Notes: a model not told the origin generated them from the sequence alone. A stretch of 64,000 bases of DNA from Methanobacteriota archaeon (GCA_016841625.1 JAENYU010000018.1:1-64000); one strand, 5' to 3'; shown: positions 1 through 64,000, numbered from the stretch's first letter. Made by a program: numbers and translations.

Positions 1-67
1 ATCTAAAATTAGGAAGGCTCGATTTTGCATTACCCACTTGAAAAGACGAAGAGCCGAAATTTCAGTT

Positions 68-121
68 GGGATACTTCGGTAGGGATGCTTCAGCCGGGAT
101 GCTTCAGCCGGGATACTTCAC
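68..121. repeat. 14-bp tandem repeat, about 4 units
   Basis: Units close to GGGATGCTTCAGCC are repeated head to tail with small differences. The array lies in the roughly 740-base leading spacer, in which I see no convincing gene. Confidence 0.7.
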
Positions 122-310
122 TAATGATACCTGGAAGCATTTTTCAAATCCGGACGAATTAAAAATCGTGAGTTGAAGTCCTTATATCTTTGAGAACCCC
201 GGGCCAGAATTTTGAATAAAAAATATATTTTTTACTAACGTTTATTTTTGCGCTATACATTTTCACTATTTTGAGGGGAGAGACAGCCGCTTCACCTAAT
301 TAAGCAGGAT

Positions 311-355
311 GCCCCTTCCTCGACAGCCGAAGACTTGCAGGTGGGGGTAGTTGAC
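311..355 (+). repeat. Dispersed hairpin repeat, copy 1 (IS200/IS605-end-like)
   Basis: The stretch starts GCCCCTTCCTCGA and ends GGGGGTAGTTGAC. Related copies lie at 9706-9742 and 41230-41272. The layout, a GC-rich hairpin followed by GTAGTTNAC, resembles right ends of IS200/IS605/TnpB elements, but no transposase or TnpB gene is nearby. The relationship is inferred from memory of such ends. Confidence 0.4.
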
Positions 356-738
356 ATACGATCTTCCAACACTTCAGGATCATAAAGAGATTATAGTTCC
401 ATTAAAGGGGAATTATAACAGGAAACTGACCCTAACGTCATAAAAATGTGAAAGAAGAGTTAAAAGTTATATAGAATGAAAGGCAAGCTTGTATTAGTAA
501 ACTACATAAAAATAATAATTTATCATAACATAAAGCATTATAAGCCCCAAAATTGACTACTTCAGTAGTATAAATTGGATGGAGTGAAATTTAAAAAACT
601 AAGCTCCAACCCCGAGTATTTATCCCACCCCAGAATACTCGAATCTGACCTGAAAGACCCATCGGGGCTTTGTGCCCCTGAAACCTGAAATGCTCCGGCA
701 AACCCGCCCAGCACCTGCAAGAGACCGGAGGGACAAAC

Positions 739-1152
739 ATGCTAAGGATTTTACTCGTAGATGACGACCCCGCATATCTGGAACTTTCCAAGGATTATCT
801 CGAATTTTTTTACGAGATTGAAGCCGATACTGCAGATTCTGCAGGCGAAGCCATGCCCAAACTCAGGACCAAAGACTTTGATGCCGTGGTCTCGGATTAC
901 AAGATGCCTGGCATGGACGGAATAACTTTTTTGAAGACTATAAGGGAAAAGGGTATCGAAACGCCTTTCATCCTGTTTACCGGAGCAGGCAAGGAAGATG
1001 TACTGATAAGAGCCCTGGAGAACGGAGCCAGTTTTTACCTGCAGAAAGGAAAAGAACCGAAAGCCCTGTACGCCGAACTCTCGGAGCATATCCAGGAAGC
1101 TGTGGGAAGGAAAACACATCTTGATACCGGATTCGGGCCCATAACAGGATGA
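739..1152 (+). CDS. Stand-alone response regulator (CheY-like receiver)
   Basis: This is a 137-residue protein made of a single receiver domain, which accepts phosphate from a histidine kinase. Visible marks are the acidic pocket VDDD at residues 7-10, the phospho-acceptor Asp53 in SDYKMPGMDG, the switch Thr81 in LFTGAGK, and Lys103 in LQKG. There is no DNA-binding or enzymatic output domain, and no kinase gene is in the window, so partner and output are unknown. Such single-domain regulators are common in methanogens. An 840-base spacer separates it from the next gene, so it is probably transcribed alone. Confidence 0.9.
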   Translation: MLRILLVDDDPAYLELSKDYLEFFYEIEADTADSAGEAMPKLRTKDFDAVVSDYKMPGMDGITFLKTIREKGIETPFILFTGAGKEDVLIRALENGASFYLQKGKEPKALYAELSEHIQEAVGRKTHLDTGFGPITG

Positions 1153-1994
1153 GTCCTGACAGGCGTGCCCGGAATATGAAAGAACGGGCTTTTCAAAATG
1201 AAACTGAAAATTGAATCCCGACTAAAAACCACGGGTCCGAGCAAAAGAAAACACACCAACGAACCACATTCCTTGTTGCTGACCTGACATTGCACTTTTC
1301 AAAACCCTGCCGATATCCTTGATTTCAAATTCTGTTTCCTTTCGGTCATGAAAAGGCCGGCCTGTGGCCGGGGAATACGCTGGTCATTTAAGTAATTGGC
1401 TTCAAAACCCACCCTGAATTCCTGAAAACAAAATCAAAAGGATTAGGCAGGCCTTTTCAAGGAAAAAACGGAAAAAAACGGCCCACTGCTAACTCAGGGA
1501 ACTGAAAGACCGTACAACGTAAAAAAGAAGCTAACTTCAGTCCCTGTAACATGCCTCAACACTCCTTCCGGAACAAAATATCCGACCTTTTTTCGAAATC
1601 GGGATGCGAATTTTCTCATAAATTTTCATACGGATCCAGGATTTTCATGTAAAATCATTACCATCCGGAAAGGCCTGTTTTTCCTATTTCCGGCTCCTGC
1701 TTGCTTTCATCTTCCCGAATTATGCCGGCAGATGACGCTGTTTTATCCCCTCGACCGGAGGGTCCGGATTTCTATTATTATTATTTTTAAGAAATTATCT
1801 GGAAGTTTACACTGCAAACGTTTATAGTCTGAAAATCTATACGGGCACTCCTTCTTATAACAAAATGGTGGAATGTTAGACGACAAACGGCATAATTCAA
1901 AGTAACTCAATAAACCTGAAAACGACAGTATCCGACCTGACCTCGGGCAGCGGACATCTTTTTAAAGTTCTTTCAGCTCTCCGGTGATCCCTCG
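1153..1994. other. Long spacer upstream of the Ehr-like operon
   Basis: I find no credible gene in these 840 bases. The first part holds GC-rich inverted sequence (GGCCGGCCTGTGGCC near 1358). The last 200 bases are AT-rich with TTATTATTATTTTTAAG around 1777-1792, and are the likely place for the promoter of the operon starting at 1995. Confidence 0.45.
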
Positions 1995-3947
1995 ATGTCA
2001 GAACCCTTGCTAGTTAGCGGTCTGAGCCTCCTGCTTCTTGGGACGGTCCTCTCCTTATTGTATCGCAGTAGAACTTGCCGGACAGGCTCCCTGGGGCTGA
2101 CCTGTCTATCCTCATGCCTGCTCGTGGTCTTTGCGGGGGAAGTGCTCTATGGGGGCCGGGAAGTGCTGATCGAAAGCTACAGCTTCCTCTCTCCCCTGGA
2201 GTTCAATTTCCTCATAGACCGACTCTCTGCGGGCTTTGTGCTCCTCATATCCCTCGTGTCCCTGGGAGTCTCGCTTTACTCCATAAAATATGTAGAGGAC
2301 GATAAAAGCGAGGGGCGAAAAAGCCTGCACGTAGCCCTGATGAACCTCTTTATCTTCTCAATGTTACTCGTCGTGCTCTCAGCAAACGGCTTTTCCTTCC
2401 TGCTCTTCTGGGAACTCATGTCCATTTCTTCTCTTTTCCTGGTAATCTACGAATACGAAAAGCCAGAGAGCAGAAAGGCGGCCCTCTTTTACTTTATCAT
2501 GACCAGCCTGAGCACGGTCTTTCTCTTCTCGGCCTTTATAGGCCTCTATTCCCGAACAGGTTCCTTTGACTTCCGGGGGTTCGGGCTTCTGGACCCAAAA
2601 GCCGTGTCAGGGATATTCCTTGCCCTCTTCTTCGGCTTTGCAATCAAGGCCGGAGCCGTGCCTTTCCATAAGTGGCTGCCCTATGCCCACCCGGCAAGCC
2701 CCTCGAACATTTCGGCCCTCATGTCGGGGGTCATGCTCAAGGTCGCAATCTATGGGCTGCTGCGTTTCCTGCTCGCGGTCGAACCGGAACTCTGGTGGGG
2801 GGTCCTGGTCCTTGTCTTCGGCAGTGTCTCGGCTCTTCTGGGAGTGGTCTACGCCCTAAAGGAAAACGACATCAAAAGGATGCTCGCCTACAGCAGCATT
2901 GAAAACGTGGGACTTATCCTGATAGGAATCGGGCTTTACCTCATCTTCAGGGTCAGCGGACTTGCCGGGCTTGCCGGGCTCAGCCTTGCGGCCGCAGGCT
3001 TCCACTGCCTGAACCACGCCCTGTTCAAGAGCCTGCTTTTCATGGCCGCAGGCTCTGTCGTACACGAGACCGGCACCCGGAACCTGGAGGAAATGGGAGG
3101 GCTTGTAAAACGCATGCCTCGGACCGCCCTCCTCTTCCTGATCGGGGCGGTCTCGATTGCCGCCCTGCCTCCCACAAACGGGTTTGTGAGCGAGCTTATG
3201 CTCTTCCAGGCCTTTTTCTCGTCCTCAGCCCTCGCGGGAGCAAATGCCCCATTCCTGAAGGTACTCCTCGTCATCAGCCTCTCGGCCCTTGCCCTTACAA
3301 GTGCCCTTGCAGCTACCCTTTTCGTAAAAGTCTTCGGGATTACCTTCCTCGCCCAGCCGCGGACGGAATGCGCAAAACAGGCAGGTGAGGTCCCGAAAAT
3401 CATGCTGCTCGGACAGGCTATCCCTGCGGCCCTCTGTATCCTGACAGGCCTCTTCTCCTCCCGGCTCTTTGCCCTCTTCGGGTTTCCGGTCGAGGTCGAG
3501 GTCCCGGACATGCTTTTTGTCGGCGGGATTTTGACGGGCGCCTACCTGCTGGTCTGGCTTTCCGTCCGGAACTTCGGCCCCTCCTCAGGCCCGAGGGTCA
3601 GTGAAGAGACCTGGGGTTGTGGAATCCTGGCCCAGCACCCGACAATGGAATACAGCTCGGCAGGCTTTTCCGAACCTCTTGTCCTAATCTTCAAAAAGAT
3701 CTACAGGACCCAGCTTTCCAGCAGCAGGACCTTTGCTGACAGCCGGGAATGCGTCTTCGAGCACGGGACCGCCGAAATCCGGCTCATGAAGTTCTTCGAT
3801 GAATACCTCTACCTGCCCGTGGCCCAGGCAGTTGACCGGGTCTCAATGGAGGTGTCGAGGCTGCAGAACGGGAGGCTGGATACCTATGTACTTTACGTCT
3901 TCCTCGCAGTGCTCGTGCTCATGATCTTTACGAGGTGGTTCGCATGA
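1995..3947 (+). CDS. Hydrogenase-4 subunit B-like / NuoL-type antiporter subunit (Ehr complex)
   Basis: A 650-residue, many-helix membrane protein of the Mrp-antiporter/NuoL/HyfB family, which forms an ion-translocating channel. The family marks are intact: a membrane Glu in FWELMS (residue ~136), the Lys-containing FAIKAGAVPFHKWLP (about residue 216-230), and LKENDIKRMLAYSSIENVG (about 288-306). The C-terminal 150 residues carry the usual soluble loop and final helix of HyfB/HycC proteins. It is the first gene of a six-gene operon in the order B, C, E, F, G, I, the same order I recall for the Geobacter Ehr genes (ehrA first). Expected role is ion pumping coupled to the peripheral subunits, whose metal sites are missing here. 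Confidence 0.9.
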   Translation: MSEPLLVSGLSLLLLGTVLSLLYRSRTCRTGSLGLTCLSSCLLVVFAGEVLYGGREVLIESYSFLSPLEFNFLIDRLSAGFVLLISLVSLGVSLYSIKYVEDDKSEGRKSLHVALMNLFIFSMLLVVLSANGFSFLLFWELMSISSLFLVIYEYEKPESRKAALFYFIMTSLSTVFLFSAFIGLYSRTGSFDFRGFGLLDPKAVSGIFLALFFGFAIKAGAVPFHKWLPYAHPASPSNISALMSGVMLKVAIYGLLRFLLAVEPELWWGVLVLVFGSVSALLGVVYALKENDIKRMLAYSSIENVGLILIGIGLYLIFRVSGLAGLAGLSLAAAGFHCLNHALFKSLLFMAAGSVVHETGTRNLEEMGGLVKRMPRTALLFLIGAVSIAALPPTNGFVSELMLFQAFFSSSALAGANAPFLKVLLVISLSALALTSALAATLFVKVFGITFLAQPRTECAKQAGEVPKIMLLGQAIPAALCILTGLFSSRLFALFGFPVEVEVPDMLFVGGILTGAYLLVWLSVRNFGPSSGPRVSEETWGCGILAQHPTMEYSSAGFSEPLVLIFKKIYRTQLSSSRTFADSRECVFEHGTAEIRLMKFFDEYLYLPVAQAVDRVSMEVSRLQNGRLDTYVLYVFLAVLVLMIFTRWFA

Positions 3948-4915
3948 CTCCGGACTTTCCAAACCTGTCTTTCACCCTGTTCTGCCTGCTGAACACCGGG
4001 TTCGTGCTCCTGGTCTCCCCCTTCTACATGAGCCTCATCAAAAAGGTCAAGGCCGCCGCCCAGGGGAGAAAAGGCCCGCGCCTTCTGCAAAACTATTATG
4101 ACTTACGCAAACTCCTGCACAGGGAAGTGGTCTACTCACCCACTTCCTCCGGGGTCATGAGGGTGACCCCCTACCTGAACCTGGCAGTCCTCCTGCTCGC
4201 CTCCCTCTTTGTCCCTGTCATCTTTATCCCGGACGCTCCGGCAGGGATAGGGAACATCATAGTCTTCATTTACCTGCTCGCAATCGAGCGCTTTTTCACG
4301 GCGCTTTGCGGGCTTGACGCTGGCAGCACCTTCGGAGGCATGGGAAGTTCACGGGCAATGAGCCTCTCGGCCGTGATCGAGCCCACTATGGTTATATCCT
4401 TCGCAGCGCTTGCATACGTCCTGAAAACCGTGGACCTGCACGAGATGTTCGCCATTACTTCGGCTTCCGCAATTCCGGTAAGCCCGACCCTGGTTCTGGT
4501 CTCCATCTCCCTCTTCATAATCATCATAGTGGAAACCGGCAGGCTCCCCGTGGACAACCCGGCAACACACCTCGAACTTACCATGATAAATGAGGCCATG
4601 ATCTTGGAACAGTCCGGGAAAAACCTGGCCCTCATAGAACTGACCCATTCGGTTAAACAGACTCTCCTCATGGCGGTCCTGATCAACATCCTTGTCCCGG
4701 TCGGACTTTCTGGCGGGCCTAATATGGGAGACCTTGCTGTTTCTGGCCTTCTGGTATCGGGTCTGGCTTTCCTCGTGAAGGCGGCCCTCCTGGCAGTGGT
4801 AATCGGGCTTTTCGAGTCCTCGCTTTCGAAAATGAGGCTCTTCAGGCTGCCCGTTTTCTACATGATGGCCTTTTTCTTCTCGGCCCTTACCATCCTGATG
4901 GAGGTATTCGCATGA
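3944..4915 (+). CDS. Hydrogenase-4 subunit C-like / NuoH-type subunit (Ehr complex)
   Basis: A membrane protein of the NuoH/HycD/HyfC family, the subunit that joins the peripheral arm to the ion channels. Typical marks are the first cytoplasmic loop (KGPRLLQNYYDLRKLLHRE) and the glutamate-rich fifth-helix region (ETGRLPVDNPATHLELTM, then NEAMILEQSG), both characteristic of hydrogenase-type homologues. I chose ATG 3944, which overlaps the previous stop as ATGA and has GAGGTGG just upstream; a GTG at 3935 in the same frame is less likely. Translational coupling to both neighbours is evident. Confidence 0.9.
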   Translation: MTPDFPNLSFTLFCLLNTGFVLLVSPFYMSLIKKVKAAAQGRKGPRLLQNYYDLRKLLHREVVYSPTSSGVMRVTPYLNLAVLLLASLFVPVIFIPDAPAGIGNIIVFIYLLAIERFFTALCGLDAGSTFGGMGSSRAMSLSAVIEPTMVISFAALAYVLKTVDLHEMFAITSASAIPVSPTLVLVSISLFIIIIVETGRLPVDNPATHLELTMINEAMILEQSGKNLALIELTHSVKQTLLMAVLINILVPVGLSGGPNMGDLAVSGLLVSGLAFLVKAALLAVVIGLFESSLSKMRLFRLPVFYMMAFFFSALTILMEVFA

Positions 4916-5604
4916 TTTCCCCACTCCTTACAGACCCCCTATTTCTCGAAGGGGCGATCAAGATCCTCTTCGTCTTCGTGCTGGTCACGGCGGCACTTGT
5001 CATTTCCGCAAGAAACCTCGCCTCGCTTCTGACCACTTATACTATCCAGTCCCTGCTCCTGGCCCTTATAGCCGGGCTGCTCTACCTGATAGAGGGAAGT
5101 CCGGTGCTGCTATCGATTGCGGCCCTGACGTTTGTCAGCAAGGTTTTGCTTATCCCCTTCTTCATAAACATAGTTGAGGAGAAAGTCAAGATCAGAAGGG
5201 ACATGAAATTCAACTACCTGGAACCTACGTCTTCCCTTATGGTCAGCATCGCTCTGGTCCTGCTGGCCTACGTTTTCCTCTCGGGCTTTTTCGCCCTTGA
5301 CAGGCTGTTCTTCTTCGGGGCCGTAATCGGGCTTTCCCTGACCCTCATGGGCATGCTCGTCATGTTCAGCCGCAGGAAGGTGATTACAAAAGTCCTCGGC
5401 TACCTTACCATGGAAAATGGGGTACTCCTCTTCGGGATCTTTGTCACGGAACTGCCCTTCATCATCGAGGTGCTCATTATCATCGACCTGATCATCCTGG
5501 TCCTCCTGACAACCATCCTGGCGGTCGGGATTGATTCCACGATCGAGGAATACCACCAGCGTCTCCTGAAACTTAAAATCTGGTCAGGGAGGGAATACCT
5601 GTGA
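4912..5604 (+). CDS. Hydrogenase-4 subunit E-like (HyfE/NuoK-related) membrane subunit
   Basis: A 230-residue hydrophobic protein with about six or seven helices, matching HyfE, the hydrogenase-4 subunit related to complex I subunit K. The start overlaps the preceding stop (ATGA), and the stop overlaps the next start (GTGA), so it is made in step with its neighbours. HyfE-type subunits occur in hydrogenase-4, formate hydrogenlyase-2 and Ehr-type complexes but not in the six-subunit Ech of Methanosarcina. This helps to separate the operon from classical Ech. Confidence 0.85.
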   Translation: MISPLLTDPLFLEGAIKILFVFVLVTAALVISARNLASLLTTYTIQSLLLALIAGLLYLIEGSPVLLSIAALTFVSKVLLIPFFINIVEEKVKIRRDMKFNYLEPTSSLMVSIALVLLAYVFLSGFFALDRLFFFGAVIGLSLTLMGMLVMFSRRKVITKVLGYLTMENGVLLFGIFVTELPFIIEVLIIIDLIILVLLTTILAVGIDSTIEEYHQRLLKLKIWSGREYL

Positions 5605-7091
5605 TTCTCTACAATTACCTTGCAGTCGGAGCCCTGGCCTTTGCCCTGATTTTACTCTCGAGGTCCCACAGGGCGATGAACGCCTTTACTGTCCTGCACT
5701 CACTCGCATACCTTGCACTCGGCGCTTTTGCCCTTGCCAGCGGGACCCACGGGTTCGAGGCTGGAAACAGCTATTTTTACCTGGACAGGCTCAGCCTCTA
5801 CGAGGCCCTGGTTGCGGCTCTCCTCTTCTGCTTTGCCTCGGTCTACTCTAACGGCTACGTGGAAAGCCTTATGGAAGCCCGGGAACTGAACCGCAAAAAC
5901 CTGAAAATCTTTTACATGGCGTTCAGCCTCCTGCTTACGACCACGACCCTGGCTTTCTTCTCCGATTCCCTGGCCCTTTTCTGGATCTTTGCCGAACTGA
6001 CAACAGTCTTTTCAGCGGTTCTCGTGGCCATCCTCTCAGCCCGGGAAAACATTGACGCCGCCCTAAAGTACATCTTCATAGCCTCAGGAGCCATGCTCTT
6101 TGCCTTTATCGGGCTGATTTTCCTCTTCAAGCTCTCCGGGGAAGTCCCCGGCTGCGGAGGGGGGACCCTGAACTGGACCGTGCTGATGGCAAACGCGGGC
6201 TCCCTTTCCCCGAAAATGCTGACAGCGAGCTTTGTTTTCATTTTCATCGGTTTTGCGGCCAAGTCAGGCATAGTGCCCTTCCATACCTGGCTCCCGGATG
6301 CCCATTCCAAGGCCCCTTCGGCTGTGAGCGCCATCCTTTCAGGGGTCCTTTTGAACGTCGGGACTTACGGTATTCTCAGAATGTACGCCCTGGTCCGCCA
6401 GACCGAGGCCGGCCCCCTGGTATCCGGTTTCCTGATAGCTTTTGGCCTGCTGACGGTCGCGGTCGCGGTCCTGAACATGCTCAGGCAGAAGAACATGAAG
6501 ATGCTGATTGCCTTTTCAAGCGTGGAACATATGGGAATAATCCTGCTGGGGATCGGAGCAGGCAGTCCGCTTGCCCTTTTCTGGACGCTCTATTATGTCC
6601 TGGCCCATTCCCTGACCAAGGCATCGCTCTTCTTTTCGGCAGGCATCCTGCACCGGCAGTACGAGAGCAACCTGGCCGGGGACATGCGGGACGTACTCCA
6701 GCTCCAGCCCCTCGCAGGCTGGGGTTTTATTGTGGGAAGCGTTGCAATCGTCGGCCTGCCCCCCTTCCCGATCTTTTCGGCTAAATTATCCATCCTCCTG
6801 GAAGCTGCCCGACTCCCGTATGGAGGTATACTGGTCTTTGCGGTCCTGGTCTTCCTGGTGCTGGCTTCGGCGGCTTTTGCGAGGTTTTTGCTCGAAGCCT
6901 TTACCAGAAGGAGTTCGGGATCTGTTTCGAATGGACTTTCTGAAGAGCCGCTTCAGCCCTACCACGTCAGGTTGGGGATGAAAGTCCCGATAGCCGTCAT
7001 GCTCTGCCTGGTCCTTGTACTCGGGGTCTATTGCCCCCCTTTCCTGGAAAAACTCCTGAACGGCATAGTGCAGGAACTCGGATATATCTGA
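5601..7091 (+). CDS. Hydrogenase-4 subunit F-like / NuoN/L-type antiporter subunit
   Basis: A 496-residue antiporter-family membrane protein, the second ion-channel subunit of the complex. It keeps the membrane acidic residue (FWIFAELTTVF), the Lys-containing FAAKSGIVPFHTWLPDAHS and the following RQKNMKMLIAFSSVEHMG. These are the residues that line proton paths in complex I homologues. The GTG start at 5601 overlaps the previous stop. Two such antiporter-like subunits (this one and the 1995 gene) give the complex at least two potential ion channels. Confidence 0.9.
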   Translation: MILYNYLAVGALAFALILLSRSHRAMNAFTVLHSLAYLALGAFALASGTHGFEAGNSYFYLDRLSLYEALVAALLFCFASVYSNGYVESLMEARELNRKNLKIFYMAFSLLLTTTTLAFFSDSLALFWIFAELTTVFSAVLVAILSARENIDAALKYIFIASGAMLFAFIGLIFLFKLSGEVPGCGGGTLNWTVLMANAGSLSPKMLTASFVFIFIGFAAKSGIVPFHTWLPDAHSKAPSAVSAILSGVLLNVGTYGILRMYALVRQTEAGPLVSGFLIAFGLLTVAVAVLNMLRQKNMKMLIAFSSVEHMGIILLGIGAGSPLALFWTLYYVLAHSLTKASLFFSAGILHRQYESNLAGDMRDVLQLQPLAGWGFIVGSVAIVGLPPFPIFSAKLSILLEAARLPYGGILVFAVLVFLVLASAAFARFLLEAFTRRSSGSVSNGLSEEPLQPYHVRLGMKVPIAVMLCLVLVLGVYCPPFLEKLLNGIVQELGYI

Positions 7092-7104
7092 ACGGAGGCC
7101 TGAG

Positions 7105-8862
7105 ATGAAAATAAACACAGAAAAAGAGCAGACTATGGAAGGAAAGCAGAATACGGAAGGAATGAAGGAAAAGAAGGGAATGACAGCCTCAGAATACATT
7201 ACAGGCCTGTTAAGGGATATTTCGAAAGAGCCGCAGATAAAGAACGGAAAAAACGGCGAACTCTACATCCCCCTCCCGGAAAAGGAGTTTCAGGAAACCG
7301 TGCCTGTCCTTGACAGGGAGGAGTTTATCCTGCTAGGCCTCTTTTGCGTCCAGGACTTTGAAGGGGAAAATGAAGAAAAAGGAGAAAATGAAGAAGGAGG
7401 AGAAAAGGGAGAAAATGAAGAAAATGAAGAAAAAGGAGGAAAAGGAGGAAAAGGAGAAAAAGATAAAGCGGAAGCTCCGGCCTTCACCCTCTTTTACGCC
7501 TTCCGGAAAAGAGGCTTTTCCGAAGTATTCGTCTTCCTGCACCCTGTGAAAACGGAAGCGTCTTCGATTGCCAAAACCTTCCCCTCGGCCTGCTGGTACG
7601 AGCGGGAAATCAGGGACGGCTTCGGGCTTGACTTTCCGGACGCTTTTGATAAGCGCAGGCTCTTTTTGCATGAGGCATACCCTGAGGGCTTCCACCCCCT
7701 CCTCAAGTCCTTTGAGAACGGCAAAATCCGTACAATTGAAAACCCACAGGAAAATTATCCGTTCAAACGGCTGGAAGGCGAAGGCGTCTACCAGATCCCG
7801 GTGGGCCCCGTCCACGCAGGGATTATCGAGCCCGGACATTTCAGGTTCAGCGTGATAGGGGAACCCATTTTCAATCTGGAAATCCGGATGTTTTACAAGC
7901 ACCGCGGAATTGAGAAACTGGCAGAGGGAAAGCCCCCGGCAGCCTGCCTCCCGATTGCCGAGGCCATTAGCGGGGACGAGTCGGCCGCAAACTCTGTCGC
8001 CTTCTGCACGGCCGTGGAAAAGCTGGCCGGGCTCAGGGTCCCGGAGCGGGCCGAGTACTTAAGAGCCGTCCTGCTTGAACTTGAGAGAATCCACTCCCAC
8101 CTCGGCGACCTGGCAGGCATGGCCACAGATGTCGGTTTTCCCAGGATCACCTCTCCTTTCCTCATCCTGCGGGAGGAGATCTTCAGGCAGAACGATGTCC
8201 TGACAGGTTCCCGGTTTTTGAAAGGGGCCGTGGATATCGGGGGCATGAAGCAGGACATTCCGGACAAACTCCTTGAAAAGCTGGCCTCCTACCTGGAAAA
8301 CTTTGAGGGCCGCTTCGAGAAAGCCTTCAGGACAGCTATGAGTTCTTCTTCCCTTATCGACAGGTTCTCGACAAGCGGCGTGATCAAAAAGAAGCTGATT
8401 ACCCCCCTGAACCTGACCGGCCCGATTGCCAGAGCCTCCGGGGCCGCCTACGACGTCAGGACGACACACCCCTACGGCATCTACGGGAAAATACCCCCTG
8501 AAAGGAAGGTCCTCTCCACCGGGGATGTCCTTTCCCGCTTCGAGGTCAAAGCCGCCGAGGTCCGGGCCTCAAGAGCCCTTATCCGGAAACTGGTTCTGGA
8601 AATTCCGGCAGGCCCGGTGCTCTGCCCGCCCCCCGTTGCCGGCATCCGGGACGGCTTCGCCCTTTCAATGGTGGAAGCCCCAAGGGGCCAGACCCTACAC
8701 TGGGTCTACGTGAAAAACGGCCTCGTTGACCGCTACAAGGTCCGGACCGCGTCCTTTTGCAACTGGAAGGCCGTTGAACACGCCGTGCTCGACAACATCG
8801 TCCCGGACTTCCCCCTGATTAACAAGAGCCTGAACCTGTCCTATGCGGGCACCGACCTCTGA
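7105..8862 (+). CDS. NuoCD/HyfG-like large subunit lacking the NiFe-binding cysteines (EhrL-type)
   Basis: A 585-residue fusion of a 30-kDa (NuoC-like) domain, about residues 25-210, and a 49-kDa/hydrogenase large-subunit domain. In [NiFe] hydrogenases the first metal motif is CGxC; here the aligned stretch after HRGIEKLAEG reads AISGDES, with Ser289 and Glu292 where the cysteines should be. The C-terminal DPCxxC motif is also absent: the end reads PDFPLINKSLNLSYAG. No NiFe centre can therefore be bound in the usual way. An odd Glu/Lys/Gly-rich low-complexity insert fills about residues 87-121 in the NuoC-like part. These losses define Ehr complexes rather than active hydrogenases. GGAGG precedes the ATG. 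Confidence 0.88.
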   Translation: MKINTEKEQTMEGKQNTEGMKEKKGMTASEYITGLLRDISKEPQIKNGKNGELYIPLPEKEFQETVPVLDREEFILLGLFCVQDFEGENEEKGENEEGGEKGENEENEEKGGKGGKGEKDKAEAPAFTLFYAFRKRGFSEVFVFLHPVKTEASSIAKTFPSACWYEREIRDGFGLDFPDAFDKRRLFLHEAYPEGFHPLLKSFENGKIRTIENPQENYPFKRLEGEGVYQIPVGPVHAGIIEPGHFRFSVIGEPIFNLEIRMFYKHRGIEKLAEGKPPAACLPIAEAISGDESAANSVAFCTAVEKLAGLRVPERAEYLRAVLLELERIHSHLGDLAGMATDVGFPRITSPFLILREEIFRQNDVLTGSRFLKGAVDIGGMKQDIPDKLLEKLASYLENFEGRFEKAFRTAMSSSSLIDRFSTSGVIKKKLITPLNLTGPIARASGAAYDVRTTHPYGIYGKIPPERKVLSTGDVLSRFEVKAAEVRASRALIRKLVLEIPAGPVLCPPPVAGIRDGFALSMVEAPRGQTLHWVYVKNGLVDRYKVRTASFCNWKAVEHAVLDNIVPDFPLINKSLNLSYAGTDL

Positions 8863-8913
8863 ACCGGAGATGCAGAAACTTACAGAACAAGTTTAGATTA
8901 TTGAGGAAATAAT

Positions 8914-9426
8914 ATGGTAAACCCTCTGACCTTCGTATTCCGCCCTAAAGTTACCGAAAAGTTCGACTTCGCCGACTCCGAACTTGAAGAAATCGGCTCC
9001 ACCCTCAAAAAAGAAATCCACCATACCCTGGGCCGCAGCCTGGCCCTCCGCGAACTCGACACCGGCAGCGACAATTCCACCGAAATCGAACTCAACAACC
9101 TCTCAGCCCCCCATTACGACATCTCCCGTTTCGGCATATCCTTTGCAGCCTCCCCCCGCCACGCCGACGCCCTCATAGTAACCGGAGCCGTCACTCACAA
9201 CATGGCCCAGGCCGTCAAAAAAACCTACGAAGCCATGCCCTCTCCCAAATACGTAATAGCCGTCGGCGACGATGCCTGCGACGGCGGGATTTTCAAAGAC
9301 TCGTATGCAGTGCTGGGAGGCGTCGATAAGATTCTGCCCGTCGATATGAAAATACCGGGGAACCCTCCAAGTCCCAGGGAGATTTTGAAAGGGCTGCTGG
9401 CTTTTATGAGGCAAGGTTCGAGGTGA
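8914..9426 (+). CDS. NuoB/HyfI-like small subunit without FeS-ligand cysteines (EhrS-type)
   Basis: A 170-residue protein clearly related to the complex I 20-kDa/hydrogenase small subunit: YDISRFGISFAASPRHADAL, VTGAVTHNM, YEAMPSPKYVIAVG and PPSPREIL are preserved. The four cysteines that hold the proximal [4Fe-4S] cluster are all replaced. Family GSCNGCEIE is GSDNSTEIE here (Asp53, Thr56), family GDCACDGG is GDDACDGG (Asp120), and family PGCPP is PGNPP (Asn150). The fold should remain but electron transfer through this subunit is not possible by the known route. It is the last gene of the operon, and no HyfH/NuoI-like ferredoxin subunit gene is present in the operon. Confidence 0.9.
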   Translation: MVNPLTFVFRPKVTEKFDFADSELEEIGSTLKKEIHHTLGRSLALRELDTGSDNSTEIELNNLSAPHYDISRFGISFAASPRHADALIVTGAVTHNMAQAVKKTYEAMPSPKYVIAVGDDACDGGIFKDSYAVLGGVDKILPVDMKIPGNPPSPREILKGLLAFMRQGSR

Positions 9427-9751
9427 AGAAAAGAGGAGTGTGGAGTTCTTTTTTTAATTTTTTGGGGAGGAAGGGGGCGTTTTTAGAGAATTAAAGGGAT
9501 CTGAAATTTACCCCCTGTCTTTTTTGATTTTGTTATTCCTGATCACGGGTACGGTTTTAGTTTTGTTTTCGAGTACCTGGGGGCTCAACGACCGCGAAGC
9601 GGGCGGCCTTTTCAGAAAATATAATTATAAGTTCTACTAATAACGGCGGCTGTGAAATAAACGAAATACCGAGATTCCGAAGCCGTATTATCTCCGCAGG
9701 TGGGAGCCCCCTTCCTAGATTCCGAAGGAGAATGGAGGGGTAATCTCCTCT
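9427..9751. other. Spacer between convergent genes
   Basis: After the small-subunit gene a T-run (TTCTTTTTTTAATTTTTTGG, near 9449) could end transcription. A GC-rich motif GACCGCGAAGCGGGCGGCC lies near 9590, and an IS-end-like hairpin at 9706-9742. I see no gene. Confidence 0.5.
9706..9742 (+). repeat. Dispersed hairpin repeat, copy 2 (IS200/IS605-end-like)
   Basis: GCCCCCTTCCTAGATTCCGA followed by AGGAGAATGGAGGGGTAA. Within it CTTCC...GGAAG-type pairing (CCTTC-TAGATT-GAAGG) forms a hairpin. It is closely similar to 41230-41272 and more distantly to 311-355. Confidence 0.4.
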
Positions 9752-10684
9752 TCACACCGCATACCTGACCACGTCCTCGATCGTGTCCACGAACTCGACG
9801 TCGATCCCTACATTCTCCTCGATGTATTCCTCGGTGTCAACGAATTCGGGTTTTCGTTCAACGATTGTGAAAATGCCCACGTCTTTTTGGACGTAGGTGT
9901 AGCTGACAAGCTGGTCGTTTTCCCTGGGGAGGAGAATCAGGGTCTTGCCCCCGGCTTTTGAGGCTTCGGATTTTTCGAGCACACCACTGATGGGGCCGAC
10001 GTTACCTTCGCTGTCGATGGTGCCGGTGAGGGTTACGGAATCGTTCAGGGTGCTGTTTTCAAGGGCGGCGATGGTGAGGAGGGTCATGAGGGCGCCGGCG
10101 CTGGGCCCGTCCACGGCGGGGATCGGCTCGTTAGCCGTGATGCTGAAGATCGTGTCGGTGCCGGTGAGACTCTTATTGGTCTGGCTCTGGGCAACGAAGA
10201 CTGCGGTGTTGGCAGCGTCCTGGAAGACCACGCCCATCAGGGGAGTTGTCTGGACGAGCACGCGGCCTTTCCCTTGCCTGACTTCGACCGAGACATCGAT
10301 CAGGGCGCCATCTTCAATGACCTTTTCCGAGACAAAGGGCCCGTTTCTTTCTTCCTCGACCCTCTGGACCACAGCCGGAGCCTGCAGGGTTGCAAAGCCT
10401 TCCTGGCCCACAGGACAGGCCTGGAACGTCGTTTCAAGCTCAACAACCCGGTTCCGGTAGAAGTCGACCTGAGAAGCGTAGGACTGCATTGACTGGTCAT
10501 CCTGCCGGACCTGTGACTGAAGGACCTCATTTTCCTGCTCAAGGGAATTGATGTTCTCCTGCATTTCCCGGATCTGCTCTGCACTTTCCCCGTTTCCAGG
10601 AGTCTGCGGCTGGGCGAACCAGACGAAGTAGGCGTTCAGGGCCAGTGAAAAAATCAAAAGTAATGTCAGAATTTTCTTTCCCAT
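9752..10684 (-). CDS. Membrane-anchored Lon-like (S16) serine protease
   Basis: A 310-residue protein. An N-terminal signal anchor (residues ~4-24) is followed by a coiled-coil stretch (about 35-85) and a Lon-type proteolytic domain. The catalytic dyad is visible: Ser195 in DGPSAG and Lys238 in GVLEKSEASKAGG, 43 residues apart, exactly as in Lon (Ser679/Lys722 in E. coli). There is no ATPase domain, so this is the archaeal stand-alone S16 type (COG1750-like), probably working at the outer face of the membrane. Substrates are unknown. It reads towards the Ehr operon and ends about 325 bases from it. Confidence 0.88.
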   Translation of the reverse strand: MGKKILTLLLIFSLALNAYFVWFAQPQTPGNGESAEQIREMQENINSLEQENEVLQSQVRQDDQSMQSYASQVDFYRNRVVELETTFQACPVGQEGFATLQAPAVVQRVEEERNGPFVSEKVIEDGALIDVSVEVRQGKGRVLVQTTPLMGVVFQDAANTAVFVAQSQTNKSLTGTDTIFSITANEPIPAVDGPSAGALMTLLTIAALENSTLNDSVTLTGTIDSEGNVGPISGVLEKSEASKAGGKTLILLPRENDQLVSYTYVQKDVGIFTIVERKPEFVDTEEYIEENVGIDVEFVDTIEDVVRYAV

Positions 10685-10734
10685 ACCACTCTACTATTGT
10701 TGCCGATGTGATTTAATTTCTTGCCTGAGAACAG

Positions 10735-10782
10735 GTCAAAGGCAAAGAACGAATCAAAGGCAAAGAATGGATCAAAGGCAAG
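10735..10782. repeat. 15-18-bp tandem repeat at the 3' end of the ATPase gene
   Basis: The unit TCAAAGGCAAAGAA(C/T)GNA occurs about three times. On the minus strand the unit contains the last codons and the TGA stop of the ATPase gene (TGCCTTTGA), so the array looks like amplification of the gene's end. Confidence 0.65.
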
Positions 10783-12151
10783 ATACTGCCTTTTCGAGGT
10801 CTTCAAGGTCAAAGGCAAGATAAGCTTTCTCCCGGAGCCCTGCTTTTCCATCGATTTTCCTTGCGACAAGCCCGTAAATTTCATTCCGGGAAGTATCTCC
10901 CCATTTTACGAGAGGGGATTTTCTTTTCAGGGCTTCGAGGAATTTTTCTGCTGAGTTTTTGTTCAGGGTTCGCCATTTGCACTCAATAAAAGTGATCGTA
11001 TTCTCAGCCTCGTCTACGGCAAGAACGTCGATTTCCTCATTCTTATGCCACCACCTGCCAGTGCGAAGCGCCGAAGGAAGGAGGAAGGGCACGAATTCTC
11101 TCTCAACAAAAGTCTCAAACTTCCTGGCAAAATACATTCTCAGGGCTTCAGGGTCAGCCCTGAATTCCAGGCTGTCCCTTTCGATAGCCTCTTTGTTTGC
11201 GGAAACGAAATTGAACCAGAAGTCGAAGACCTGGTCTTTTATGAGGTAGATACCCATTCTGGAACTCCCGAAAAGCGAAACCCTGCGCTCCAGAAAACCC
11301 AGGCGGATCAGGTTTTCGATATATGGATAGATCTTCCTTGCTTCCATGCCAACGAAATTGGCAATTTCGCCCGGTTTCGAGTTTCCGGAAGCAACAGCGT
11401 CCAGAATGGAAAAATAAGTCTTGAGTTCCCGGAATTCCTGTGAGATAATGAAGTAGGGTTCGCGGTAGAAATACCCGTACCTGTCAAAGAACTCGTTTTC
11501 GATAAATTCGTCCAGAGATCCGTATTCCGAAGCCTTGAGCAGGTACTCGGGAACCCCTCCCAGAACCATATACGTCTTCAGGGCATCTTCAAAAGGCATA
11601 TCCAGGAACTTACAGGCATCCGCAAACGGAAGCCCTTCGAGGAGAATATCCCGGGAACGCCTTCCATAGAGAGGAGAAGCATAAGAAAGCACCATTTCAC
11701 TCATGAGCCCGAGCATTGAACCGGAAAGCAAGATGCATATATTTGATTCCGAAAGGACAGAGTCCCAGTACTTCTGCAGGGTGCTGAGGATGCTCCGGTC
11801 ATTTTTGATCAGATAGGAAAACTCATCGATGCAGAGGTAGAAACGCTCCTCTGGCAAATTTTTCATGAAATAAGCAAAAAGCTGATCCCAGTCCCTGAAG
11901 TCCAGGCTTCCCAGAACTTCGTCCTGCATGAATTCAGCAAGCTTTTCCCTGAAGCGCATGATCTGGATGTGGGGGGATACATCTTCACCGACATAGAAAA
12001 CTCCCGGTTTGTCTTTGATGAACTCGGTCATCAGGCGGGTCTTTCCAATCCGGCGGCGGCCGTAGAGGACAACAAGGCTTCCTCGCTTTTTCTGCCACTC
12101 CTTTTCGAGGAGAGAGAGCTCTTTCTCACGGCCGACAAAAGTACTAATCAT
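10772..12151 (-). CDS. Archaeal AAA ATPase with C-terminal DUF234 (nuclease-like) domain
   Basis: A 459-residue protein. The N-terminal ATPase domain has Walker A in GRRRIGKT (about residue 31-38), Walker B-like CIDEFSYL (about 110) and a sensor stretch ILLSGSMLG. A winged-helix part follows (GEIANFVGMEARKIYPYI). The C-terminus has a DUF234/PD-(D/E)xK-like core, EIDVLAVDEAENTITFIECKW, with the D...ExK pattern. Such proteins are widespread and patchily distributed in archaea; function is unproven, and a mobile or defence role has been suggested from their distribution. The ATG lies inside a 20-bp palindrome (12141-12160), suggesting autoregulation. Confidence 0.85.
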   Translation of the reverse strand: MISTFVGREKELSLLEKEWQKKRGSLVVLYGRRRIGKTRLMTEFIKDKPGVFYVGEDVSPHIQIMRFREKLAEFMQDEVLGSLDFRDWDQLFAYFMKNLPEERFYLCIDEFSYLIKNDRSILSTLQKYWDSVLSESNICILLSGSMLGLMSEMVLSYASPLYGRRSRDILLEGLPFADACKFLDMPFEDALKTYMVLGGVPEYLLKASEYGSLDEFIENEFFDRYGYFYREPYFIISQEFRELKTYFSILDAVASGNSKPGEIANFVGMEARKIYPYIENLIRLGFLERRVSLFGSSRMGIYLIKDQVFDFWFNFVSANKEAIERDSLEFRADPEALRMYFARKFETFVEREFVPFLLPSALRTGRWWHKNEEIDVLAVDEAENTITFIECKWRTLNKNSAEKFLEALKRKSPLVKWGDTSRNEIYGLVARKIDGKAGLREKAYLAFDLEDLEKAVSCL

Positions 12152-12176
12152 GATTAGTACTAATCTGGATTAGTAC
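12141..12176. promoter_or_regulatory. Two overlapping GTACTAATC palindromes at the ATPase start
   Basis: GTACTAATCATGATTAGTAC (12141-12160) is a perfect 20-bp palindrome that includes the start codon. It overlaps GTACTAATCTGGATTAGTAC (12157-12176), palindromic except for the middle two bases. A third copy of the same palindrome with shorter spacing lies at 22661-22678. This looks like a protein-binding operator. Confidence 0.6.
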
Positions 12177-12514
12177 TTTAAAGTATCGACAAACAGCCTC
12201 CCTTTGAATTGCGATTTTGGAGCCCGGATGGAATTCAACATTTTTTATTTCGTTTGTACTTAAAAGGAAAAGCCGTTCACTTCGTGAACGTGGCTGCTGC
12301 CGGGTCATGCCTACGAAATGGGAACCCTGCACTGGATGTCAGCACCTAAATACGAACACAACCCGAAGTCAGTATGAAAACAGGTCCAAAAACAGGGTTC
12401 GATTTCCAGAAAGCAATCCGCTAAAACAAAAAAAGACCTTAAAAGAGATCGAGAAAAAAGTTAGAAGAAAAAAGTTAGAAGAAAAAAGGTAAAAGAAGCC
12501 TATAGGGGGCTTTT
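12177..12514. other. Spacer between the ATPase and pyrG genes
   Basis: It contains a small hairpin, GTTCACTTCGTGAAC near 12277-12291, and an A-rich stretch near the end (repeats of AGAAAAAAGTTAG). A G/C stem with a T-run (AAGCC-TATAGG-GGGCTTTTTT, 12497-12517) directly follows pyrG and may end its transcription. I see no gene. Confidence 0.4.
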
Positions 12515-14122
<1,608 letters not shown>

Positions 14123-14193
14123 TCAGCTTCCTCGACTACTTTGGAGATTAATAAGGATTAATAAGTCAATTGGGAATATTAAAGGATAACACC

Positions 14194-14283
14194 GATTCAG
14201 AGAATGGCATCGATTCAGAGAATGACATCAATTCAGAGAATGGCATCGATTCAGAGAATAACACCGATTCAGAGAATAACATT
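14194..14283. repeat. 18-bp tandem repeat, 5 units
   Basis: The unit GATTCAGAGAATGGCATC occurs five times with a few substitutions, in the region upstream of pyrG. The 18-bp period keeps a reading frame open on both strands, which yields spurious 60-70-codon ORFs that I do not accept as genes. Confidence 0.85.
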
Positions 14284-14513
14284 AATAATGAAATCAGTGT
14301 TGTGGGTAACATTGCTGGCAACATCCATATAATTTTTAACATCATGCCTGCATAAGAACACAATACCAATAGGCTCATAATATAAAAAAATAGGCTTTAG
14401 TCCCTTTCCGTATTCACATATATCAGCCTTTGCTTAGCCATTTCAGACCTTTTTCAACGATTTCAGACTTTTCTCAACAATTTAAGACGTGTTTCAGCCA
14501 TTTCAGTCTTTTC

Positions 14514-14625
14514 TCAGCCATCCCTGCCATTTCAGCCATCCCTGCCATTTCAGCCATCCCTGCCATTTCAGCCATCCCTGCCATTTCAGCCATTTCCAGC
14601 CATTTCAGCCATTTGTCAGCCTTAA
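14514..14625. repeat. 18-bp tandem repeat, about 5 units
   Basis: The unit CAGCCATCCCTGCCATTT is repeated and then decays into CAGCCATTT units. Looser copies of TTTCAGCCATTT begin about 14440. It lies just downstream of the gene ending at 14719 (minus strand). Confidence 0.85.
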
Positions 14626-14718
14626 TAAATTGTTCCCGGCTCTTATTTTCCCCAGAGACCCTCATCTTTGCCGGGGCTTTCGAATTGTTTCCAAAGCAGC
14701 CTGAGATTCAGAGGAGGC

Positions 14719-15483
14719 TCAGCCGTCCTCCATAATTTTCAGCAAGAGATAGGTTATGCAGGTGACAAAAAGGATCGAAAACGTCAGGGCCTGGGTGAAA
14801 CTGACTTTGAACCCGATTCCCTCAGGCAGAACGAAGTAGATGGAGAAAAGGAAAACGAGCAGCAGGAAACCTCCAAATGCCATACTCAAAGACAACTTAT
14901 CGGCTTCTCCGACTGCTTGCCGGGTTTTGTTCCCGGACTTCCGGGTTTGTGTCCCTTCACTTACGAAGAGCTTTTTCAGGAACGGGACGGAAAAAACCCC
15001 GACTCCGGACCCGCTTCCCCTGGGGTTTGAAGTCTTCTTTTTAGGGGCATCCCCTCCAGGCCTGTAAGGCCTGAGCTCATCATTATCTTCCCAGATCTGG
15101 ATTTCATCCTCCGGCTCTTTTGGCTTTTCCTCTTTTTTCCCTAGCTGGGCGGGAAATCCTTTCTTCTTCGAACCGTAACCTGCGGTAATGAAAATCTTCC
15201 CGTCAGTGAGTACCTTTCCATCCCGCGGGATTCTCGCAACCGCAGAAACGTATTCCTTGTGCAGGACATAGGGGTTGTCCCTCAAAAAAGTAATGTGCCC
15301 TTTCAGCTCATCACTAACCGAGAAGTGGATGTGGGTTGGAGAACCCTGGTTTGTGACCAGGATTTCGAAGGTCTGCTCTTCCCCGGGAGCCAGGGGGATT
15401 TCAATTCCCTCGATCTCAAACTCTATAGAATTATGTTCCTGCCTGTTAATTATAACATTCTGGATTATCTGCTGCAAGTTCAA
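14719..15483 (-). CDS. Membrane protein with N-terminal beta domain (DUF7524-like), unknown function
   Basis: 254 residues. The first ~115 residues look like an extracellular-type beta domain (for example PLAPGEEQTFEILVTNQGSP and VARIPRDGKVLTDGKIF). A charged, Lys/Glu/Pro-rich linker follows, and the C-terminus has two membrane helices (about residues 198-217 and 228-248). I recognise a resemblance to archaeal DUF7524 proteins but cannot assign a function. It lies 11 bases downstream of the Trm112-like gene on the same strand and is probably co-transcribed with it. Confidence 0.7.
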   Translation of the reverse strand: MNLQQIIQNVIINRQEHNSIEFEIEGIEIPLAPGEEQTFEILVTNQGSPTHIHFSVSDELKGHITFLRDNPYVLHKEYVSAVARIPRDGKVLTDGKIFITAGYGSKKKGFPAQLGKKEEKPKEPEDEIQIWEDNDELRPYRPGGDAPKKKTSNPRGSGSGVGVFSVPFLKKLFVSEGTQTRKSGNKTRQAVGEADKLSLSMAFGGFLLLVFLFSIYFVLPEGIGFKVSFTQALTFSILFVTCITYLLLKIMEDG

Positions 15484-15494
15484 AACCCCTCAAA

Positions 15495-15677
15495 TCAATT
15501 TCTGAGGTCAGGAGGAAGCAGGTTAGGAATCCCCTCATCTATCGGGTAATGCTCACCGCAAGCAGGGCAGTAGAGGGTCCCGGATATAACCTCTTCTTCA
15601 TTTTCTTCCACCACGTTCAAAACCAGGTCGCCTTTGCAGACCGGACAGGCCAAAATATCCATCAGATCTTTTTTCAC
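15495..15677 (-). CDS. Trm112-like zinc-ribbon protein
   Basis: A 60-residue protein of the Trm112/UPF0434 family. Two CxxC pairs are visible: LACPVCKGDL at the start and LYCPACGEHYP in the second half, followed by the typical DEGIPNLLPPDLR. In archaea and eukaryotes Trm112 binds and stabilises several methyltransferases acting on tRNA, rRNA and release factor. No methyltransferase gene is adjacent here, so the partner is unknown. Confidence 0.85.
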   Translation of the reverse strand: MKKDLMDILACPVCKGDLVLNVVEENEEEVISGTLYCPACGEHYPIDEGIPNLLPPDLRN

Positions 15678-16112
15678 TCTGTTTTCACCATCAAAGCCAC
15701 TTATAAGGATAGCAGGAAAGGGATTTCCCTTTTGATTAAATTATCTATTTATCCGTTATTAAATTAGCTTTTCTAAAATCATCTTTTGTGTCTTAATGTC
15801 ACCTGTATAACTTACAAATTATTTACTATTTGGGGTTTTTTGTTTAATTTATACGAAAATACCGGAAGAGATTACAACTTTATGAATATATTAACATAAA
15901 ATGTTTTTTCAAAAAGTATATAAAATTAAACATTCCATCTAAGTTAAATATTTTCTCTCAAACGTTCATATATTAGCCAAAAATATATAATAAGTTACCT
16001 GATTTTTCCGGAGAAAACGGGCCCTCGATAACATATTTAAAAAAAGAGGAACTGGCCCGGAAATCCTGGAAACCTGCAACAACCCCAAAAAGAGAGGAAA
16101 GTTGGTTACAAA
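15678..16112. promoter_or_regulatory. AT-rich leader and promoter region of the cooS-fdh operon
   Basis: 435 bases between divergent genes, strongly AT-rich. Candidate archaeal TATA elements are AAAGTATATAAAATTAAA near 15915 and AAAAATATATAATAAG near 15980. A GAGAGGAAAG sequence (about 16090-16100) can serve as the ribosome site for cooS. The long leader is compatible with regulated expression, but I see no specific operator. Confidence 0.45.
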
Positions 16113-17990
16113 ATGACACAGAATGCACAGGATAGAAGCATCGACCCTGCCACCCGGATCATGCTCAAACAGGCTGAAAAGGAAGGCATCGAAACCGCCT
16201 GGGACCGCTATGAGAAACAGCAGCCCCAGTGCAGTTTCGGACAGCTTGGGATCTGCTGCCGGAACTGCAATATGGGTCCCTGCCGGATAGACCCCTTCGG
16301 GGAAGGTGCGGATAAAGGAGTCTGCGGAGCCACGGCAGACATCATCGTCGCAAGAAACCTGCTAAGGACAATCGCAGCAGGCGCAGCCGCCCATTCCGAC
16401 CATGCCAGGGACGCCGTGCTGACCTTCAAGAAAATGAGTGAAGGGAAAGCCGGAAGCTACTGCATAAAGGACGAAGCAAAACTGATCGCCCTAGCGTCCG
16501 AATACGGCATTCCCGTCGAGGACCGGAGCAGGGAAGAAATCGCATCCGAACTTGCCAGAGCCCTGCTTGAGGAATTCGGAAAGCAGGAAGGTCCAATCCG
16601 GTTTACGCAGAGGGCTCCCGAAGCACGGCTTAAACTCTGGGCAGAACTCGGGATCGAACCCCGCGGAATCGACAGGGAAATCGTGGAATGCATGCACAGG
16701 ACCCACATGGGAGTGGACAATGACGCAACCCACATCCTCCTGCACGGGCTCCGGACCAGCCTTTCGGACGGTTGGGGAGGGTCCATGATCGCAACGGACG
16801 TCCAGGACGTGCTCTTCGGGACCCCCGAGCCGAAGAAAACTACCGTGAACCTCGGCGTCCTCACCCGGGACAAGGTTAACGTGATCGTGCACGGGCACGA
16901 ACCCATCCTCTCCGAAATGATCGTGGAAGCTGCCGAAGCCCCCGAACTCCTTGCCCTGGCAAAGGAAAAGGGAGCTGAAGGCATCAATGTAGCCGGAATC
17001 TGCTGCACCGGAAACGAGACCCTTATGCGCCACGGGACCCCCATTGCCGGGACCTTCCTCCAGCAGGAGCTTGCCGTGATTACGGGAGCCGTGGAAGCGA
17101 TGGTCGTGGACGTGCAGTGCGTGATGCCGGCCCTCGGGGCACTTACGGGCTGCTACCACACGAAGTTCATCTCCACCTCCCCGAAAGCCGACTTCCCGGG
17201 GACCGTGAGGATGGAGTTCCACGAAGAAAACGCCTGCGAGACCGCAAAGGAAATCGTACGGACAGCGGTCGAAAATTTCCCGAACCGGGACCCTGGAAAA
17301 GTCAGGATCCCGGAAGAAAAGCAGGAATGCATGGTCGGTTTCAGCGTCGAGGCCATCCTCAAAGCCCTCGGAGGCACCCCCGCCCCCCTCATAGACGCAA
17401 TTACCGGCGGAGCTGTCAAGGGCATCGGGGCTGTTGTGGGCTGCAACAATGTCAAGGTCAAACACAACTACGGGCACGTCAACCTTGTTAAGGAACTGAT
17501 CAAGAACAACGTCCTGGTAGTCACCACTGGCTGCAACGCCATTGCCTGTGCCGAAGCCGGGCTCCTGATGCCCGAAGCTGCTGCCCAGGCAGGAGACGGG
17601 TTAAAAGGCATCTGCGAAGCCCTGGGCATCCCCCCGGTCCTGCACATGGGTTCCTGTGTGGACATCAGTCGCATCCTGGTACTCGCCTCGGCCGTGGCAA
17701 AGACGCTTGGCGTGGACATCAGCGACCTGCCGGCAGCCGGGGCAGCCCCCGAATGGATGAGTGAAAAAGCCGTCAGCATCGGGGCATACGTGGTCTCATC
17801 AGGCGTGTACACCGTGCTCGGGACAGTGCCGCAGGTCCTTGGAAGCGCTGCAGTTGCCGGGCTTCTTACAGAGGGACTGAACGGGGTGGTCGGAGCAAGC
17901 TTTGCGGTGGAACCCGACCCCTTCAAGGCCGCAGACCTGATGCTTGCGCACATCGAAGAAAAAAGAAAAGCTCTGGGCCTTGAGCCCTGA
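16113..17990 (+). CDS. cooS: Anaerobic Ni-Fe carbon monoxide dehydrogenase, monofunctional
   Basis: A 625-residue CODH that interconverts CO + H2O and CO2 with two electrons. All metal ligands known from Carboxydothermus CooS can be found: D-cluster Cys40 and Cys48; B-cluster Cys49, Cys52, Cys57 and Cys71; and C-cluster His262 (VHGHEP), Cys298 (GICCTGNE), Cys336, Cys444 (GCNNVKV), Cys474 (TTGCNA) and Cys515 (HMGSCVD). It is CooS-type rather than the CdhA subunit of acetyl-CoA synthase. It heads an operon with a CooF-like ferredoxin and a formate dehydrogenase. No cooC nickel-insertion gene lies nearby. Confidence 0.97.
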   Translation: MTQNAQDRSIDPATRIMLKQAEKEGIETAWDRYEKQQPQCSFGQLGICCRNCNMGPCRIDPFGEGADKGVCGATADIIVARNLLRTIAAGAAAHSDHARDAVLTFKKMSEGKAGSYCIKDEAKLIALASEYGIPVEDRSREEIASELARALLEEFGKQEGPIRFTQRAPEARLKLWAELGIEPRGIDREIVECMHRTHMGVDNDATHILLHGLRTSLSDGWGGSMIATDVQDVLFGTPEPKKTTVNLGVLTRDKVNVIVHGHEPILSEMIVEAAEAPELLALAKEKGAEGINVAGICCTGNETLMRHGTPIAGTFLQQELAVITGAVEAMVVDVQCVMPALGALTGCYHTKFISTSPKADFPGTVRMEFHEENACETAKEIVRTAVENFPNRDPGKVRIPEEKQECMVGFSVEAILKALGGTPAPLIDAITGGAVKGIGAVVGCNNVKVKHNYGHVNLVKELIKNNVLVVTTGCNAIACAEAGLLMPEAAAQAGDGLKGICEALGIPPVLHMGSCVDISRILVLASAVAKTLGVDISDLPAAGAAPEWMSEKAVSIGAYVVSSGVYTVLGTVPQVLGSAAVAGLLTEGLNGVVGASFAVEPDPFKAADLMLAHIEEKRKALGLEP

Positions 17991-18004
17991 AGAGGTGTAC
18001 CCTG

Positions 18005-18517
18005 ATGAAAGAAGTAATGGTCCGTCCTGAACGCTGCATGGGCTGCCGTTCCTGCGAGATTGCCTGCGCCGTCGAACACTCCGAAAGCAAGGACCTTTTT
18101 GCAGCCGTCATGGAAAAACCGACACCTCAGAAACGGATATATGTTGAATATGTCCCCGAATACAATGCAGCCATTCCCATGACCTGCAGGCACTGTGAGG
18201 AGGCCCCCTGCACAACCGTCTGCCCCACAAAAGCCCTGAAACAGGACGAAATCACCAGGGTGGTCACCCATAACTCGGACCTCTGCATAGGTTGCTGGAC
18301 CTGTTCTATGGTCTGCAACTACGGCGTGATAGGCCGACAGAAAGAAGCAAGAGTAGCCGTGAAATGCAACCTCTGTCCGAATAGGGATATCCCCGCCTGC
18401 GTGGAGGCCTGCCCCACAAATGCCCTTGTTTTTATTGAGGTCAAGAAGCTCGCGGGGGTAAAACGCACAGAAGCTGCCCTGAAACTGGCAAGGGGAATGC
18501 AGGGAAAAGCCCTCTGA
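18005..18517 (+). CDS. cooF: Four-cluster ferredoxin, CooF/HycB type
   Basis: A 170-residue electron carrier with four [4Fe-4S] motifs: CMGCRSCEIAC, CRHCEEAPCTTVC, CIGCWTCSMVC and CNLCPNRDIPACVEAC. This cysteine spacing is that of CooF and HycB, which pass electrons from CODH or formate dehydrogenase to partner enzymes. It starts 14 bases after cooS with GAGGTG upstream. Position between cooS and the formate dehydrogenase gene suggests that it joins the two enzymes, but soluble delivery to other acceptors is also possible. Confidence 0.88.
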   Translation: MKEVMVRPERCMGCRSCEIACAVEHSESKDLFAAVMEKPTPQKRIYVEYVPEYNAAIPMTCRHCEEAPCTTVCPTKALKQDEITRVVTHNSDLCIGCWTCSMVCNYGVIGRQKEARVAVKCNLCPNRDIPACVEACPTNALVFIEVKKLAGVKRTEAALKLARGMQGKAL

Positions 18518-18558
18518 AAAACACAAGCTTTTCCTAAGAGCACCTGGAGCCAGAAAAT

Positions 18559-20598
18559 ATGGAAGAAAAAAACCCTCAACCGACAATCTGTCCCTACTGC
18601 AGCCTGGGCTGCGGTTTTTATCTTAAGCTTGAAGCAGGGAAAGCCGCAGGCATCCGGTATATGCCCGAACACCCGGTAAACGAAGGAAGCCTCTGCCCAA
18701 AAGGCAACACGGTCCTGGAAGTCCTGAACCACCCCGACCGCCTGAAATACCCCCTGAAAAAGACCGAAACCGGCTGGGAAAGGATAGAATGGGAAGAAGC
18801 CCTGGACCTTGCGGCGGCAAAACTGAAAGGGTCGCTGGAAGAATACGGGCCCGATTCCCTCGCTTTTTTGGGTTCTGCAAAGTGCAGTAACGAAGAAAAC
18901 TACATATTCCAGAAAATTGCCAGGCTGCTCGGGACGAATAATGTGGACAACTGCGCAAGGCTCTGCCATGCTTCCACTCTCACGGGCCTTGGAAAAACCC
19001 TGGGTACGGGAGCCATGACAAACCCCATTTCGGACCTTGCCTGCTCGGAGTGCATTTTCGTTATCGGGTCAAATTTCGCAGAAAACCACCCCGCCGTTTC
19101 CCGCCGCGTCCTCGAGGCAAAGGAAAAAGGAGCTTTCGTGATCGTAGCCGATCCCCGTATGACCCCTACAAGCTGGCTTGCGGACCTTTCCCTGCGACTT
19201 GTCCCCGGGACGGACGTTGCCCTCCTGAACGGGATGATGCACGTAATCGTTTCCGAAGGGCTCGTGGACAGGGAATTTGCCCGGGAAAGAACCAAAGGTT
19301 TTGCCGAACTTGAAAATGTACTTCAAAGGTATGACCCTGAAACTGTCTCCCGCATTACCGGCATCCCCTCTGCAGAAATAATAAAAGCTGCCAGGGCTTA
19401 TGCGCGTGCAGGGACAGCTGCAATCGTCTACTCCATGGGGATCACCCAGCACATTTCCGGCACGGACAACGTCACAGCCTGTGCGGACCTTGCCCTTATC
19501 TGCGGGCATATAGGGAAAAAAGGGGCAGGAATCCTTCCCCTGCGAGGCCAGAACAACGTACAGGGAGCCTGCGATATGGGAGCCCTATCCGAATTTTTTC
19601 CGGGGTACGGGAAAGTCGGGGACCCTGAAGCAGCAGGGCGCATGCAAGCCCTCTGGGGAGCAAAAAAGCTTCCCGAAAGCCCCGGGCTGACAGCAACGGA
19701 AATTGTTGGAGCCGCAGGGAAAGGAAAAATCAAAACCCTGTACGTGATGGGAGAAGACCTGGTCAACTCGCACCCTGATTCTTCCCGGGTCAAACAGGCC
19801 CTGGAGAACCTGGACTTCCTGGTGGTGCAGGACATCTTCATGAACGATACGGCCGAATATGCTGACCTGGTCCTTCCTGCCGCTTCCTTTGCTGAAAAAG
19901 AAGGCAGCTTCACCTCTACGGAACGGCGGGTCCAGTGGCTGGAGCCAGCCCTTATGCCACCCGGCGAAGCCAGGGCTGACCTGGAGATCCTTTTCAGGCT
20001 TGCGGAAAAGCTCGGGCTGGACTTCCCATACAGGGACGCCGGAGAGGTCCTGGAGGAAATTTCCGCTGCCGTCCCGGCTTACGGGGGCATCGCAAAAGAG
20101 AGACTGAAAAAGGATTTCGGGCTTATCTGGCCCTGTCCAGATGCCGGCCATACCGGGACCCCTGTCCTGCACACGGACAGCTTCATGACCCCTGACGGGC
20201 TTGCCCGGCTTGTCCCCGTAGAACACAGGAGTCCCGCGGAAACCCCGGGTCCCGATTATCCCTTCCTGCTCACCACCGGACGCACGGTGCTCCACTATAA
20301 TGCAGGTTCCATGAGCAGGCGGTGCAAGTCCCTGCTTAAAAGGGAAGCCGAACTCTATGTGGAAATTCACCCTGCCGATGCCAGGACGATGGAAATCAGG
20401 GAAGGAAACAAACTTGTCCTGGAATCCCGGCGGGGAAGTACAAAAGCCACAGCAAGGCTGACCGAAAGGGTAAGCCCAGGAGTGCTCTTCCTGCCCTTCC
20501 ACTTCCCCGGGACAAACGTCCTGACCGCCGATGCCCTGGACAGGGAAGCCAAAATTCCCGAGTTCAAGGTTTCGGCCTGCAGGATCAGGAGGGGCTGA
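18559..20598 (+). CDS. fdhF: Formate dehydrogenase catalytic subunit, molybdopterin type with cysteine
   Basis: A 679-residue molybdo/tungstopterin oxidoreductase. The N-terminal [4Fe-4S] ligands are Cys11, Cys14, Cys18 and Cys46. The metal ligand is Cys136 followed by His137 (NCARLCHAS), matching Sec140-His141 of E. coli FdhF. Arg329 in LRGQNNVQGACDMG matches Arg333, which contacts formate. Conservation around these residues is much closer to FdhF than to nitrate reductases or other relatives. The C-terminal molybdopterin dinucleotide domain is complete. No FdhB (F420) partner gene is present; instead ferredoxins flank it, so the electron partner is probably CooS through CooF. Confidence 0.93.
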   Translation: MEEKNPQPTICPYCSLGCGFYLKLEAGKAAGIRYMPEHPVNEGSLCPKGNTVLEVLNHPDRLKYPLKKTETGWERIEWEEALDLAAAKLKGSLEEYGPDSLAFLGSAKCSNEENYIFQKIARLLGTNNVDNCARLCHASTLTGLGKTLGTGAMTNPISDLACSECIFVIGSNFAENHPAVSRRVLEAKEKGAFVIVADPRMTPTSWLADLSLRLVPGTDVALLNGMMHVIVSEGLVDREFARERTKGFAELENVLQRYDPETVSRITGIPSAEIIKAARAYARAGTAAIVYSMGITQHISGTDNVTACADLALICGHIGKKGAGILPLRGQNNVQGACDMGALSEFFPGYGKVGDPEAAGRMQALWGAKKLPESPGLTATEIVGAAGKGKIKTLYVMGEDLVNSHPDSSRVKQALENLDFLVVQDIFMNDTAEYADLVLPAASFAEKEGSFTSTERRVQWLEPALMPPGEARADLEILFRLAEKLGLDFPYRDAGEVLEEISAAVPAYGGIAKERLKKDFGLIWPCPDAGHTGTPVLHTDSFMTPDGLARLVPVEHRSPAETPGPDYPFLLTTGRTVLHYNAGSMSRRCKSLLKREAELYVEIHPADARTMEIREGNKLVLESRRGSTKATARLTERVSPGVLFLPFHFPGTNVLTADALDREAKIPEFKVSACRIRRG

Positions 20599-20601
20599 GA
20601 A

Positions 20602-21078
20602 ATGCCGAAAGCCGTTTATGCGGACCTATCCCGATGCATCGCCTGCCACGCCTGCGAACTTGCCTGCGAGCGGGAAAACGAAAACTCGAGGATTTCCTTA
20701 CAGGTCGTAAGAGACCTTGCTGCAGTTCCCGTTTCCTGCCGCCAGTGCGAAACCCCCCTCTGCGCTGTCGTCTGCCCCGGAGAAGCCCTGAACTACGGGG
20801 ACAGCGGGCTTGAGTACGATTCCGAAAAATGCACAGGATGCAGGCTCTGCGTCCTTGCCTGCCCCTTCGGGACTGCGGAATTAAGGGCTGGCGTTATGGA
20901 GCGCTGTGACCTCTGCCAGGGAAAAGAAACCCCTGCCTGTGTGGCAACCTGCCCCGCAGGGGCTCTCTTCTGTGCCGAAGCCGAAAGCATCGGAGGAAAT
21001 ATCAGGGCCAGAAGAGCAGAAAGGATTAAAAAAGCCCTTGCATCCCCGGCATCTGCCGGCAGGAGGGTAAACAGATGA
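20602..21078 (+). CDS. Second four-cluster ferredoxin, HycB/CooF type
   Basis: 158 residues with four [4Fe-4S] motifs: CIACHACELAC, CRQCETPLCAVVC, CTGCRLCVLAC and CDLCQGKETPACVATC. It is a paralogue of the ferredoxin at 18005. It starts three bases after the formate dehydrogenase stop, and its ribosome site (AGGAGGGG) lies in the end of that gene, so it is probably the dedicated electron-transfer subunit of the formate dehydrogenase. The stop overlaps the next start (ATGA). Confidence 0.88.
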   Translation: MPKAVYADLSRCIACHACELACERENENSRISLQVVRDLAAVPVSCRQCETPLCAVVCPGEALNYGDSGLEYDSEKCTGCRLCVLACPFGTAELRAGVMERCDLCQGKETPACVATCPAGALFCAEAESIGGNIRARRAERIKKALASPASAGRRVNR

Positions 21079-21533
21079 AAGAAAGCACAAGGATGCTCGT
21101 ACCTGAGGAAGAAAAGTGCATTGGGTGCAGGGCCTGCACTTCAGCCTGCCCCGAGAAGCTGATTACCTTTTCCGAAGAAGGAAACATGCGAAGTATAAGC
21201 TTCCCTGCGAATTGCGGCACAGGCTGCGAACTCTGTGAACTCTGCGAACTCTGCGCCCTTGCCTGCCCTGAAAATGCGATAAGCTTCATCTTCCCGGAAG
21301 GAGAGAGCGAAAACGTAGAAAAGCAGACCCTTGATTTCGAGCTTGTGTCCTGCCAGAAATGCGGGACTCCCTTTGCAACCATAAGGGAACTTGAAAAGGT
21401 GAGAACAGCCATTTCGGAAAAAGTTCCCCTTCCTCCCAAAGGAGACTTCTGGGTGGAACTCTGCCCCGGCTGTCGTCAGGAAGTATTCAGAGAAAGACAA
21501 GCTGAGGCCCTCATTAGAGAAAGGACGGTTTAA
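21075..21533 (+). CDS. Dicluster ferredoxin with HycF/HyfH-like C-terminal CxxC pairs
   Basis: 152 residues. The N-terminal ferredoxin has CIGCRACTSACP and a second, expanded motif in which the tripeptide CEL is repeated three times (GCELCELCELCALACP). The C-terminus has SCQKCGTPFATIRELEKV and LCPGCR, the two CxxC pairs typical of HycF/HyfH-type subunits that link ferredoxins to group-4 hydrogenases. Its position in the CODH/formate dehydrogenase operon, and the lack of such a subunit in the Ehr operon 12 kb upstream, makes it a candidate connector between them (inference). Confidence 0.8.
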   Translation: MKESTRMLVPEEEKCIGCRACTSACPEKLITFSEEGNMRSISFPANCGTGCELCELCELCALACPENAISFIFPEGESENVEKQTLDFELVSCQKCGTPFATIRELEKVRTAISEKVPLPPKGDFWVELCPGCRQEVFRERQAEALIRERTV

Positions 21534-21540
21534 AAAACTC

Positions 21541-21577
21541 GAATAAACCCGGCAGTATTTACTCTGCCAGTTTATTC
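21541..21577 (+). terminator. Hairpin terminator of the cooS-fdh operon
   Basis: GAATAAAC pairs with GTTTATTC and, inside it, GGCAG pairs with CTGCC, giving a two-part stem around TATTTACT. It begins seven bases after the last stop and is followed by CCCCCCTTCTTTTATTC. Confidence 0.65.
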
Positions 21578-21746
21578 CCCCCTTCTTTTATTCTACCCTA
21601 ACTTTGACATGTCTAGTATTTTCTATCTTATTTTGGCAGTCGAATTAATTTGACACATTTGTATGGCTATTGTTGAAGAACTTCATACTTTCGTGGAAAA
21701 TACGTTATAAATCACTGGATTTTGGAACTGAGTCAGATTAACCGAT

Positions 21747-21786
21747 GCATAGCTTTTTTAATATATTTTTTGTGTCGGTGGCCCCC
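21747..21786. repeat. Dispersed AT-rich repeat, copy 1 (TTTAATATATTTTTTGTGT type)
   Basis: GCATAGCTTTTTTAATATAT followed by TTTTTGTGTCGGTGGCCCCC. Copies 2 and 3 are at 23188-23228 and 23433-23468. The core TTTAATATATT resembles an archaeal TATA box, so this copy could be the promoter of the broken gene starting near 21876. Confidence 0.7.
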
Positions 21787-21875
21787 GAAAACGTTTTAAG
21801 ATCAGCATCAAAGACATAAAACATAAATTTTTCCATAAAGAAATGGTATGCATTGAAACATGCTTTGAGGAAGCT

Positions 21876-22583
21876 ATGAAGACTATAGAAACAGTATTCG
21901 AAGAGTTTCTTGATGCACAGCGCCAGCGCCTGGATCCGGAGACATATAGCGACTATGAAGACGTGATTGATCTCTTCTCAAAGTTTCTTAACGGCTACGG
22001 TAACCTTTACCTGGGCAAAGGGGACGAGGAGTTTTTCAATGCCCTGCACGATTAAGCAGGCAAGGAGTACTGTGAAATCTTCAGTCCCGAATACATCGGA
22101 GATTCCGAAGTGGAAGGATTCCTCAGCTATGATCTGGTCCGGAATGTGCTTTTAGATATTGATTCCCTGAAAGCCGCCGTAAAAGTCATTCACGACCTCA
22201 TTGAATGGATGCACGCAAATGGCTACATGGCTGATGAGATCTATGAGGAAACCGAAGAGGATGTCAAGGAACTCATGCCTGATGTGCCCGCAGCCAAAGA
22301 ACTCGCCCTACTCCTCTTGAAGTATGTTGATTCCCATCCTGCTAAAAAATACACAAGGAGACTCTCTGGCTACTTCGAGATTGAAAAAATCGAGCCCGGC
22401 AAACTCTGGCTTTATGAGTACTACACATTAGGCCAGACGGTGGGCCCTGTTATCGTTTCCCGGGAAATCAGTTCAAAAGCAAAAGTCGGCTGGACCGTCT
22501 ATCTTGCTGTAGGAAAAACAGGCGAAACCTGGCAGCCCCTGCTTGCAGGGCTCGCATACCCACGCTTTTCCGGTGAGCTTTGA
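21876..22583 (+). pseudogene. Conserved hypothetical gene broken by an in-frame TAA
   Basis: An open frame from ATG 21876 (GAGGAAG just upstream; a GTG/ATG at 21843-21846 is possible) runs to TAA at 22053. The same frame continues without further stops to 22583, about 235 codons in all. Sequence on both sides of the stop has normal coding character: NGYGNLYLGKGDEEFFNALHD before, and AGKEYCEIFSPEYIG after it. The stop is TAA, not the TAG that Methanosarcina reads as pyrrolysine, so this is most simply a nonsense mutation. The downstream part could restart at ATG 22110. Function not recognised; the protein is acidic and soluble. Confidence 0.7.
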
Positions 22584-22660
22584 ACTTCAAGCTTTGAACT
22601 TCTTAAAATACACCGGCTATTTCCCGTGTCATTGGCATCTCAAAATACTAATCCAAAATA

Positions 22661-22678
22661 GTACTAATCGATTAGTAC
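22661..22678. promoter_or_regulatory. GTACTAATC palindrome, isolated copy
   Basis: GTACTAATCGATTAGTAC is a perfect 18-bp palindrome using the same half-sites as the pair at 12141-12176, with a further half-site-like AATACTAATCC at 22645. No ATPase gene follows it here. Confidence 0.55.
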
Positions 22679-22853
22679 AGGTGGTATGAAAGTCCAATGC
22701 TACTTGTTTGATGTTTCTTTGATATAGCTTCCGGCATGGTTATTGTCCATTCCTGCCATTACCTTAATTTCTAACTTATCCTTCGTATAAGTTCAATTGT
22801 CAGCTTCCTCATAGGGATTATTATAAAAGTGACAGGATTCAGGGGAACTGTTT

Positions 22854-23135
22854 ATGAACGATGAAGAAATTCTCAATCTTATCCGGACAAACCCGGAGGC
22901 TGCTGTTTCCTTAATTGAGGAGCTCGAAGCCAAAAAAGAGAAACTTGAAGCCAAAAATAAAAAACTTAAAGCCAGAAAAGAGAAACTTGAAGCGATACAT
23001 GGAAGCCTTGACTTAAGAATAGAAGCGCTTGAAGCCAGAAAAAGAGCTCTTTTTATAAGAAAAGAAATTCTTGAAGCTATGAATGGGAAACTTGATCCCA
23101 TAAGCATCGAGCTTAGGAAACGAATATTGCAATGA
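22854..23135 (+). pseudogene. Coiled-coil fragment resembling the IS66 transposase N-terminus
   Basis: A 93-codon frame starts NDEEILNLIRTNPEAAVSLI and continues as a Lys/Glu/Leu coiled coil with LEAK-type heptads (residues 23-80). The opening residues and the coil resemble the N-terminus of archaeal IS66-type transposases, but the DDE core is missing because the frame stops at 23135. It may be an IS remnant or a small independent coiled-coil protein; I favour the remnant because the surrounding DNA is repeat-rich and broken. Confidence 0.45.
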
Positions 23136-23187
23136 TCTATCTATACCTTCCTCCAGCTTTAGAGTAGGAGCCATGAGTGAAAAACGG

Positions 23188-23228
23188 CCATAGCTCTTTT
23201 AATATATTTTTTGTGTAGGCGGCCCCCC
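23188..23228. repeat. Dispersed AT-rich repeat, copy 2
   Basis: CCATAGCTCTTTTAATATAT, then TTTTTGTGTAGGCGGCCCCC, nearly identical to 21747-21786. Confidence 0.7.
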
Positions 23229-23364
23229 ACCAACCACCCTGAAAAATGCACAAACGGACCGGGACCGCCTGAAAGAACGATTTGAATAAAAAGGGACAGC
23301 CGTTTTTTGAGGAAGTTTTTCTCGAAAAACGGGGCAGCCGTATTAGGTGTATTCGTGGGTTTTT

Positions 23365-23389
23365 GTCACGCTCGCCGAGGCGAGCGGCC
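23365..23389. repeat. GC hairpin GTCACGCTCGCCGAGGCGAGCGGCC
   Basis: CTCGCC-GAG-type inverted repeat (CGCTCGCC/GGCGAGCG) that also occurs, in the opposite orientation, at about 30868-30895 and in degenerate form at 28572-28603. It is one module of the composite hairpin repeat family. Confidence 0.55.
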
Positions 23390-23432
23390 TTTCCCAAAAA
23401 TTAATGATTGAAAAATAACATCGACAAAAAAC

Positions 23433-23468
23433 GCATAGCTTATTTAATATATTTTTTGTGTCGACGGC
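23433..23468. repeat. Dispersed AT-rich repeat, copy 3
   Basis: GCATAGCTTATTTAATATAT, then TTTTTGTGTCGACGGC; third copy of the element at 21747 and 23188. Confidence 0.7.
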
Positions 23469-23612
23469 ATCTCAAAGCTCGAAATTCACTCACAAGATTT
23501 ATGTCGGTTATGATCTGGGTTCAGCCTTTTAACAGTAGCCGTATCCAAGGTTGGAGAGGATTTCATGGACTGAGGATTCAACTTCGGATTCGGGGATTAG
23601 GGGTATCATCTA

Positions 23613-24863
23613 TTATTTTGTAACTTTGCTGAATATTTTTACAATTCTGTCCAACATGGATATTTCGATCTCATCATCTTTTGATGAATGATTTGCTATG
23701 TTTTCTAATGGGGAAGAATAAATTTTTTGCATTGAACTTACCAAGAACTCAGAAATGATATTTCTCTCTCCATCACCAAGTTCCTCATTTAACACTCTCC
23801 GATAAGAGTCTAGGGAAAGAGCCATCGTTGATTTGAATGCATATTCTTCGAGCAGTTTCCTCTCTCTGTTGTAGTTAGATGAAGTAAACCAAACAGCTAC
23901 AGATGCAGGTACGAGTAGTGATATTTTTGACAGTAGCACTGTAGTTTCATTTACCCCTGTAAACAATTCGTAAAAAACAGCTCCTGCTGCAATAAATAGT
24001 ATAATTATTGAAGCGAATGTTGCACGCTTCCAGAAAATTTCCGACTCTCTAAGTTCAGATTTTCTTTCACCAAATGTTTTTCCCAGTGCACCACCAACAG
24101 CAGAACCTATCAAGTCATCTACTCTTTCCTCTAATTCTTCATTTTTATTAATTAATTCTTTTGTTCTTTCATCTGCTTTAGATAATTCTTCTTTTTGGGT
24201 GTCAATAGTAGCAGAAAACTCTCTTATCTTTGTTGATTGTGAATCAACTTGATCAAACCTTTTATGAATTTTATTAGTAATATCAACACTTGTCTTGTTT
24301 TTTTCTTGCATCTGCTGATCTATAGCCACATGCTGGTCGAGCAGTTTCTTACTTTTAATATGGTTTTCCTCGATAGTTGTGATCTGACTTTTAGTCCTTT
24401 CATAAATATTCGTCGCCCTATCAAGTTCGACTAATAATGAATTATATTTTTGTTGAAGTTCAGTGAGCTCTTTTAACTTTTCTTTGTAATCAAATAATCC
24501 AGTAGCTTTCGTATCAAGGTTTAACGTTATGAAAACATCGTTTTTCAGATTTTGAATTTCATCCAACAAGCTTGGAACAACGTTTCGGTTACCATTTATT
24601 CTATTGACAAAATCTAGCATTTGGTTTAAACGTCGAAACAGATCTTCTCTTACCTGATAACTATAGTTGTCTAAAATACCACCGTCGATGCTCTTGATCA
24701 ACAAGCTTCTCAGGTTTTCAAAATCGACAACAGCTTCGTTTAATGTGTATTCATTTTGCTCTGTTGAAAAATTTAAATCTAATATTTTTTGCTGCAATCC
24801 CCTAATATCTAAAAGCGGCTCACGGTTTAACAAATCCTTTATTTCTTTTGATTTAGCTTTCAT
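23613..24863 (-). CDS. Coiled-coil protein with two membrane helices, in the hsdS operon
   Basis: 416 residues. Residues ~100-260 are largely coiled coil (long runs without Pro, rich in Glu, Lys, Gln and Leu). Two membrane helices follow at about 283-303 and 312-330 (FASIIILFIAAGAVFYELF and LLSKISLLVPASVAVWF). A C-terminal soluble stretch begins YNRERKLLEEYAFKSTMAL. Its start overlaps the hsdS stop by four bases, so it belongs to the same operon. Proteins with this kind of tail occur next to type I restriction genes, but I know no proven function. It appears intact although the upstream hsdS is broken. The region is AT-rich compared with the flanking genes. Confidence 0.75.
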   Translation of the reverse strand: MKAKSKEIKDLLNREPLLDIRGLQQKILDLNFSTEQNEYTLNEAVVDFENLRSLLIKSIDGGILDNYSYQVREDLFRRLNQMLDFVNRINGNRNVVPSLLDEIQNLKNDVFITLNLDTKATGLFDYKEKLKELTELQQKYNSLLVELDRATNIYERTKSQITTIEENHIKSKKLLDQHVAIDQQMQEKNKTSVDITNKIHKRFDQVDSQSTKIREFSATIDTQKEELSKADERTKELINKNEELEERVDDLIGSAVGGALGKTFGERKSELRESEIFWKRATFASIIILFIAAGAVFYELFTGVNETTVLLSKISLLVPASVAVWFTSSNYNRERKLLEEYAFKSTMALSLDSYRRVLNEELGDGERNIISEFLVSSMQKIYSSPLENIANHSSKDDEIEISMLDRIVKIFSKVTK

Positions 24864-25279
24864 AAATCATCCTCATCAATAGGAACTTTTATTTTTCCTG
24901 ACATGAGTTTTGGAAGAAGTGAATCTCTAATTTGAGAAAGAGTTTTACATTCAAATATATTTTTTTGTATTATGTACACAAAATCCGAAACTATTTCATT
25001 GTATCTTTTAGATGTTGACTTATTAGGAATTACAACTGGATACTTGATCAGAGTTTTCCAGTTTGCTCTTGGCATCTTTGTACCTTCGGAAGTTTGAGTT
25101 GCATACTCTACGAATTTTTCACTAGATACCATTGAAAGGACAAATGAATAATATTCTTCTTCTGGAAAAATCACGAAAATATCTGTAGAACAAACGCCAT
25201 CAATAGGGACTACGCCGACTTTGTGGAAATAGGGTCTTATTTTCCCAAAAAGAATGTCTCCTTTGTTGAAAGTCCTATT
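24860..25279 (-). pseudogene. hsdS: C-terminal part of hsdS, cut off by the DUF1670 element
   Basis: On the minus strand the frame is open from the element edge (25279) to the stop at 24860. It reads NRTFNKGDILFGKIRPYFHK, then GVVPIDGVCSTDIFVIF, TKMPRANWKTLIKYPVVIP and LLPKLMSGKI. These are the second target-recognition domain and C-terminal repeat of type I specificity subunits. The start of this domain lies on the other side of the element at 26940-27034 (GLEHVPRKSIFLSDWGNAS), which shows that one gene was split. Confidence 0.9.
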
Positions 25280-25317
25280 GGTTCATATGACCCCACGACC
25301 TAAATGTATTATAGGCG

Positions 25318-25329
25318 GTTCATATGAAC
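25318..25329. promoter_or_regulatory. Internal palindrome GTTCATATGAAC at the first DUF1670 start
   Basis: A perfect 12-bp palindrome with the same core as the terminal repeats, including the ATG at 25324. A protein that binds the element ends could bind here too and repress its own gene (inference). Confidence 0.5.
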
Positions 25330-26126
25330 GATATATATGTTCTAACGAGTGGGATGACGAAGGAACAAATGTTTCGTCTTCGTTTGATAAACGGATTCAA
25401 TTTTGCCCCAATAATTGCAGATGCAGTAGTTGATCTGGGTAAAGGTTTCTTTCAAAATGAGAATTCTGGGATTTGTAACGGTCAAATTCTTTATCTTGCC
25501 ATATCTGATGAAGAAGGTCCTGGCAAATCCATTCTTGATTCGAAGCATGTAGAGGTTATCCTGACATTAGATGCTCCTGAGGACATGGATGTCTACGAGA
25601 AATTTGGTTTATCAGCATACAGACAACATGTATTGCTCAGGATCACACAAGAGGCCAGAGACCAGAATGCTATTTTAACGATCAAATATCTTGTAAAACT
25701 TCTCAAAAGCAGTTACAGCACTGTAAAAAGGGACATAAAATGCTTCCGAGAAAGAGGACTTTATGTCCTCTGAGAGGTATAGTCAAAGACATTGGACCTT
25801 CATCACATAAATCAAAAATTGTAGAGCTATATCTGAAAGGATACACGTCAACTGAGATCCAGAGATCAACAAGACATTCTTTACAAAGCATAGAACGTTA
25901 TATCAAAGACTTTTCTCGTGTCTCTATTCTTACACAGAGAGAGGAATCAATAGACAATATCCGATTAATCGTTGGAATCTCAGAACGGTTGGTAAAAGAG
26001 TACCAGGAACTTTTCATAAAATACAAGGACGGGGACTATAAACAAAGAGTGGAAGAACTGATAGATAACATAACTGTTTATGATTTGCCAATGAGTTTCA
26101 AAAAAAATGCGGGGATGAGAATGTGA
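25324..26126 (+). pseudogene. First DUF1670 gene, broken by a single-base frameshift
   Basis: Frame one (25324-25773) ends KRDIKCFRERGLYVL-stop; frame two (25740-26126) carries on with LRGIVKDIGPSSHKSKIVEL. Joining them gives the continuous family-like stretch GLYVPLRGIVKDIGP, so one base seems to be missing near 25768. The helix-turn-helix-like segment (IKYLVKLLKSSYSTVKRDIK) and a second one (ELYLKGYTSTEIQRSTRHS) suggest DNA binding. I see no standard slippery heptamer at the joint, so mutation is likelier than programmed frameshifting, but the latter is not excluded. The GTG start of the next gene overlaps its stop. Confidence 0.7.
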
Positions 26127-26911
26127 AAGAGGACTGGTATAGAAAAGCATATGGTCCTTCTGCGGCAAAGACCTATGAAACAAGCCTGTTCAACCTGATA
26201 ACGACTGAATTTGGATACATTGGCGGTCCTGATGTAGTCAAACTATTTGCTAAAAAAATTGTTGAGTTGAACGACCAATACTATCTACGAGAAGAATTTG
26301 TTCGCCCAGGTCAAATGAGATGGCTTGTGTTAAAGGCAGGACAGAAGTATTCAAAGAGTAAAAAGTTGAGCGATATGCAACTTATCCCTGTTACATTAAC
26401 CTTGATAAGCCCTGAAGATATTGAGGACAGAATCACGAAGGTAAAGAAAAACGAATTGATAGAGAAACTGATAGTTAGGTTATGCACTGAAACAAAGGAA
26501 CAAGGAGGCGTGCTTACAGAAACGGATATCGCTATATTGTTAAGGGTGTCAGGTGCCATGATTTCCAATCACGTTACAAGTTATGAAAAAAGGACAAAAA
26601 AGGTCATTCCAAGGGCCGGTACTGAAATGGACATGGGAAAATCCTTAACTCATAAGAGATTAGCATTCCATAATTACAAGAAAAAGATTCCTACTTCAGA
26701 AAATGCGCGTTTGATAGATCATACTCCGGAGTCGGTAGATCGATACATCAAAGATGGAACACGTATAGAAAAGCTCTATACAGCTGGATACAATGAATGG
26801 GATATGGCATTTCTTACAGGGCTCCCAATATATGTAGTCAAGGAATATGTAGAGATAATAAAATCATATGAAGAAGAAAAAAAGAAAAAAATTGATATTG
26901 AAAATAAGTAA
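26123..26911 (+). CDS. DUF1670 domain protein, second gene of the element
   Basis: 262 residues, apparently intact, starting with GTG overlapped by the previous stop. It has a HTH-like segment (TETDIAILLRVSGAMISNH, about residues 133-151) and, near the C-terminus, a segment that reads like the one in the first gene (ARLIDHTPESVDRYIKDGTR, then LYTAGYNEWDMAFLTGLP). The two genes thus share a layout and may be ancient duplicates. DUF1670 proteins are known mainly from methanogens and have no proven function. Placement inside inverted repeats argues for a transposition or element-maintenance role. Confidence 0.75.
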   Translation: MKEDWYRKAYGPSAAKTYETSLFNLITTEFGYIGGPDVVKLFAKKIVELNDQYYLREEFVRPGQMRWLVLKAGQKYSKSKKLSDMQLIPVTLTLISPEDIEDRITKVKKNELIEKLIVRLCTETKEQGGVLTETDIAILLRVSGAMISNHVTSYEKRTKKVIPRAGTEMDMGKSLTHKRLAFHNYKKKIPTSENARLIDHTPESVDRYIKDGTRIEKLYTAGYNEWDMAFLTGLPIYVVKEYVEIIKSYEEEKKKKIDIENK

Positions 26912-26939
26912 CTAGAGAAATGAAAGGGTCATATGAACC

Positions 26940-27856
26940 TATGTTAACTTATTACTCTTCACTTCGCTTGCATTTCCCCAATCAGAAAGAAATATTGACT
27001 TCCTGGGTACATGTTCCAATCCAAAACAGGGAGTTTAGAGATTCACATCTTCGATTTTCACATTTTTTCTTTTTTCTTTCGCCATATCTCCTAAAGTTCC
27101 AACTCCCCACCCCTCTGGAATCTCCCCCAATTCCGAATCGACCATCCTGCCGCCGCTTGACCTATAAGGGTTCCCATTTTCATCCGGGAACTCGAAATCG
27201 ATGAACCAGCGTTTGAAAAGGGCCTGGGCGATTTGTTCGAGAGTGGAGTTCATCTGGCGGTTGACGTCTATTTTATTATCGAGAGTTCCGAGGATGTTGG
27301 CGATTGCACGTTGTTCGTTTAGAGGAGGAATTGATATCTTGAATTTGTAGCAGTCACCAACTCTTATGTGGCTGACAACTGAACCAGATCCTTCATGCAA
27401 CCCAAATTGGTGGCGTAAGGCTTGAGACAAAAAAGCATAAAGAAGATATCATGAATCCAAAAGATTTGGGTTTGCTCGGTACTGCATGATGCGTTGGCCA
27501 AGGAAGATTGTATCATATTGATCAACATAGCCGACTTCACCAATGGGAGCTTCCCTTGTAAGTAAAACGTCACCAGCTTTCACTTTTGCACGTCGAGTCC
27601 ACCGTTCGTATGTATCTGCTTCAACGTACCGGCAACTAGTGAGATCAACCCTTCCATATCTAATATTAGTGGTGCGAATCATTCGGTACGGGGTTACATA
27701 ATCAACAGTTGGAGCTGTTTTGTTGACGCAGTCAACAATTAATTCACACACATCTTGCACTTCAACAACTGGCCAAGGCTCAGAGCTCATACACTTACTC
27801 CTTTCTTCAGGAATCATCCCAATCTCGTTTTCTTTGAATTTCGTTTTTGAATTCAA
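26940..27856 (-). pseudogene. hsdS: N-terminal part of hsdS with two internal stops
   Basis: Minus-strand frame starting at ATG 27856: EIGMIPEE, then PVVEVQDVCELIVDCVNKTA, AKVKAGDVLLTREAPIGEVG and FLGQRIMQYRANPNLLDS, then TGA (27449-27451). The same frame continues YLLYAFLSQALRHQFG, IPPLNEQRAIANILGTLDNK, FIDFEFPDENGNPY and GEIPEGWGVGTLGDM. After VNL comes TAA (27035-27037) and then TPCFGLEHVPRKSIFLSDWG up to the element. These are the first recognition domain, the central conserved repeat and the start of the second recognition domain of a type I specificity subunit. Two nonsense codons plus an insertion make it a clear pseudogene. Confidence 0.9.
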
Positions 27857-28527
27857 AACATCCCACCCTCTGATTCATCGTTATCCAGATCTTTGACTAT
27901 TTTTACTTCTTGTACGGTTTTATTTATCTTGTGTATGTTAAATTTTTTATTACGCTTGTTCCAGCAATTAAAACTAGTAACATAATTCCCATCTTGAGAT
28001 TTTATGGTGGGTCTCCATTCTATATAATAATCATCAGTTGTCTTATATTTACCATAATTCGCAAAAATAGGATTGTAGCAAACTTTGATCGATAAGTCCA
28101 TTCTTAACGTTTCTTTAGGAGTTATTATGGTAGTGTTCCCATCTTCTATCTTTTCAAAATATTCTAAGTGCTTATCCATAAACTCTGAAGTTTGAAGAAT
28201 AAATCTTGTTGCTTCTCCAGGATTCAGGTAATCAAGTTTTTTATTCTGATCGTTTCCTGTCGTGAATTGATCTTTGAATTTAAACTGGCAGTCTATGTCC
28301 AGAGAGCGTGCAGTATTTTTTGAATAGTTTGAAATGATTGCATAAAGGTCGCCGGATTCTAAAACAAATTGCCTATCAGTTGGTTCCTTGTCTCTTGAAA
28401 GAACATTTATTGAAATAATGGGTTTTCTTGAATCCCTTATTTGGAGAAAAACGAAGGCTACCAAAAACAGGTTTCCAAGAGCTATAATTATATTGGCATA
28501 ATTACCCAATTCGCTTATATTAACCAT
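27853..28527 (-). CDS. Membrane-anchored hypothetical protein, upstream of hsdS
   Basis: 224 residues: one N-terminal membrane helix (about 11-27, ANIIIALGNLFLVAFVFLQI) followed by a soluble beta-rich domain. Its stop overlaps the hsdS start by four bases. Together with the 416-residue protein it frames hsdS in a three-gene operon without hsdM or hsdR. I do not recognise the family. AT-rich like the rest of the island. Confidence 0.7.
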   Translation of the reverse strand: MVNISELGNYANIIIALGNLFLVAFVFLQIRDSRKPIISINVLSRDKEPTDRQFVLESGDLYAIISNYSKNTARSLDIDCQFKFKDQFTTGNDQNKKLDYLNPGEATRFILQTSEFMDKHLEYFEKIEDGNTTIITPKETLRMDLSIKVCYNPIFANYGKYKTTDDYYIEWRPTIKSQDGNYVTSFNCWNKRNKKFNIHKINKTVQEVKIVKDLDNDESEGGMF

Positions 28528-28571
28528 CTAACACACTCTCTTTTTCTGAGGACTTCTCCTTACAGCATTTC

Positions 28572-28603
28572 TGGAAAGGCCGCTCTCCTGCGTCGAGCGT
28601 GAC
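28572..28603. repeat. Degenerate GC hairpin (composite repeat module)
   Basis: GGAAAGGCCGCTCTCCTGCG then TCGAGCGTGACAAGA; related to 30868-30900 and, inverted, 23365-23398. It lies just upstream of the hsdS operon. Confidence 0.5.
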
Positions 28604-28739
28604 AAGACAGGTTAAATGCGGCTATTCCGGCTACCCTGACTTCTAAATTTCATTAGAACTGACCTGACACCGGTTTTAAGTGTTTTTTAAACTGCTTCAT
28701 TGCCCGATCATTTCCCCGAACGTTCGCTTTTTTTCCGAA

Positions 28740-29744
28740 CTAATTCTTGTCTTTTGCTTCTTCGACTTCTTCGGAAATTTGTTCTTCCAGCATAGAGATG
28801 TTCAGCCTGAGGCTTTCTAATATAGTTTCGGGAACATCCCCATCCTTTTCTGCCGATTCCAGTGCTTTTTCAAAACAGGACTTTGCCATGGCAGGGTCTA
28901 TGGAACTGTAAATAACTCCCATAAAAAAGTGCAGGTAGGTGAAGTCCGGGTGCTTTTCGCTGAGTTTGCTATAAAATTCCTTGATTTTTTCGAATTCCTG
29001 GTTTTGGGCAAGTTCGTAGATATAGTATTCAAGCAGAGTGGAAAATTCCGGGCCGTTTTCGAGCAGGAAACTGTACTTTTCTTCATCGGACATTAAATCG
29101 AAATCTATTTCCTGTTTGGATTTACCGGTGTCTTCTTCGGGAAAAACTCCAATACCCAACGCTTCGGGAAAGTTTTCTTCCGGACTCTTCAAAAGGAGAA
29201 GCTCTATATCCTCGTCGGACATCCCGCGTTTTTTAGCAAGCTTTTTGAAGTCCTTTTCATATTTTATCGCCTCGGTTTCCGAATAAAGGCCCATCACGTA
29301 AGCGATCCACTTCACATAAGCCTGATCGTCTTCCATCCAGGTCCGGTTCTCAATAGACCATAAGACATAGTCAATTACAAGCCGGAATTCGTGGTGTGTT
29401 ATCGATTTTTCACTTAAGGAACCGATCAAATAATCAATAATCAGTATTTCGAGGTCCTTGCTAAAAAAGGAAAGGTCCAGTTCGTAGTTTCGCTTGATGT
29501 TCTCAAGTGCCAGTATGACATCTTTATCCTTTGTCTTGCTGTCACCTGCATAATAATACAGGGCAGTCGAATACTCTATAGCACCCAGATACATACTGTA
29601 TTCGGGTTCCCTGTACTCCAGGCTCTCAATTTCCAGAATTTCCGGGGTATCGGGTATCAGGTATTCGGATAATGAAATTCCTTCTTCAACAGTCTCATTA
29701 TTTTCGTCAGAAGTCATAACAATGCTCTCCGGTGCTTGGTTCAT
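28740..29744 (-). CDS. Acidic hypothetical protein, paralogue of the 31106 gene
   Basis: 334 residues, strongly acidic, probably helical and soluble. The N-terminus SLSEYLIPDTPEILEIESL and the segment THHEFRLVIDYVLWSIENR recur almost unchanged in the protein at 31106-32101. The C-terminal third (FYSKLSEKHPDFTYLHFFMG, then CFEKALESAEKDG) has the look of two TPR-type helix pairs. The two genes lie 1.4 kb apart on the same strand and are clearly a tandem duplication. Function unknown. Confidence 0.75.
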   Translation of the reverse strand: MNQAPESIVMTSDENNETVEEGISLSEYLIPDTPEILEIESLEYREPEYSMYLGAIEYSTALYYYAGDSKTKDKDVILALENIKRNYELDLSFFSKDLEILIIDYLIGSLSEKSITHHEFRLVIDYVLWSIENRTWMEDDQAYVKWIAYVMGLYSETEAIKYEKDFKKLAKKRGMSDEDIELLLLKSPEENFPEALGIGVFPEEDTGKSKQEIDFDLMSDEEKYSFLLENGPEFSTLLEYYIYELAQNQEFEKIKEFYSKLSEKHPDFTYLHFFMGVIYSSIDPAMAKSCFEKALESAEKDGDVPETILESLRLNISMLEEQISEEVEEAKDKN

Positions 29745-30307
29745 TTTTCTTTCAGCTTTTCCCGGCTGCCTTTCTTCTGTATGCTGACTTTACATTTCCC
29801 TGCCATTTTAATGTTCTTTTCGGGAGTCTTTTTTTAATCAATTAAATTCTTTTTGGCTCTTCGTTGTCTTGTGTGGAAAACCATCACAAAAACCAACATG
29901 GACTTGAAGTGAAAAATCAGGCCGAGTACCACATGCTTGTACTTTGCCGCGTCCATGTTTTTCCGGAGCTTGTCCGCTGTCTGCCGAGTTTTTCTTCAAA
30001 ACCGAGATTTGCGCCGTTTGAACCTGTTGTGTTTTTTGCTATGGGTGATCAGTGTTATATTGAATGTACCTTGAATAATATTATACTGTTATAAATGTGT
30101 TGATTTACCGCTTCTGATTCCGAATTGTCTCACGCTCGGCGTTTTCTCCCGTCCCAAAAAATTTCCCTCTTCAAGACTATCTCGCCGGAAACTGATAAGT
30201 ACTTTTAAAGCAGAGTTTCATACCTTGCAGCAGTGCCCTTTAAGCTACTGCGCTGCAGCAGCACTTTAAGAGATTCCAGAATGGCAATCTCCATGAAGGT
30301 TTTTATT
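29745..30307. other. Spacer without a recognised gene
   Basis: About 560 bases, AT-rich at the left. A 76-codon plus-strand frame at 29864-30094 lacks coding features I can recognise. Confidence 0.4.
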
Positions 30308-30313
30308 ATGGCT

Positions 30314-30442
30314 ATGTCTAAAAGAGATAAGGAAAGAAAACAGAAGGCTCGCAAAGATAAAGTTGAACAACTTGAGAAAATGGCTTCGTCAGGCAGTGTG
30401 GATGCCAGGAAGAAGCTGGCAAAAGAAAAGAAGAAGAAATAA
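30314..30442 (+). CDS. Very small Lys/Arg-rich protein
   Basis: About 42 residues starting MSKRDKERKQKARKDKVEQL and ending in a run of lysines. I chose ATG 30314; ATG 30308 is two codons earlier, and the frame is open further upstream to 30233, but that part looks non-coding. The composition (over 40 percent Lys/Arg with regular charge pattern) suggests a helix that binds nucleic acid. It stands alone. I cannot name a family. Confidence 0.5.
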   Translation: MSKRDKERKQKARKDKVEQLEKMASSGSVDARKKLAKEKKKK

Positions 30443-30487
30443 GATAGGCTTAATTTAATTTCTATCTATCCTTTTTTCAGCCGAATA

Positions 30488-30507
30488 CCCCGCAGCTTGC
30501 TGCGGGG
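30488..30507. repeat. Hairpin CCCCGCAGCTTGCTGCGGGG
   Basis: A 20-bp inverted repeat 45 bases after the small basic gene, followed by ATGGGCACTTCCCC. A related but degenerate stretch (CCCATTGCTTGCAGCGGGGA) lies at about 30644-30663. This kind of CGCAGCTTGCTGCG hairpin resembles ends of IS200-type elements (from memory); it may also act as a terminator. Confidence 0.45.
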
Positions 30508-30759
30508 ATGGGCACTTCCCCGAGAACCGTTGATGATAATACGATTTATCAAATCCATTTTTTTGTTAACTTCTGTTCGAACTAAACCTTATTAGGTTTA
30601 TTGTCTCCTTTTACGGAATTTGGAACGGGGACGCGAACATATCCCATTGCTTGCAGCGGGGAGCACCAAAGCTTTTGATTTTTCACAAGTTTTATGCACC
30701 CGGGTTTTCGCAGGTGGGTTCTTTTTTTTGCTATTCTCTTTTTGGTGTTTCATGGAAAA

Positions 30760-30900
30760 GTCCGCTTGAGCGAGCAGAGCGAGCGAAACGGACACCGTGC
30801 TGTTGCACTTGCAGTGCAACTCTCAGTAAATCTCAGATTTTCTGTGATCCCGAGGCGCAATTTGGGTGGGAAAGGCCGCTCGCCCTCGGCGAGCGTGACA
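30760..30900 (-). repeat. Composite multi-hairpin repeat, copy B
   Basis: Successive inverted repeats: GTCCGCTTGAGC...GAAACGGAC, then GTTGCACTTGCAGTGCAAC, then an AAATCTCAGATTTT stem, a degenerate CCCGAGGCGCAATTTGGG, and CGCTCGCCCTCGGCGAGCG. The same modules in the opposite order and strand form the copy at 42593-42705; part of them recurs at 60434-60502. Confidence 0.7.
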
Positions 30901-31105
30901 GGCGTGACAGAACAGCGTGAAGAAAGCTAATACGGTTGCTTCTGTCTCCGAAATGTTATTTAGAACTGGTCGGACCCCGGTTTCTAAAATTTTCACTCCT
31001 TTTTTGAACCTGCTCCGTTACCCGGTTATTTTTTACTCGAAGTTTTGGCTCTGCTTTTGCCTTTTCCGCCTGCTCCGGTTTTTTCTCCGTTTTCTCTTAT
31101 TTTTC

Positions 31106-32101
31106 TTACTTTTCTTCCTCTTCCTCTTCCTCTCCTTCCTCAATGAATTTTTCCAGGAGAGCTATACTTGCTTTCAAGTCCTCTTTCGTTTCTTCGGGGA
31201 TTTCGTTTAATGTGTTGACAATTCTCAAAGTCTCTTGAAAACAGGATTTTGCAAAGGTCGGGTCTCTTTCGAGATAGATGGTTCCCATCAAGAAGTGAAT
31301 GGGGAAGAAGTTTTTCTCATTTTCACTGAACTTTTTGTAAAAGTCCCGGAGTTTTTCAAAATCTTCTTTTTCCGCGAGATCAAAGATATAGGACTGCACG
31401 AGTTCGATGTATTCCGAGCCCTTTTCGAGCAGGAAATCGAATTTTTCGTCGTCGGTCATTAAGAAGAAACCGGTTTCAAGGTCGTCTGCCGTAGTGTCCT
31501 TATCTAAGACCTCACATTCTTCCAGGCCTTCGAATAAGCCTCCTTCTTCGAAGAATTCATCCGCGTCTCTTTTCAAGAGGAGCATGTCAGCCTGGGCATC
31601 GGTCAGGCCCATTTCGCGGGTAATCTCTTTGAACTGCTTTTCGTATTCTTCCTCTTCCTCTTTTGAAAAAAGGCCCAGGACGTATGTGGTCCACTTTACA
31701 TAGGCCTGTTTGTCCTCCACCCAGGACCTGTTGTCAATGACCCACAGGACATATTCAATGACCAGCTTGAACTCATGGTGGGTAAGCGAGAATTCTTCAA
31801 GGATTTCCACCAGGTCTTCAACAATTAGTATTTCAAGATCGCTTTTGAAGAAAGAAATATCTTTGTCGTAGTTTCGTTTGATGTTCTTTAATGCCGATAT
31901 GATATTTTTATCCTGCAATTCCCTGTTGGTGTCATGATAATAATTTGCAATTGCATATTCAATCGTGCCCAGATACTCGCTGTATTCATGCTCTATATTG
32001 AACAGGCTTTTGATTTCCAGTATTTCCGGGGTGTCAGGCTCCAGGTATTCGGACAATGAAAGTTCTTCTTCAACAATTTCACTATTTTCTTCAGAAACCA
32101 T
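31106..32101 (-). CDS. Acidic hypothetical protein, paralogue of the 28740 gene
   Basis: 331 residues, acidic, with the same N-terminal segment (SLSEYLEPDTPEILEIKSL) and central segment (THHEFKLVIEYVLWVIDNRS) as the protein at 28740. It ends in an uninterrupted Glu-rich tail (KFIEEGEEEEEEE), encoded by CTTCCTC repeats. The C-terminal third has TPR-like helices (FPIHFLMGTIYLERDPTFAK). The spacer downstream holds a composite hairpin repeat. Function unknown. Confidence 0.75.
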   Translation of the reverse strand: MVSEENSEIVEEELSLSEYLEPDTPEILEIKSLFNIEHEYSEYLGTIEYAIANYYHDTNRELQDKNIISALKNIKRNYDKDISFFKSDLEILIVEDLVEILEEFSLTHHEFKLVIEYVLWVIDNRSWVEDKQAYVKWTTYVLGLFSKEEEEEYEKQFKEITREMGLTDAQADMLLLKRDADEFFEEGGLFEGLEECEVLDKDTTADDLETGFFLMTDDEKFDFLLEKGSEYIELVQSYIFDLAEKEDFEKLRDFYKKFSENEKNFFPIHFLMGTIYLERDPTFAKSCFQETLRIVNTLNEIPEETKEDLKASIALLEKFIEEGEEEEEEEK

Positions 32102-32304
32102 AAATGATGCCTCAATCTTTTGAATAAGGTATATGTATTAAACCATTTCTCTATTTTTCCATTGCCTGTCCTCAACTTTATGGACGATTGGACTTACGCA
32201 CTTGAGGAATGAAATCAAGTGCATGTGGCTTTATATATATTATTGTGATTTATACCGTTAAGTGTTTTCCACTTTTGTTTTTCAGTTCAACTGTATAAGT
32301 CCTA

Positions 32305-32431
32305 AAGTACTAACGTTTAAAAGTACTGACGTTTAAAAGTACTGACGTTTAAAAGTACTGACGTTTAAAAGTACCGACGTTTAAAAGTACTGACGTTTAA
32401 AAAAGTGTTAACGTTTAAAAGTCCTGACGTC
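32305..32431. repeat. 16-bp tandem repeat, about 8 units
   Basis: Unit AAGTACTGACGTTTAA, upstream of the beta-propeller gene and of the divergent 31106 gene. The GTACT and GACGT cores are self-complementary, so the array could be a multi-site protein-binding region. Confidence 0.85.
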
Positions 32432-32541
32432 TTGGAATAAAGGAAAAGTCGCCCGACTACGCCAATCGTTGTGTGTTTTTCTTATCCCTTACCTCCCTGC
32501 TTTTGAGGTAAAGTCCAGAGAAACTGATATGAGGTAGGGTG

Positions 32542-34437
32542 ATGAAAGTACAGAATTTGAGAGATCCTCTTATGAAAAATTTACTCTGTATTGCACTGCT
32601 CTTATTTGCTTTTTTATTTGCTTCCGTTTCGGCTGCTTCAGCGTCTGAAATAGTTCTTGACACTGAACACCACCACCTTGGGGATAATTTTAAAGAAGAA
32701 TTGACCCCGGCTGATCCGGATGGTCTGGTTTATACGGCAACTTTTACCCTGGACCCTCTGGCAGACATAAGATACACTGAATTCACGGTGGCAGTCAAAA
32801 GCGTTGTTCCGGGGCCGACAGATGAATTTTTAGATAAAGTGTACCTCAATGAGATCGAAATCGGGGCTCTGAATGACTATATCCCGGAAAATACTGCGGA
32901 TTCTGCTGCAGTGGACATTTTAATTCCGGTTCACCCTACTTTTTTCAATCCCGGGAACAATACCATCAAAATCAGCGCCGGGAGTAATGCGGACGGCAGT
33001 AATTACGACGACTTTGAGTTTTACAACCTTTCGCTCCACCTGAGTGAAACCGAACCCGTAACCCTGGAACCACCTTTAAAAGTTGTCTGGACCTATAAAT
33101 TGCCCGGGGAGTTTGACATATGGGAGATAACGACCAGGGTATTTGCTGCTGATGGCGTTCTCTACCTTTATGATCCATATGAGCATTTCTTTTATTATCC
33201 ATATGGTCTCATAGCCCTGGACGCGGAAACAGGGGAAGTACTCTTGAGTAAGGAACGGTGCGAGTACCTGGGATATAAGGACGGGGTTTTGTTTTATCAG
33301 AACTCTTCGTATAATATTGAGCCAATGGATGCAAAAACCGCTGAGCTCCCGGGGCATAAGGATGAGGTTTTGTTTTACAAGAACTTTTCACATTATATTG
33401 AGGCGCTGGATGTAAAAACCGGTGAGCTGTTATGGTGTAAAGAATATCACGAGTGGGACGCTTCAACTATTTTTGGAAATACTTTATTTGGCTCCATTTA
33501 TCACGACAGTCTCTGGCATGTGGCTGCCATTAATGCTGGAAACGGAAACCTGGAGTGGGAACATGAATTCGACTATGAGGTGTCAAATCCCGTTGTGAGT
33601 GGAAACTTTGTAATATCCAGATCTAATTCCGATTTAATTGCACTCGATGCTAAAACAGGAAAAGAGGTCTGGAAATACACAAATTTAGATTACATCTCCA
33701 CCCCCTTCATCTGCAAAGACCTGGTCTATGTTGTGGCCCAGGGGGACATTGTAGCGTTATCCGTCGAGTCGGGGGAAGAGGTCTGGAGAACAAAAGCCGG
33801 TAATGGGGCTAACATCCTTGAAGTAAAAAATAATACATTACTCGTCGATTCCGATAATCCTGTTCTGTTAAATGCAGGTACAGGTGAAATTATGAAAGAT
33901 AATTATTCAGAGGTGCCTGTTTCACATTCAGGAATTACTGATAAATATATATATTCCACGCCCGGGTGCAAAATACAGGTTTATAATTCCAGTACTGGGG
34001 AACCCGTATGGAGCAGTAGCAGAATAAAAAGCAACTTGGTTTCGAGGCCAACCCTTTACAAAGACAAATTGTATCTGGTTTCAAGTGAGGGGAAGCTGTA
34101 CGCTTTTGAGCACGGGGAGGAAGGTATTTTCTTTACAAAAGGTCTCGAAAACTCTGCTACCCTTTATTTCTTCCCGGCCGCCGTTGTTGCAATGCTGGTT
34201 CTGCTGGCAATACTTCAGAGAAAAATCAAGAGCAAGGCCCTTATCTTTGTCTCCTGGGTGCTAGCTTTTGAGGGGATTCTTTATCTTATTATTTTCGCCA
34301 CAGACCCGTATACTGGCTCGTGGAATGCGTCGATGATAAAGGGGGTACTGGTTTTTATGGGCTTCTGGTCCCTGCCTGTAATCCTTCTGCTTGGTATTGT
34401 ATTTCTTGTCTATGATCACTGGAAGAGGAGGAAATGA
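32542..34437 (+). CDS. Exported PQQ-like beta-propeller protein with C-terminal membrane helices
   Basis: About 631 residues. A signal peptide (LLCIALLLFAFLFASVSAAS) leads to a ~130-residue beta domain and then a PQQ-like (PF13360-type) propeller. Repeats of the form ALDAETGE, ALDVKTGELLW, ALDAKTGKEVWKY and ALSVESGEEVWRT mark successive blades. The last ~120 residues hold three or four membrane helices, which would fix the propeller to the outer face of the cell. No quinone-dehydrogenase catalytic motif is visible, so a binding or scaffold role is likelier. Start ATG 32542 (GTG just before it, GAGGTAGGG upstream); ATG 32572 is also possible. Confidence 0.82.
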   Translation: MKVQNLRDPLMKNLLCIALLLFAFLFASVSAASASEIVLDTEHHHLGDNFKEELTPADPDGLVYTATFTLDPLADIRYTEFTVAVKSVVPGPTDEFLDKVYLNEIEIGALNDYIPENTADSAAVDILIPVHPTFFNPGNNTIKISAGSNADGSNYDDFEFYNLSLHLSETEPVTLEPPLKVVWTYKLPGEFDIWEITTRVFAADGVLYLYDPYEHFFYYPYGLIALDAETGEVLLSKERCEYLGYKDGVLFYQNSSYNIEPMDAKTAELPGHKDEVLFYKNFSHYIEALDVKTGELLWCKEYHEWDASTIFGNTLFGSIYHDSLWHVAAINAGNGNLEWEHEFDYEVSNPVVSGNFVISRSNSDLIALDAKTGKEVWKYTNLDYISTPFICKDLVYVVAQGDIVALSVESGEEVWRTKAGNGANILEVKNNTLLVDSDNPVLLNAGTGEIMKDNYSEVPVSHSGITDKYIYSTPGCKIQVYNSSTGEPVWSSSRIKSNLVSRPTLYKDKLYLVSSEGKLYAFEHGEEGIFFTKGLENSATLYFFPAAVVAMLVLLAILQRKIKSKALIFVSWVLAFEGILYLIIFATDPYTGSWNASMIKGVLVFMGFWSLPVILLLGIVFLVYDHWKRRK

Positions 34438-34541
34438 AGAAAATATTGAAAAAATCAACCGGGGTCTGAAAATGGAATTAAACTCTGATGAAAAGCCACC
34501 CGGCTGCATCAAGTGTAGGTGAGCGCGGATGAGTGTGGATT

Positions 34542-34564
34542 CCGGGAAGTCGTCAGCTTCCCGG
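34542..34564. terminator. Hairpin between convergent genes
   Basis: CCGGGAAG pairs with CTTCCCGG around TCGTCAG. It lies between the plus-strand propeller gene and the minus-strand truD and may serve both. Confidence 0.5.
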
Positions 34565-34621
34565 GGTAAAATTAAAAAAAGAGAACTCCGGGGACGGAGT
34601 GCTTTGTAAATTCAGCTCATT

Positions 34622-35938
34622 TTAGCTCATCTGCAGTGGGTCTGCTTTCATGTATTCCCGCAGCACGGTTGTCGCATAACTTCCCTTGGGCAGCATGAAC
34701 TCAAGCACAGCTTTTGATTTTCCGGGGTTCAGTTCGTCTTCCGAGACCTCGAACCTGGGTTCAACATTCAGCAGGATTTCCCGGCGGGTGCCTTTCGAGC
34801 TCATTTCCGGGATTTCTTCGATGTTGAAGCCTTTGAGAGGAACTTCAAATTCTTTCAGGACTTCCTGCTCGATCTCACCCGGTACTCCGGATGCGAATTC
34901 GGTGACATAGCCGGGGAGGGGGGCGGTTATGAAAGCTCGCTTGCGCTTGAGCAGGCGGTTCATTGCGTTTACCTTTTCGGCGCTAACTCTCTCGGTCCGG
35001 GAGCTGTCCGGAAGCCCGGCTTCGTTTTTGAAGCAGACGATATCCCCTACCACGGCAAGGTTCAGGGGGAGACCCCTTTCAATCCGGCGGCAGAGGATAG
35101 TGTTGTATATGCAGGACTGGTAAGCGTGGGCGAACATGCGGTAGAGGTTTTTCGGAAGCACCAGGAAAGAGCCTGCAAAATCTTCGGGGTTTGCTATAAG
35201 GTGGTTCATCATTGCCCGTTCGTGTCCCAGGCGGAGGGGGTATTTATCAAGGCCGGTCCTGAAGTCCCGGGTCTCTTTTACGTACTGACGGGCAGCTTTT
35301 GTCTCTTCTGGCTCGTCGGGAAAAGGCTCGGCAATGTAGGTCATGGCTGCTTTTTCGAAGTCGTCTTCCACGATGGCTTTTCCCACCAGGTGGGTCACCG
35401 GGCGAATAGAGCCGAAACGCTGGATCCCGAAAAAGTTGGGGACGCCGCCGGCAGCCAGAAGCTCTTCCGTGGCTTTTGCAAGAAGGGCCCGGGTCTCGTC
35501 CAGGGGAAAGTCGATATTCCGGACTGTGATTATGAACTCGTTTCCGGTGAGGTCTCCGAGTTCCACGGATTTTTTTGACCTGCCCAGGACTTTCATTTCC
35601 ACGTCTTTCAGGTGGACCTTTTCGATCTCCTCTGCGTCCACGTTAAAGATGCTAATCTTCTGGGTTGTCAGCGCCCGCTTGTCCTTTGTGCCTGCAACGG
35701 TGATCCGCTTCTGGCTTATCCTCAGGATCTTGGCAAGGGTCCGGGTAAAATGGTGGGTGTCCCAGTCGCGTTTGGTGACTTCGAGGACCAGGTGCTTTCC
35801 TTCCGTCCCCTCCTCCCGGTTCGTGATCTCTTTTACGATGAAGTCCTCCACTTCCTGCCGGAGTTGTCCCCCGAGACCTTCGGTGTCCGTGGAGTAAAGG
35901 TTGATTCCAATCCGTTTTTCGATATTGGGAACTTCCAT
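34622..35938 (-). CDS. truD: tRNA pseudouridine synthase D
   Basis: 438 residues, TruD family, which makes pseudouridine (position 13 of tRNA in bacteria). The catalytic Asp lies in AGTKDKRALTTQ (about residue 82-93). Other marks are NFFGIQRFGSIRPVTH and the inserted TRUD domain with GNEFIITVRNI. The length fits archaeal members. It is probably transcribed alone; the 245-base region upstream has short TTGTATTAACG repeats. Confidence 0.93.
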   Translation of the reverse strand: MEVPNIEKRIGINLYSTDTEGLGGQLRQEVEDFIVKEITNREEGTEGKHLVLEVTKRDWDTHHFTRTLAKILRISQKRITVAGTKDKRALTTQKISIFNVDAEEIEKVHLKDVEMKVLGRSKKSVELGDLTGNEFIITVRNIDFPLDETRALLAKATEELLAAGGVPNFFGIQRFGSIRPVTHLVGKAIVEDDFEKAAMTYIAEPFPDEPEETKAARQYVKETRDFRTGLDKYPLRLGHERAMMNHLIANPEDFAGSFLVLPKNLYRMFAHAYQSCIYNTILCRRIERGLPLNLAVVGDIVCFKNEAGLPDSSRTERVSAEKVNAMNRLLKRKRAFITAPLPGYVTEFASGVPGEIEQEVLKEFEVPLKGFNIEEIPEMSSKGTRREILLNVEPRFEVSEDELNPGKSKAVLEFMLPKGSYATTVLREYMKADPLQMS

Positions 35939-36184
35939 GAGCTGTAAACACTCCTTGAGCGGTTATTGGAAAAATTAAGGAAAAATAAAGAAAGGGTCGT
36001 TTCCGTTGTGGTTTATGAATTGTTGAGTTGTATTAACGTTGTATTAACGTTGTATAAACTTAATGCGTAGTGGATTTGTGAATATATGAACTTATTGACC
36101 TGCTAGCTATTGACATGCTGGCTATTAACCTGGGACTGTTAAGGATGGGTTCCGTAAGCCCTGAGTTCATCATGTGGCTTCCGA

Positions 36185-37435
36185 TTACCCTATGGCTTCC
36201 GAGCTGATGTCAATAACCCGTACTCCGCTTGTATTCACAAAAGTCCAGCTGTCCACGGGGGTATCGGGGTTTTCTCCTGTTACGAATTTTGCCGGGGCAG
36301 TGGTCCCGGGGAGACCGCCTGCGTAGAGGCTGGAACTCGGGTCAAGCATCAGCCAGGAGCCGTAGTCGTCGGTCAGGTAGTAGACGTCGACGTTTCCGTA
36401 GTAGGCTCTTACCCCTTTGATTATGGCATCTGTCGTTCCGGTCTCGTTGCCTATGTAAGCCGCGGCAAAGGCGTGGTTGTCCGTGAGGTAGAGCCTGGTT
36501 GTGCCTCCCACGGCTTCGATAAGGGAAGCCAGGAGGATTGCCTGGTCTTCACAGTCCCCTGCACCTATTTTCAGGGTCGCATTCGCGGGTTCCCATATGT
36601 CGTTCCCTCTCGGGTCGTTTATATACCCTATATCCACACTGACCCGGTCAAAAAGGGTGCAGACCTGGTAGATGTTGAAAGCTCCCGGATATTCCTCCGA
36701 GCCTTCTGCAGCAGCTTTCCTGACGGACAGGTCTTCGGGTTCCACAAGCCCGTTCATGATTCCGAAATATGGGAAGACGTTGTATTTGTAGGGAGGGTCG
36801 AGTTTTGGGGGCATGGGCTTTGCTTCAACCGTAAACTCTTCCAGGAACTGGGGTTCGTATTCGTGCCATTTCCCTTCCGAGGTACTTGCAAGCAGCCAGA
36901 GGACAATGTTCAGGGTGGGCCTGGCTTCCCCCTCAGGCATCCTGACAGCGAGCATCCCCATGCACTGCTCCTCTTCCGGAGCGAGCAGGGCTCCGCAGTC
37001 CTCGGAATACACCAGGTTTTCAGAATTTTTGACCGAGATCCCATACCTGTCAATAAAGATAGGGTTCTTGCCCTCGTTTTTAACATTTACCCTGATATAG
37101 CTCACCGCGCCCTGGTAAAATTCAGCGGTCTGGTAACTGGTGCTCAGGGAAAAACCCGGGTCCCTGGGAGTCCTCAGGACCGGAGTCTCCTCATTTTCCC
37201 GCGGGAAATAAGCCGGGACTTGCGGAACGGTGAATGAACCGGGATCGGGGCTGAAAACCTCTTCCTGGTTTTCTCCCGACCTTGAATCAATAAAATTTCC
37301 AAATCTGTCCCTGAAGTCCCCGAACCCGGGAACCGAATCCGAAAGCAGAATTCCAACCGTGGCCGCCACGAGACCTATGCATAAAACAGCAAGTATCGAG
37401 GCTACGGCTTTTCCTGATAACCTGGTTTTTCCCAT
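36185..37435 (-). CDS. Membrane-anchored transglutaminase-like protein
   Basis: 416 residues. An N-terminal signal anchor (about residues 9-31) leads to a beta-rich middle domain and a transglutaminase/protease-type fold. The triad can be read as Cys in GAGDCEDQAILLASLIE, His in LTDNHAFAAAY and Asp in WLMLDPSS. Such archaeal proteins probably act at the cell surface as proteases or cross-linking enzymes; substrates are unknown. No operon partner is adjacent. Confidence 0.85.
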   Translation of the reverse strand: MGKTRLSGKAVASILAVLCIGLVAATVGILLSDSVPGFGDFRDRFGNFIDSRSGENQEEVFSPDPGSFTVPQVPAYFPRENEETPVLRTPRDPGFSLSTSYQTAEFYQGAVSYIRVNVKNEGKNPIFIDRYGISVKNSENLVYSEDCGALLAPEEEQCMGMLAVRMPEGEARPTLNIVLWLLASTSEGKWHEYEPQFLEEFTVEAKPMPPKLDPPYKYNVFPYFGIMNGLVEPEDLSVRKAAAEGSEEYPGAFNIYQVCTLFDRVSVDIGYINDPRGNDIWEPANATLKIGAGDCEDQAILLASLIEAVGGTTRLYLTDNHAFAAAYIGNETGTTDAIIKGVRAYYGNVDVYYLTDDYGSWLMLDPSSSLYAGGLPGTTAPAKFVTGENPDTPVDSWTFVNTSGVRVIDISSEAIG

Positions 37436-37738
37436 GAACTCACTCCCAAATCCGATACTAAAGGAACTTTCCGACTTCCCTGTATTTCCGGAGAATCAAT
37501 TTATCTCCGGAGAATTATTTACCTGATGAAATTTACCTGGGGAATTATTTACATTAATAATTAATTTGTTTAGTTAATTAATTTATCTGGTGAATCATAC
37601 CTGGCGAAATTTTCTGGAAATTTCCTGTCCGGCCAATATTCTACCAGATCAATTTTCTACCAGATCAATATTTTATCAGGTCGATTCCACCCAATCAATT
37701 CTACACGATGGAATTTCCTTGCTTTTTTGCAAAAGCAT
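37436..37738. other. AT-rich spacer with degenerate short repeats
   Basis: Loose repeats such as GAATTATTTACCTG and ACCAGATCAATTTTCT fill 37490-37700. I see no gene. Confidence 0.45.
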
Positions 37739-38086
37739 TCACAAAAGTTTCAGGTCCTTCGTGACCTTATCTATAAGCTCTTCTTTTGCTGGTCCGATTC
37801 CGAGGACTGTGACCGTGCCCGGGGGGATTTCTGTCAGCCCTGCATCCTGGATCAAAGCTGTGGGCAGTCCTTCACGTCTTGCCTTTTCCTTGAGTTCGTA
37901 AAGGTCTTTCAGGGTCGGAACTTTGAGGACAATCTTTTTCTGTCCTCCAGCCTTCCATTTTTCAAGGTCACTCTTGCTTGCCCATTCCGAAGCCGAAACC
38001 GCAGCATGGGCCACCTGCACCGCAAATTTCCCTTTGGACAATTTCAGGTCGTCCCGGGTAACTATGCACTGTTTGTATTCACTCAT
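37739..38086 (-). CDS. pth2: Peptidyl-tRNA hydrolase, archaeal type
   Basis: 115 residues, Pth2 family, which frees tRNA from stalled peptidyl-tRNA. The N-terminus [20 protein letters not shown] followed by [12 protein letters not shown] and the C-terminal [19 protein letters not shown] match the family over its whole length. Single-gene unit. Confidence 0.95.
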
Positions 38087-38253
38087 CTTTTGCCTCGGGC
38101 CTAATCAAGGTCAACTTATACTTTAAATGTTTCCGGTACCTTTTTACGGTCCCCATATAACTTTCCGTGTTATTTTCCATATGACTTTCATATGGCTTTC
38201 CATATGATCTTCCATATGAACTTCAATATGTACTGTATCTTTTGTAATCAATT

Positions 38254-39243
38254 TCATAAAATATTTTTCATGTATTCCATGATATCTCCGGCGGGATTTA
38301 TCCCCCATGCATCGAAAATGCCTTTCCCAGAAGGCGTTCCGTTGACTTCCAGGATTTTCTGGCAGTTTCTGTTTCTGCCTCCCTCTTTCATACTTTTTTC
38401 TGCCATATTTTCTGCTATCTTTTCGTCTTCCGTTCCTGTCGCTTCTTCCACACCCTCTATGATGTCCACGCCCGCAAACACAGCCCCGATGGCTTCAGCT
38501 GCTTTTTCTGCAAGAGTTTTCTGCTCTTCGGTCAGCACGCAGCGGTCTGCGCTCCCGCCCTGGCTGAGGTTGTTCACCCAGGAACCGGCAGGAGCCCTGC
38601 GGTAAATAGCCCCGACTGTTTTGCCTCCGACCACGAAAGCCCTGATGTCCCTGCCCGGGTTTTCAATGAAGTCCTGGATGTAGAGCATACCCCTTTCTGC
38701 AAGCAGGGCTTCCAGAGCCGTTTCCACGGGAACGGGCTGGCATTTCCGGTCCGAATAGAGGACTTCGCCGTTCCTCACCCTTACAATATCCTTTCCCTTG
38801 TATCCGAAAACAGGTTTTATGACCGCGTCTCCGAACCCTGAGATCACCTTCAGGGCAGCGCTGACGCTCTGTACGGCTTTGGTTTTGGGCACAGGGAGCC
38901 CGGCTTTTGCCAGGAGCCAGGATGAGTGGTATTTGTTGGCGGCGTTCTGGATTGCTTCGGGAGAATTGATTACCGGGATTCCTTCTGCTTCAAGCTCCCG
39001 CAGGATGTCGAACCTGAAAGAAACCCCTTCCAGAGTACCTGCTCCGACGTCCCGCACGACAACGGCGTCAAGGTCGATAAGGCGGGTGTCCCCTACTTTA
39101 AAATCAGTTTTTGAGTTTATGCTGACCTCTGCGCTCCTGAGGTCAAGAACAAGAGGAGAAAAACCTTCTTTCCGGGCTGCCTCAATCAGGGCACAGGCGG
39201 TCCAGTCCTCAGGGTCGGTGACTACAATCCCTATTTTTTTCAT
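38254..39243 (-). CDS. mptN: Tetrahydromethanopterin:L-glutamate ligase (ATP-grasp, RimK family)
   Basis: 329 residues, RimK-type ATP-grasp ligase. Marks: [20 protein letters not shown], the ATP-binding [36 protein letters not shown] and the metal-binding [14 protein letters not shown] near the end. In Methanosarcina this enzyme adds glutamate to methanopterin to give tetrahydrosarcinapterin, the C1 carrier of methanogenesis. Assignment to MptN rather than the related CofF or other RimK members is from recognition of the sequence type. Spacing of about 170 bases separates it from iscU. Confidence 0.8.
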
Positions 39244-39414
39244 AGGGTAAAATCTGACCTTTTCCTGATTAAGTTAACGATAAAACAGGAGCATGATGTT
39301 TAATAGTTCTGACAGACTCAATTATTTTTACAATTTTTCGGCACTTTCCTGAAACTTTTTTAGTTTTCTTCCTCTCCTACTTTTTCTTCCCCTTCTTCTC
39401 TCAGGCTCGTGTTT

Positions 39415-39807
39415 TTACTGTTGTTTCTCTTCCCAGGGTTCAAGTCCCTGCTTTTTCCGGTATTCGTTGATCGCCATGTGGATGGCTTCCCTGGAGACCA
39501 CCGAACACTCCAGTTTTCCGGGAGGCAGGCCCCCGAGGGCTTCGGAAACGGCTTCGTTTGTCAGGTCCCAGGCTTCTTTCAGGGTCTTCCCCTTAATCAA
39601 CTCTGTTGCCATGCTGCTCGACGCAATTGCCGCCGCGCAGCCGAAGGTCTTGAACTTCACGTCCTCGATTCGGTTGTCCTTTATCTTCAGGAAAATTTTC
39701 ATGAAATCCCCGTGAGGGTTTCCGGCTTCCCCCACCCCTCCGGCATCTTCGATTTCTCCCACGTTTCGTGGGTTTGCGAAGTGGTCCATTACCTTTTCAT
39801 TATACAC
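39415..39807 (-). CDS. iscU: IscU/NifU-like FeS scaffold lacking the first ligand cysteine
   Basis: 130 residues, IscU fold: YNEKVMDHFANPRNVGEIED, FKTFGCAAAIASSSMATELI and KLECSVVSREAIHMAI. Scaffold proteins normally use three cysteines. Two are present (FGCAA and LECSV), but the first motif, normally GNPxCGD, reads GNPHGD here, one residue shorter and without cysteine. The nucleotide sequence (AACCCTCACGGGGAT) confirms it. Lies directly downstream of iscS, so it is the natural partner of that desulfurase. Confidence 0.88.
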   Translation of the reverse strand: MYNEKVMDHFANPRNVGEIEDAGGVGEAGNPHGDFMKIFLKIKDNRIEDVKFKTFGCAAAIASSSMATELIKGKTLKEAWDLTNEAVSEALGGLPPGKLECSVVSREAIHMAINEYRKKQGLEPWEEKQQ

Positions 39808-39843
39808 CCGATTTCCTCCTGAATTATAATTCTAATGCTTCCC

Positions 39844-39960
39844 TCAAGCTAAAAATCCCACTGCAAGCTAAAAACTCTCCTGTAAAATAAGAATCCCCTC
39901 CAAAATAAAGCTCTCTTGCAAAATAAAGCTCTCTTGCAAATTGAAACCCCTTACAAACTA
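39844..39960. repeat. Degenerate 19-20-bp tandem repeat, about 6 units
   Basis: Units like GCAAAATAAAGCTCTCTT between iscS and iscU. It separates two genes expected to work together, with about 160 bases between them. Confidence 0.7.
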
Positions 39961-39973
39961 AGCTCTTCTGCTC

Positions 39974-41158
39974 TCACATACCGGCCGCAGGCTTGTAGAA
40001 CGGGGACATTGCTCTCAACTTCTCGATGATTTCCGGCAGCACCTCGAGTACGTAGTCTATATCTTCTTCGCTGTTGGCGTCCCCAAGGGTCAGGCGGAGG
40101 GTTCCCCTGGCAATTTCCGGGGAAAGCCCTATTGCCGTGAGTACGTGGGAAGGGCCAGGGGCACCCGATGTACAGGCGCTTCCCGTAGACCCGCAGATCC
40201 TGGCCTGGTCAAGCATGAGCAGCAGGGATTCCCCCTCGATAAACTCGAAGCTGAAGTTAAGGTTTCCTGGCAGGCGCTTTTCCGGGTGCCCGTTTAGCCG
40301 GGTATGGGGAATTTCCAGAACCCCTTTCATGAGCCGATCCCGCATCTTCCTTATTTTTTCGTTGTGCTTCTCGATGTTTGCGGTAACAAGTTCGATTGCC
40401 TTTCCCATACCGACAATCCCTGCAACATTTTCCGTCCCTGCCCGCCGTCCCCGTTCCTGTGCGCCTCCGTGCATGTAATTGTCAATCTCCACCCCTTTCC
40501 GGATGTAGAGGGCTCCCACCCCTTTAGGCCCGTAGAACTTGTGCGAGGAAAGGGAAAGCATGTCCACGTCCGAATGAGTCCGCTCCAGGTCCAGGGGGAC
40601 TTTCCCGATCACCTGCACGGCATCGGTATGGAAGGAAATCCCCTTCTCGGAGGCGATTTTCCCTATCTCGGGCACAGGTTCAAGGGTCCCTATCTCGTTG
40701 TTGGCGTACATAACCGAGATCAGGATGGTATCGTCCCGGATTGCGGCTTCCACATCCGCCGGGTCAACAAGCCCGTCCTTGTCCACAGGAAGGTAGCTCA
40801 CGTCAAAGCCCCGGGTTTCCAGGTACTCGCAGGGGTAGAGCACGGCGTGGTGTTCGATCTGGGTTGTGATTATGTGTTTTCCTTCCTTTCGCCTGGCAAA
40901 GGCAGTTCCCTTGACAGCCCAGTTGTCGGACTCCGTGCCTCCTGATGTAAAATAGATTTCTTCGGGATCGGCACCAAGGCCTTTTGCAAGCTGTTCGCGG
41001 GCAGACTCCACCACTTCCCTAGCTTCCCTTCCTATGGAATACATGGAAGACGGGTTCCCGAAATTCTCCTTCAAAAAAGACCGCATAGCTTCAGCCACCT
41101 CGGGTTTTGTGGAGGTGGTGGCTGCATGGTCCATGTAAACGAATCGTTTCTTTCCCAT
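39974..41158 (-). CDS. iscS: Cysteine desulfurase
   Basis: About 394 residues, NifS/IscS type, which releases sulfur from cysteine for FeS cluster assembly. The PLP lysine is in LSLSSHKFYGPKGVGALYIR, and the sulfur-accepting Cys in GSTGSACTSGAPGPSH. Other marks are YMDHAATTSTKPEV and TSGGTESDNWAVKG. I prefer ATG 41158 (GGGAG upstream) to the in-frame TTG at 41170. The next gene downstream on the same strand is the scaffold iscU. Confidence 0.95.
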   Translation of the reverse strand: MGKKRFVYMDHAATTSTKPEVAEAMRSFLKENFGNPSSMYSIGREAREVVESAREQLAKGLGADPEEIYFTSGGTESDNWAVKGTAFARRKEGKHIITTQIEHHAVLYPCEYLETRGFDVSYLPVDKDGLVDPADVEAAIRDDTILISVMYANNEIGTLEPVPEIGKIASEKGISFHTDAVQVIGKVPLDLERTHSDVDMLSLSSHKFYGPKGVGALYIRKGVEIDNYMHGGAQERGRRAGTENVAGIVGMGKAIELVTANIEKHNEKIRKMRDRLMKGVLEIPHTRLNGHPEKRLPGNLNFSFEFIEGESLLLMLDQARICGSTGSACTSGAPGPSHVLTAIGLSPEIARGTLRLTLGDANSEEDIDYVLEVLPEIIEKLRAMSPFYKPAAGM

Positions 41159-41229
41159 CAAAACTCCCAATGAAAATAGGGGCTTTTCGTAATATGAAGG
41201 TATTGTTTTTTAGGTCGAAAGGCGGAAAG

Positions 41230-41272
41230 TCCCCTTCCTCGAATCCGAAGGAGGCAGGGAGGGGTAGTTCAC
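41230..41272 (+). repeat. Dispersed hairpin repeat, copy 3 (IS200/IS605-end-like)
   Basis: TCCCCTTCCTCGAATCCGAA then GGAGGCAGGGAGGGGTAGTT and CAC. CCTTCCTCGAATCCGAAGG forms a stem, and the whole is close to 9706-9742. The end GGTAGTTCAC is what I recall for right ends of archaeal IS200/IS605 (TnpB) elements. Confidence 0.45.
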
Positions 41273-41331
41273 ACCCACATCCCTATACCCCAAACCCAGA
41301 ACAAATTTATATTATGAGATTTTCCTGTAGC

Positions 41332-41348
41332 CCACCGGAGTCCGGTGG
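41332..41348 (+). promoter_or_regulatory. Perfect inverted repeat over the lrgA ribosome site and start
   Basis: CCACCGGAGTCCGGTGG, stem of eight bases with one central base. It contains the GGAG that could act as ribosome site and the GTG start at 41345, so the folded mRNA would hide both. Confidence 0.45.
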
Positions 41349-41866
41349 AGGAAAAACAAACCTTGCTAAAACAATTCTCAATTATCCTGAGCATCTATTT
41401 CCTGGGCGAGCTGCTGCAAAAAACGTTCAGCCTGCCGGTGCCGGGGAACGTCATAGGCATGCTCATCCTCTTTTTCGGCCTGTCTGCGGGCATTGTCAAA
41501 CTCGAAATGATCGACAAAATAAGCGGATTTTTGCTAGATAACCTTGCTTTCTTCTTCCTGCCCGCTGGGGTCAGCCTGATTACCTGCTTTACCCTGCTGG
41601 AAGGAAAGTGGACGGCTATTCTTGAAATCTCCGTGCTATCAACCGTTGTAATCCTGGCCGTGACAGGGCTTACCGTGGAACTTGTGAAAAACTACCTTAA
41701 TAAAGGGCAGGTTGAGCCAGTAAATCCCTACAAACAGGAAGTTGCGGTCGAAGCATCTTTGCCTGAAATTAAAACCGGAACTGCGGTAAATACAGGGGCA
41801 TCCGAGCTTGTGCAGATGCATGAGCATGATCATTTGCAGGAGAATTTTAAGGAGCAGGTGAGCTAA
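41345..41866 (+). CDS. lrgA: LrgA/CidA-family membrane protein
   Basis: 173 residues: four membrane helices in the first ~120 residues, with the family signature LPVPGNVIGMLILFFGLSAG and NLAFFFLPAGVSLI. The remaining 50 residues form a charged tail. In bacteria LrgA/CidA are holin-like proteins that control murein hydrolases or act in metabolite export (LrgAB-type transport); archaea without murein presumably use them for transport. Start GTG 41345 is the first in-frame start. It precedes lrgB directly: lrgA stops at 41866 and lrgB starts at 41867. Confidence 0.85.
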   Translation: MEEKQTLLKQFSIILSIYFLGELLQKTFSLPVPGNVIGMLILFFGLSAGIVKLEMIDKISGFLLDNLAFFFLPAGVSLITCFTLLEGKWTAILEISVLSTVVILAVTGLTVELVKNYLNKGQVEPVNPYKQEVAVEASLPEIKTGTAVNTGASELVQMHEHDHLQENFKEQVS

Positions 41867-42592
41867 ATGCCGGGCATGCAGGAGTACCTTGCCGAAGAAT
41901 TCATTTCCACGCCCCTTTTTGGGATTCTGCTCTCCCTGATCGCCTACCAGGTAGGCACTGTACTGTACAAAAAGGTCAGGGTATCAGCTCTCAACCCCCT
42001 TCTTGTGGGCTGCGTACTTGTAATTCTTCTCCTCATGTACACGGGGATCGATTTCGAGACCTATAACCGGGGAGGGGACTACATCTCCTTCTTCCTGGGT
42101 CCTGCAACCGTTGTCCTTGCCGTCCCCCTCTTCAAAAAAATCCAGCTCCTGAAAAGCGACGCCCTCCCCATCCTGGCCGGCATAAGCGCAGGCAGCATTG
42201 CGGGAATGTCAAGCATCCTCCTCCTCTCCCATCTCTTCGGACTCGATGAAGTCCTGAGCATTTCCCTTGTCCCGAAGTCCGTTACCACCCCCATAGGCAT
42301 GGAAATCTCAAGGCAGCTCGGCGGCCTGCCTGCCGTAACCGTGGCTGCAATCGCGATTACGGGAATAATAGGGGCTGTCCTGGGGCCGTTTATCTGCCGC
42401 TGCTTCCGTATAAAAGACAAAGTTGCGGTCGGCGTTGCCATCGGCACAGCTTCCCACGCCCTCGGGACCACCAAAGCCATAGAACTCGGGGAAACCGAAG
42501 GGGCAATGAGTGGGCTTGCAATAGGGATCGCAGGGTTGATTACGGTTTTCCTGGCGCCTCTGCTGATTTACGTGTTCGGGCTTCTTTTCTGA
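41867..42592 (+). CDS. lrgB: LrgB/CidB-family membrane protein
   Basis: 241 residues with about seven or eight membrane helices. Signatures are STPLFGILLSLIAYQVGTVL, FFLGPATVVLAVPLFK, SLVPKSVTTPIGMEISRQLG and VAIGTASHALGTTKAIELGE. The partner gene lrgA abuts it without spacing, so the two form a bicistronic unit and probably a joint membrane complex. Glycolate/pyruvate-type export has been shown for plant and bacterial relatives; the substrate here is unknown. It ends in a series of hairpins (42593-42705). Confidence 0.9.
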   Translation: MPGMQEYLAEEFISTPLFGILLSLIAYQVGTVLYKKVRVSALNPLLVGCVLVILLLMYTGIDFETYNRGGDYISFFLGPATVVLAVPLFKKIQLLKSDALPILAGISAGSIAGMSSILLLSHLFGLDEVLSISLVPKSVTTPIGMEISRQLGGLPAVTVAAIAITGIIGAVLGPFICRCFRIKDKVAVGVAIGTASHALGTTKAIELGETEGAMSGLAIGIAGLITVFLAPLLIYVFGLLF

Positions 42593-42705
42593 AGCCCGAA
42601 TTTCGCTTCGGGATCAGAAAAATCTATGATTTTTCTTTTAGTTGCACTGCAAGTGCAACAGCATGAGGTCCGTTTCGCTCGCGATGCTCGCTCAAGCGGA
42701 CTAAA
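42593..42705 (+). repeat. Composite multi-hairpin repeat, copy A
   Basis: Four consecutive inverted repeats: CCCGAATTTCGCTTCGGG, AGAAAAATCTATGATTTTTCT, GTTGCACTGCAAGTGCAAC and GTCCGTTTCGC...GCTCAAGCGGAC. Directly after lrgB, so it may also end its transcript. The same modules, inverted, form 30760-30900, and modules 2 and 3 recur at 60434-60502. Confidence 0.75.
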
Positions 42706-42787
42706 ACCATATTTCCAAGTCTTACTTTTTATAGAGTACCGGCGCTCTCACCGGGTGTGAAGCAGCCTGCCTTTTCCAAAAAGGGCA

Positions 42788-42907
42788 TCTGTATGACTGA
42801 AAGGTATATTCAGATGACTGATAAAAGGTATCTGTATGACTGAAAAGTACATCCAGATGACTGATAAAAGGTATCTGCATGACTGAAAAGTACATCCAGA
42901 TGACTGA
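42788..42907. repeat. 43-bp tandem repeat, about 2.7 units
   Basis: Unit CTGTATGACTGAAAAGTACA then TCCAGATGACTGATAAAAGG and TAT; itself built of two halves containing ATGACTGA. Lies between lrgB and fxsA. Confidence 0.8.
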
Positions 42908-42956
42908 AGCGAGGTGTCGGAAAAAAGAAAAGTAAAGGCGTTTCCCTTTTCAGGGC

Positions 42957-43370
42957 TCACCTGAAATTCGTGTACATCTGCATCTGCACATCTCCTCTCT
43001 CGATCTTTTTCCGTAGCATCTCCTTTGTGAGGCCCACGTAGATTTCCCGGATCTGGGGGATGAGCATGGAAAGTCCGATGGCGTCGGTCAGGAAGCCGGG
43101 AGTCAGGAGGGCAAAGCCGCCGACCAAGACGAAGAGACCGTGCAAAAGTTCGTTGCCGGGCATGTAGCCCTGGCTGTTTGCTTCCTGGATCTGGCGGAGT
43201 ACGAGGAAGCCCTGGCTTTTTGCAAGGTAAGCGCCAAAGGTCGCGGTTATGAAGATGACCAGCACTGTGTTGAAAGCGCCGATTACGTCTCCTATCTTGA
43301 GCAGGAGGTAGAGTTCCACGAGGGGAATAATCAGGAAAAGGGAAAAGAGTTGTAGAAACATGTTTGTCAT
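42957..43370 (-). CDS. fxsA: FxsA-family membrane protein
   Basis: About 137 residues. Marks: IIPLVELYLLLKIGDVIGAF, ITATFGAYLAKSQG, GLFVLVGGFALLTPGFLTDA and IGLSMLIPQIRE, which are the conserved FxsA segments, with about three or four membrane helices. In E. coli FxsA affects phage T7 exclusion by F plasmid; the general role is unknown. I prefer ATG 43370 (or 43361) to the upstream in-frame start at 43397 because family members begin a few residues before the first helix. Confidence 0.88.
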   Translation of the reverse strand: MTNMFLQLFSLFLIIPLVELYLLLKIGDVIGAFNTVLVIFITATFGAYLAKSQGFLVLRQIQEANSQGYMPGNELLHGLFVLVGGFALLTPGFLTDAIGLSMLIPQIREIYVGLTKEMLRKKIERGDVQMQMYTNFR

Positions 43371-43536
43371 TTTCTGGGGTTGTTTAAAGGTTACCAAACA
43401 ATTTTTTACGGTTTTTTGCCTGATACCGGGATCTTACCCTTATTAACCCCTCCATCTATATTGTTTTTTTGGAGTTTTTCATTTTTTTGAGGCATTCCTT
43501 TGAATCAGGGCAACAATTAAGCAACAATTTAATATC

Positions 43537-44340
43537 TCAAATCAGGGCAAAGGCTCTTAGATATATCAGCATGCTGACGCCGATCAGCAGGACTCCAACA
43601 TAAAGCCTCATCCCCTGCGGCGAGAATCTTCTTGCAACAACCGGGCCCAGCTGCCCTCCCAGGATCACACCCGGAGCTACCCAGAGCATTGTATCAAAGA
43701 TAAGTACCTTCTGTTCTACCAGGCCAGCAAGGAAATCCGGGGTCAGGCGAAAGAGGAGGGCAATAAAGTTAACAACAAAGATTATGGGAACCGTGGAACC
43801 TACAGCTTCCGCAGGTGACCTGATTTCTTTATGTTCCATGATGCAGGGTGTGATAAGTTTTCCAAGCCCGGTTGCGATCAGTCCTTTCAGGAAGCCGGCA
43901 ACTACTGCACGTTTCCAGCATATGCGGTCATGGGTTACGAGTTCTTCCGGGACTTTTCCCCTGTGGTAAAGCCAGTAGTGGTATATGAGGTAGCTTCCGT
44001 ATCCCAGGATGAAACTTGCAAAAAGAAGCAGAAGTATTCCCACCGGAGCAAAGGGTACCAGCAGAGCCCCTAAAATAGCTGCCGGGATCGTAATTTTCAG
44101 GTACTCTTTCACTATGTACCAGTTAACGGTTTTCTGTCTGAGGTTCCTGAGTACGCCGGAGCCGAACCCGAAGACCATGGTCAAAAGTCCGAGCCAGAAA
44201 GCCGTTTTCGCGTCAAAGCCGAGCCATATGATGTAGACCGGAATCCAGAAGTTCGTGCCTGAAATGCCTGCGGACATAGCAAGGATTGCAATAATAACGG
44301 CTACAGGGAAGAGATAGTAATAGGTCAGGAAGTCCGGCAT
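43537..44340 (-). CDS. TauE/SafE-family sulfite/sulfonate permease
   Basis: About 267 residues with eight or so membrane helices, TauE/SafE family (PF01925), which moves sulfur-containing or other organic anions. Family-like stretches are GISGTNFWIPVYIIWLGF, GLIATGLGKLITPCIME and APGVILGGQLGPVVARRF. The start ATG 44340 has GGAG 13 bases upstream; an in-frame TTG at 44388 would add 16 residues. No partner gene reveals the substrate. Confidence 0.85.
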   Translation of the reverse strand: MPDFLTYYYLFPVAVIIAILAMSAGISGTNFWIPVYIIWLGFDAKTAFWLGLLTMVFGFGSGVLRNLRQKTVNWYIVKEYLKITIPAAILGALLVPFAPVGILLLLFASFILGYGSYLIYHYWLYHRGKVPEELVTHDRICWKRAVVAGFLKGLIATGLGKLITPCIMEHKEIRSPAEAVGSTVPIIFVVNFIALLFRLTPDFLAGLVEQKVLIFDTMLWVAPGVILGGQLGPVVARRFSPQGMRLYVGVLLIGVSMLIYLRAFALI

Positions 44341-44532
44341 GGAAATTGTTTTCTCCTGTGAATATGTCAGGATCTTTTTATCCTGCAAATCTGTTAGCTT
44401 TGAGACATGTTAGCTTTGATAAGTGTTGGCTGTGAAACGTTTAAGGTATGTTTCAGGTATAATGCTTTAGTTAATTAAAAGTGTTTTATTGTATCAAATA
44501 TATCGAAAACAGGGTTTATTTGGGGTTTTTAG

Positions 44533-45225
44533 ATGAAAAAGATAGGAATGATCGGCGGGATGAGCTGGGAATCCTCCCTTGAATACTACAGACTCATCAA
44601 TGAAGAGGTAAAAGAAAGGCTTGGCGGGCTGCATTCCGCAAGGTGCATCCTCTACTCGGTTGATTTCGGGGAAATTGAGAAAATGCTGGCTTGCGGGGAC
44701 TGGGAAGGGCTGGAGACCTGCCTGGGAGAAGCTGGCATGGAACTGAAAGAGGCAGGAGCGGATTTCCTCCTGATCTGCACGAACACCATGCACAAACTTG
44801 CGGAAAAGGTAGAAGCAAAGGCCGGGCTTCCTCTGCTGCACATCGCTGATGCTGCTGCCGGGGCGATTCAGGCTGCAGGGCTGGAAAAAGTCGGGCTCCT
44901 GGGCACGAAATTTACCATGGAGGAAGCCTTTTACAGGGAAAGGCTCGAAGAAAAATTCGGAATCAAGGTACTTATTCCTGAGGAAGGGGACCGGGAATTC
45001 GTGAACATCGTTATTTTCAATGAACTGTGTCTGGGTATTATAAAGGACGATTCAAGGGAAAAATTTCGGGAAATCATCGGAAACCTGGTTTCAAAGGGAG
45101 CCGAAGGCATCGTGCTCGGGTGTACTGAAATCCCGCTGCTTATCGGGCAGGATGATGCGGAAGTTCCCGTATTTAATACAACGAAGATCCATGCGCTTGC
45201 AGCGGTCGAATTTGCGTTGAAATGA
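44533..45225 (+). CDS. Aspartate/glutamate racemase family protein
   Basis: 230 residues of the Asp/Glu racemase (PLP-independent) family. Both catalytic cysteine motifs are present: LLICTNTMHKLAEKVE (Cys about residue 83) and IVLGCTEIPLLI (Cys about residue 197). The N-terminus IGMIGGMSWESSLEYYRLIN is typical of the YgeA/RacX branch, which acts on aspartate or other amino acids. Its last five codons and stop are the first unit of the 16-bp tandem array that follows. Confidence 0.9.
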   Translation: MKKIGMIGGMSWESSLEYYRLINEEVKERLGGLHSARCILYSVDFGEIEKMLACGDWEGLETCLGEAGMELKEAGADFLLICTNTMHKLAEKVEAKAGLPLLHIADAAAGAIQAAGLEKVGLLGTKFTMEEAFYRERLEEKFGIKVLIPEEGDREFVNIVIFNELCLGIIKDDSREKFREIIGNLVSKGAEGIVLGCTEIPLLIGQDDAEVPVFNTTKIHALAAVEFALK

Positions 45226-45445
45226 GTTTGCGTTGAAATGAGTTTGCGTTGAAATGAACATGCTTTGAAATGAACATGTTTTGAAGTGAACATGATTTGA
45301 AGTGAATTTGCTTTGAAGTGAATATGCTTTGAAATGAACATGATTTGAAGTGAACATGATTTGAAGTGAATTTGCTTTGAAGTGAATATGCTCTGGAGTG
45401 AATATGCTCTGGAGTGAGCCTGCGTTGAGCCTGCGTTGAACCTGG
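45210..45445. repeat. 16-bp tandem repeat, about 13 units, starting in the racemase stop codon
   Basis: Unit TTTGCGTTGAAATGAG drifting to CATGATTTGAAGTGAA and TATGCTCTGGAGTGAA, then 11-bp CCTGCGTTGAG units. The first unit is the end of the racemase gene including its TGA. Confidence 0.9.
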
Positions 45446-45574
45446 CATTTTCCGCACGCCTAAAAAACTTCTTGATGAATTCTTATCACTTTTTTAAGAA
45501 CAGTGGGCTGAGTCTGTATATTATATAAAAATAGTTATTAGCTGAACAGTTACCAAAATATTTAGATATTTATG

Positions 45575-45637
45575 AGAACTATATAAATAATTATTTATAG
45601 ATCGCGGGAAAACCTATTTTAGAGAGGTGCATCACCG
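45575..45637 (+). promoter_or_regulatory. Promoter region of the first TPR gene
   Basis: CTATATAAATAATTATTTAT (about 45578-45597) is a good archaeal TATA region; GAGAGGTG at 45622-45629 is the ribosome site, eight bases before the ATG. Confidence 0.5.
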
Positions 45638-46822
45638 ATGGACTATTCTAGGGCTGATGAACTCGTATCTGCCGTGATTGCAAAGATAGGGCCGGACCGT
45701 GAATCCCTTGATTCCGCCCTGGATTTTACCCTCGATTTTGCTGCCACGCAATCCTTCCCTCCCGAAATGCTGCTGGAACTGGCTGCGGTCTGCGAACAGC
45801 AGAGCATGTACCGGGAAGAATATGTGTTTGCAAAAGCCTGTGCCAGGCTTGGGTCCGGAAAAACCCGGGAAAATGCCTTTTTTATCACCGGTGTGATGGC
45901 CTATATTATGGATTATTTTGAGGAAGCCGAATACTACTACCGGCTGGTCCTGGAAGAAAACCCGGCCCATACCGCTACTCTCTGCAATTACGGATCCCTC
46001 CTGACTGACCTTGGACGCTTTGAAGCCGCAGAAAGCCTGTACAGGAATGCGCTTGCAAGCGATCCCACCCACGCCAGTTCCCGCTGCAACTATGCTTTTC
46101 TCCTTGCCGAAACGGGGAGGCTCGGGGAAGCCGAAGAGCAATACCGGCTTGCCCTTGCCTCCGACCCAGGGCATGTGGGAGCCCACTCCAACTACGCTAA
46201 CCTGCTCTCCGACCTGGGCCGAAACGATGAGGCGGAAAAAGAATACCTTGCCGCCCTTGAGCTTGACCCGGGGCATGTGGGCACCCGCTACAACTACGGG
46301 ATTTTCCTTTCTACCCTCGAAAGGCTCGAGGAAGCCGAAGTCCAGTACAGCGAAGTGCTTTCCCTGAACCCCTGGCATATCAATTCCCTCTGCAACTACG
46401 GGAACCTCCTCTCGCGGCAGGGCAGGGTTTCCGAAGCTGAAGCCCAGTACCGGAAAGCTCTTAAACTGGTCCCCGAAGATGCCGACCTCCACTGCAACTA
46501 TGCCCTGCTCCTGCTGGACTGCGGGCGCAGTACCGAGGCTGAAAAGGAGTTGAAAAAATCCCTGTTCCTGGATTCCACGAGGGTAAATCCCCACTACAAT
46601 TACGGGCGCCTGCTTGCAAAGAAGGGGCGTGTGGAAGAAGCCGAAGCCCAGTATATGGAAGCTCTTGCCCTGGACCCCGGACATACCGGGACCCATTACA
46701 GCTATGGCTCCCTTCTGAAAAAACTGGGGCGAATAGAAGAAGCAAAACAGCACTATGTCCTGGGCCTGAAAGATAACTATGCTCTTGAAAACGAGGGCAA
46801 CCAGTGGATTTTCTTTGATTGA
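45638..46822 (+). CDS. TPR repeat protein, paralogue 1 of 3
   Basis: 394 residues. The N-terminal ~90 residues form a helical domain shared with the genes at 47476 and 50315 (REEYVFAKACARLGSGKTRE). It is followed by about eight TPR units of 34 residues with the pattern CNYGxLLxxxGRxxEAExxYRxALxLDPxH, for example NYGNLLSRQGRVSEAEAQY. Such arrays bind other proteins; partners are unknown. No signal peptide or enzyme domain is present. It has its own promoter and ribosome site. Confidence 0.88.
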   Translation: MDYSRADELVSAVIAKIGPDRESLDSALDFTLDFAATQSFPPEMLLELAAVCEQQSMYREEYVFAKACARLGSGKTRENAFFITGVMAYIMDYFEEAEYYYRLVLEENPAHTATLCNYGSLLTDLGRFEAAESLYRNALASDPTHASSRCNYAFLLAETGRLGEAEEQYRLALASDPGHVGAHSNYANLLSDLGRNDEAEKEYLAALELDPGHVGTRYNYGIFLSTLERLEEAEVQYSEVLSLNPWHINSLCNYGNLLSRQGRVSEAEAQYRKALKLVPEDADLHCNYALLLLDCGRSTEAEKELKKSLFLDSTRVNPHYNYGRLLAKKGRVEEAEAQYMEALALDPGHTGTHYSYGSLLKKLGRIEEAKQHYVLGLKDNYALENEGNQWIFFD

Positions 46823-47475
46823 ATTCGGGATGGCTTATTTAATCTTTTATTTTTACTTTCCGTTTTTACCTTCTGTTTTTACTTTCTGTTTTTACCTTCT
46901 GTTTTTACTTTCTGTTTTTACTTTCTGTTTTTACCTTCCGTTTTTACCTTCTGTTTTTACCTTCTGTTTTTACCCTTTATACCGTATATACAATTCATAA
47001 CTTTTATTCATCGATGGAAAGTGCCTGATTTTATGGTTTTGATTTCTTTATTTCAATCGGAACGCCTTCTTTAAGAATACTCATTTGACTCTCTGGTATT
47101 TTCTCCATTGATATTTTTCTCCGACAATTTCAAGGGCGGTAGCTTGATTATCTCAATTCCGTTAACTGTTTTATATTGAGGAACAAAGGGAAAGGAAGTT
47201 ATATTATTGTTATAATCTTATATCTGACACTATAAAATCTATTCAATAACTTACTAATATATTCAAGTCTATTGAAAATATATTCTGAATGTGTGTCTTA
47301 GTACCCGCTACGAAATAACCTGTGCAACTTATTATTTATTGGAATTTCAATTGGCAACCTTGATCTTGAAAATCAAGATGTCCAATCGGAAATATGCAGA
47401 AGTTGTTCTGTGACGGGGCCTTACAACCCTACCAACCCACAAACTTTAAAAAATTCCCATTTTTGAGGTCGGATA
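46823..47475. repeat. Spacer with a 13-bp tandem repeat (46856-46975, about 9-10 units)
   Basis: Unit TTCTGTTTTTACC, alternating with TTCTGTTTTTACT. The rest (to 47475) is AT-rich. On the minus strand around 47035-47180 short coding-looking stretches can be read (IEIIKLPPLKLSEKN and SILKEGVPIEIKKSKP in different frames), perhaps a gene fragment too short to name. Confidence 0.7.
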
Positions 47476-48663
47476 ATGGACTTCAACGCTATTGACGAAA
47501 TTGTATATTCTGTTGTTGAAAAAATCGGATCGGACCATAGAAACCTTTGCTTTGCAGTTAATTTCACCCTGGAATTTGTTGAAAAAAAATCCTTTTCCCC
47601 CAAACTTTTGCTTGACCTTGCAGATGCCTGCAAAAAGCAAAAGATGCCCCTTGAAGAATATGTGTTCGCAAAAGCCTGCTCGAGACTGGCTTCCGGAAAG
47701 CTCCGGGAAGATGCCTCTTTTGCTGTAGGTAATGCGGCTCACTTCCTGGGTTTACCCTGCGAAGCCGAAGCGAACTATATGGAAACTCTCACAAAAAACC
47801 CTAAAAATGCGGACGCCAGGTCAGCATATGCGGACCTGCTCATGGAACTCCGGCGGATTGACGAAGCTGAAAACGAGTATCATGCTGCACTTGCATTCGA
47901 TTCCGGGCATGTTAAGGCAAATTCAGGCTATGCATGCCTTTTAGCAGAACTCGGACGGGTAAGTGAAGCCGAAGAGCGCTATTCACGGGCACTTGCCTCA
48001 TGTCCGGACTATGTCCCGGCAAGAGGCGGGTATGCGAACCTGCTCTTTGAGATGGGGCGTATCCGGGAAGCTGAAGAGCAATACAGGACTGCGCTTAAAC
48101 TTGATTCTGAAAACCCTGTGCTGCACCACAACTACGGGATGTTGCTCTCTTTCCTGAGTCGTGCTTCCGAAGCGGAGGCCGAGTACAGGAAGGCTATTGA
48201 CCTGAACCCGAGTCACAGGAGGAGCCGGTTTAATTACGGGAACCTCCTTGCCCGGGAAGGCAGGGTGTCCGAAGCCGAAGAACAGTACATCGAAGCCCTT
48301 GCTCTTGACGAAAACGATGCAAAGACCCACTGCAACTACGCAAACCTCCTTTCCCGTTTCGGGAGAAGGTACGAAGCTGAAATGGAATACAAAAAGACTC
48401 TTGACCTTGACCCCGAAAGCGCCGAAGGGCACTACAGCTATGGGAACCTCCTTACCGAGATCGGACGTCTTGTCGAGGCCGAAGAAGAGTACATTAAGGC
48501 CCTTCGCCTGAACCCTTATTACCCCCCCTTCCATTACAGCTACGGCCTGCTCCTTAGAAAAATGGATAAATTCGATGAAGCGGAAAAACAGTATAATAAA
48601 GCTATGCAACTTGACCCGGATATCATGGACAAAATTCTGGAACCCTGGATAATCCTCGACTGA
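47476..48663 (+). CDS. TPR repeat protein, paralogue 2 of 3
   Basis: 395 residues with the shared N-terminal domain (LEEYVFAKACSRLASGKLRE) and about eight TPR units, such as NYGNLLAREGRVSEAEEQYI and YGNLLTEIGRLVEAEEEYIK. It aligns nearly end to end with the 45638 gene, although the N-terminal residues have diverged. The ending (ILEPWIILD versus NEGNQWIFFD) is also similar. A multi-unit 14-bp array follows the stop. Confidence 0.88.
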   Translation: MDFNAIDEIVYSVVEKIGSDHRNLCFAVNFTLEFVEKKSFSPKLLLDLADACKKQKMPLEEYVFAKACSRLASGKLREDASFAVGNAAHFLGLPCEAEANYMETLTKNPKNADARSAYADLLMELRRIDEAENEYHAALAFDSGHVKANSGYACLLAELGRVSEAEERYSRALASCPDYVPARGGYANLLFEMGRIREAEEQYRTALKLDSENPVLHHNYGMLLSFLSRASEAEAEYRKAIDLNPSHRRSRFNYGNLLAREGRVSEAEEQYIEALALDENDAKTHCNYANLLSRFGRRYEAEMEYKKTLDLDPESAEGHYSYGNLLTEIGRLVEAEEEYIKALRLNPYYPPFHYSYGLLLRKMDKFDEAEKQYNKAMQLDPDIMDKILEPWIILD

Positions 48664-48666
48664 AAT

Positions 48667-48862
48667 GGTTTGACTTGCAGGGTTTGACTTGCAGGGTTTG
48701 ACCGAATAGGTTTGACTTGCAGGGTTTGACCGAATAGGTTTGACTTGCAGGGTTTGACCGAATAGGTTTGACAGAACAGGTTCGACTTGCAGGGTTTGAC
48801 CGAATAGGTTTGACTTGCAGGGTTTGACAGAACAGGTTTGACCGAATAGGTTCGACTGAAAG
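48667..48862. repeat. 14-bp tandem repeat, about 13 units of two alternating types
   Basis: GGTTTGACTTGCAG and GGTTTGACCGAATA alternate, with GGTTTGACAGAACA as a third type. The array begins within three bases of the TPR gene stop. Confidence 0.9.
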
Positions 48863-48963
48863 GTTCTACCCTTATATGCGCTTTCAGACGCTTCACAGGT
48901 TCTTTCAGATATCTCACAGGTTCTTATTTCAGGGCAGAAAAATCAAAAATTAAATAAAAGGTT

Positions 48964-49935
48964 TCACAGGGATTTGATCAGGGAATACCCCTGTTCTTCG
49001 TTCCGCATTTCGGTCTTCTCGTTTCCGAAGACAAAGAGCTTAAGCTCTTTTTTTCCGGGCTCTCTTCCTCCGGGCTCTCTTCCTCCGGATTCTTTCTTTT
49101 TGACTCCTGTTTTTTCTATTTTTACTTTTCCGGCCTTTCCGTCTCCGAACAGGGCAAAGGCTCCCGAGTTCCTGAGCCCCACATAATCCGGGCAGGAGAA
49201 AAGGGAGAGCAGTTTTCTTTCGAACCACCATTCGTACCCGTCCCTGAGGGCGGTGTGGGCTCTGATGATCCGCTTTAAACCGTTCAGCTCCAGGAAGCCG
49301 TCTACCAGGTCAGGCCCGTATTCTTTTACCGTGTCCCCCCTTCTCGAAGCGCTAAGCCCTGGTTTTTTCGAAGGGTCGTTCCAGAGGTAGGGAAAAGCGT
49401 TTTCTTTCGTGATCTTCTCGATGTCCTCTGCTCCGGTGATGCCCCCGTGTACGCAGAAGGTATGTCCCGAAAGCACGGCCCCTACCGGCATTTTTTCATA
49501 TGTCCGGCTGATACCTGCAAGGAACAGCGGGTCGGATCCGATTTCCTCAAAAAAGCCGTAGTAGACGTTCATCTCCACCGTTTCGTGGTTCCCGCGCAGC
49601 AGGAAAACGTTTTTGGGGCCTTCAAGTTTTAACCGGAAAAGCCTTATCAACACTTCCACACCCTGCGGCCCCCTGTCCACGTAGTCCCCGAGAAAGAGGA
49701 GGGTTTTGCAGCCCATTTCCTCTCTCATCTTCAATATGAACTCAAGGGCTTCCAGGTTGCCGTGGATGTCCCCCACGAGCATGACAGGTTCCTCATCGAT
49801 CCGGAGCACACTGGGTTCGGCATTGAAAATGCGGTTCGCTTCCGGCAGGAGGGCACGAAGGGTTTCTTTTGCGACATCTTTATCAGTGACATCTTTATCG
49901 GCTACATCTTTATCGGGAAATTCTCCTGAAAGCAC
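48964..49935 (-). CDS. PPP-type serine/threonine protein phosphatase
   Basis: 323 residues, metallophosphoesterase of the PP1/PP2A-like family. The three metal motifs are present: VGDIHGNLEALE, LFLGDYVDRGPQGVEV and LLRGNHETVEMN; HTFCVHGGI and IIRAHTALRDGYEW supply the remaining histidines. The N-terminus has a repeated DVADKDVTDKDVAKE segment (from an 18-base repeat), and the C-terminus has a repeated GGREPG segment; both look like slippage products outside the core. Single gene between two TPR genes. Confidence 0.92.
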   Translation of the reverse strand: MLSGEFPDKDVADKDVTDKDVAKETLRALLPEANRIFNAEPSVLRIDEEPVMLVGDIHGNLEALEFILKMREEMGCKTLLFLGDYVDRGPQGVEVLIRLFRLKLEGPKNVFLLRGNHETVEMNVYYGFFEEIGSDPLFLAGISRTYEKMPVGAVLSGHTFCVHGGITGAEDIEKITKENAFPYLWNDPSKKPGLSASRRGDTVKEYGPDLVDGFLELNGLKRIIRAHTALRDGYEWWFERKLLSLFSCPDYVGLRNSGAFALFGDGKAGKVKIEKTGVKKKESGGREPGGREPGKKELKLFVFGNEKTEMRNEEQGYSLIKSL

Positions 49936-50314
49936 TGGATCACCCCTGAAGACAAGTTGTCTGAAATCCTCTTTTTTGTACGGTGAATTAAATGTTGAAG
50001 TACGACGAATTAAGTGTTGAAGTGCGGTGAATTAAGTGTTGAAGCATACATTAATTTAATTTTTGCATCAATAAACGTTTGGTTATGGAGTGAGTCATTG
50101 ATCAAATATGAAAAAACGAGCGCAATATCCATTTTTAGAAAAAAATGTATAGAGTTCTTGTGCTTACTGTTTTCAGTAACTTACCCCACGACTGAATTTT
50201 ATTCGGTGTAATTTAATATGGCTAATTATTTATAGAGAGTCGAATAAATTCACTTAAGAGGGAAATTTCCGGAGGTTTTTCCCGGGAGTTTTATCCCCTG
50301 GAGGTTTTCTCGGC
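49936..50314. other. Spacer upstream of the third TPR gene
   Basis: Three copies of a 20-bp unit (GAATTAAGTGTTGAAGTNCG) lie at 49985-50045. A promoter-like TAATTTAATATGGC...AATTATTTATAG precedes the TPR gene (50210-50240). Confidence 0.5.
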
Positions 50315-51364
50315 ATGGAGATGGACGCTGTCGATAAGCTTGTTTTTGATGTAATCGAACGGGTTGCATCGAATAAAGATGATCTCAAAAATGCTGTTGG
50401 ATTTGCCGTTGATTTTTCCGGCAAACATTCGGTTTCTCCGGAAACCCTGTTAAAGCTTTCAGCCGTCTTTGATACTGAAAAAATGTATAAGGAAAAATAC
50501 GTGTTTTCCAGGGCCTGCGCCGAACGCGCAAGAGGAAAGCTTCGCGAAGATGCCTTTCTCAGGGCAGGAAATACAGCGTCGGCTCTCGGGGAAAAGGAAC
50601 TTGCTGCGGGGGCATACGAGGAGCTGCTCAGGTCAAGCCCTGAGAATATCGAGGCTCTGAGCAGGAACGGGGCAGTGCTTGCAGAGTTCGGGGAACTGGA
50701 AAAAGCCGGGGGACAGTACGAGAAAGTCCTGGAACTTAACCCTTTCCATGTGGACACGCTTTGCAATTACGGACGGCTCCTTCAAAGGCTCGGGAAAATG
50801 GAAGATGCCGAAGACGCTTACAAAAAAGCCCTGATCCTGAACCCGAGGCATGTGGAAAGCCACTGCTGGTACGGGGTGTTGCTTTCTGATTTTGGACAGA
50901 GGATCGAAGCAATCTATCATTACGGGCGGGCCCTCGGATTCGATCCGGATCATGTGGAATTGAACTTCCGCTATGCCCTCCTTCTGGATCTGGAAGGGGA
51001 TGCCCTGGAGGCGGAAACCCATTACATAGCGGCTCTGAAGGCAGCCCCGAAGAACCCGGATATCCACCGGGCTTACGGCAGGTTGCTTTCCAGACACGGG
51101 ATCGTCCACGGGGCCAGGAAACACTTCAGGTATGCCCTCAAACTGGACCCCGATGACGTGGAAACCTATTGCGAGTATGCCCGGCTCCTTGCAAGTTTCG
51201 GCCACCGACACGAAGCTGAAGTCCAGTACAGGAAAGCCCTGGAACTTGACCCGAAACATATGGATACCCTTTGCGGATACGGAGACCTCCTCCGGGAAAA
51301 AGGGCAGCATTCCGAAGCCGAAGAATTATACCTGCAGGCTCAGACATGCAGCCGGGGTGAGTGA
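50315..51364 (+). CDS. TPR repeat protein, paralogue 3 of 3
   Basis: 349 residues; the shared N-terminal domain (KEKYVFSRACAERARGKLRE) is followed by about seven TPR units (NYGRLLQRLGKMEDAEDAYK, YGVLLSDFGQRIEAIYHYG). It is one unit shorter than the other two paralogues and more diverged. Reading strand and spacing suggest that the three genes arose by local duplication, with the phosphatase gene later lying between them on the other strand. Confidence 0.87.
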   Translation: MEMDAVDKLVFDVIERVASNKDDLKNAVGFAVDFSGKHSVSPETLLKLSAVFDTEKMYKEKYVFSRACAERARGKLREDAFLRAGNTASALGEKELAAGAYEELLRSSPENIEALSRNGAVLAEFGELEKAGGQYEKVLELNPFHVDTLCNYGRLLQRLGKMEDAEDAYKKALILNPRHVESHCWYGVLLSDFGQRIEAIYHYGRALGFDPDHVELNFRYALLLDLEGDALEAETHYIAALKAAPKNPDIHRAYGRLLSRHGIVHGARKHFRYALKLDPDDVETYCEYARLLASFGHRHEAEVQYRKALELDPKHMDTLCGYGDLLREKGQHSEAEELYLQAQTCSRGE

Positions 51365-51494
51365 AGCTGGATGAATAAAAATTCAGTGAATGCAGGTTAG
51401 CATTCGATAAATTTAAATTAAAAACAGAATCAATACTTTGCCGTCAAGAGAGCCTTAATTTGCTGCAGTATTGCTTTTGGTAGGGCCTCTTAAA

Positions 51495-52184
51495 TCAATA
51501 CAGCCTTAAAGGCTCAATTCCTCTTTTTTCCATGAGGCAGGCAGGGATGTCGAGGGCCTGCCGGACCGAATCTATTATAATCCCGTCAGAACTTGCAACC
51601 ACAACGTCGCTTTCGGGTTTTCCACCTTCTTCTTTCAGGTCGAAATCGACGTGTTTTGAGGTTCGGGCATCGCCTGGAATGCCTCTTTCCTGCATTATGT
51701 GGCGGATAAAGCCGGCAAGTTCCCCACTCCGGCTTATCTGGGCGTCGAGGAGGAAAGTTGCGGTCTTCGGTCCGGTTTCGGAGAGGAAATCCAGAACGGT
51801 TTCGAGGGCTTCCCCTATGTCCTGGACGTTTTTTGCTTTGCTGAAATAGAAGCGGGTGTCCCGGATGTAGCCGTCGTCGCAATACCACATGGGCTCTTTT
51901 TTTAGCAGGCTGTCCATGGTGAGAAGGACGTTGTACCCGTCGAGGAGAAGGTCCCGGTTTCCTGCTTCTTTGCACCCTATTTTTTTCTTTGCCCTGGAAA
52001 CGACCCTGTCCGGGGGCATAACAACCCTGGTGAGGATGTGCCGCTCTTCGGCGCTTAGTAGGGAGTGGTCGGCTACGAAACGGATAGTTGCGAATTTCGG
52101 GTAGCCCCAGCGAAGGATACTCCGGACGTCGTTTGCGGGTTTAAGTAATTTTTCTTTTAAAGAAAAGGTTGAGTCATCCTGCAT
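51495..52184 (-). CDS. DUF434-family protein
   Basis: About 229 residues from ATG 52184 (an in-frame start at 52256 adds an unlikely 24-residue hydrophobic stretch). Contains the DUF434 signature: LRWGYPKFATIRFVADHSLL, RHILTRVVMPPDRVVSRAKK and LLLDGYNVLLTMDSLL. A C-terminal part with VVVASSDGIIIDSVRQALDI resembles a PIN/NYN-like nucleotide or metal-binding fold (acidic LLDAQISRSG and DGYNV); that reading is an inference. No known function. Confidence 0.8.
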   Translation of the reverse strand: MQDDSTFSLKEKLLKPANDVRSILRWGYPKFATIRFVADHSLLSAEERHILTRVVMPPDRVVSRAKKKIGCKEAGNRDLLLDGYNVLLTMDSLLKKEPMWYCDDGYIRDTRFYFSKAKNVQDIGEALETVLDFLSETGPKTATFLLDAQISRSGELAGFIRHIMQERGIPGDARTSKHVDFDLKEEGGKPESDVVVASSDGIIIDSVRQALDIPACLMEKRGIEPLRLY

Positions 52185-52385
52185 GGCCGGTCCCCTATAC
52201 GAAAGGAAGTTCTTTAAGAGAGTGAGGCTATATGTTATATATACATATTTACACAATTAATTATGAATTTTGTTGAGTTAGCGGTCAATTTGCCTGTGTA
52301 TCTGCCGGTTTATTCCCTGGATTTCTAAGTTTTAGCCCGGTTTGAGCTGCGGGCCGTTTGGATTTCAGGCTGGAGGGTTAGTATT

Positions 52386-53366
52386 ATGGAAGTGTTGTGG
52401 CTGGATCAGGAAGAAGTTAAAAGTGTCATTGATATGCGTTCTGATATGGAAGTGGTGGAAAGTGCCTTCAGGCAGCATGGCCTTGGTAAGGTGCAGATGC
52501 CCCCCAAGTCCTATCTTTACTATACCGAATACAACGGAGACCTCAGGACCATGCCCGCCTACCTTGAAGAGGAGAACATCACGGGCGTGAAGATTGTAAA
52601 TGTCCACCCCGGAAACCCGGCGAAAGGCCTCCCCACAGTGATGGCGCTGATCGTCCTGATCTCCCCGGAAACCGGGGCTCCCGTAGCAATCATGGATGGG
52701 ACCTACCTGACCGAAATCCGGACAGGAGCAGCAGGCGGAATTGCCGCAAAATATCTCGCCCGGAAAGACTCCAGGATTATCGGCATGGTAGGAACGGGAA
52801 ACCAGGCAAGGAGCCAGCTTACAGCCCTCTGTGAAGTCTTCGAACCCGAAATGGTAAAGGTCACCTCCAGGACCCTGAAGAGCGGCGAAAAGTTCAAAAA
52901 AGAAATGGAAGGCCTGGCCTGCTGTGATATCAGTTTTGAGGAAAACGTTGAAAAGGTCTGCGACTGCGACATACTTGTCACGACCACTCCTGTTCGAAAA
53001 CCCGTCGTAAAAGCCGAATGGGTCAGGGAAGGTACCCACATAAACGCAATCGGAGCCGATGCTGTCGGAAAAGAGGAACTTGACCCCGAACTCCTCATAC
53101 GCTCCAAAATAATTGTCGATGACGTGGTGCAGGCCATTCACTCGGGAGAGGTCAATGTCCCGCTTTCCAAGCACTATATCTCGGAAAACGACATCCACGC
53201 CCAGCTCGGGGAAGTGATAGCAGGCCTGAAGCCCGGCCGGACCAGCGATGAGGAGATAACAATCTTCGATTCAACAGGGCTTGCCATTCAGGACGTCGCA
53301 ACTGCAAACCTTGTCTATGAAAGAGCCGTCGTGAAGGGCCTTGGCAGGGAAGTCCGGATGTTCTGA
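52386..53366 (+). CDS. ala: Archaeal alanine dehydrogenase (ornithine cyclodeaminase/mu-crystallin family)
   Basis: 326 residues. The N-terminal substrate domain includes VKIVNVHPGNPAKGLPTVMA with the conserved Lys; the NAD-binding Rossmann motif is IIGMVGTGNQARSQLTAL. The pattern RTGAAGGIAAKYLARKDSR and the Asp in IVDDVVQAIHSGEVN fit the family. Archaeoglobus has a proven alanine dehydrogenase of this type; ornithine cyclodeaminase or related imine reductases are possible alternatives. Stands alone. Confidence 0.85.
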   Translation: MEVLWLDQEEVKSVIDMRSDMEVVESAFRQHGLGKVQMPPKSYLYYTEYNGDLRTMPAYLEEENITGVKIVNVHPGNPAKGLPTVMALIVLISPETGAPVAIMDGTYLTEIRTGAAGGIAAKYLARKDSRIIGMVGTGNQARSQLTALCEVFEPEMVKVTSRTLKSGEKFKKEMEGLACCDISFEENVEKVCDCDILVTTTPVRKPVVKAEWVREGTHINAIGADAVGKEELDPELLIRSKIIVDDVVQAIHSGEVNVPLSKHYISENDIHAQLGEVIAGLKPGRTSDEEITIFDSTGLAIQDVATANLVYERAVVKGLGREVRMF

Positions 53367-53397
53367 AAGGCTTTTTAAAACCTATTTTAAAGCCTTT

Positions 53398-53560
53398 TTT
53401 GCTTCTCTTTTTTATTTCTCTTTTTTACTTCTCTTTTTTTCTTCTCTTTTTTACTTCTCTTTTTTACTTCTCTTTTTTTCTTCTCTTTTTTACTTCTCTT
53501 TTTTACTTCTCTTTTTTTCTTCTCTTTTTTTCTTCTCTTTTTTTCTTCCTTTTCTGATTT
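53398..53560. repeat. 13-14-bp pyrimidine tandem repeat
   Basis: TTACTTCTCTTTTT-type units repeated about 12 times after the alanine dehydrogenase gene, then decaying to 53620. Confidence 0.85.
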
Positions 53561-53673
53561 TCTTTTTTACTTCTCTTTTCTGCTTCTCTTTTCCGTTTCT
53601 CTTTTCTGCTTCTCTTCCTCATCTTTCACAGGATGCAGGCAAAGTTTTATATTCGATTTTATGTTATTTATTT

Positions 53674-53800
53674 ACAACATAATGTTGTATTTATCCAACT
53701 ATATGTTGGAAATTACTAACTAGTTTTTCTGCCTTTTAGAAACCTTTAAATAACAAGAATAGATATCTATATCTAACTCAATGTTATAAATAAATAACAT
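53674..53800. promoter_or_regulatory. Cluster of palindromes upstream of the DUF2178/XRE operon
   Basis: ACAACATAATGTTGT (53674-53688), CCAACTATATGTTGG (53695-53709) and ATGTTATAAATAAATAACAT (53781-53800) share ATGTTG/CAACAT or ATGTTAT half-sites. They are probably operators for the small XRE regulator encoded downstream (inference). Confidence 0.55.
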
Positions 53801-53885
53801 TATGTTTGAAATATGCAATATAAGGTTATAAATATTCAACAAATTTACGAATCGGTTTAACGAATCGGTTTAAGAGGTGCTTAAA

Positions 53886-54281
53886 GTGGAAAACATAGAA
53901 AAAAGGTATAAATACAAAATTTTCACGGGTCTGGTCATAATGATTTCCGGGATTCTGGTTGCAGCTTTTCTTGAAGTTGACATCCTGATTCCCATTGTGC
54001 TGATCAACACAGGTCTGATTATTTTTGTTGCAACGGTGCTCAGACTTTTCAAGAGTGGGGACCTTCCTGACAAAGACGAAAGGACAAAGAAGCTGGCTGC
54101 TTACGGGATTAGCTATTCCTGGCTTCTGACCCTGGTGGTAATTACGGTCCTGATCTGGGTGGACTACTTCAAACTGCTTGAACTTACAGCAAGAGGAGTG
54201 CTTGGAATGCTGCTTTTCTTCATGATTATTTCCGCAAATGTTTTCAGGTGGTATTTCATGCGCAAGGGCGATGTTGAGTAA
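53886..54281 (+). CDS. DUF2178-type membrane protein
   Basis: About 131 residues with four membrane helices (ILVAAFLEVDILIPIVLI, LIIFVATVLRLF, WLLTLVVITVLIWV and GMLLFFMIISANVFRWYF) and a cytoplasmic loop with LPDKDERTKKLAAYG. I chose GTG 53886 because GAGGTG lies just before it at 53874; a GTG at 53877 would overlap that ribosome site. The next gene is a small XRE regulator 21 bases downstream, a pairing also seen in bacteria for DUF2178/DUF3796 proteins. Confidence 0.8.
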   Translation: MENIEKRYKYKIFTGLVIMISGILVAAFLEVDILIPIVLINTGLIIFVATVLRLFKSGDLPDKDERTKKLAAYGISYSWLLTLVVITVLIWVDYFKLLELTARGVLGMLLFFMIISANVFRWYFMRKGDVE

Positions 54282-54302
54282 ATAAGGTCAGGAGGACACT
54301 TT

Positions 54303-54509
54303 GTGAAAACCAGAATAAAGGAATTCCGGGCCCGGTATGATCTGACCCAGGAAGCCCTTGCAAAGATAGTCGGGGTAAGAAGAGAAACAATCGTTTTTCT
54401 TGAAAAAGGAAAGTATAACCCCTCTCTCAAGCTTGCTTATAAGCTTGCAAGAGTTCTGGAGACGACAATTGAGGACTTGTTCATCTTCGAAGACTCTGAT
54501 CTGGAATGA
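54303..54509 (+). CDS. Small XRE-family transcription regulator
   Basis: 68 residues, only a helix-turn-helix domain: [40 protein letters not shown] and the ending [11 protein letters not shown] are typical of the YozG/XRE type. Start is GTG with CAGGAGGA just upstream. It probably represses its own operon through the palindromes at 53674-53800. Confidence 0.9.
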
Positions 54510-54586
54510 TCCGGAGGGCTCATTCTACTTAAATTTATTTATATATTAGTTTTTATTTAAATTCAATTGTATTATACTCTGTTAAT

Positions 54587-54905
54587 TTAAGTCTATCCCG
54601 GATTTATTCGAGGTTGCCTTTAAGGCGAGGTATCCCCCGATATTTGTTCAGTAACTAAAATTCATAATCCATAAATACTTGAAAACAAGTTTGTTATTTG
54701 TTGAGTGGTTAACTGTTTTGGAGATTTATGCATAACCCCCCAAGAACAGTTGTACCTTGCCCCAATGGTATGATTAAAAAATAGTTTTGTCCCAAACTAC
54801 TCCCTATGTACTCTCCCTGAATACCGCTCAATAACCTCTTTTTTTAAAAACAGGTGTCTGGGTACTGCATGACTCTGCGGTACTCGTCTACTTTCCCTTT
54901 AAAGC
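54587..54905. repeat. 319-bp non-coding direct repeat, unit 1
   Basis: Begins TTAAGTCTATCCCGGATTTA and ends TTTCCCTTTAAAGC. It is followed immediately by a second unit of exactly the same length, differing at roughly twenty positions. Neither unit holds an ORF of note. Conserved inner parts include GCATAACCCCCCAAGAACAG and CAGGTGTCTGGGTACTGCAT. It may encode an RNA or be a structural duplication. Confidence 0.9.
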
Positions 54906-55224
54906 TTAAGTCTATCCCGGATATATTCGAGGCTGCCTTTAAGGCGAGGGGTTCCCTGATCTCTGTTCAGTAACTAAAATTCATAATCCATAAATACTTG
55001 AAAACAAATTTGTTATATGTTGAGCGGTGAACTGTTTTGGAGATTTATGCATAACCCCCCAAGAACAGTTGTACCTTGCCCCAATGGTATGATTAAAAAA
55101 ATAGTTTTATCCCAAACTACTCCCCAGATACTCTCCCTGTATACCGTTCAATAACCTCATTTTAAAAAACAGGTGTCTGGGTACTGCATGGCTCTGCGGT
55201 ACCCGTCTACTTTCCTTTTAAAGC
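54906..55224. repeat. 319-bp non-coding direct repeat, unit 2
   Basis: Exactly adjacent to unit 1 and of identical length, about 93 percent identical by eye. Substitutions are scattered and small indels balance out, as expected after an old duplication kept under some constraint or a recent one with drift. Confidence 0.9.
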
Positions 55225-55235
55225 AACAGTTTTTT

Positions 55236-55370
55236 GTTTGAATCTTTTCGTTTGAATCTTTTCGTTTGAATATTTTTGTTTGAATATTTTTGTTTAAATA
55301 TTTTTGTTTAAATATTTTTGTTTGAATATTTTTGTTTGAATATTTTTGTTTGAACCTTTTTGTTTAAATG
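55236..55370. repeat. 14-bp tandem repeat, about 10 units
   Basis: Unit TTTGAATATTTTTG with TTTGAATCTTTTCG and TTTAAATATTTTTG variants, ending just before the stop of cobQ. Confidence 0.9.
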
Positions 55371-55387
55371 CAAGTCGTTTAATTTAT

Positions 55388-56845
55388 TTATGCCCCGACG
55401 ATTTCGTAGAGCTTATCCATATCGAGGTGCTGTTCCACCACTCTGGCGAGCTCTTCGTAAGCATCGTCTTCGGTCATGACTTCTTCGAGCTCGTATTCGA
55501 GGCCTTTTTTCTCGTAGAGGTACTTCATCAGGGCGTTCCTTATGTTCTCGTTTTCGAAGAGCCCGTGAAGGTAAGTCCCGATAACAAGCCCTTCTTCATC
55601 AATGGCGCCATCGTCCCCGAAAACCGGGCGGCTGGAATCCGTGGCACCCATGTGGATTTCGTAGCCCCTGACATCTTCCCCGTCAATGGAAGCCAGGATC
55701 GGGCCGTGGGCGTTGACCTGTTTCGTGACCTGGATGGTCCTCTTTTCGTATTCCCCGAACTTTGTCCTGATGTCCAGGAGCCCGAGACCTTCGAACCTGG
55801 CTTCGACCCCGTTTTCGATACCCGAGTCAAAGATAGTCTCTCCAAGCATCTGGTACCCTCCACAGATGCCGAAAATTGGGATTTTTCCCTTGAACGCCGT
55901 GATTTTTTCGGCCATGCCGCTTTTCCTCAGGTCGAGCAGGTCGTTGATGGTGTTCTTGGTGCCCGGGATTGCAATCGCGTCCGGGTTTCCGAGCTCTTCG
56001 TCAAGGTCCACGTAGCGGATGTGAGCAAGGTTTTCCAGGGGTTCGAAGTCCGTGAAGTTCGAGATCCTGGGAAGGCGGATGACCGCAATTTCGATTTTCT
56101 TTTCCGCTTTCGAGTTCTCTTTGTCCCCCAGGGAGACCGAGTCTTCGGAGGGGATGTGGAGTTTGAAATAAGGAAGCACGCCAAGTACCGGAATTCCGGT
56201 TTTTTCCTCAAGTTCCTTTAAGCCCGGCTTCAGGATTTCCAGGTCGCCCCTGAACTTGTTAATGATTAAACCCTTGACATTTTTCCGCACGTCTTCTGGC
56301 AGGAGGACTATGGTCCCGTAGAGGCTTGCAAAAACGCCGCCCCTTTCGATATCTCCCACCAGGATGATCGGGGCCCGGGTAAGCCTTGCAGTGCCTACAT
56401 TTACAATATCCCTTTCATAGAGATTGATTTCGGCAGCCCCGCCTGCCCCTTCCATAACAATGATGTCGTGTTCGTTCCCGAGCCTTTCCAGAGCCCCTTC
56501 CAGGACGCCGTTCATTTCCTCGATGGAATCGTAGTACTGGCCTGCGCTCCGGTCTGCGTAAGGTTCCCCGAGAAGGATAATCTGGGAAACGCAGTCCCCT
56601 TTCGGTTTCAGGAGGACCGGGTTCATGTCGGCAGTGGGTTCGGTGCCGGCAGCTTTTGCCTGGATCGCCTGGGCAATCCCGATTTCCTTCCCGTCCTTTG
56701 TAATCCAGGAGTTCAGGCTCATGTTCTGGGCCTTGAAGGGGGCAACCCTGTACTTTCTGGACAGGATCCTGCATATGGCGGTCACAACTGAACTCTTCCC
56801 AACATGTGAAGCGGTTCCCAGGATTAAGACGCTTTTCGTATCCAT
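55388..56845 (-). CDS. cobQ: Cobyric acid synthase
   Basis: About 485 residues, CobQ/CbiP type, which amidates side chains b, d, e and g of the corrin ring in cobamide synthesis; methanogens need cobamides for methyl transfer. The N-terminal P-loop domain starts LILGTASHVGKSSVVTAICR, and MEGAGGAAEINLYERDIVN is typical. The C-terminal amidotransferase domain has the Cys in IFGICGGYQMLGETIF and the His in VIGTYLHGLFEN. Start ATG 56845; ATG 56854 or GTG 56872 are in frame. Single gene. Confidence 0.93.
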   Translation of the reverse strand: MDTKSVLILGTASHVGKSSVVTAICRILSRKYRVAPFKAQNMSLNSWITKDGKEIGIAQAIQAKAAGTEPTADMNPVLLKPKGDCVSQIILLGEPYADRSAGQYYDSIEEMNGVLEGALERLGNEHDIIVMEGAGGAAEINLYERDIVNVGTARLTRAPIILVGDIERGGVFASLYGTIVLLPEDVRKNVKGLIINKFRGDLEILKPGLKELEEKTGIPVLGVLPYFKLHIPSEDSVSLGDKENSKAEKKIEIAVIRLPRISNFTDFEPLENLAHIRYVDLDEELGNPDAIAIPGTKNTINDLLDLRKSGMAEKITAFKGKIPIFGICGGYQMLGETIFDSGIENGVEARFEGLGLLDIRTKFGEYEKRTIQVTKQVNAHGPILASIDGEDVRGYEIHMGATDSSRPVFGDDGAIDEEGLVIGTYLHGLFENENIRNALMKYLYEKKGLEYELEEVMTEDDAYEELARVVEQHLDMDKLYEIVGA

Positions 56846-56872
56846 TTTTACCATATCCGTCTGCTCGAACAC

Positions 56873-57393
56873 TAATTTTGATTTTGAGTATTGTAAATTT
56901 TATTAACGTAACAGCATCAATGATTATTTATGAAATAACATCAAAGAATATTATTATAAATGTGCAGTCATAATAAAAGGTTTACGTACATTGAGAATTA
57001 AATCAAGAAAACTTGTTTAATATACATAATTACATTCTTATACTTCTGCTCAAGGATATATAGTTTCTGACGCCTGGCAGGTTTTTTTGATTTCCCTGAA
57101 ATGGAACCTGTCTTTTTTGCATATTATTTTCCCTTTCTCAATCTTTGTTTCTTTCGTTATTTGCTTCCCTAAGGCCTTCTGTTTTTTCAGATCCCAATTC
57201 CTTCTTAATTATTTAACCTTCTTCTTTCCTGGCGGTGATTGAATTCAATTCAGGATCATCAATTCAGGATCATCAATTCAGGATCGTCAATTCAAGATCG
57301 TCAATTCAGGATCGTCATCGTTAATTCGGGATTGCACTTCTTTTAAATAAGATCAAAGCAAACATTTGGTATCGAATCCGGGGAAAAAAGACC
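56873..57393. other. AT-rich spacer with a 14-bp tandem repeat (57249-57326)
   Basis: Six units of TCAATTCAGGATCA/TCAATTCAGGATCG lie just upstream of the PGF-CTERM gene. No gene is visible in the remainder. Confidence 0.6.
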
Positions 57394-58569
57394 ATGAAAT
57401 CCGCATTTTTCCTATTCATTTTGCTTATTCTCATACCGGTACAGCCTGCCTTTGCAGCCGAAACCCTCCTGGTGGGGGATACGGGTACACCCCGCATATC
57501 CGAGCTCTACAGTGACCTCGAATCTTTTGACGTGACCGTTTATTCGGAGGAGCCGGATGAGGAACTGACCCTTGAAACCTCTCTTGTCAGGACTGAGAGT
57601 AACACCGAGGATATGCTTGTAAAGAAAGTTTTTTCTGTTGATGAAGTTCCCGCAAACACCAGGGTAATAAAGGTGGGGTTATGGGATGTAAAGGGAGCTG
57701 AGGACGGGGCGTACGTCCTTAAAGCCCGCTTACTCCGGGATAAGGAGCTACTTTCAGAATCAGAATACAAATTTGTTTACGGGCGTCGTTCCATTCCCAA
57801 AGTCAGGATCAATGACCTGGTCCCCAATTCCGAAGGGATCAGTGTGGTAATCTCTCCCAATGAACCGGTACTCTTCGATATCGAGTACATGCTCGTGGAC
57901 GGTTCGGACGTTGTGTACACGACCAGCACCGAGAAAGTTGCCCTGACAGGCTCCCCTGAAGCCTTCTCCGCAGCCTGGGGAACCCTGCTTGAAAACAACA
58001 GGGAATACCTGGGAAGGGTAAAAATCCAGGTCTATTCCCCAAGACGGGAGTTTGTCGCATCTACGGAAAGTTTCACAGCAAAGGACGACGCAGAAATTAC
58101 GGATATTTACGAAGACGAGACCGGGGCAAGTGCAACCGTGTTCGGCAGGTCCCAGGTGCCTTTCGAAGGAAACCTGGCATTTACGGTCTACGAGCTAGGG
58201 GGGAATGCCAGTTCCGAAACAGCCTCAGCTTTCGATTCCTCCCGGGAAAGAGTGCCCGTGTTGCTGACAGACGATGATGAGACTGTTGAAGTTGCCTGGA
58301 AGGAGAGGCTTCCCAGAGGCATTTACAGGCTCAAGATCGAACTAACAGGCAAAGACGGGGACTTGATCGAACGCCGGGAGACAATTATCGAGTCTGACCT
58401 GTCATCCTACTCTTATTTGAATGGAGCTGAAGGAAACGATTCAGGCTCTGCAGAGGCAGGAAACGGAGCTACCGAAGAAGACGGTGCGGGAGGTATCCCG
58501 GGCTTTTCTGCCGCTGCGGTACTGGCAGTCCTTGGCATTTCTACGGTTCTTTTCAGGAAGCGAAGCTAA
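57394..58569 (+). CDS. PGF-CTERM surface protein
   Basis: 391 residues. An N-terminal signal peptide (FFLFILLILIPVQPAFAAE) leads to beta-rich repeat-like domains and a Gly/Glu/Ala-rich linker. The C-terminus reads IPGFSAAAVLAVLGISTVLF followed by RKRS. The PGF motif, helix and basic tail form the PGF-CTERM sorting signal recognised by archaeosortase A, so the protein is probably lipid-anchored at the surface. The globular domains are unrecognised. An FtsX-type permease gene lies 244 bases downstream on the same strand. Confidence 0.85.
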   Translation: MKSAFFLFILLILIPVQPAFAAETLLVGDTGTPRISELYSDLESFDVTVYSEEPDEELTLETSLVRTESNTEDMLVKKVFSVDEVPANTRVIKVGLWDVKGAEDGAYVLKARLLRDKELLSESEYKFVYGRRSIPKVRINDLVPNSEGISVVISPNEPVLFDIEYMLVDGSDVVYTTSTEKVALTGSPEAFSAAWGTLLENNREYLGRVKIQVYSPRREFVASTESFTAKDDAEITDIYEDETGASATVFGRSQVPFEGNLAFTVYELGGNASSETASAFDSSRERVPVLLTDDDETVEVAWKERLPRGIYRLKIELTGKDGDLIERRETIIESDLSSYSYLNGAEGNDSGSAEAGNGATEEDGAGGIPGFSAAAVLAVLGISTVLFRKRS

Positions 58570-58596
58570 GTGTAAGGCCGGCTCAAATATCTAATT

Positions 58597-58745
58597 TCAG
58601 CGCTTAAGTTTGCAGCTTAAGTTCGAAGACGAAGTTTGCAGCTTAAGTTCGAAGACAAAGTTTGCAGCTTAACTTCGAAGACAAAGTTTGCAGCTTAAGT
58701 TTGCAGCTCAAGCTGGTAAGTTAAGTTTGCAGGTTAAACAAAAAT
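58597..58745. repeat. 26-bp tandem repeat, about 3-5 units
   Basis: CTTAAGTTCGAAGACAAAGT followed by TTGCAG, repeated, then shorter CTTAAGTTTGCAG units. Lies between the PGF-CTERM gene and the permease gene. Confidence 0.85.
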
Positions 58746-58813
58746 CAGGTTAAACAAAAATCGGGCCAGGTAGAAATCAGGTAAACGAACAAACAAGTAA
58801 ACCGTGAATTCCC

Positions 58814-59989
58814 ATGCGCTACGAACTGTTTATAGCCCTCCGTCAGATACGGTCCAGGAAGTTCCAGACCCTTCTTTCCGTAGGAGCGATAGCTCTGGCC
58901 GTGATGGTACTCACCATTTCCCAGGCGTTCATGGTAGGTTTTACCGATGAACTTTATGGCACCACGGTGGACAAACTCCCCCACGTCTCGGTCTCCCCGG
59001 CAGAAGGTGAAGACTATATATACCTATACAGGATCCTCGCCGAGGACATAAGCATGATCGAGGGCGTCACAGCGGTTTCCCCTTTCCTGACAGGCAAGGC
59101 TTCCTTTAAGTTCAAGGACAATTCCCGGAACGCCGAACTGAGGGGCGTGATCCCTTCCCGGGAGAATGAAATCAGCGAAATCGAAGCCGATATGGTGGAG
59201 GGCGACTTCCAGGAACTTGAGTTTTCCCGGAACACCGTGGTGCTGGGCTCGAAACTTGCGGATCGGCTTGAAGTCAAAGTAGGGGACTTTGTGGACGTTT
59301 CTTTCCCTGATGCAAATCCTCTTTCCCTCAGGGTTGTCGGAATTTTCCATACCGGCTCCCCTCTGGACGAGTCCCTTACCTACTGCTCCCTTGAGACTGC
59401 CCGGAACTTTTACGACGTATCAGACGTGGTAAGCGGGATCTCTGTCCAGATAGACGATTTCAACAAAGACAGGGAACTAGCCGCCGAAATCGAACAGACC
59501 GGTTATGAAGCCAAAGGCTGGACCGAAACAAACCCCGAGATCCTGCGCACCCTCGCCATCGAGGGGACCTCAAACAGCATCACCCTCGGTCTTATCGTGG
59601 TCATAGCTTCCTTCGGCGTGGTCAGCACCCTGAACCTCTCCGTAATCGGTGCGACCCGGCAGATAGGCATGCTCCGCGCCATGGGCGCCTCTGTCTCAAG
59701 TATAAGAATGATTTTCCTCCTCCAGAGCGGCATACTGGGTTTCCTCGGAGCCTTCTTCGGGACCCTTATCGGTATCATCATCTCCCTCTGGATCGGAGAA
59801 TACGAATATCCCGAAGGCGTGGAGTTCGCTGAACAGTTCGGAGGTATCAGCTCCATCCCGGTGGTCATCCGCCCCGAGGACGTCATCTTCATCATTATCG
59901 CCGTCTTCCTGCTGAACCTTATTGCGGGTATCTACCCGGCGCAGCAGGCTGCAAAACTTGACCCTGTGAAGGCGATCAGTTCAAGGTGA
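58814..59989 (+). CDS. FtsX/MacB-type ABC transporter permease
   Basis: 391 residues: one N-terminal membrane helix (ALAVMVLTISQAFMVGFT), a large extracellular MacB-like domain (about residues 40-245) and three C-terminal helices in the FtsX fold. The family stretch VIGATRQIGMLRAMGASVSS and the ending IAGIYPAQQAAKLDPVKAIS are typical. The ATP-binding partner normally encoded next to such permeases is not in the window on either side; it may be elsewhere. LolE/MacB-type proteins release lipoproteins or export peptides. Confidence 0.9.
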   Translation: MRYELFIALRQIRSRKFQTLLSVGAIALAVMVLTISQAFMVGFTDELYGTTVDKLPHVSVSPAEGEDYIYLYRILAEDISMIEGVTAVSPFLTGKASFKFKDNSRNAELRGVIPSRENEISEIEADMVEGDFQELEFSRNTVVLGSKLADRLEVKVGDFVDVSFPDANPLSLRVVGIFHTGSPLDESLTYCSLETARNFYDVSDVVSGISVQIDDFNKDRELAAEIEQTGYEAKGWTETNPEILRTLAIEGTSNSITLGLIVVIASFGVVSTLNLSVIGATRQIGMLRAMGASVSSIRMIFLLQSGILGFLGAFFGTLIGIIISLWIGEYEYPEGVEFAEQFGGISSIPVVIRPEDVIFIIIAVFLLNLIAGIYPAQQAAKLDPVKAISSR

Positions 59990-60200
59990 CCTTCTGCCGG
60001 AAACTCGAATTTCGGGTTCCAAACTCCGATTTCTTTTGATCATTCTTCTAAAAAATAAACTGCTTTAAAAAAATTTAACCATTGTTACTACATACAACGG
60101 CATTGTAATGTTCCATGTGAATAAATAAGTCAACCGGGTTGAAAATTTATCCCCGGTAATTATATATCATTTTCTTACTCATGTTAACTTACTTCCTATA

Positions 60201-60270
60201 GCATAGCGAACAAAAAGGACCTTGTGTAGGGATTCTCATCAACTGACCACTGGTGAGAATTTCTCATTTA
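60201..60270. repeat. Hairpin repeat, copy 1
   Basis: GCATAGCGAAC, then GATTCTCATCAACTGACCAC and TGGTGAGAATTTCTCATTT. ATTCTCATCA pairs with TGGTGAGAAT (one G-U) around ACTGACCAC. A related copy lies at 60616-60680. Confidence 0.6.
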
Positions 60271-60433
60271 TATTTTATTTCGTAAATATATGGATATTTG
60301 ATCCAGATCCTCTTTTTGATTTTGTTTTTACAGTTTTGAAATCGCTTTAAATGGCGAGATTTGATTTGATTTGATTTGATTTGATTCATGATTTTACAGT
60401 ATCAGGATTTTGATGTTCTTTCCGAAAAAGACC

Positions 60434-60502
60434 CCGTGCTGTTGCACTTGCAGTGCAACTAAAAGAAAAATCATAGATTTTTCTGATGCCGAAGCGGAAT
60501 TC
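60434..60502 (-). repeat. Composite multi-hairpin repeat, copy C (partial)
   Basis: CCGTGCTGTTGCACTTGCAG then TGCAACTAAAAGAAAAATCA and TAGATTTTTCTGATGCCGAA. It contains the GTTGCAC and AGAAAAATCATAGATTTTTCT modules of 42593-42705 in inverted orientation. Confidence 0.7.
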
Positions 60503-60615
60503 AGCTGGCAAAAATCGGCTGGTACAGCCTGGCTTTAAAAAATATTTCACTCATTTAAAAAGAATTTCGGAAACTATATATATAATCCTGATATAAATTT
60601 ATATGCTATTTTGTT

Positions 60616-60680
60616 GCATAGCGCGAACTTTGAGTGGGGGATTCCTGACAGCTGATCACTGATTGGGAATTCTCATTTTT
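60616..60680. repeat. Hairpin repeat, copy 2
   Basis: GCATAGCGCGAACTTTGAGT then GGGGGATTCCTGACAGCTGA and TCACTGATTGGGAATTCTCA. Shares GCATAGCG, GCTGA-CACTG and AATTTCTCATTT-like parts with copy 1 at 60201. Confidence 0.55.
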
Positions 60681-60861
60681 TTATACAGTTTTCTCATAAT
60701 TTTTCTTTCCTGATGCTTTATTAACTTTCCCTTTATTTTCTGTTCTCGTTCCTTAGCAGCTCTGGATTTGGGAAATTCCTGGAAGTTCGGGCATTGTACT
60801 TATATCAATTATTTACATCCAATACAAATATTTATATTCTTTCGTAGATATTTATAAAGTG

Positions 60862-61083
60862 ATGGAGAACAGCAAAGAATACGAACTTTACCTTGATGCT
60901 ATAGATGGAAACGCGACTGCCTGGTACAGGAGAAATGCCGTAAAAAGTCTTTCCAACTGCAGGACCGAAGAAGCCCTGTATTACCTGAAAGAGATCATAG
61001 TGGACAGGTACTGCCTGCTGCCCGATTGGCTCAAGAAGGTTGCGAAAGAAAATTACGTATCTTTGTGCCTTGAGTTTCTATGA
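60862..61083 (+). CDS. Small HEAT-repeat-like hypothetical protein
   Basis: About 73 residues; ATG 60862 (a GTG immediately before it is also possible). The core WYRRNAVKSLSNCRTEEALYY, then LKEIIVDRYCLLPDWLKKVA resembles one HEAT-like helix pair. A TATA-like TATTTATATT about 26 bases upstream leaves almost no leader, so the mRNA may be leaderless. Function unknown. Confidence 0.6.
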   Translation: MENSKEYELYLDAIDGNATAWYRRNAVKSLSNCRTEEALYYLKEIIVDRYCLLPDWLKKVAKENYVSLCLEFL

Positions 61084-61428
61084 GGACAGGAAAAGAAGAC
61101 GATCTCCAGAATCATCCCCTAAAATCATCCTTTAAATCACTTTCCTGACTATCCCTTCCCGAATATCCATCACTCTTACCTAGTCCACCGGAACCTTACA
61201 GTGAAGCTTTTCTCTGGCGTTTTTGCCTCTCACTTTGGGGAAATCCTTATGTATCTTGCTGGCTTGCAAGTGCAGAGTTGAGCTTGCTTGAGGTGTCGTT
61301 TTGCAGAATTTACGTACGCCTTCAGGCGGTTTTTTCAGCTTAAGCCAGAAAAGTTTAGGCAAGGTAGAGTTATAGGCTGAGCAGAACCTGATCCGGAACT
61401 TTGTGATTTTTATATGGGTGAAGCAAAA
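61084..61428. other. Spacer without recognised gene
   Basis: About 345 bases. A 60-codon minus-strand frame (61180-61362) shows no recognised family or ribosome site, so I leave it out. Confidence 0.4.
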
Positions 61429-62310
61429 ATGGAAAAAAGGGCTTATCTTTTTATTATGGCAGGGGCGACTCTCTGGGGAATCATAGGGTTCTTTGTCCGG
61501 GGGCTATATGCTTTTGGTTTCAGCCCCCTGCAGGTGGTGTCCCTCCGGGTCTTTGCCGCAGCCCTGATCATGATCATGTACCTTTTTTTCACCCATCCCG
61601 AACTGTTGAAGATCAGGTTCCGGGACTCGCTTTATTTTGTGGGAACAGGCATCTGTAGCCTTGCGTTTTTTAATTTCTGCTACTTTACTACCATGAAGGA
61701 AACTTCAATTGCAGTTGCCGTCATTTTGCTCTACACTGCCCCGGCCTTTGTAGCGGTCCTTTCCCGCATTTTTTTCGGGGAAAAGCTAGGAGCAAAAAAG
61801 GTCTTTTCCCTGGGGCTGACCTTTGCCGGATGTGCTTTCGTGACCGGGTATTTTCCTGACTTCGGGGCTTCCTCTTCCTTTTCCTTATCCGGGTTCGGGC
61901 TCCTTACCGGCATAGGATCGGGTCTGGGATATGCCCTTTACAGCATCTTCGGGAAAGCAGCCCTTGAAAAGTACCATACCATGACGATTACAACCTACAC
62001 ATTTGTTTTTGCGAGTCTTGCCCTGCTTCCAGTAAGCGGGCTCGGAACCATGGCAGGGATCTTTACTTCAGGAAGTTTCTGGCTCTACCTTCTGGGGCTT
62101 GGGCTCTTCCCCACGGTGTTTGCCTATCTCCTTTACACAAAAGGCCTGGAAGAGGTCGAGTCCAGCCGGGCATCCATTGTGGCCACCGTGGAACCTGTGG
62201 TCGGGACTCTGGTTGGGGTCTTCTTTTTCGAGGAAATGCTTTCCTCCTGGCAGTTTGCAGGGGTCCTGCTCGTGCTTGTGGCAGTGGTGCTGATCCAGGA
62301 GCGGAAATAA
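61429..62310 (+). CDS. EamA-family (drug/metabolite) transporter
   Basis: About 293 residues with ten membrane helices arranged as two EamA domains. Typical stretches are FIMAGATLWGIIGFFVRGLY, VAVILLYTAPAFVAVLSRIF and, in the second half, TVFAYLLYTKGLEEVESSRA then SIVATVEPVVGTLVGVFFF. EamA exporters move amino acids, nucleotide sugars or other metabolites. I chose ATG 61429, with GGGTGA about seven bases upstream, over ATG 61414. Confidence 0.9.
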   Translation: MEKRAYLFIMAGATLWGIIGFFVRGLYAFGFSPLQVVSLRVFAAALIMIMYLFFTHPELLKIRFRDSLYFVGTGICSLAFFNFCYFTTMKETSIAVAVILLYTAPAFVAVLSRIFFGEKLGAKKVFSLGLTFAGCAFVTGYFPDFGASSSFSLSGFGLLTGIGSGLGYALYSIFGKAALEKYHTMTITTYTFVFASLALLPVSGLGTMAGIFTSGSFWLYLLGLGLFPTVFAYLLYTKGLEEVESSRASIVATVEPVVGTLVGVFFFEEMLSSWQFAGVLLVLVAVVLIQERK

Positions 62311-62484
62311 AGATTTAAATAATTTGAATAAGTTTTTTCTAGAAAACCCTGTTTCCGGGTATTCGGGTCATTTATTTTTGCCCGACTTGAAATTATTAAA
62401 ATGATCAGGGGGGTAAAAATGTACGTACTTTGTTTAAATAGCTGGTCTGTACTTTTAAAGATAGGCTGTCAGGTCGGATGCAGG

Positions 62485-62600
62485 CACTGAGCTGGCAGAT
62501 ACATAAGCTGGTAGATACTAAACTGGTAGGTGCTAAGCTGGTAGATGCTAAGCTGGCAGGCGCTGAACTTGCAGATGCCTGCCCAGTAGATTACGAGCTG
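62485..62600. repeat. 15-16-bp tandem repeat, about 7 units
   Basis: Unit AAGCTGGTAGATGCT with variants AAACTGGTAGGTGCT and GAACTTGCAGATGCC, between the EamA gene and AMP phosphorylase. Confidence 0.85.
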
Positions 62601-62735
62601 GGGGATATTGAGATGCGGGGAATATAGAGACGCGGGGAATATGGCTGGAAGTCTTAATGAAGTTGAAGTTTCATAGAGTCTATCATACTGATTATCAATT
62701 GAAATGAAGAAAATAGACTGAGAAAGTGGTTACTC

Positions 62736-64000
62736 ATGCAGTTGAAACTAGAGCATTTTGACATAAAAATCGGGCAGCATAAAGTGATGTTCAATGCTGC
62801 CGATGCAAAGGAACTGGGAGTGAATCCGGGAGACAGGGTGCGTCTCAGGAGTCATGAGAGCATCACGGCCATCGTGGACACCACGGAAGATATGGTGGAG
62901 CCGGGTACCCTCGGGGTTTTCACCGAGGTCTATGAGCACATGGAACCTGGCTGGGATAAGCCGGTGGAGGTTTTCCCGGCGCTTCGCTCTAAGTCGGGCG
63001 CGGTGATCAAGAAGATGATGGACAAGAAGCGCCTGACCCGGGAAGAGATCTACATGGTCGTAAACGATGTTGTGGAGGAAAACCTCAGCGATATCGAGCT
63101 TTCGGCCTTCATGACTGCTTCTTACATCCACGGTATGAGTGACGACGAGATCGAATGGCTGACAAGGGCTATGATCGATACCGGGGATACGATCGAGTTT
63201 GATACCCACCCGGTGATGGACAAACACTCCATCGGAGGCGTGCCCGGGAACAAGATTTCCCTCCTTGTAGTCCCGATCGTAGCCGCAAACGGGCTCCTTA
63301 TCCCCAAGACCAGCTCCAGGGCTATTACCGGGGCAGGAGGGACCGCGGATCTTATGGAGGTACTCTCGGGGGTGGAATTCACTTCCCAGGAGGTCAAGGA
63401 AATATCCGAGAAGGTAGGAGGTGCCCTTGTATGGGGAGGGGCCACGAACATCGCCCCTGCTGACGATAAGCTCATCAGGGCGGAATACCCGCTTTCCATT
63501 GACCCCTACTGCCAGATGCTCGCTTCCATCATGGCAAAGAAAGGGGCAATTGGGGCGGAAAACCTGGTAATAGACATCCCCACGGGGCCCGGGACCAAGG
63601 TCCCAAATGTGCAGGAAGGACAGAAGTTCGCAAGGGACCTGATAAACCTCGGCCACAGGCTCGGGATGAACGTGGAATGTGCCATCACCTACGGCTCGTC
63701 TCCCATAGGCAGGACAGTAGGCCCGGCGCTGGAGGTCATTGAGGCTCTGAAAGCACTCCAAAACTTTGAAGGCCCGAACAGCCTGATCGAAAAGAGCGCG
63801 GCGCTTGCGGGCATCCTGCTCGAGATGGGAGGAGCTGCCCCGAGAGACCACGGCAAGGAACTTGCAATGGAGACTCTCAGGAACGGCAAAGCCTTTGCGA
63901 AGATGAAGGAGATCATCGAAGCCCAGGGTGGAGACCCGAACGTCACCCCTGAAGACATCCCTATCGGAGAGTATACCGCTGACATCTGTGCCAGCACTGA
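62736..64000 (+). CDS. deoA: AMP phosphorylase (archaeal DeoA type), cut by the window end
   Basis: From ATG 62736 the frame stays open to the end of the window (421 codons, partial). It starts MQLKLEHFDIKIGQHKVMFN with the archaeal-specific N-terminal domain, followed by the thymidine/pyrimidine phosphorylase fold: VMDKHSIGGVPGNKISLLVV, KTSSRAITGAGGTADLMEVL and VWGGATNIAPADDKLI. Archaeal enzymes with this N-terminus split AMP (also CMP, UMP) into base and ribose 1,5-bisphosphate, which feeds the type III RuBisCO pathway. The stop lies outside the window. Confidence 0.92.
   Translation, partial: MQLKLEHFDIKIGQHKVMFNAADAKELGVNPGDRVRLRSHESITAIVDTTEDMVEPGTLGVFTEVYEHMEPGWDKPVEVFPALRSKSGAVIKKMMDKKRLTREEIYMVVNDVVEENLSDIELSAFMTASYIHGMSDDEIEWLTRAMIDTGDTIEFDTHPVMDKHSIGGVPGNKISLLVVPIVAANGLLIPKTSSRAITGAGGTADLMEVLSGVEFTSQEVKEISEKVGGALVWGGATNIAPADDKLIRAEYPLSIDPYCQMLASIMAKKGAIGAENLVIDIPTGPGTKVPNVQEGQKFARDLINLGHRLGMNVECAITYGSSPIGRTVGPALEVIEALKALQNFEGPNSLIEKSAALAGILLEMGGAAPRDHGKELAMETLRNGKAFAKMKEIIEAQGGDPNVTPEDIPIGEYTADICAST

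Follow-up and report, generated by a model that had tools for sequence, protein, structure and literature searches.

A Methanosarcinaceae Ehr operon without NiFe and proximal FeS ligands: a complex that probably moves ions without electron transport

A compact, hyfBCEFGI-like operon of six genes occupies positions 1995-9426 on the + strand of the window (the whole stretch of 64,000 nucleotides analyzed here, from a Methanosarcinaceae genome). Gene calls and family matches confirmed the six genes at the place given by a sequence-only reading of the same DNA. The reading frames of HyfB, HyfC, HyfE, and HyfF overlap in turn, and are followed by the large subunit gene and, after a gap of ~50 bases, by the small subunit gene:

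1995-3947, +: HyfB/NuoL-type antiporter-like subunit (EhrA), 650 aa; NF006418 "hydrogenase membrane subunit" (870 bits, cut-off 794) and Proton_antipo_M
3935-4915, +: HyfC/NuoH-type subunit, 326 aa; Pfam NADHdh; nearest solved structure HycD
4912-5604, +: HyfE-type membrane subunit, 230 aa; NF008556
5601-7091, +: HyfF/NuoM-type antiporter-like subunit, 496 aa; NF006427 (648 bits, cut-off 511)
7105-8862, +: large subunit HyfG/EhrL, a NuoC+NuoD fusion, 585 aa; Complex1_30kDa and Complex1_49kDa; NiFe ligands absent
8914-9426, +: small subunit HyfI/EhrS, NuoB fold, 170 aa; Oxidored_q6; proximal cluster ligands absent

Family searches assigned the membrane subunits to the hydrogenase-4/formate-hydrogenlyase type and the arm to Complex1_30kDa plus Complex1_49kDa and Oxidored_q6. 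The solved structures nearest to HyfB are HycC and MbhH, and HycE comes nearest to the large subunit, by sequence and by fold alike (TM 0.91 of target; single-chain model with pLDDT 86). For the large, HyfB-type, and HyfC-type subunits, no solved structure is closer than E. coli formate hydrogenlyase (HycC-HycG, 7z0s), which differs from the operon of the window in bearing NiFe, proximal FeS, and HycF/HycB. The NuoC-like part of the large subunit contains, at residues ~85-125, a Glu/Lys/Gly-rich low-complexity insert that relatives do not have and that was modeled with low confidence.

The sites at which metal ligands would be expected in the large and small subunits are as follows:

7969-7980, +: first NiFe site, S289-G-D-E292 in place of CxxC (HycE alignment)
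8803-8829, +: PDFPLINKS, residues 567-575, an Ehr-conserved stretch just upstream of the second NiFe site
8839-8850, +: second NiFe site, S579-Y-A-G582 in place of CxxC, within NLSYAGTDL (aligned with HycE DPCYSCTD)
9070-9081, +: D53-N-S-T56 in place of cluster cysteines 1 and 2 (CNGC)
9271-9273, +: D120 in place of cluster cysteine 3
9361-9363, +: N150 in place of cluster cysteine 4

In the alignment with HycE, the NiFe-binding CxxC motifs of group 4 [NiFe] hydrogenases (Hyf/Hyc/Ech/Mbh) were absent from the large subunit. Ser289 and Glu292, which the sequence-only reading had put at the place of the NiFe cysteines, align exactly with the first CxxC of HycE. Its choice of PDFPLINKS as the second motif was mistaken: DPCYSCTD of HycE aligns with NLSYAGTD, so that the ligands replaced are S579 and G582. 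The SGD motif is common to nearly all Ehr (energy-converting hydrogenase-related) loci, the second-site counterpart in Ehr is NLSY[AS]G, and loss of both NiFe motifs from the large subunit is the trait by which Ehr is recognized. The operon also holds the group-4-hydrogenase-like membrane set together with a large and a small subunit, and the large subunit falls among Ehr in a tree that is weakly rooted, on one NiFe-bearing sequence only (L094). Motifs, gene content, and tree all identify the six-gene complex as an Ehr complex, a member of the complex I superfamily. This upholds the match to Ehr proposed earlier, except that FeS loss is not a general Ehr trait and marks particular sub-clades.

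FeS-bearing relatives have CN[GA]C, GSC, and PGC where the small subunit of the window has DNST, GDD, and PGN, and Asp53, Thr56, Asp120, and Asn150 stand exactly at the four [4Fe-4S] cysteine places, as had been proposed. The sole cysteine, C122, is at no ligand position. Neither the N2 cluster ligands of complex I NuoB nor the proximal [4Fe-4S] ligands, which are usual though not definitional for Ehr, are present in this subunit. AF2 modeled it confidently as a single chain (pLDDT 93), and the model resembles chains of the NuoB type (MbhJ, TM 0.88 of target): the fold is intact, and the site rewritten. Degenerate 3′ ends of the small subunit gene (66-94% protein identity) lie elsewhere in the same genome, on contigs C51 (98484-98636) and C59 (54477-54754), and further broken 3′ copies were found on G001:C40 and at L047-L049, where they adjoin sequence common to L047 and L048; these broken copies are remnants of former copies.

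Gene calls also confirmed that a ferredoxin subunit gene is missing from the operon. A HyfH-like 2[4Fe-4S] gene sits between the large and small subunit genes in the FeS-bearing clade B (Candidatus Methanoperedens and Methanosarcinaceae MAGs), which has the subunits and the SGD and NLSY[AS]G-type motifs of the window but keeps CN[GA]C, GSC, and PGC, whereas clade A, that of the window, has no such gene. Because HyfH is missing from many bacterial Ehr too, its absence alone is unremarkable. The operon contains no genes for the NADH/F420 input module of complex I, and, judged from sequence, no known redox cofactor site is left in any of the six subunits.

The operon in methanogens and its NiFe loss were already known. 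The six genes were described in Methanospirillum hungatei (Mhun_1817-1822, "Pmh"), Methanosarcina acetivorans, and M. mazei with the NiFe cysteines missing (PMC2686161; Anderson et al. 2009), and were named ehrABCDLS in a paper that assumed ferredoxin reduction as likely and also names Methanosarcina homologs (PMC4704411). The M. hungatei system resembles that of the window in its six genes and lost NiFe ligands, but the passages of these accounts drawn on here have no word on the four FeS ligands or the loss of HyfH found in the window. Elsewhere Ehr is described, in the passages covered, by NiFe loss only (PMC6349859, PMC7304191, PMC10284858). Loss of the small-subunit FeS site finds no mention in the Ehr literature passages covered, a scope that does not extend to Marreiros et al. 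2013, and within that scope it is apparently new.

The FeS-less form was found at 43 archaeal loci (Methanosarcina, Methanoregula, and other families), plus two in Micrarchaeota. A close small subunit occurs in 27 of 112 family genomes; 23 are FeS-less (4/4 of the window's genus and 19 of a second genus, Methanosarcina) and four belong to the FeS-bearing clade B. HyfB of the window type is present in 19 of the 31 Methanosarcina genomes, with 12 lacking it. A phylum-wide search recovered the FeS-less form in several more families, with 15 loci that read DN[AS][TA] or DGSP, followed by an acidic residue (position 120) and either N or D (position 150; one fourth position was unread by the pattern). 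A scan of genome contigs found it in Methanosarcina, Methanoregula, an Altiarchaeales MAG, a Dehalococcoidales-binned contig, and the two Micrarchaeota; L074, L076, and the Micrarchaeota sequences are from MAGs, for which mis-binning is possible. The Micrarchaeota Ehr (L100, L121) read PNDV/SNDV, GDG, and PGN, so that the four ligands have become P/S, V, G, and N, vs. D, T, D, and N in methanogens. A set from Patescibacteria ([TD]NAC, GDDA, PGD) has lost three of the four ligands. Wherever else an Ehr locus includes a small subunit, the four cysteines are present, except in one Rokubacteria sequence with three.

In the large-subunit tree, clade A was fully supported, and in the careful tree it formed one clade with the Micrarchaeota (99/95); the quick tree placed the two beside FeS-bearing Ehr of Nitrososphaerota. 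The Patescibacteria clade was separate from clade A. None of 200 bootstrap trees had a single FeS loss for archaea and CPR, which the AU test disfavored (P = 0.033), and we conclude that the cluster was probably lost at least twice. Patescibacteria (CPR) Ehr, for which NiFe loss is recorded in the part of PMC7304191 used here, shares with the window Asp for Cys at ligands 3 and 4, and differs in keeping one cysteine and in its separate, probably independent, origin. In both losses, ligand 3 gave way to an acidic residue and ligand 4 to N or D, and such convergence in two independent losses argues for functional replacement. The large subunit of the window (7105-8862) clusters with the second genus, Methanosarcina, and not with its own congeners, and the flanking genes differ too; this grouping suggests transfer or sorting of two Ehr types between lineages.

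D53, T56, D120, and N150 were unchanged in 27 clade A sequences, in which the codons at these positions vary synonymously only; this rules out sequencing error or decay as the cause of the missing cysteines. Pairwise dN/dS in clade A was ~0.05-0.1 where dS was unsaturated. Among sites near-invariant in FeS-bearing Ehr, clade A keeps 29 of 34 in the small subunit, where the ligand cysteines make up four of the five changes, and 64 of 67 in the large subunit. Because the changes center on the ligand cysteines, with nearly all other near-invariant sites kept and the substitutes invariant, the FeS loss is best seen as a targeted replacement and not as decay. The ion path is likewise conserved across clades A and B, in agreement with the earlier claim that the membrane subunits keep their acidic and lysine channel residues: E140, K218, K294, H341, and K345 of HyfB are invariant in both clades, the E-channel-region acids D207, E214, E220, and E225 of HyfC and residues E132, K221, K300, H336, and K340 of HyfF are conserved in both, and E168, E186, and D192 of HyfE are kept.

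The membrane ion path of complex I superfamily members is driven by redox chemistry in the arm. Here the large subunit is without NiFe, the small subunit without the proximal [4Fe-4S] cluster, and the complex as a whole without the ferredoxin subunit HyfH. These three losses leave no recognizable electron path, and the complex probably moves ions without electron transport. The sequence-only reading had proposed a cofactor-free ion-pump core. The cofactor-free part stands, in that no known cofactor site is left, but primary pumping does not, since no electron path powers one, and gradient-driven transport fits better. We infer, with a probability of about 0.6, that this redox-inert Ehr transports cations, driven by a gradient and with its own arm as the gate. 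The antiporter-like and NuoH-like subunits would move H+ and/or Na+, swapping gradients in the fashion of Mrp, and the peripheral arm would have been kept for gating the membrane part, not for carrying electrons. Binding of a ligand or proton in the old catalytic cavity and the polar site of D53, D120, and N150 would switch the conserved E-channel path. Two points weigh against this: antiport alone would not explain why the large-subunit cavity is so strictly conserved, and a motif-less cofactor (flavin, F420, or methanophenazine) may be bound.

The antiporter-like subunits of Mrp Na+/H+ antiporters share the Glu/Lys/His ion path with the window, and we know of no Mrp with large or small (NuoD/NuoB-like) subunits. 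The window operon keeps NuoD/NuoB-like subunits and has no MrpE/F/G-like gene, and its genes do not make up an MrpA-G set free of NuoB/NuoD-like subunits. Among the 31 Methanosarcina genomes, 9/9 with Mrp and 8/8 with a clear Rnf match belong to the 19 that bear the operon (hypergeometric P ~0.005 for Mrp, uncorrected for kinship); given the kinship among genomes, this co-occurrence fits a role in the Na+/H+ economy only weakly. Eleven of the 19 operon-bearing Methanosarcina genomes also hold an Ech-type small subunit, and replacement of Ech by the operon was rejected. An Altiarchaeales contig (L074, 15832-20858) carries a second hyfBCEF set, followed by an opposite-strand superoxide-dismutase-like gene and with no large or small subunit genes; this stand-alone set suggests that the membrane part may work alone.

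The gating idea might reach beyond the FeS-less forms. Since FeS-less lineages keep nearly all other conserved sites, it is conceivable, although we hold this tentatively, that Ehr complexes generally are not oxidoreductases and that a ligand or proton acting in their conserved cavity opens and closes the membrane ion path.

No gene adjoining the operon recurs throughout clade A, and no redox partner was found among the neighbors; a FilR1-type regulator and a histidine kinase stand beside seven to eight other loci and are missing at the window locus. Genes for CO dehydrogenase (cooS), an fdhA-like molybdopterin enzyme, and two ferredoxins, one HydN/HycB-like and one HycF-like, are clustered at 16113-21533 (+) of the window, 7-12 kb downstream of the operon (11.6 kb for the HycF-like gene). 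They are possibly a module that feeds in electrons from CO/formate, with no hydrogenase linked to it. Orthologs of fdhA (at least 68% identity) are confined to 8 of the 112 family genomes, are missing from most operon-bearing genomes, lie far from the operon in both genomes compared (G003, G111), and are present in one operon-less genome (G004). The cluster was rejected as the operon's electron donor, being rare, unlinked in relatives, and present without the operon.

These data bear on the view that the complex is still an oxidoreductase, in which a soluble partner or an unlinked ferredoxin or flavoprotein would pass electrons directly to a carrier, quinone-like or otherwise, in the old cavity, bypassing the proximal cluster. 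The cavity residues of the large subunit are conserved as strongly as in FeS-bearing Ehr, the cooS-fdhA cluster lies nearby, and PMC4704411, in the part drawn on here, has ehr likely reducing ferredoxin. With the proximal ligands and HyfH both missing, the cooS-fdhA set unlinked in relatives, and no conserved partner beside the operon, we consider this view unlikely.

D53, D120, N150, and cavity residues might instead hold a non-redox metal or a substrate, with ion flow coupled to hydration or transport, as in the cyanobacterial NDH-1MS and DAB inorganic-carbon pumps. The carboxylate and carboxamide substitutes have indeed arisen twice and show either no variation or only conservative variation (D/E at 120, N/D at 150), but no histidine occurs at the replaced positions, P/S, V, G, and N of Micrarchaeota could hardly bind a metal, and no carbonic-anhydrase-like gene was seen conserved near the operon, all of which makes this improbable. 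That the complex is a relic, or an assembly or regulatory scaffold on its way out, would account for the 12 of 31 Methanosarcina genomes without the operon and for the degenerate small-subunit fragments in the same genome, but is very hard to reconcile with strong purifying selection and a six-gene operon intact across many species and families. Retention of an Fe-S cluster by non-cysteine ligands in the small subunit is scarcely credible: single Asp ligands to Fe-S clusters are known in other proteins, but clade A has no cysteine at any of the four positions, and a [4Fe-4S] site held by four ligands of this kind is not known to us.

If the redox-inert, arm-gated transporter is real, a cofactor-free member of the superfamily under strong selection separates the coupling machinery from redox chemistry. 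The published assumption of ferredoxin reduction, as worded in the passages used, would be contradicted, and metabolic models that use the operon in this way would need correction. The operon is recorded in genetically tractable methanogens (M. acetivorans and M. mazei, in the passages cited above), which makes Ehr function directly testable. Further along the window, at 45638-51364 (+), three related TPR-repeat-like proteins are encoded near one another.
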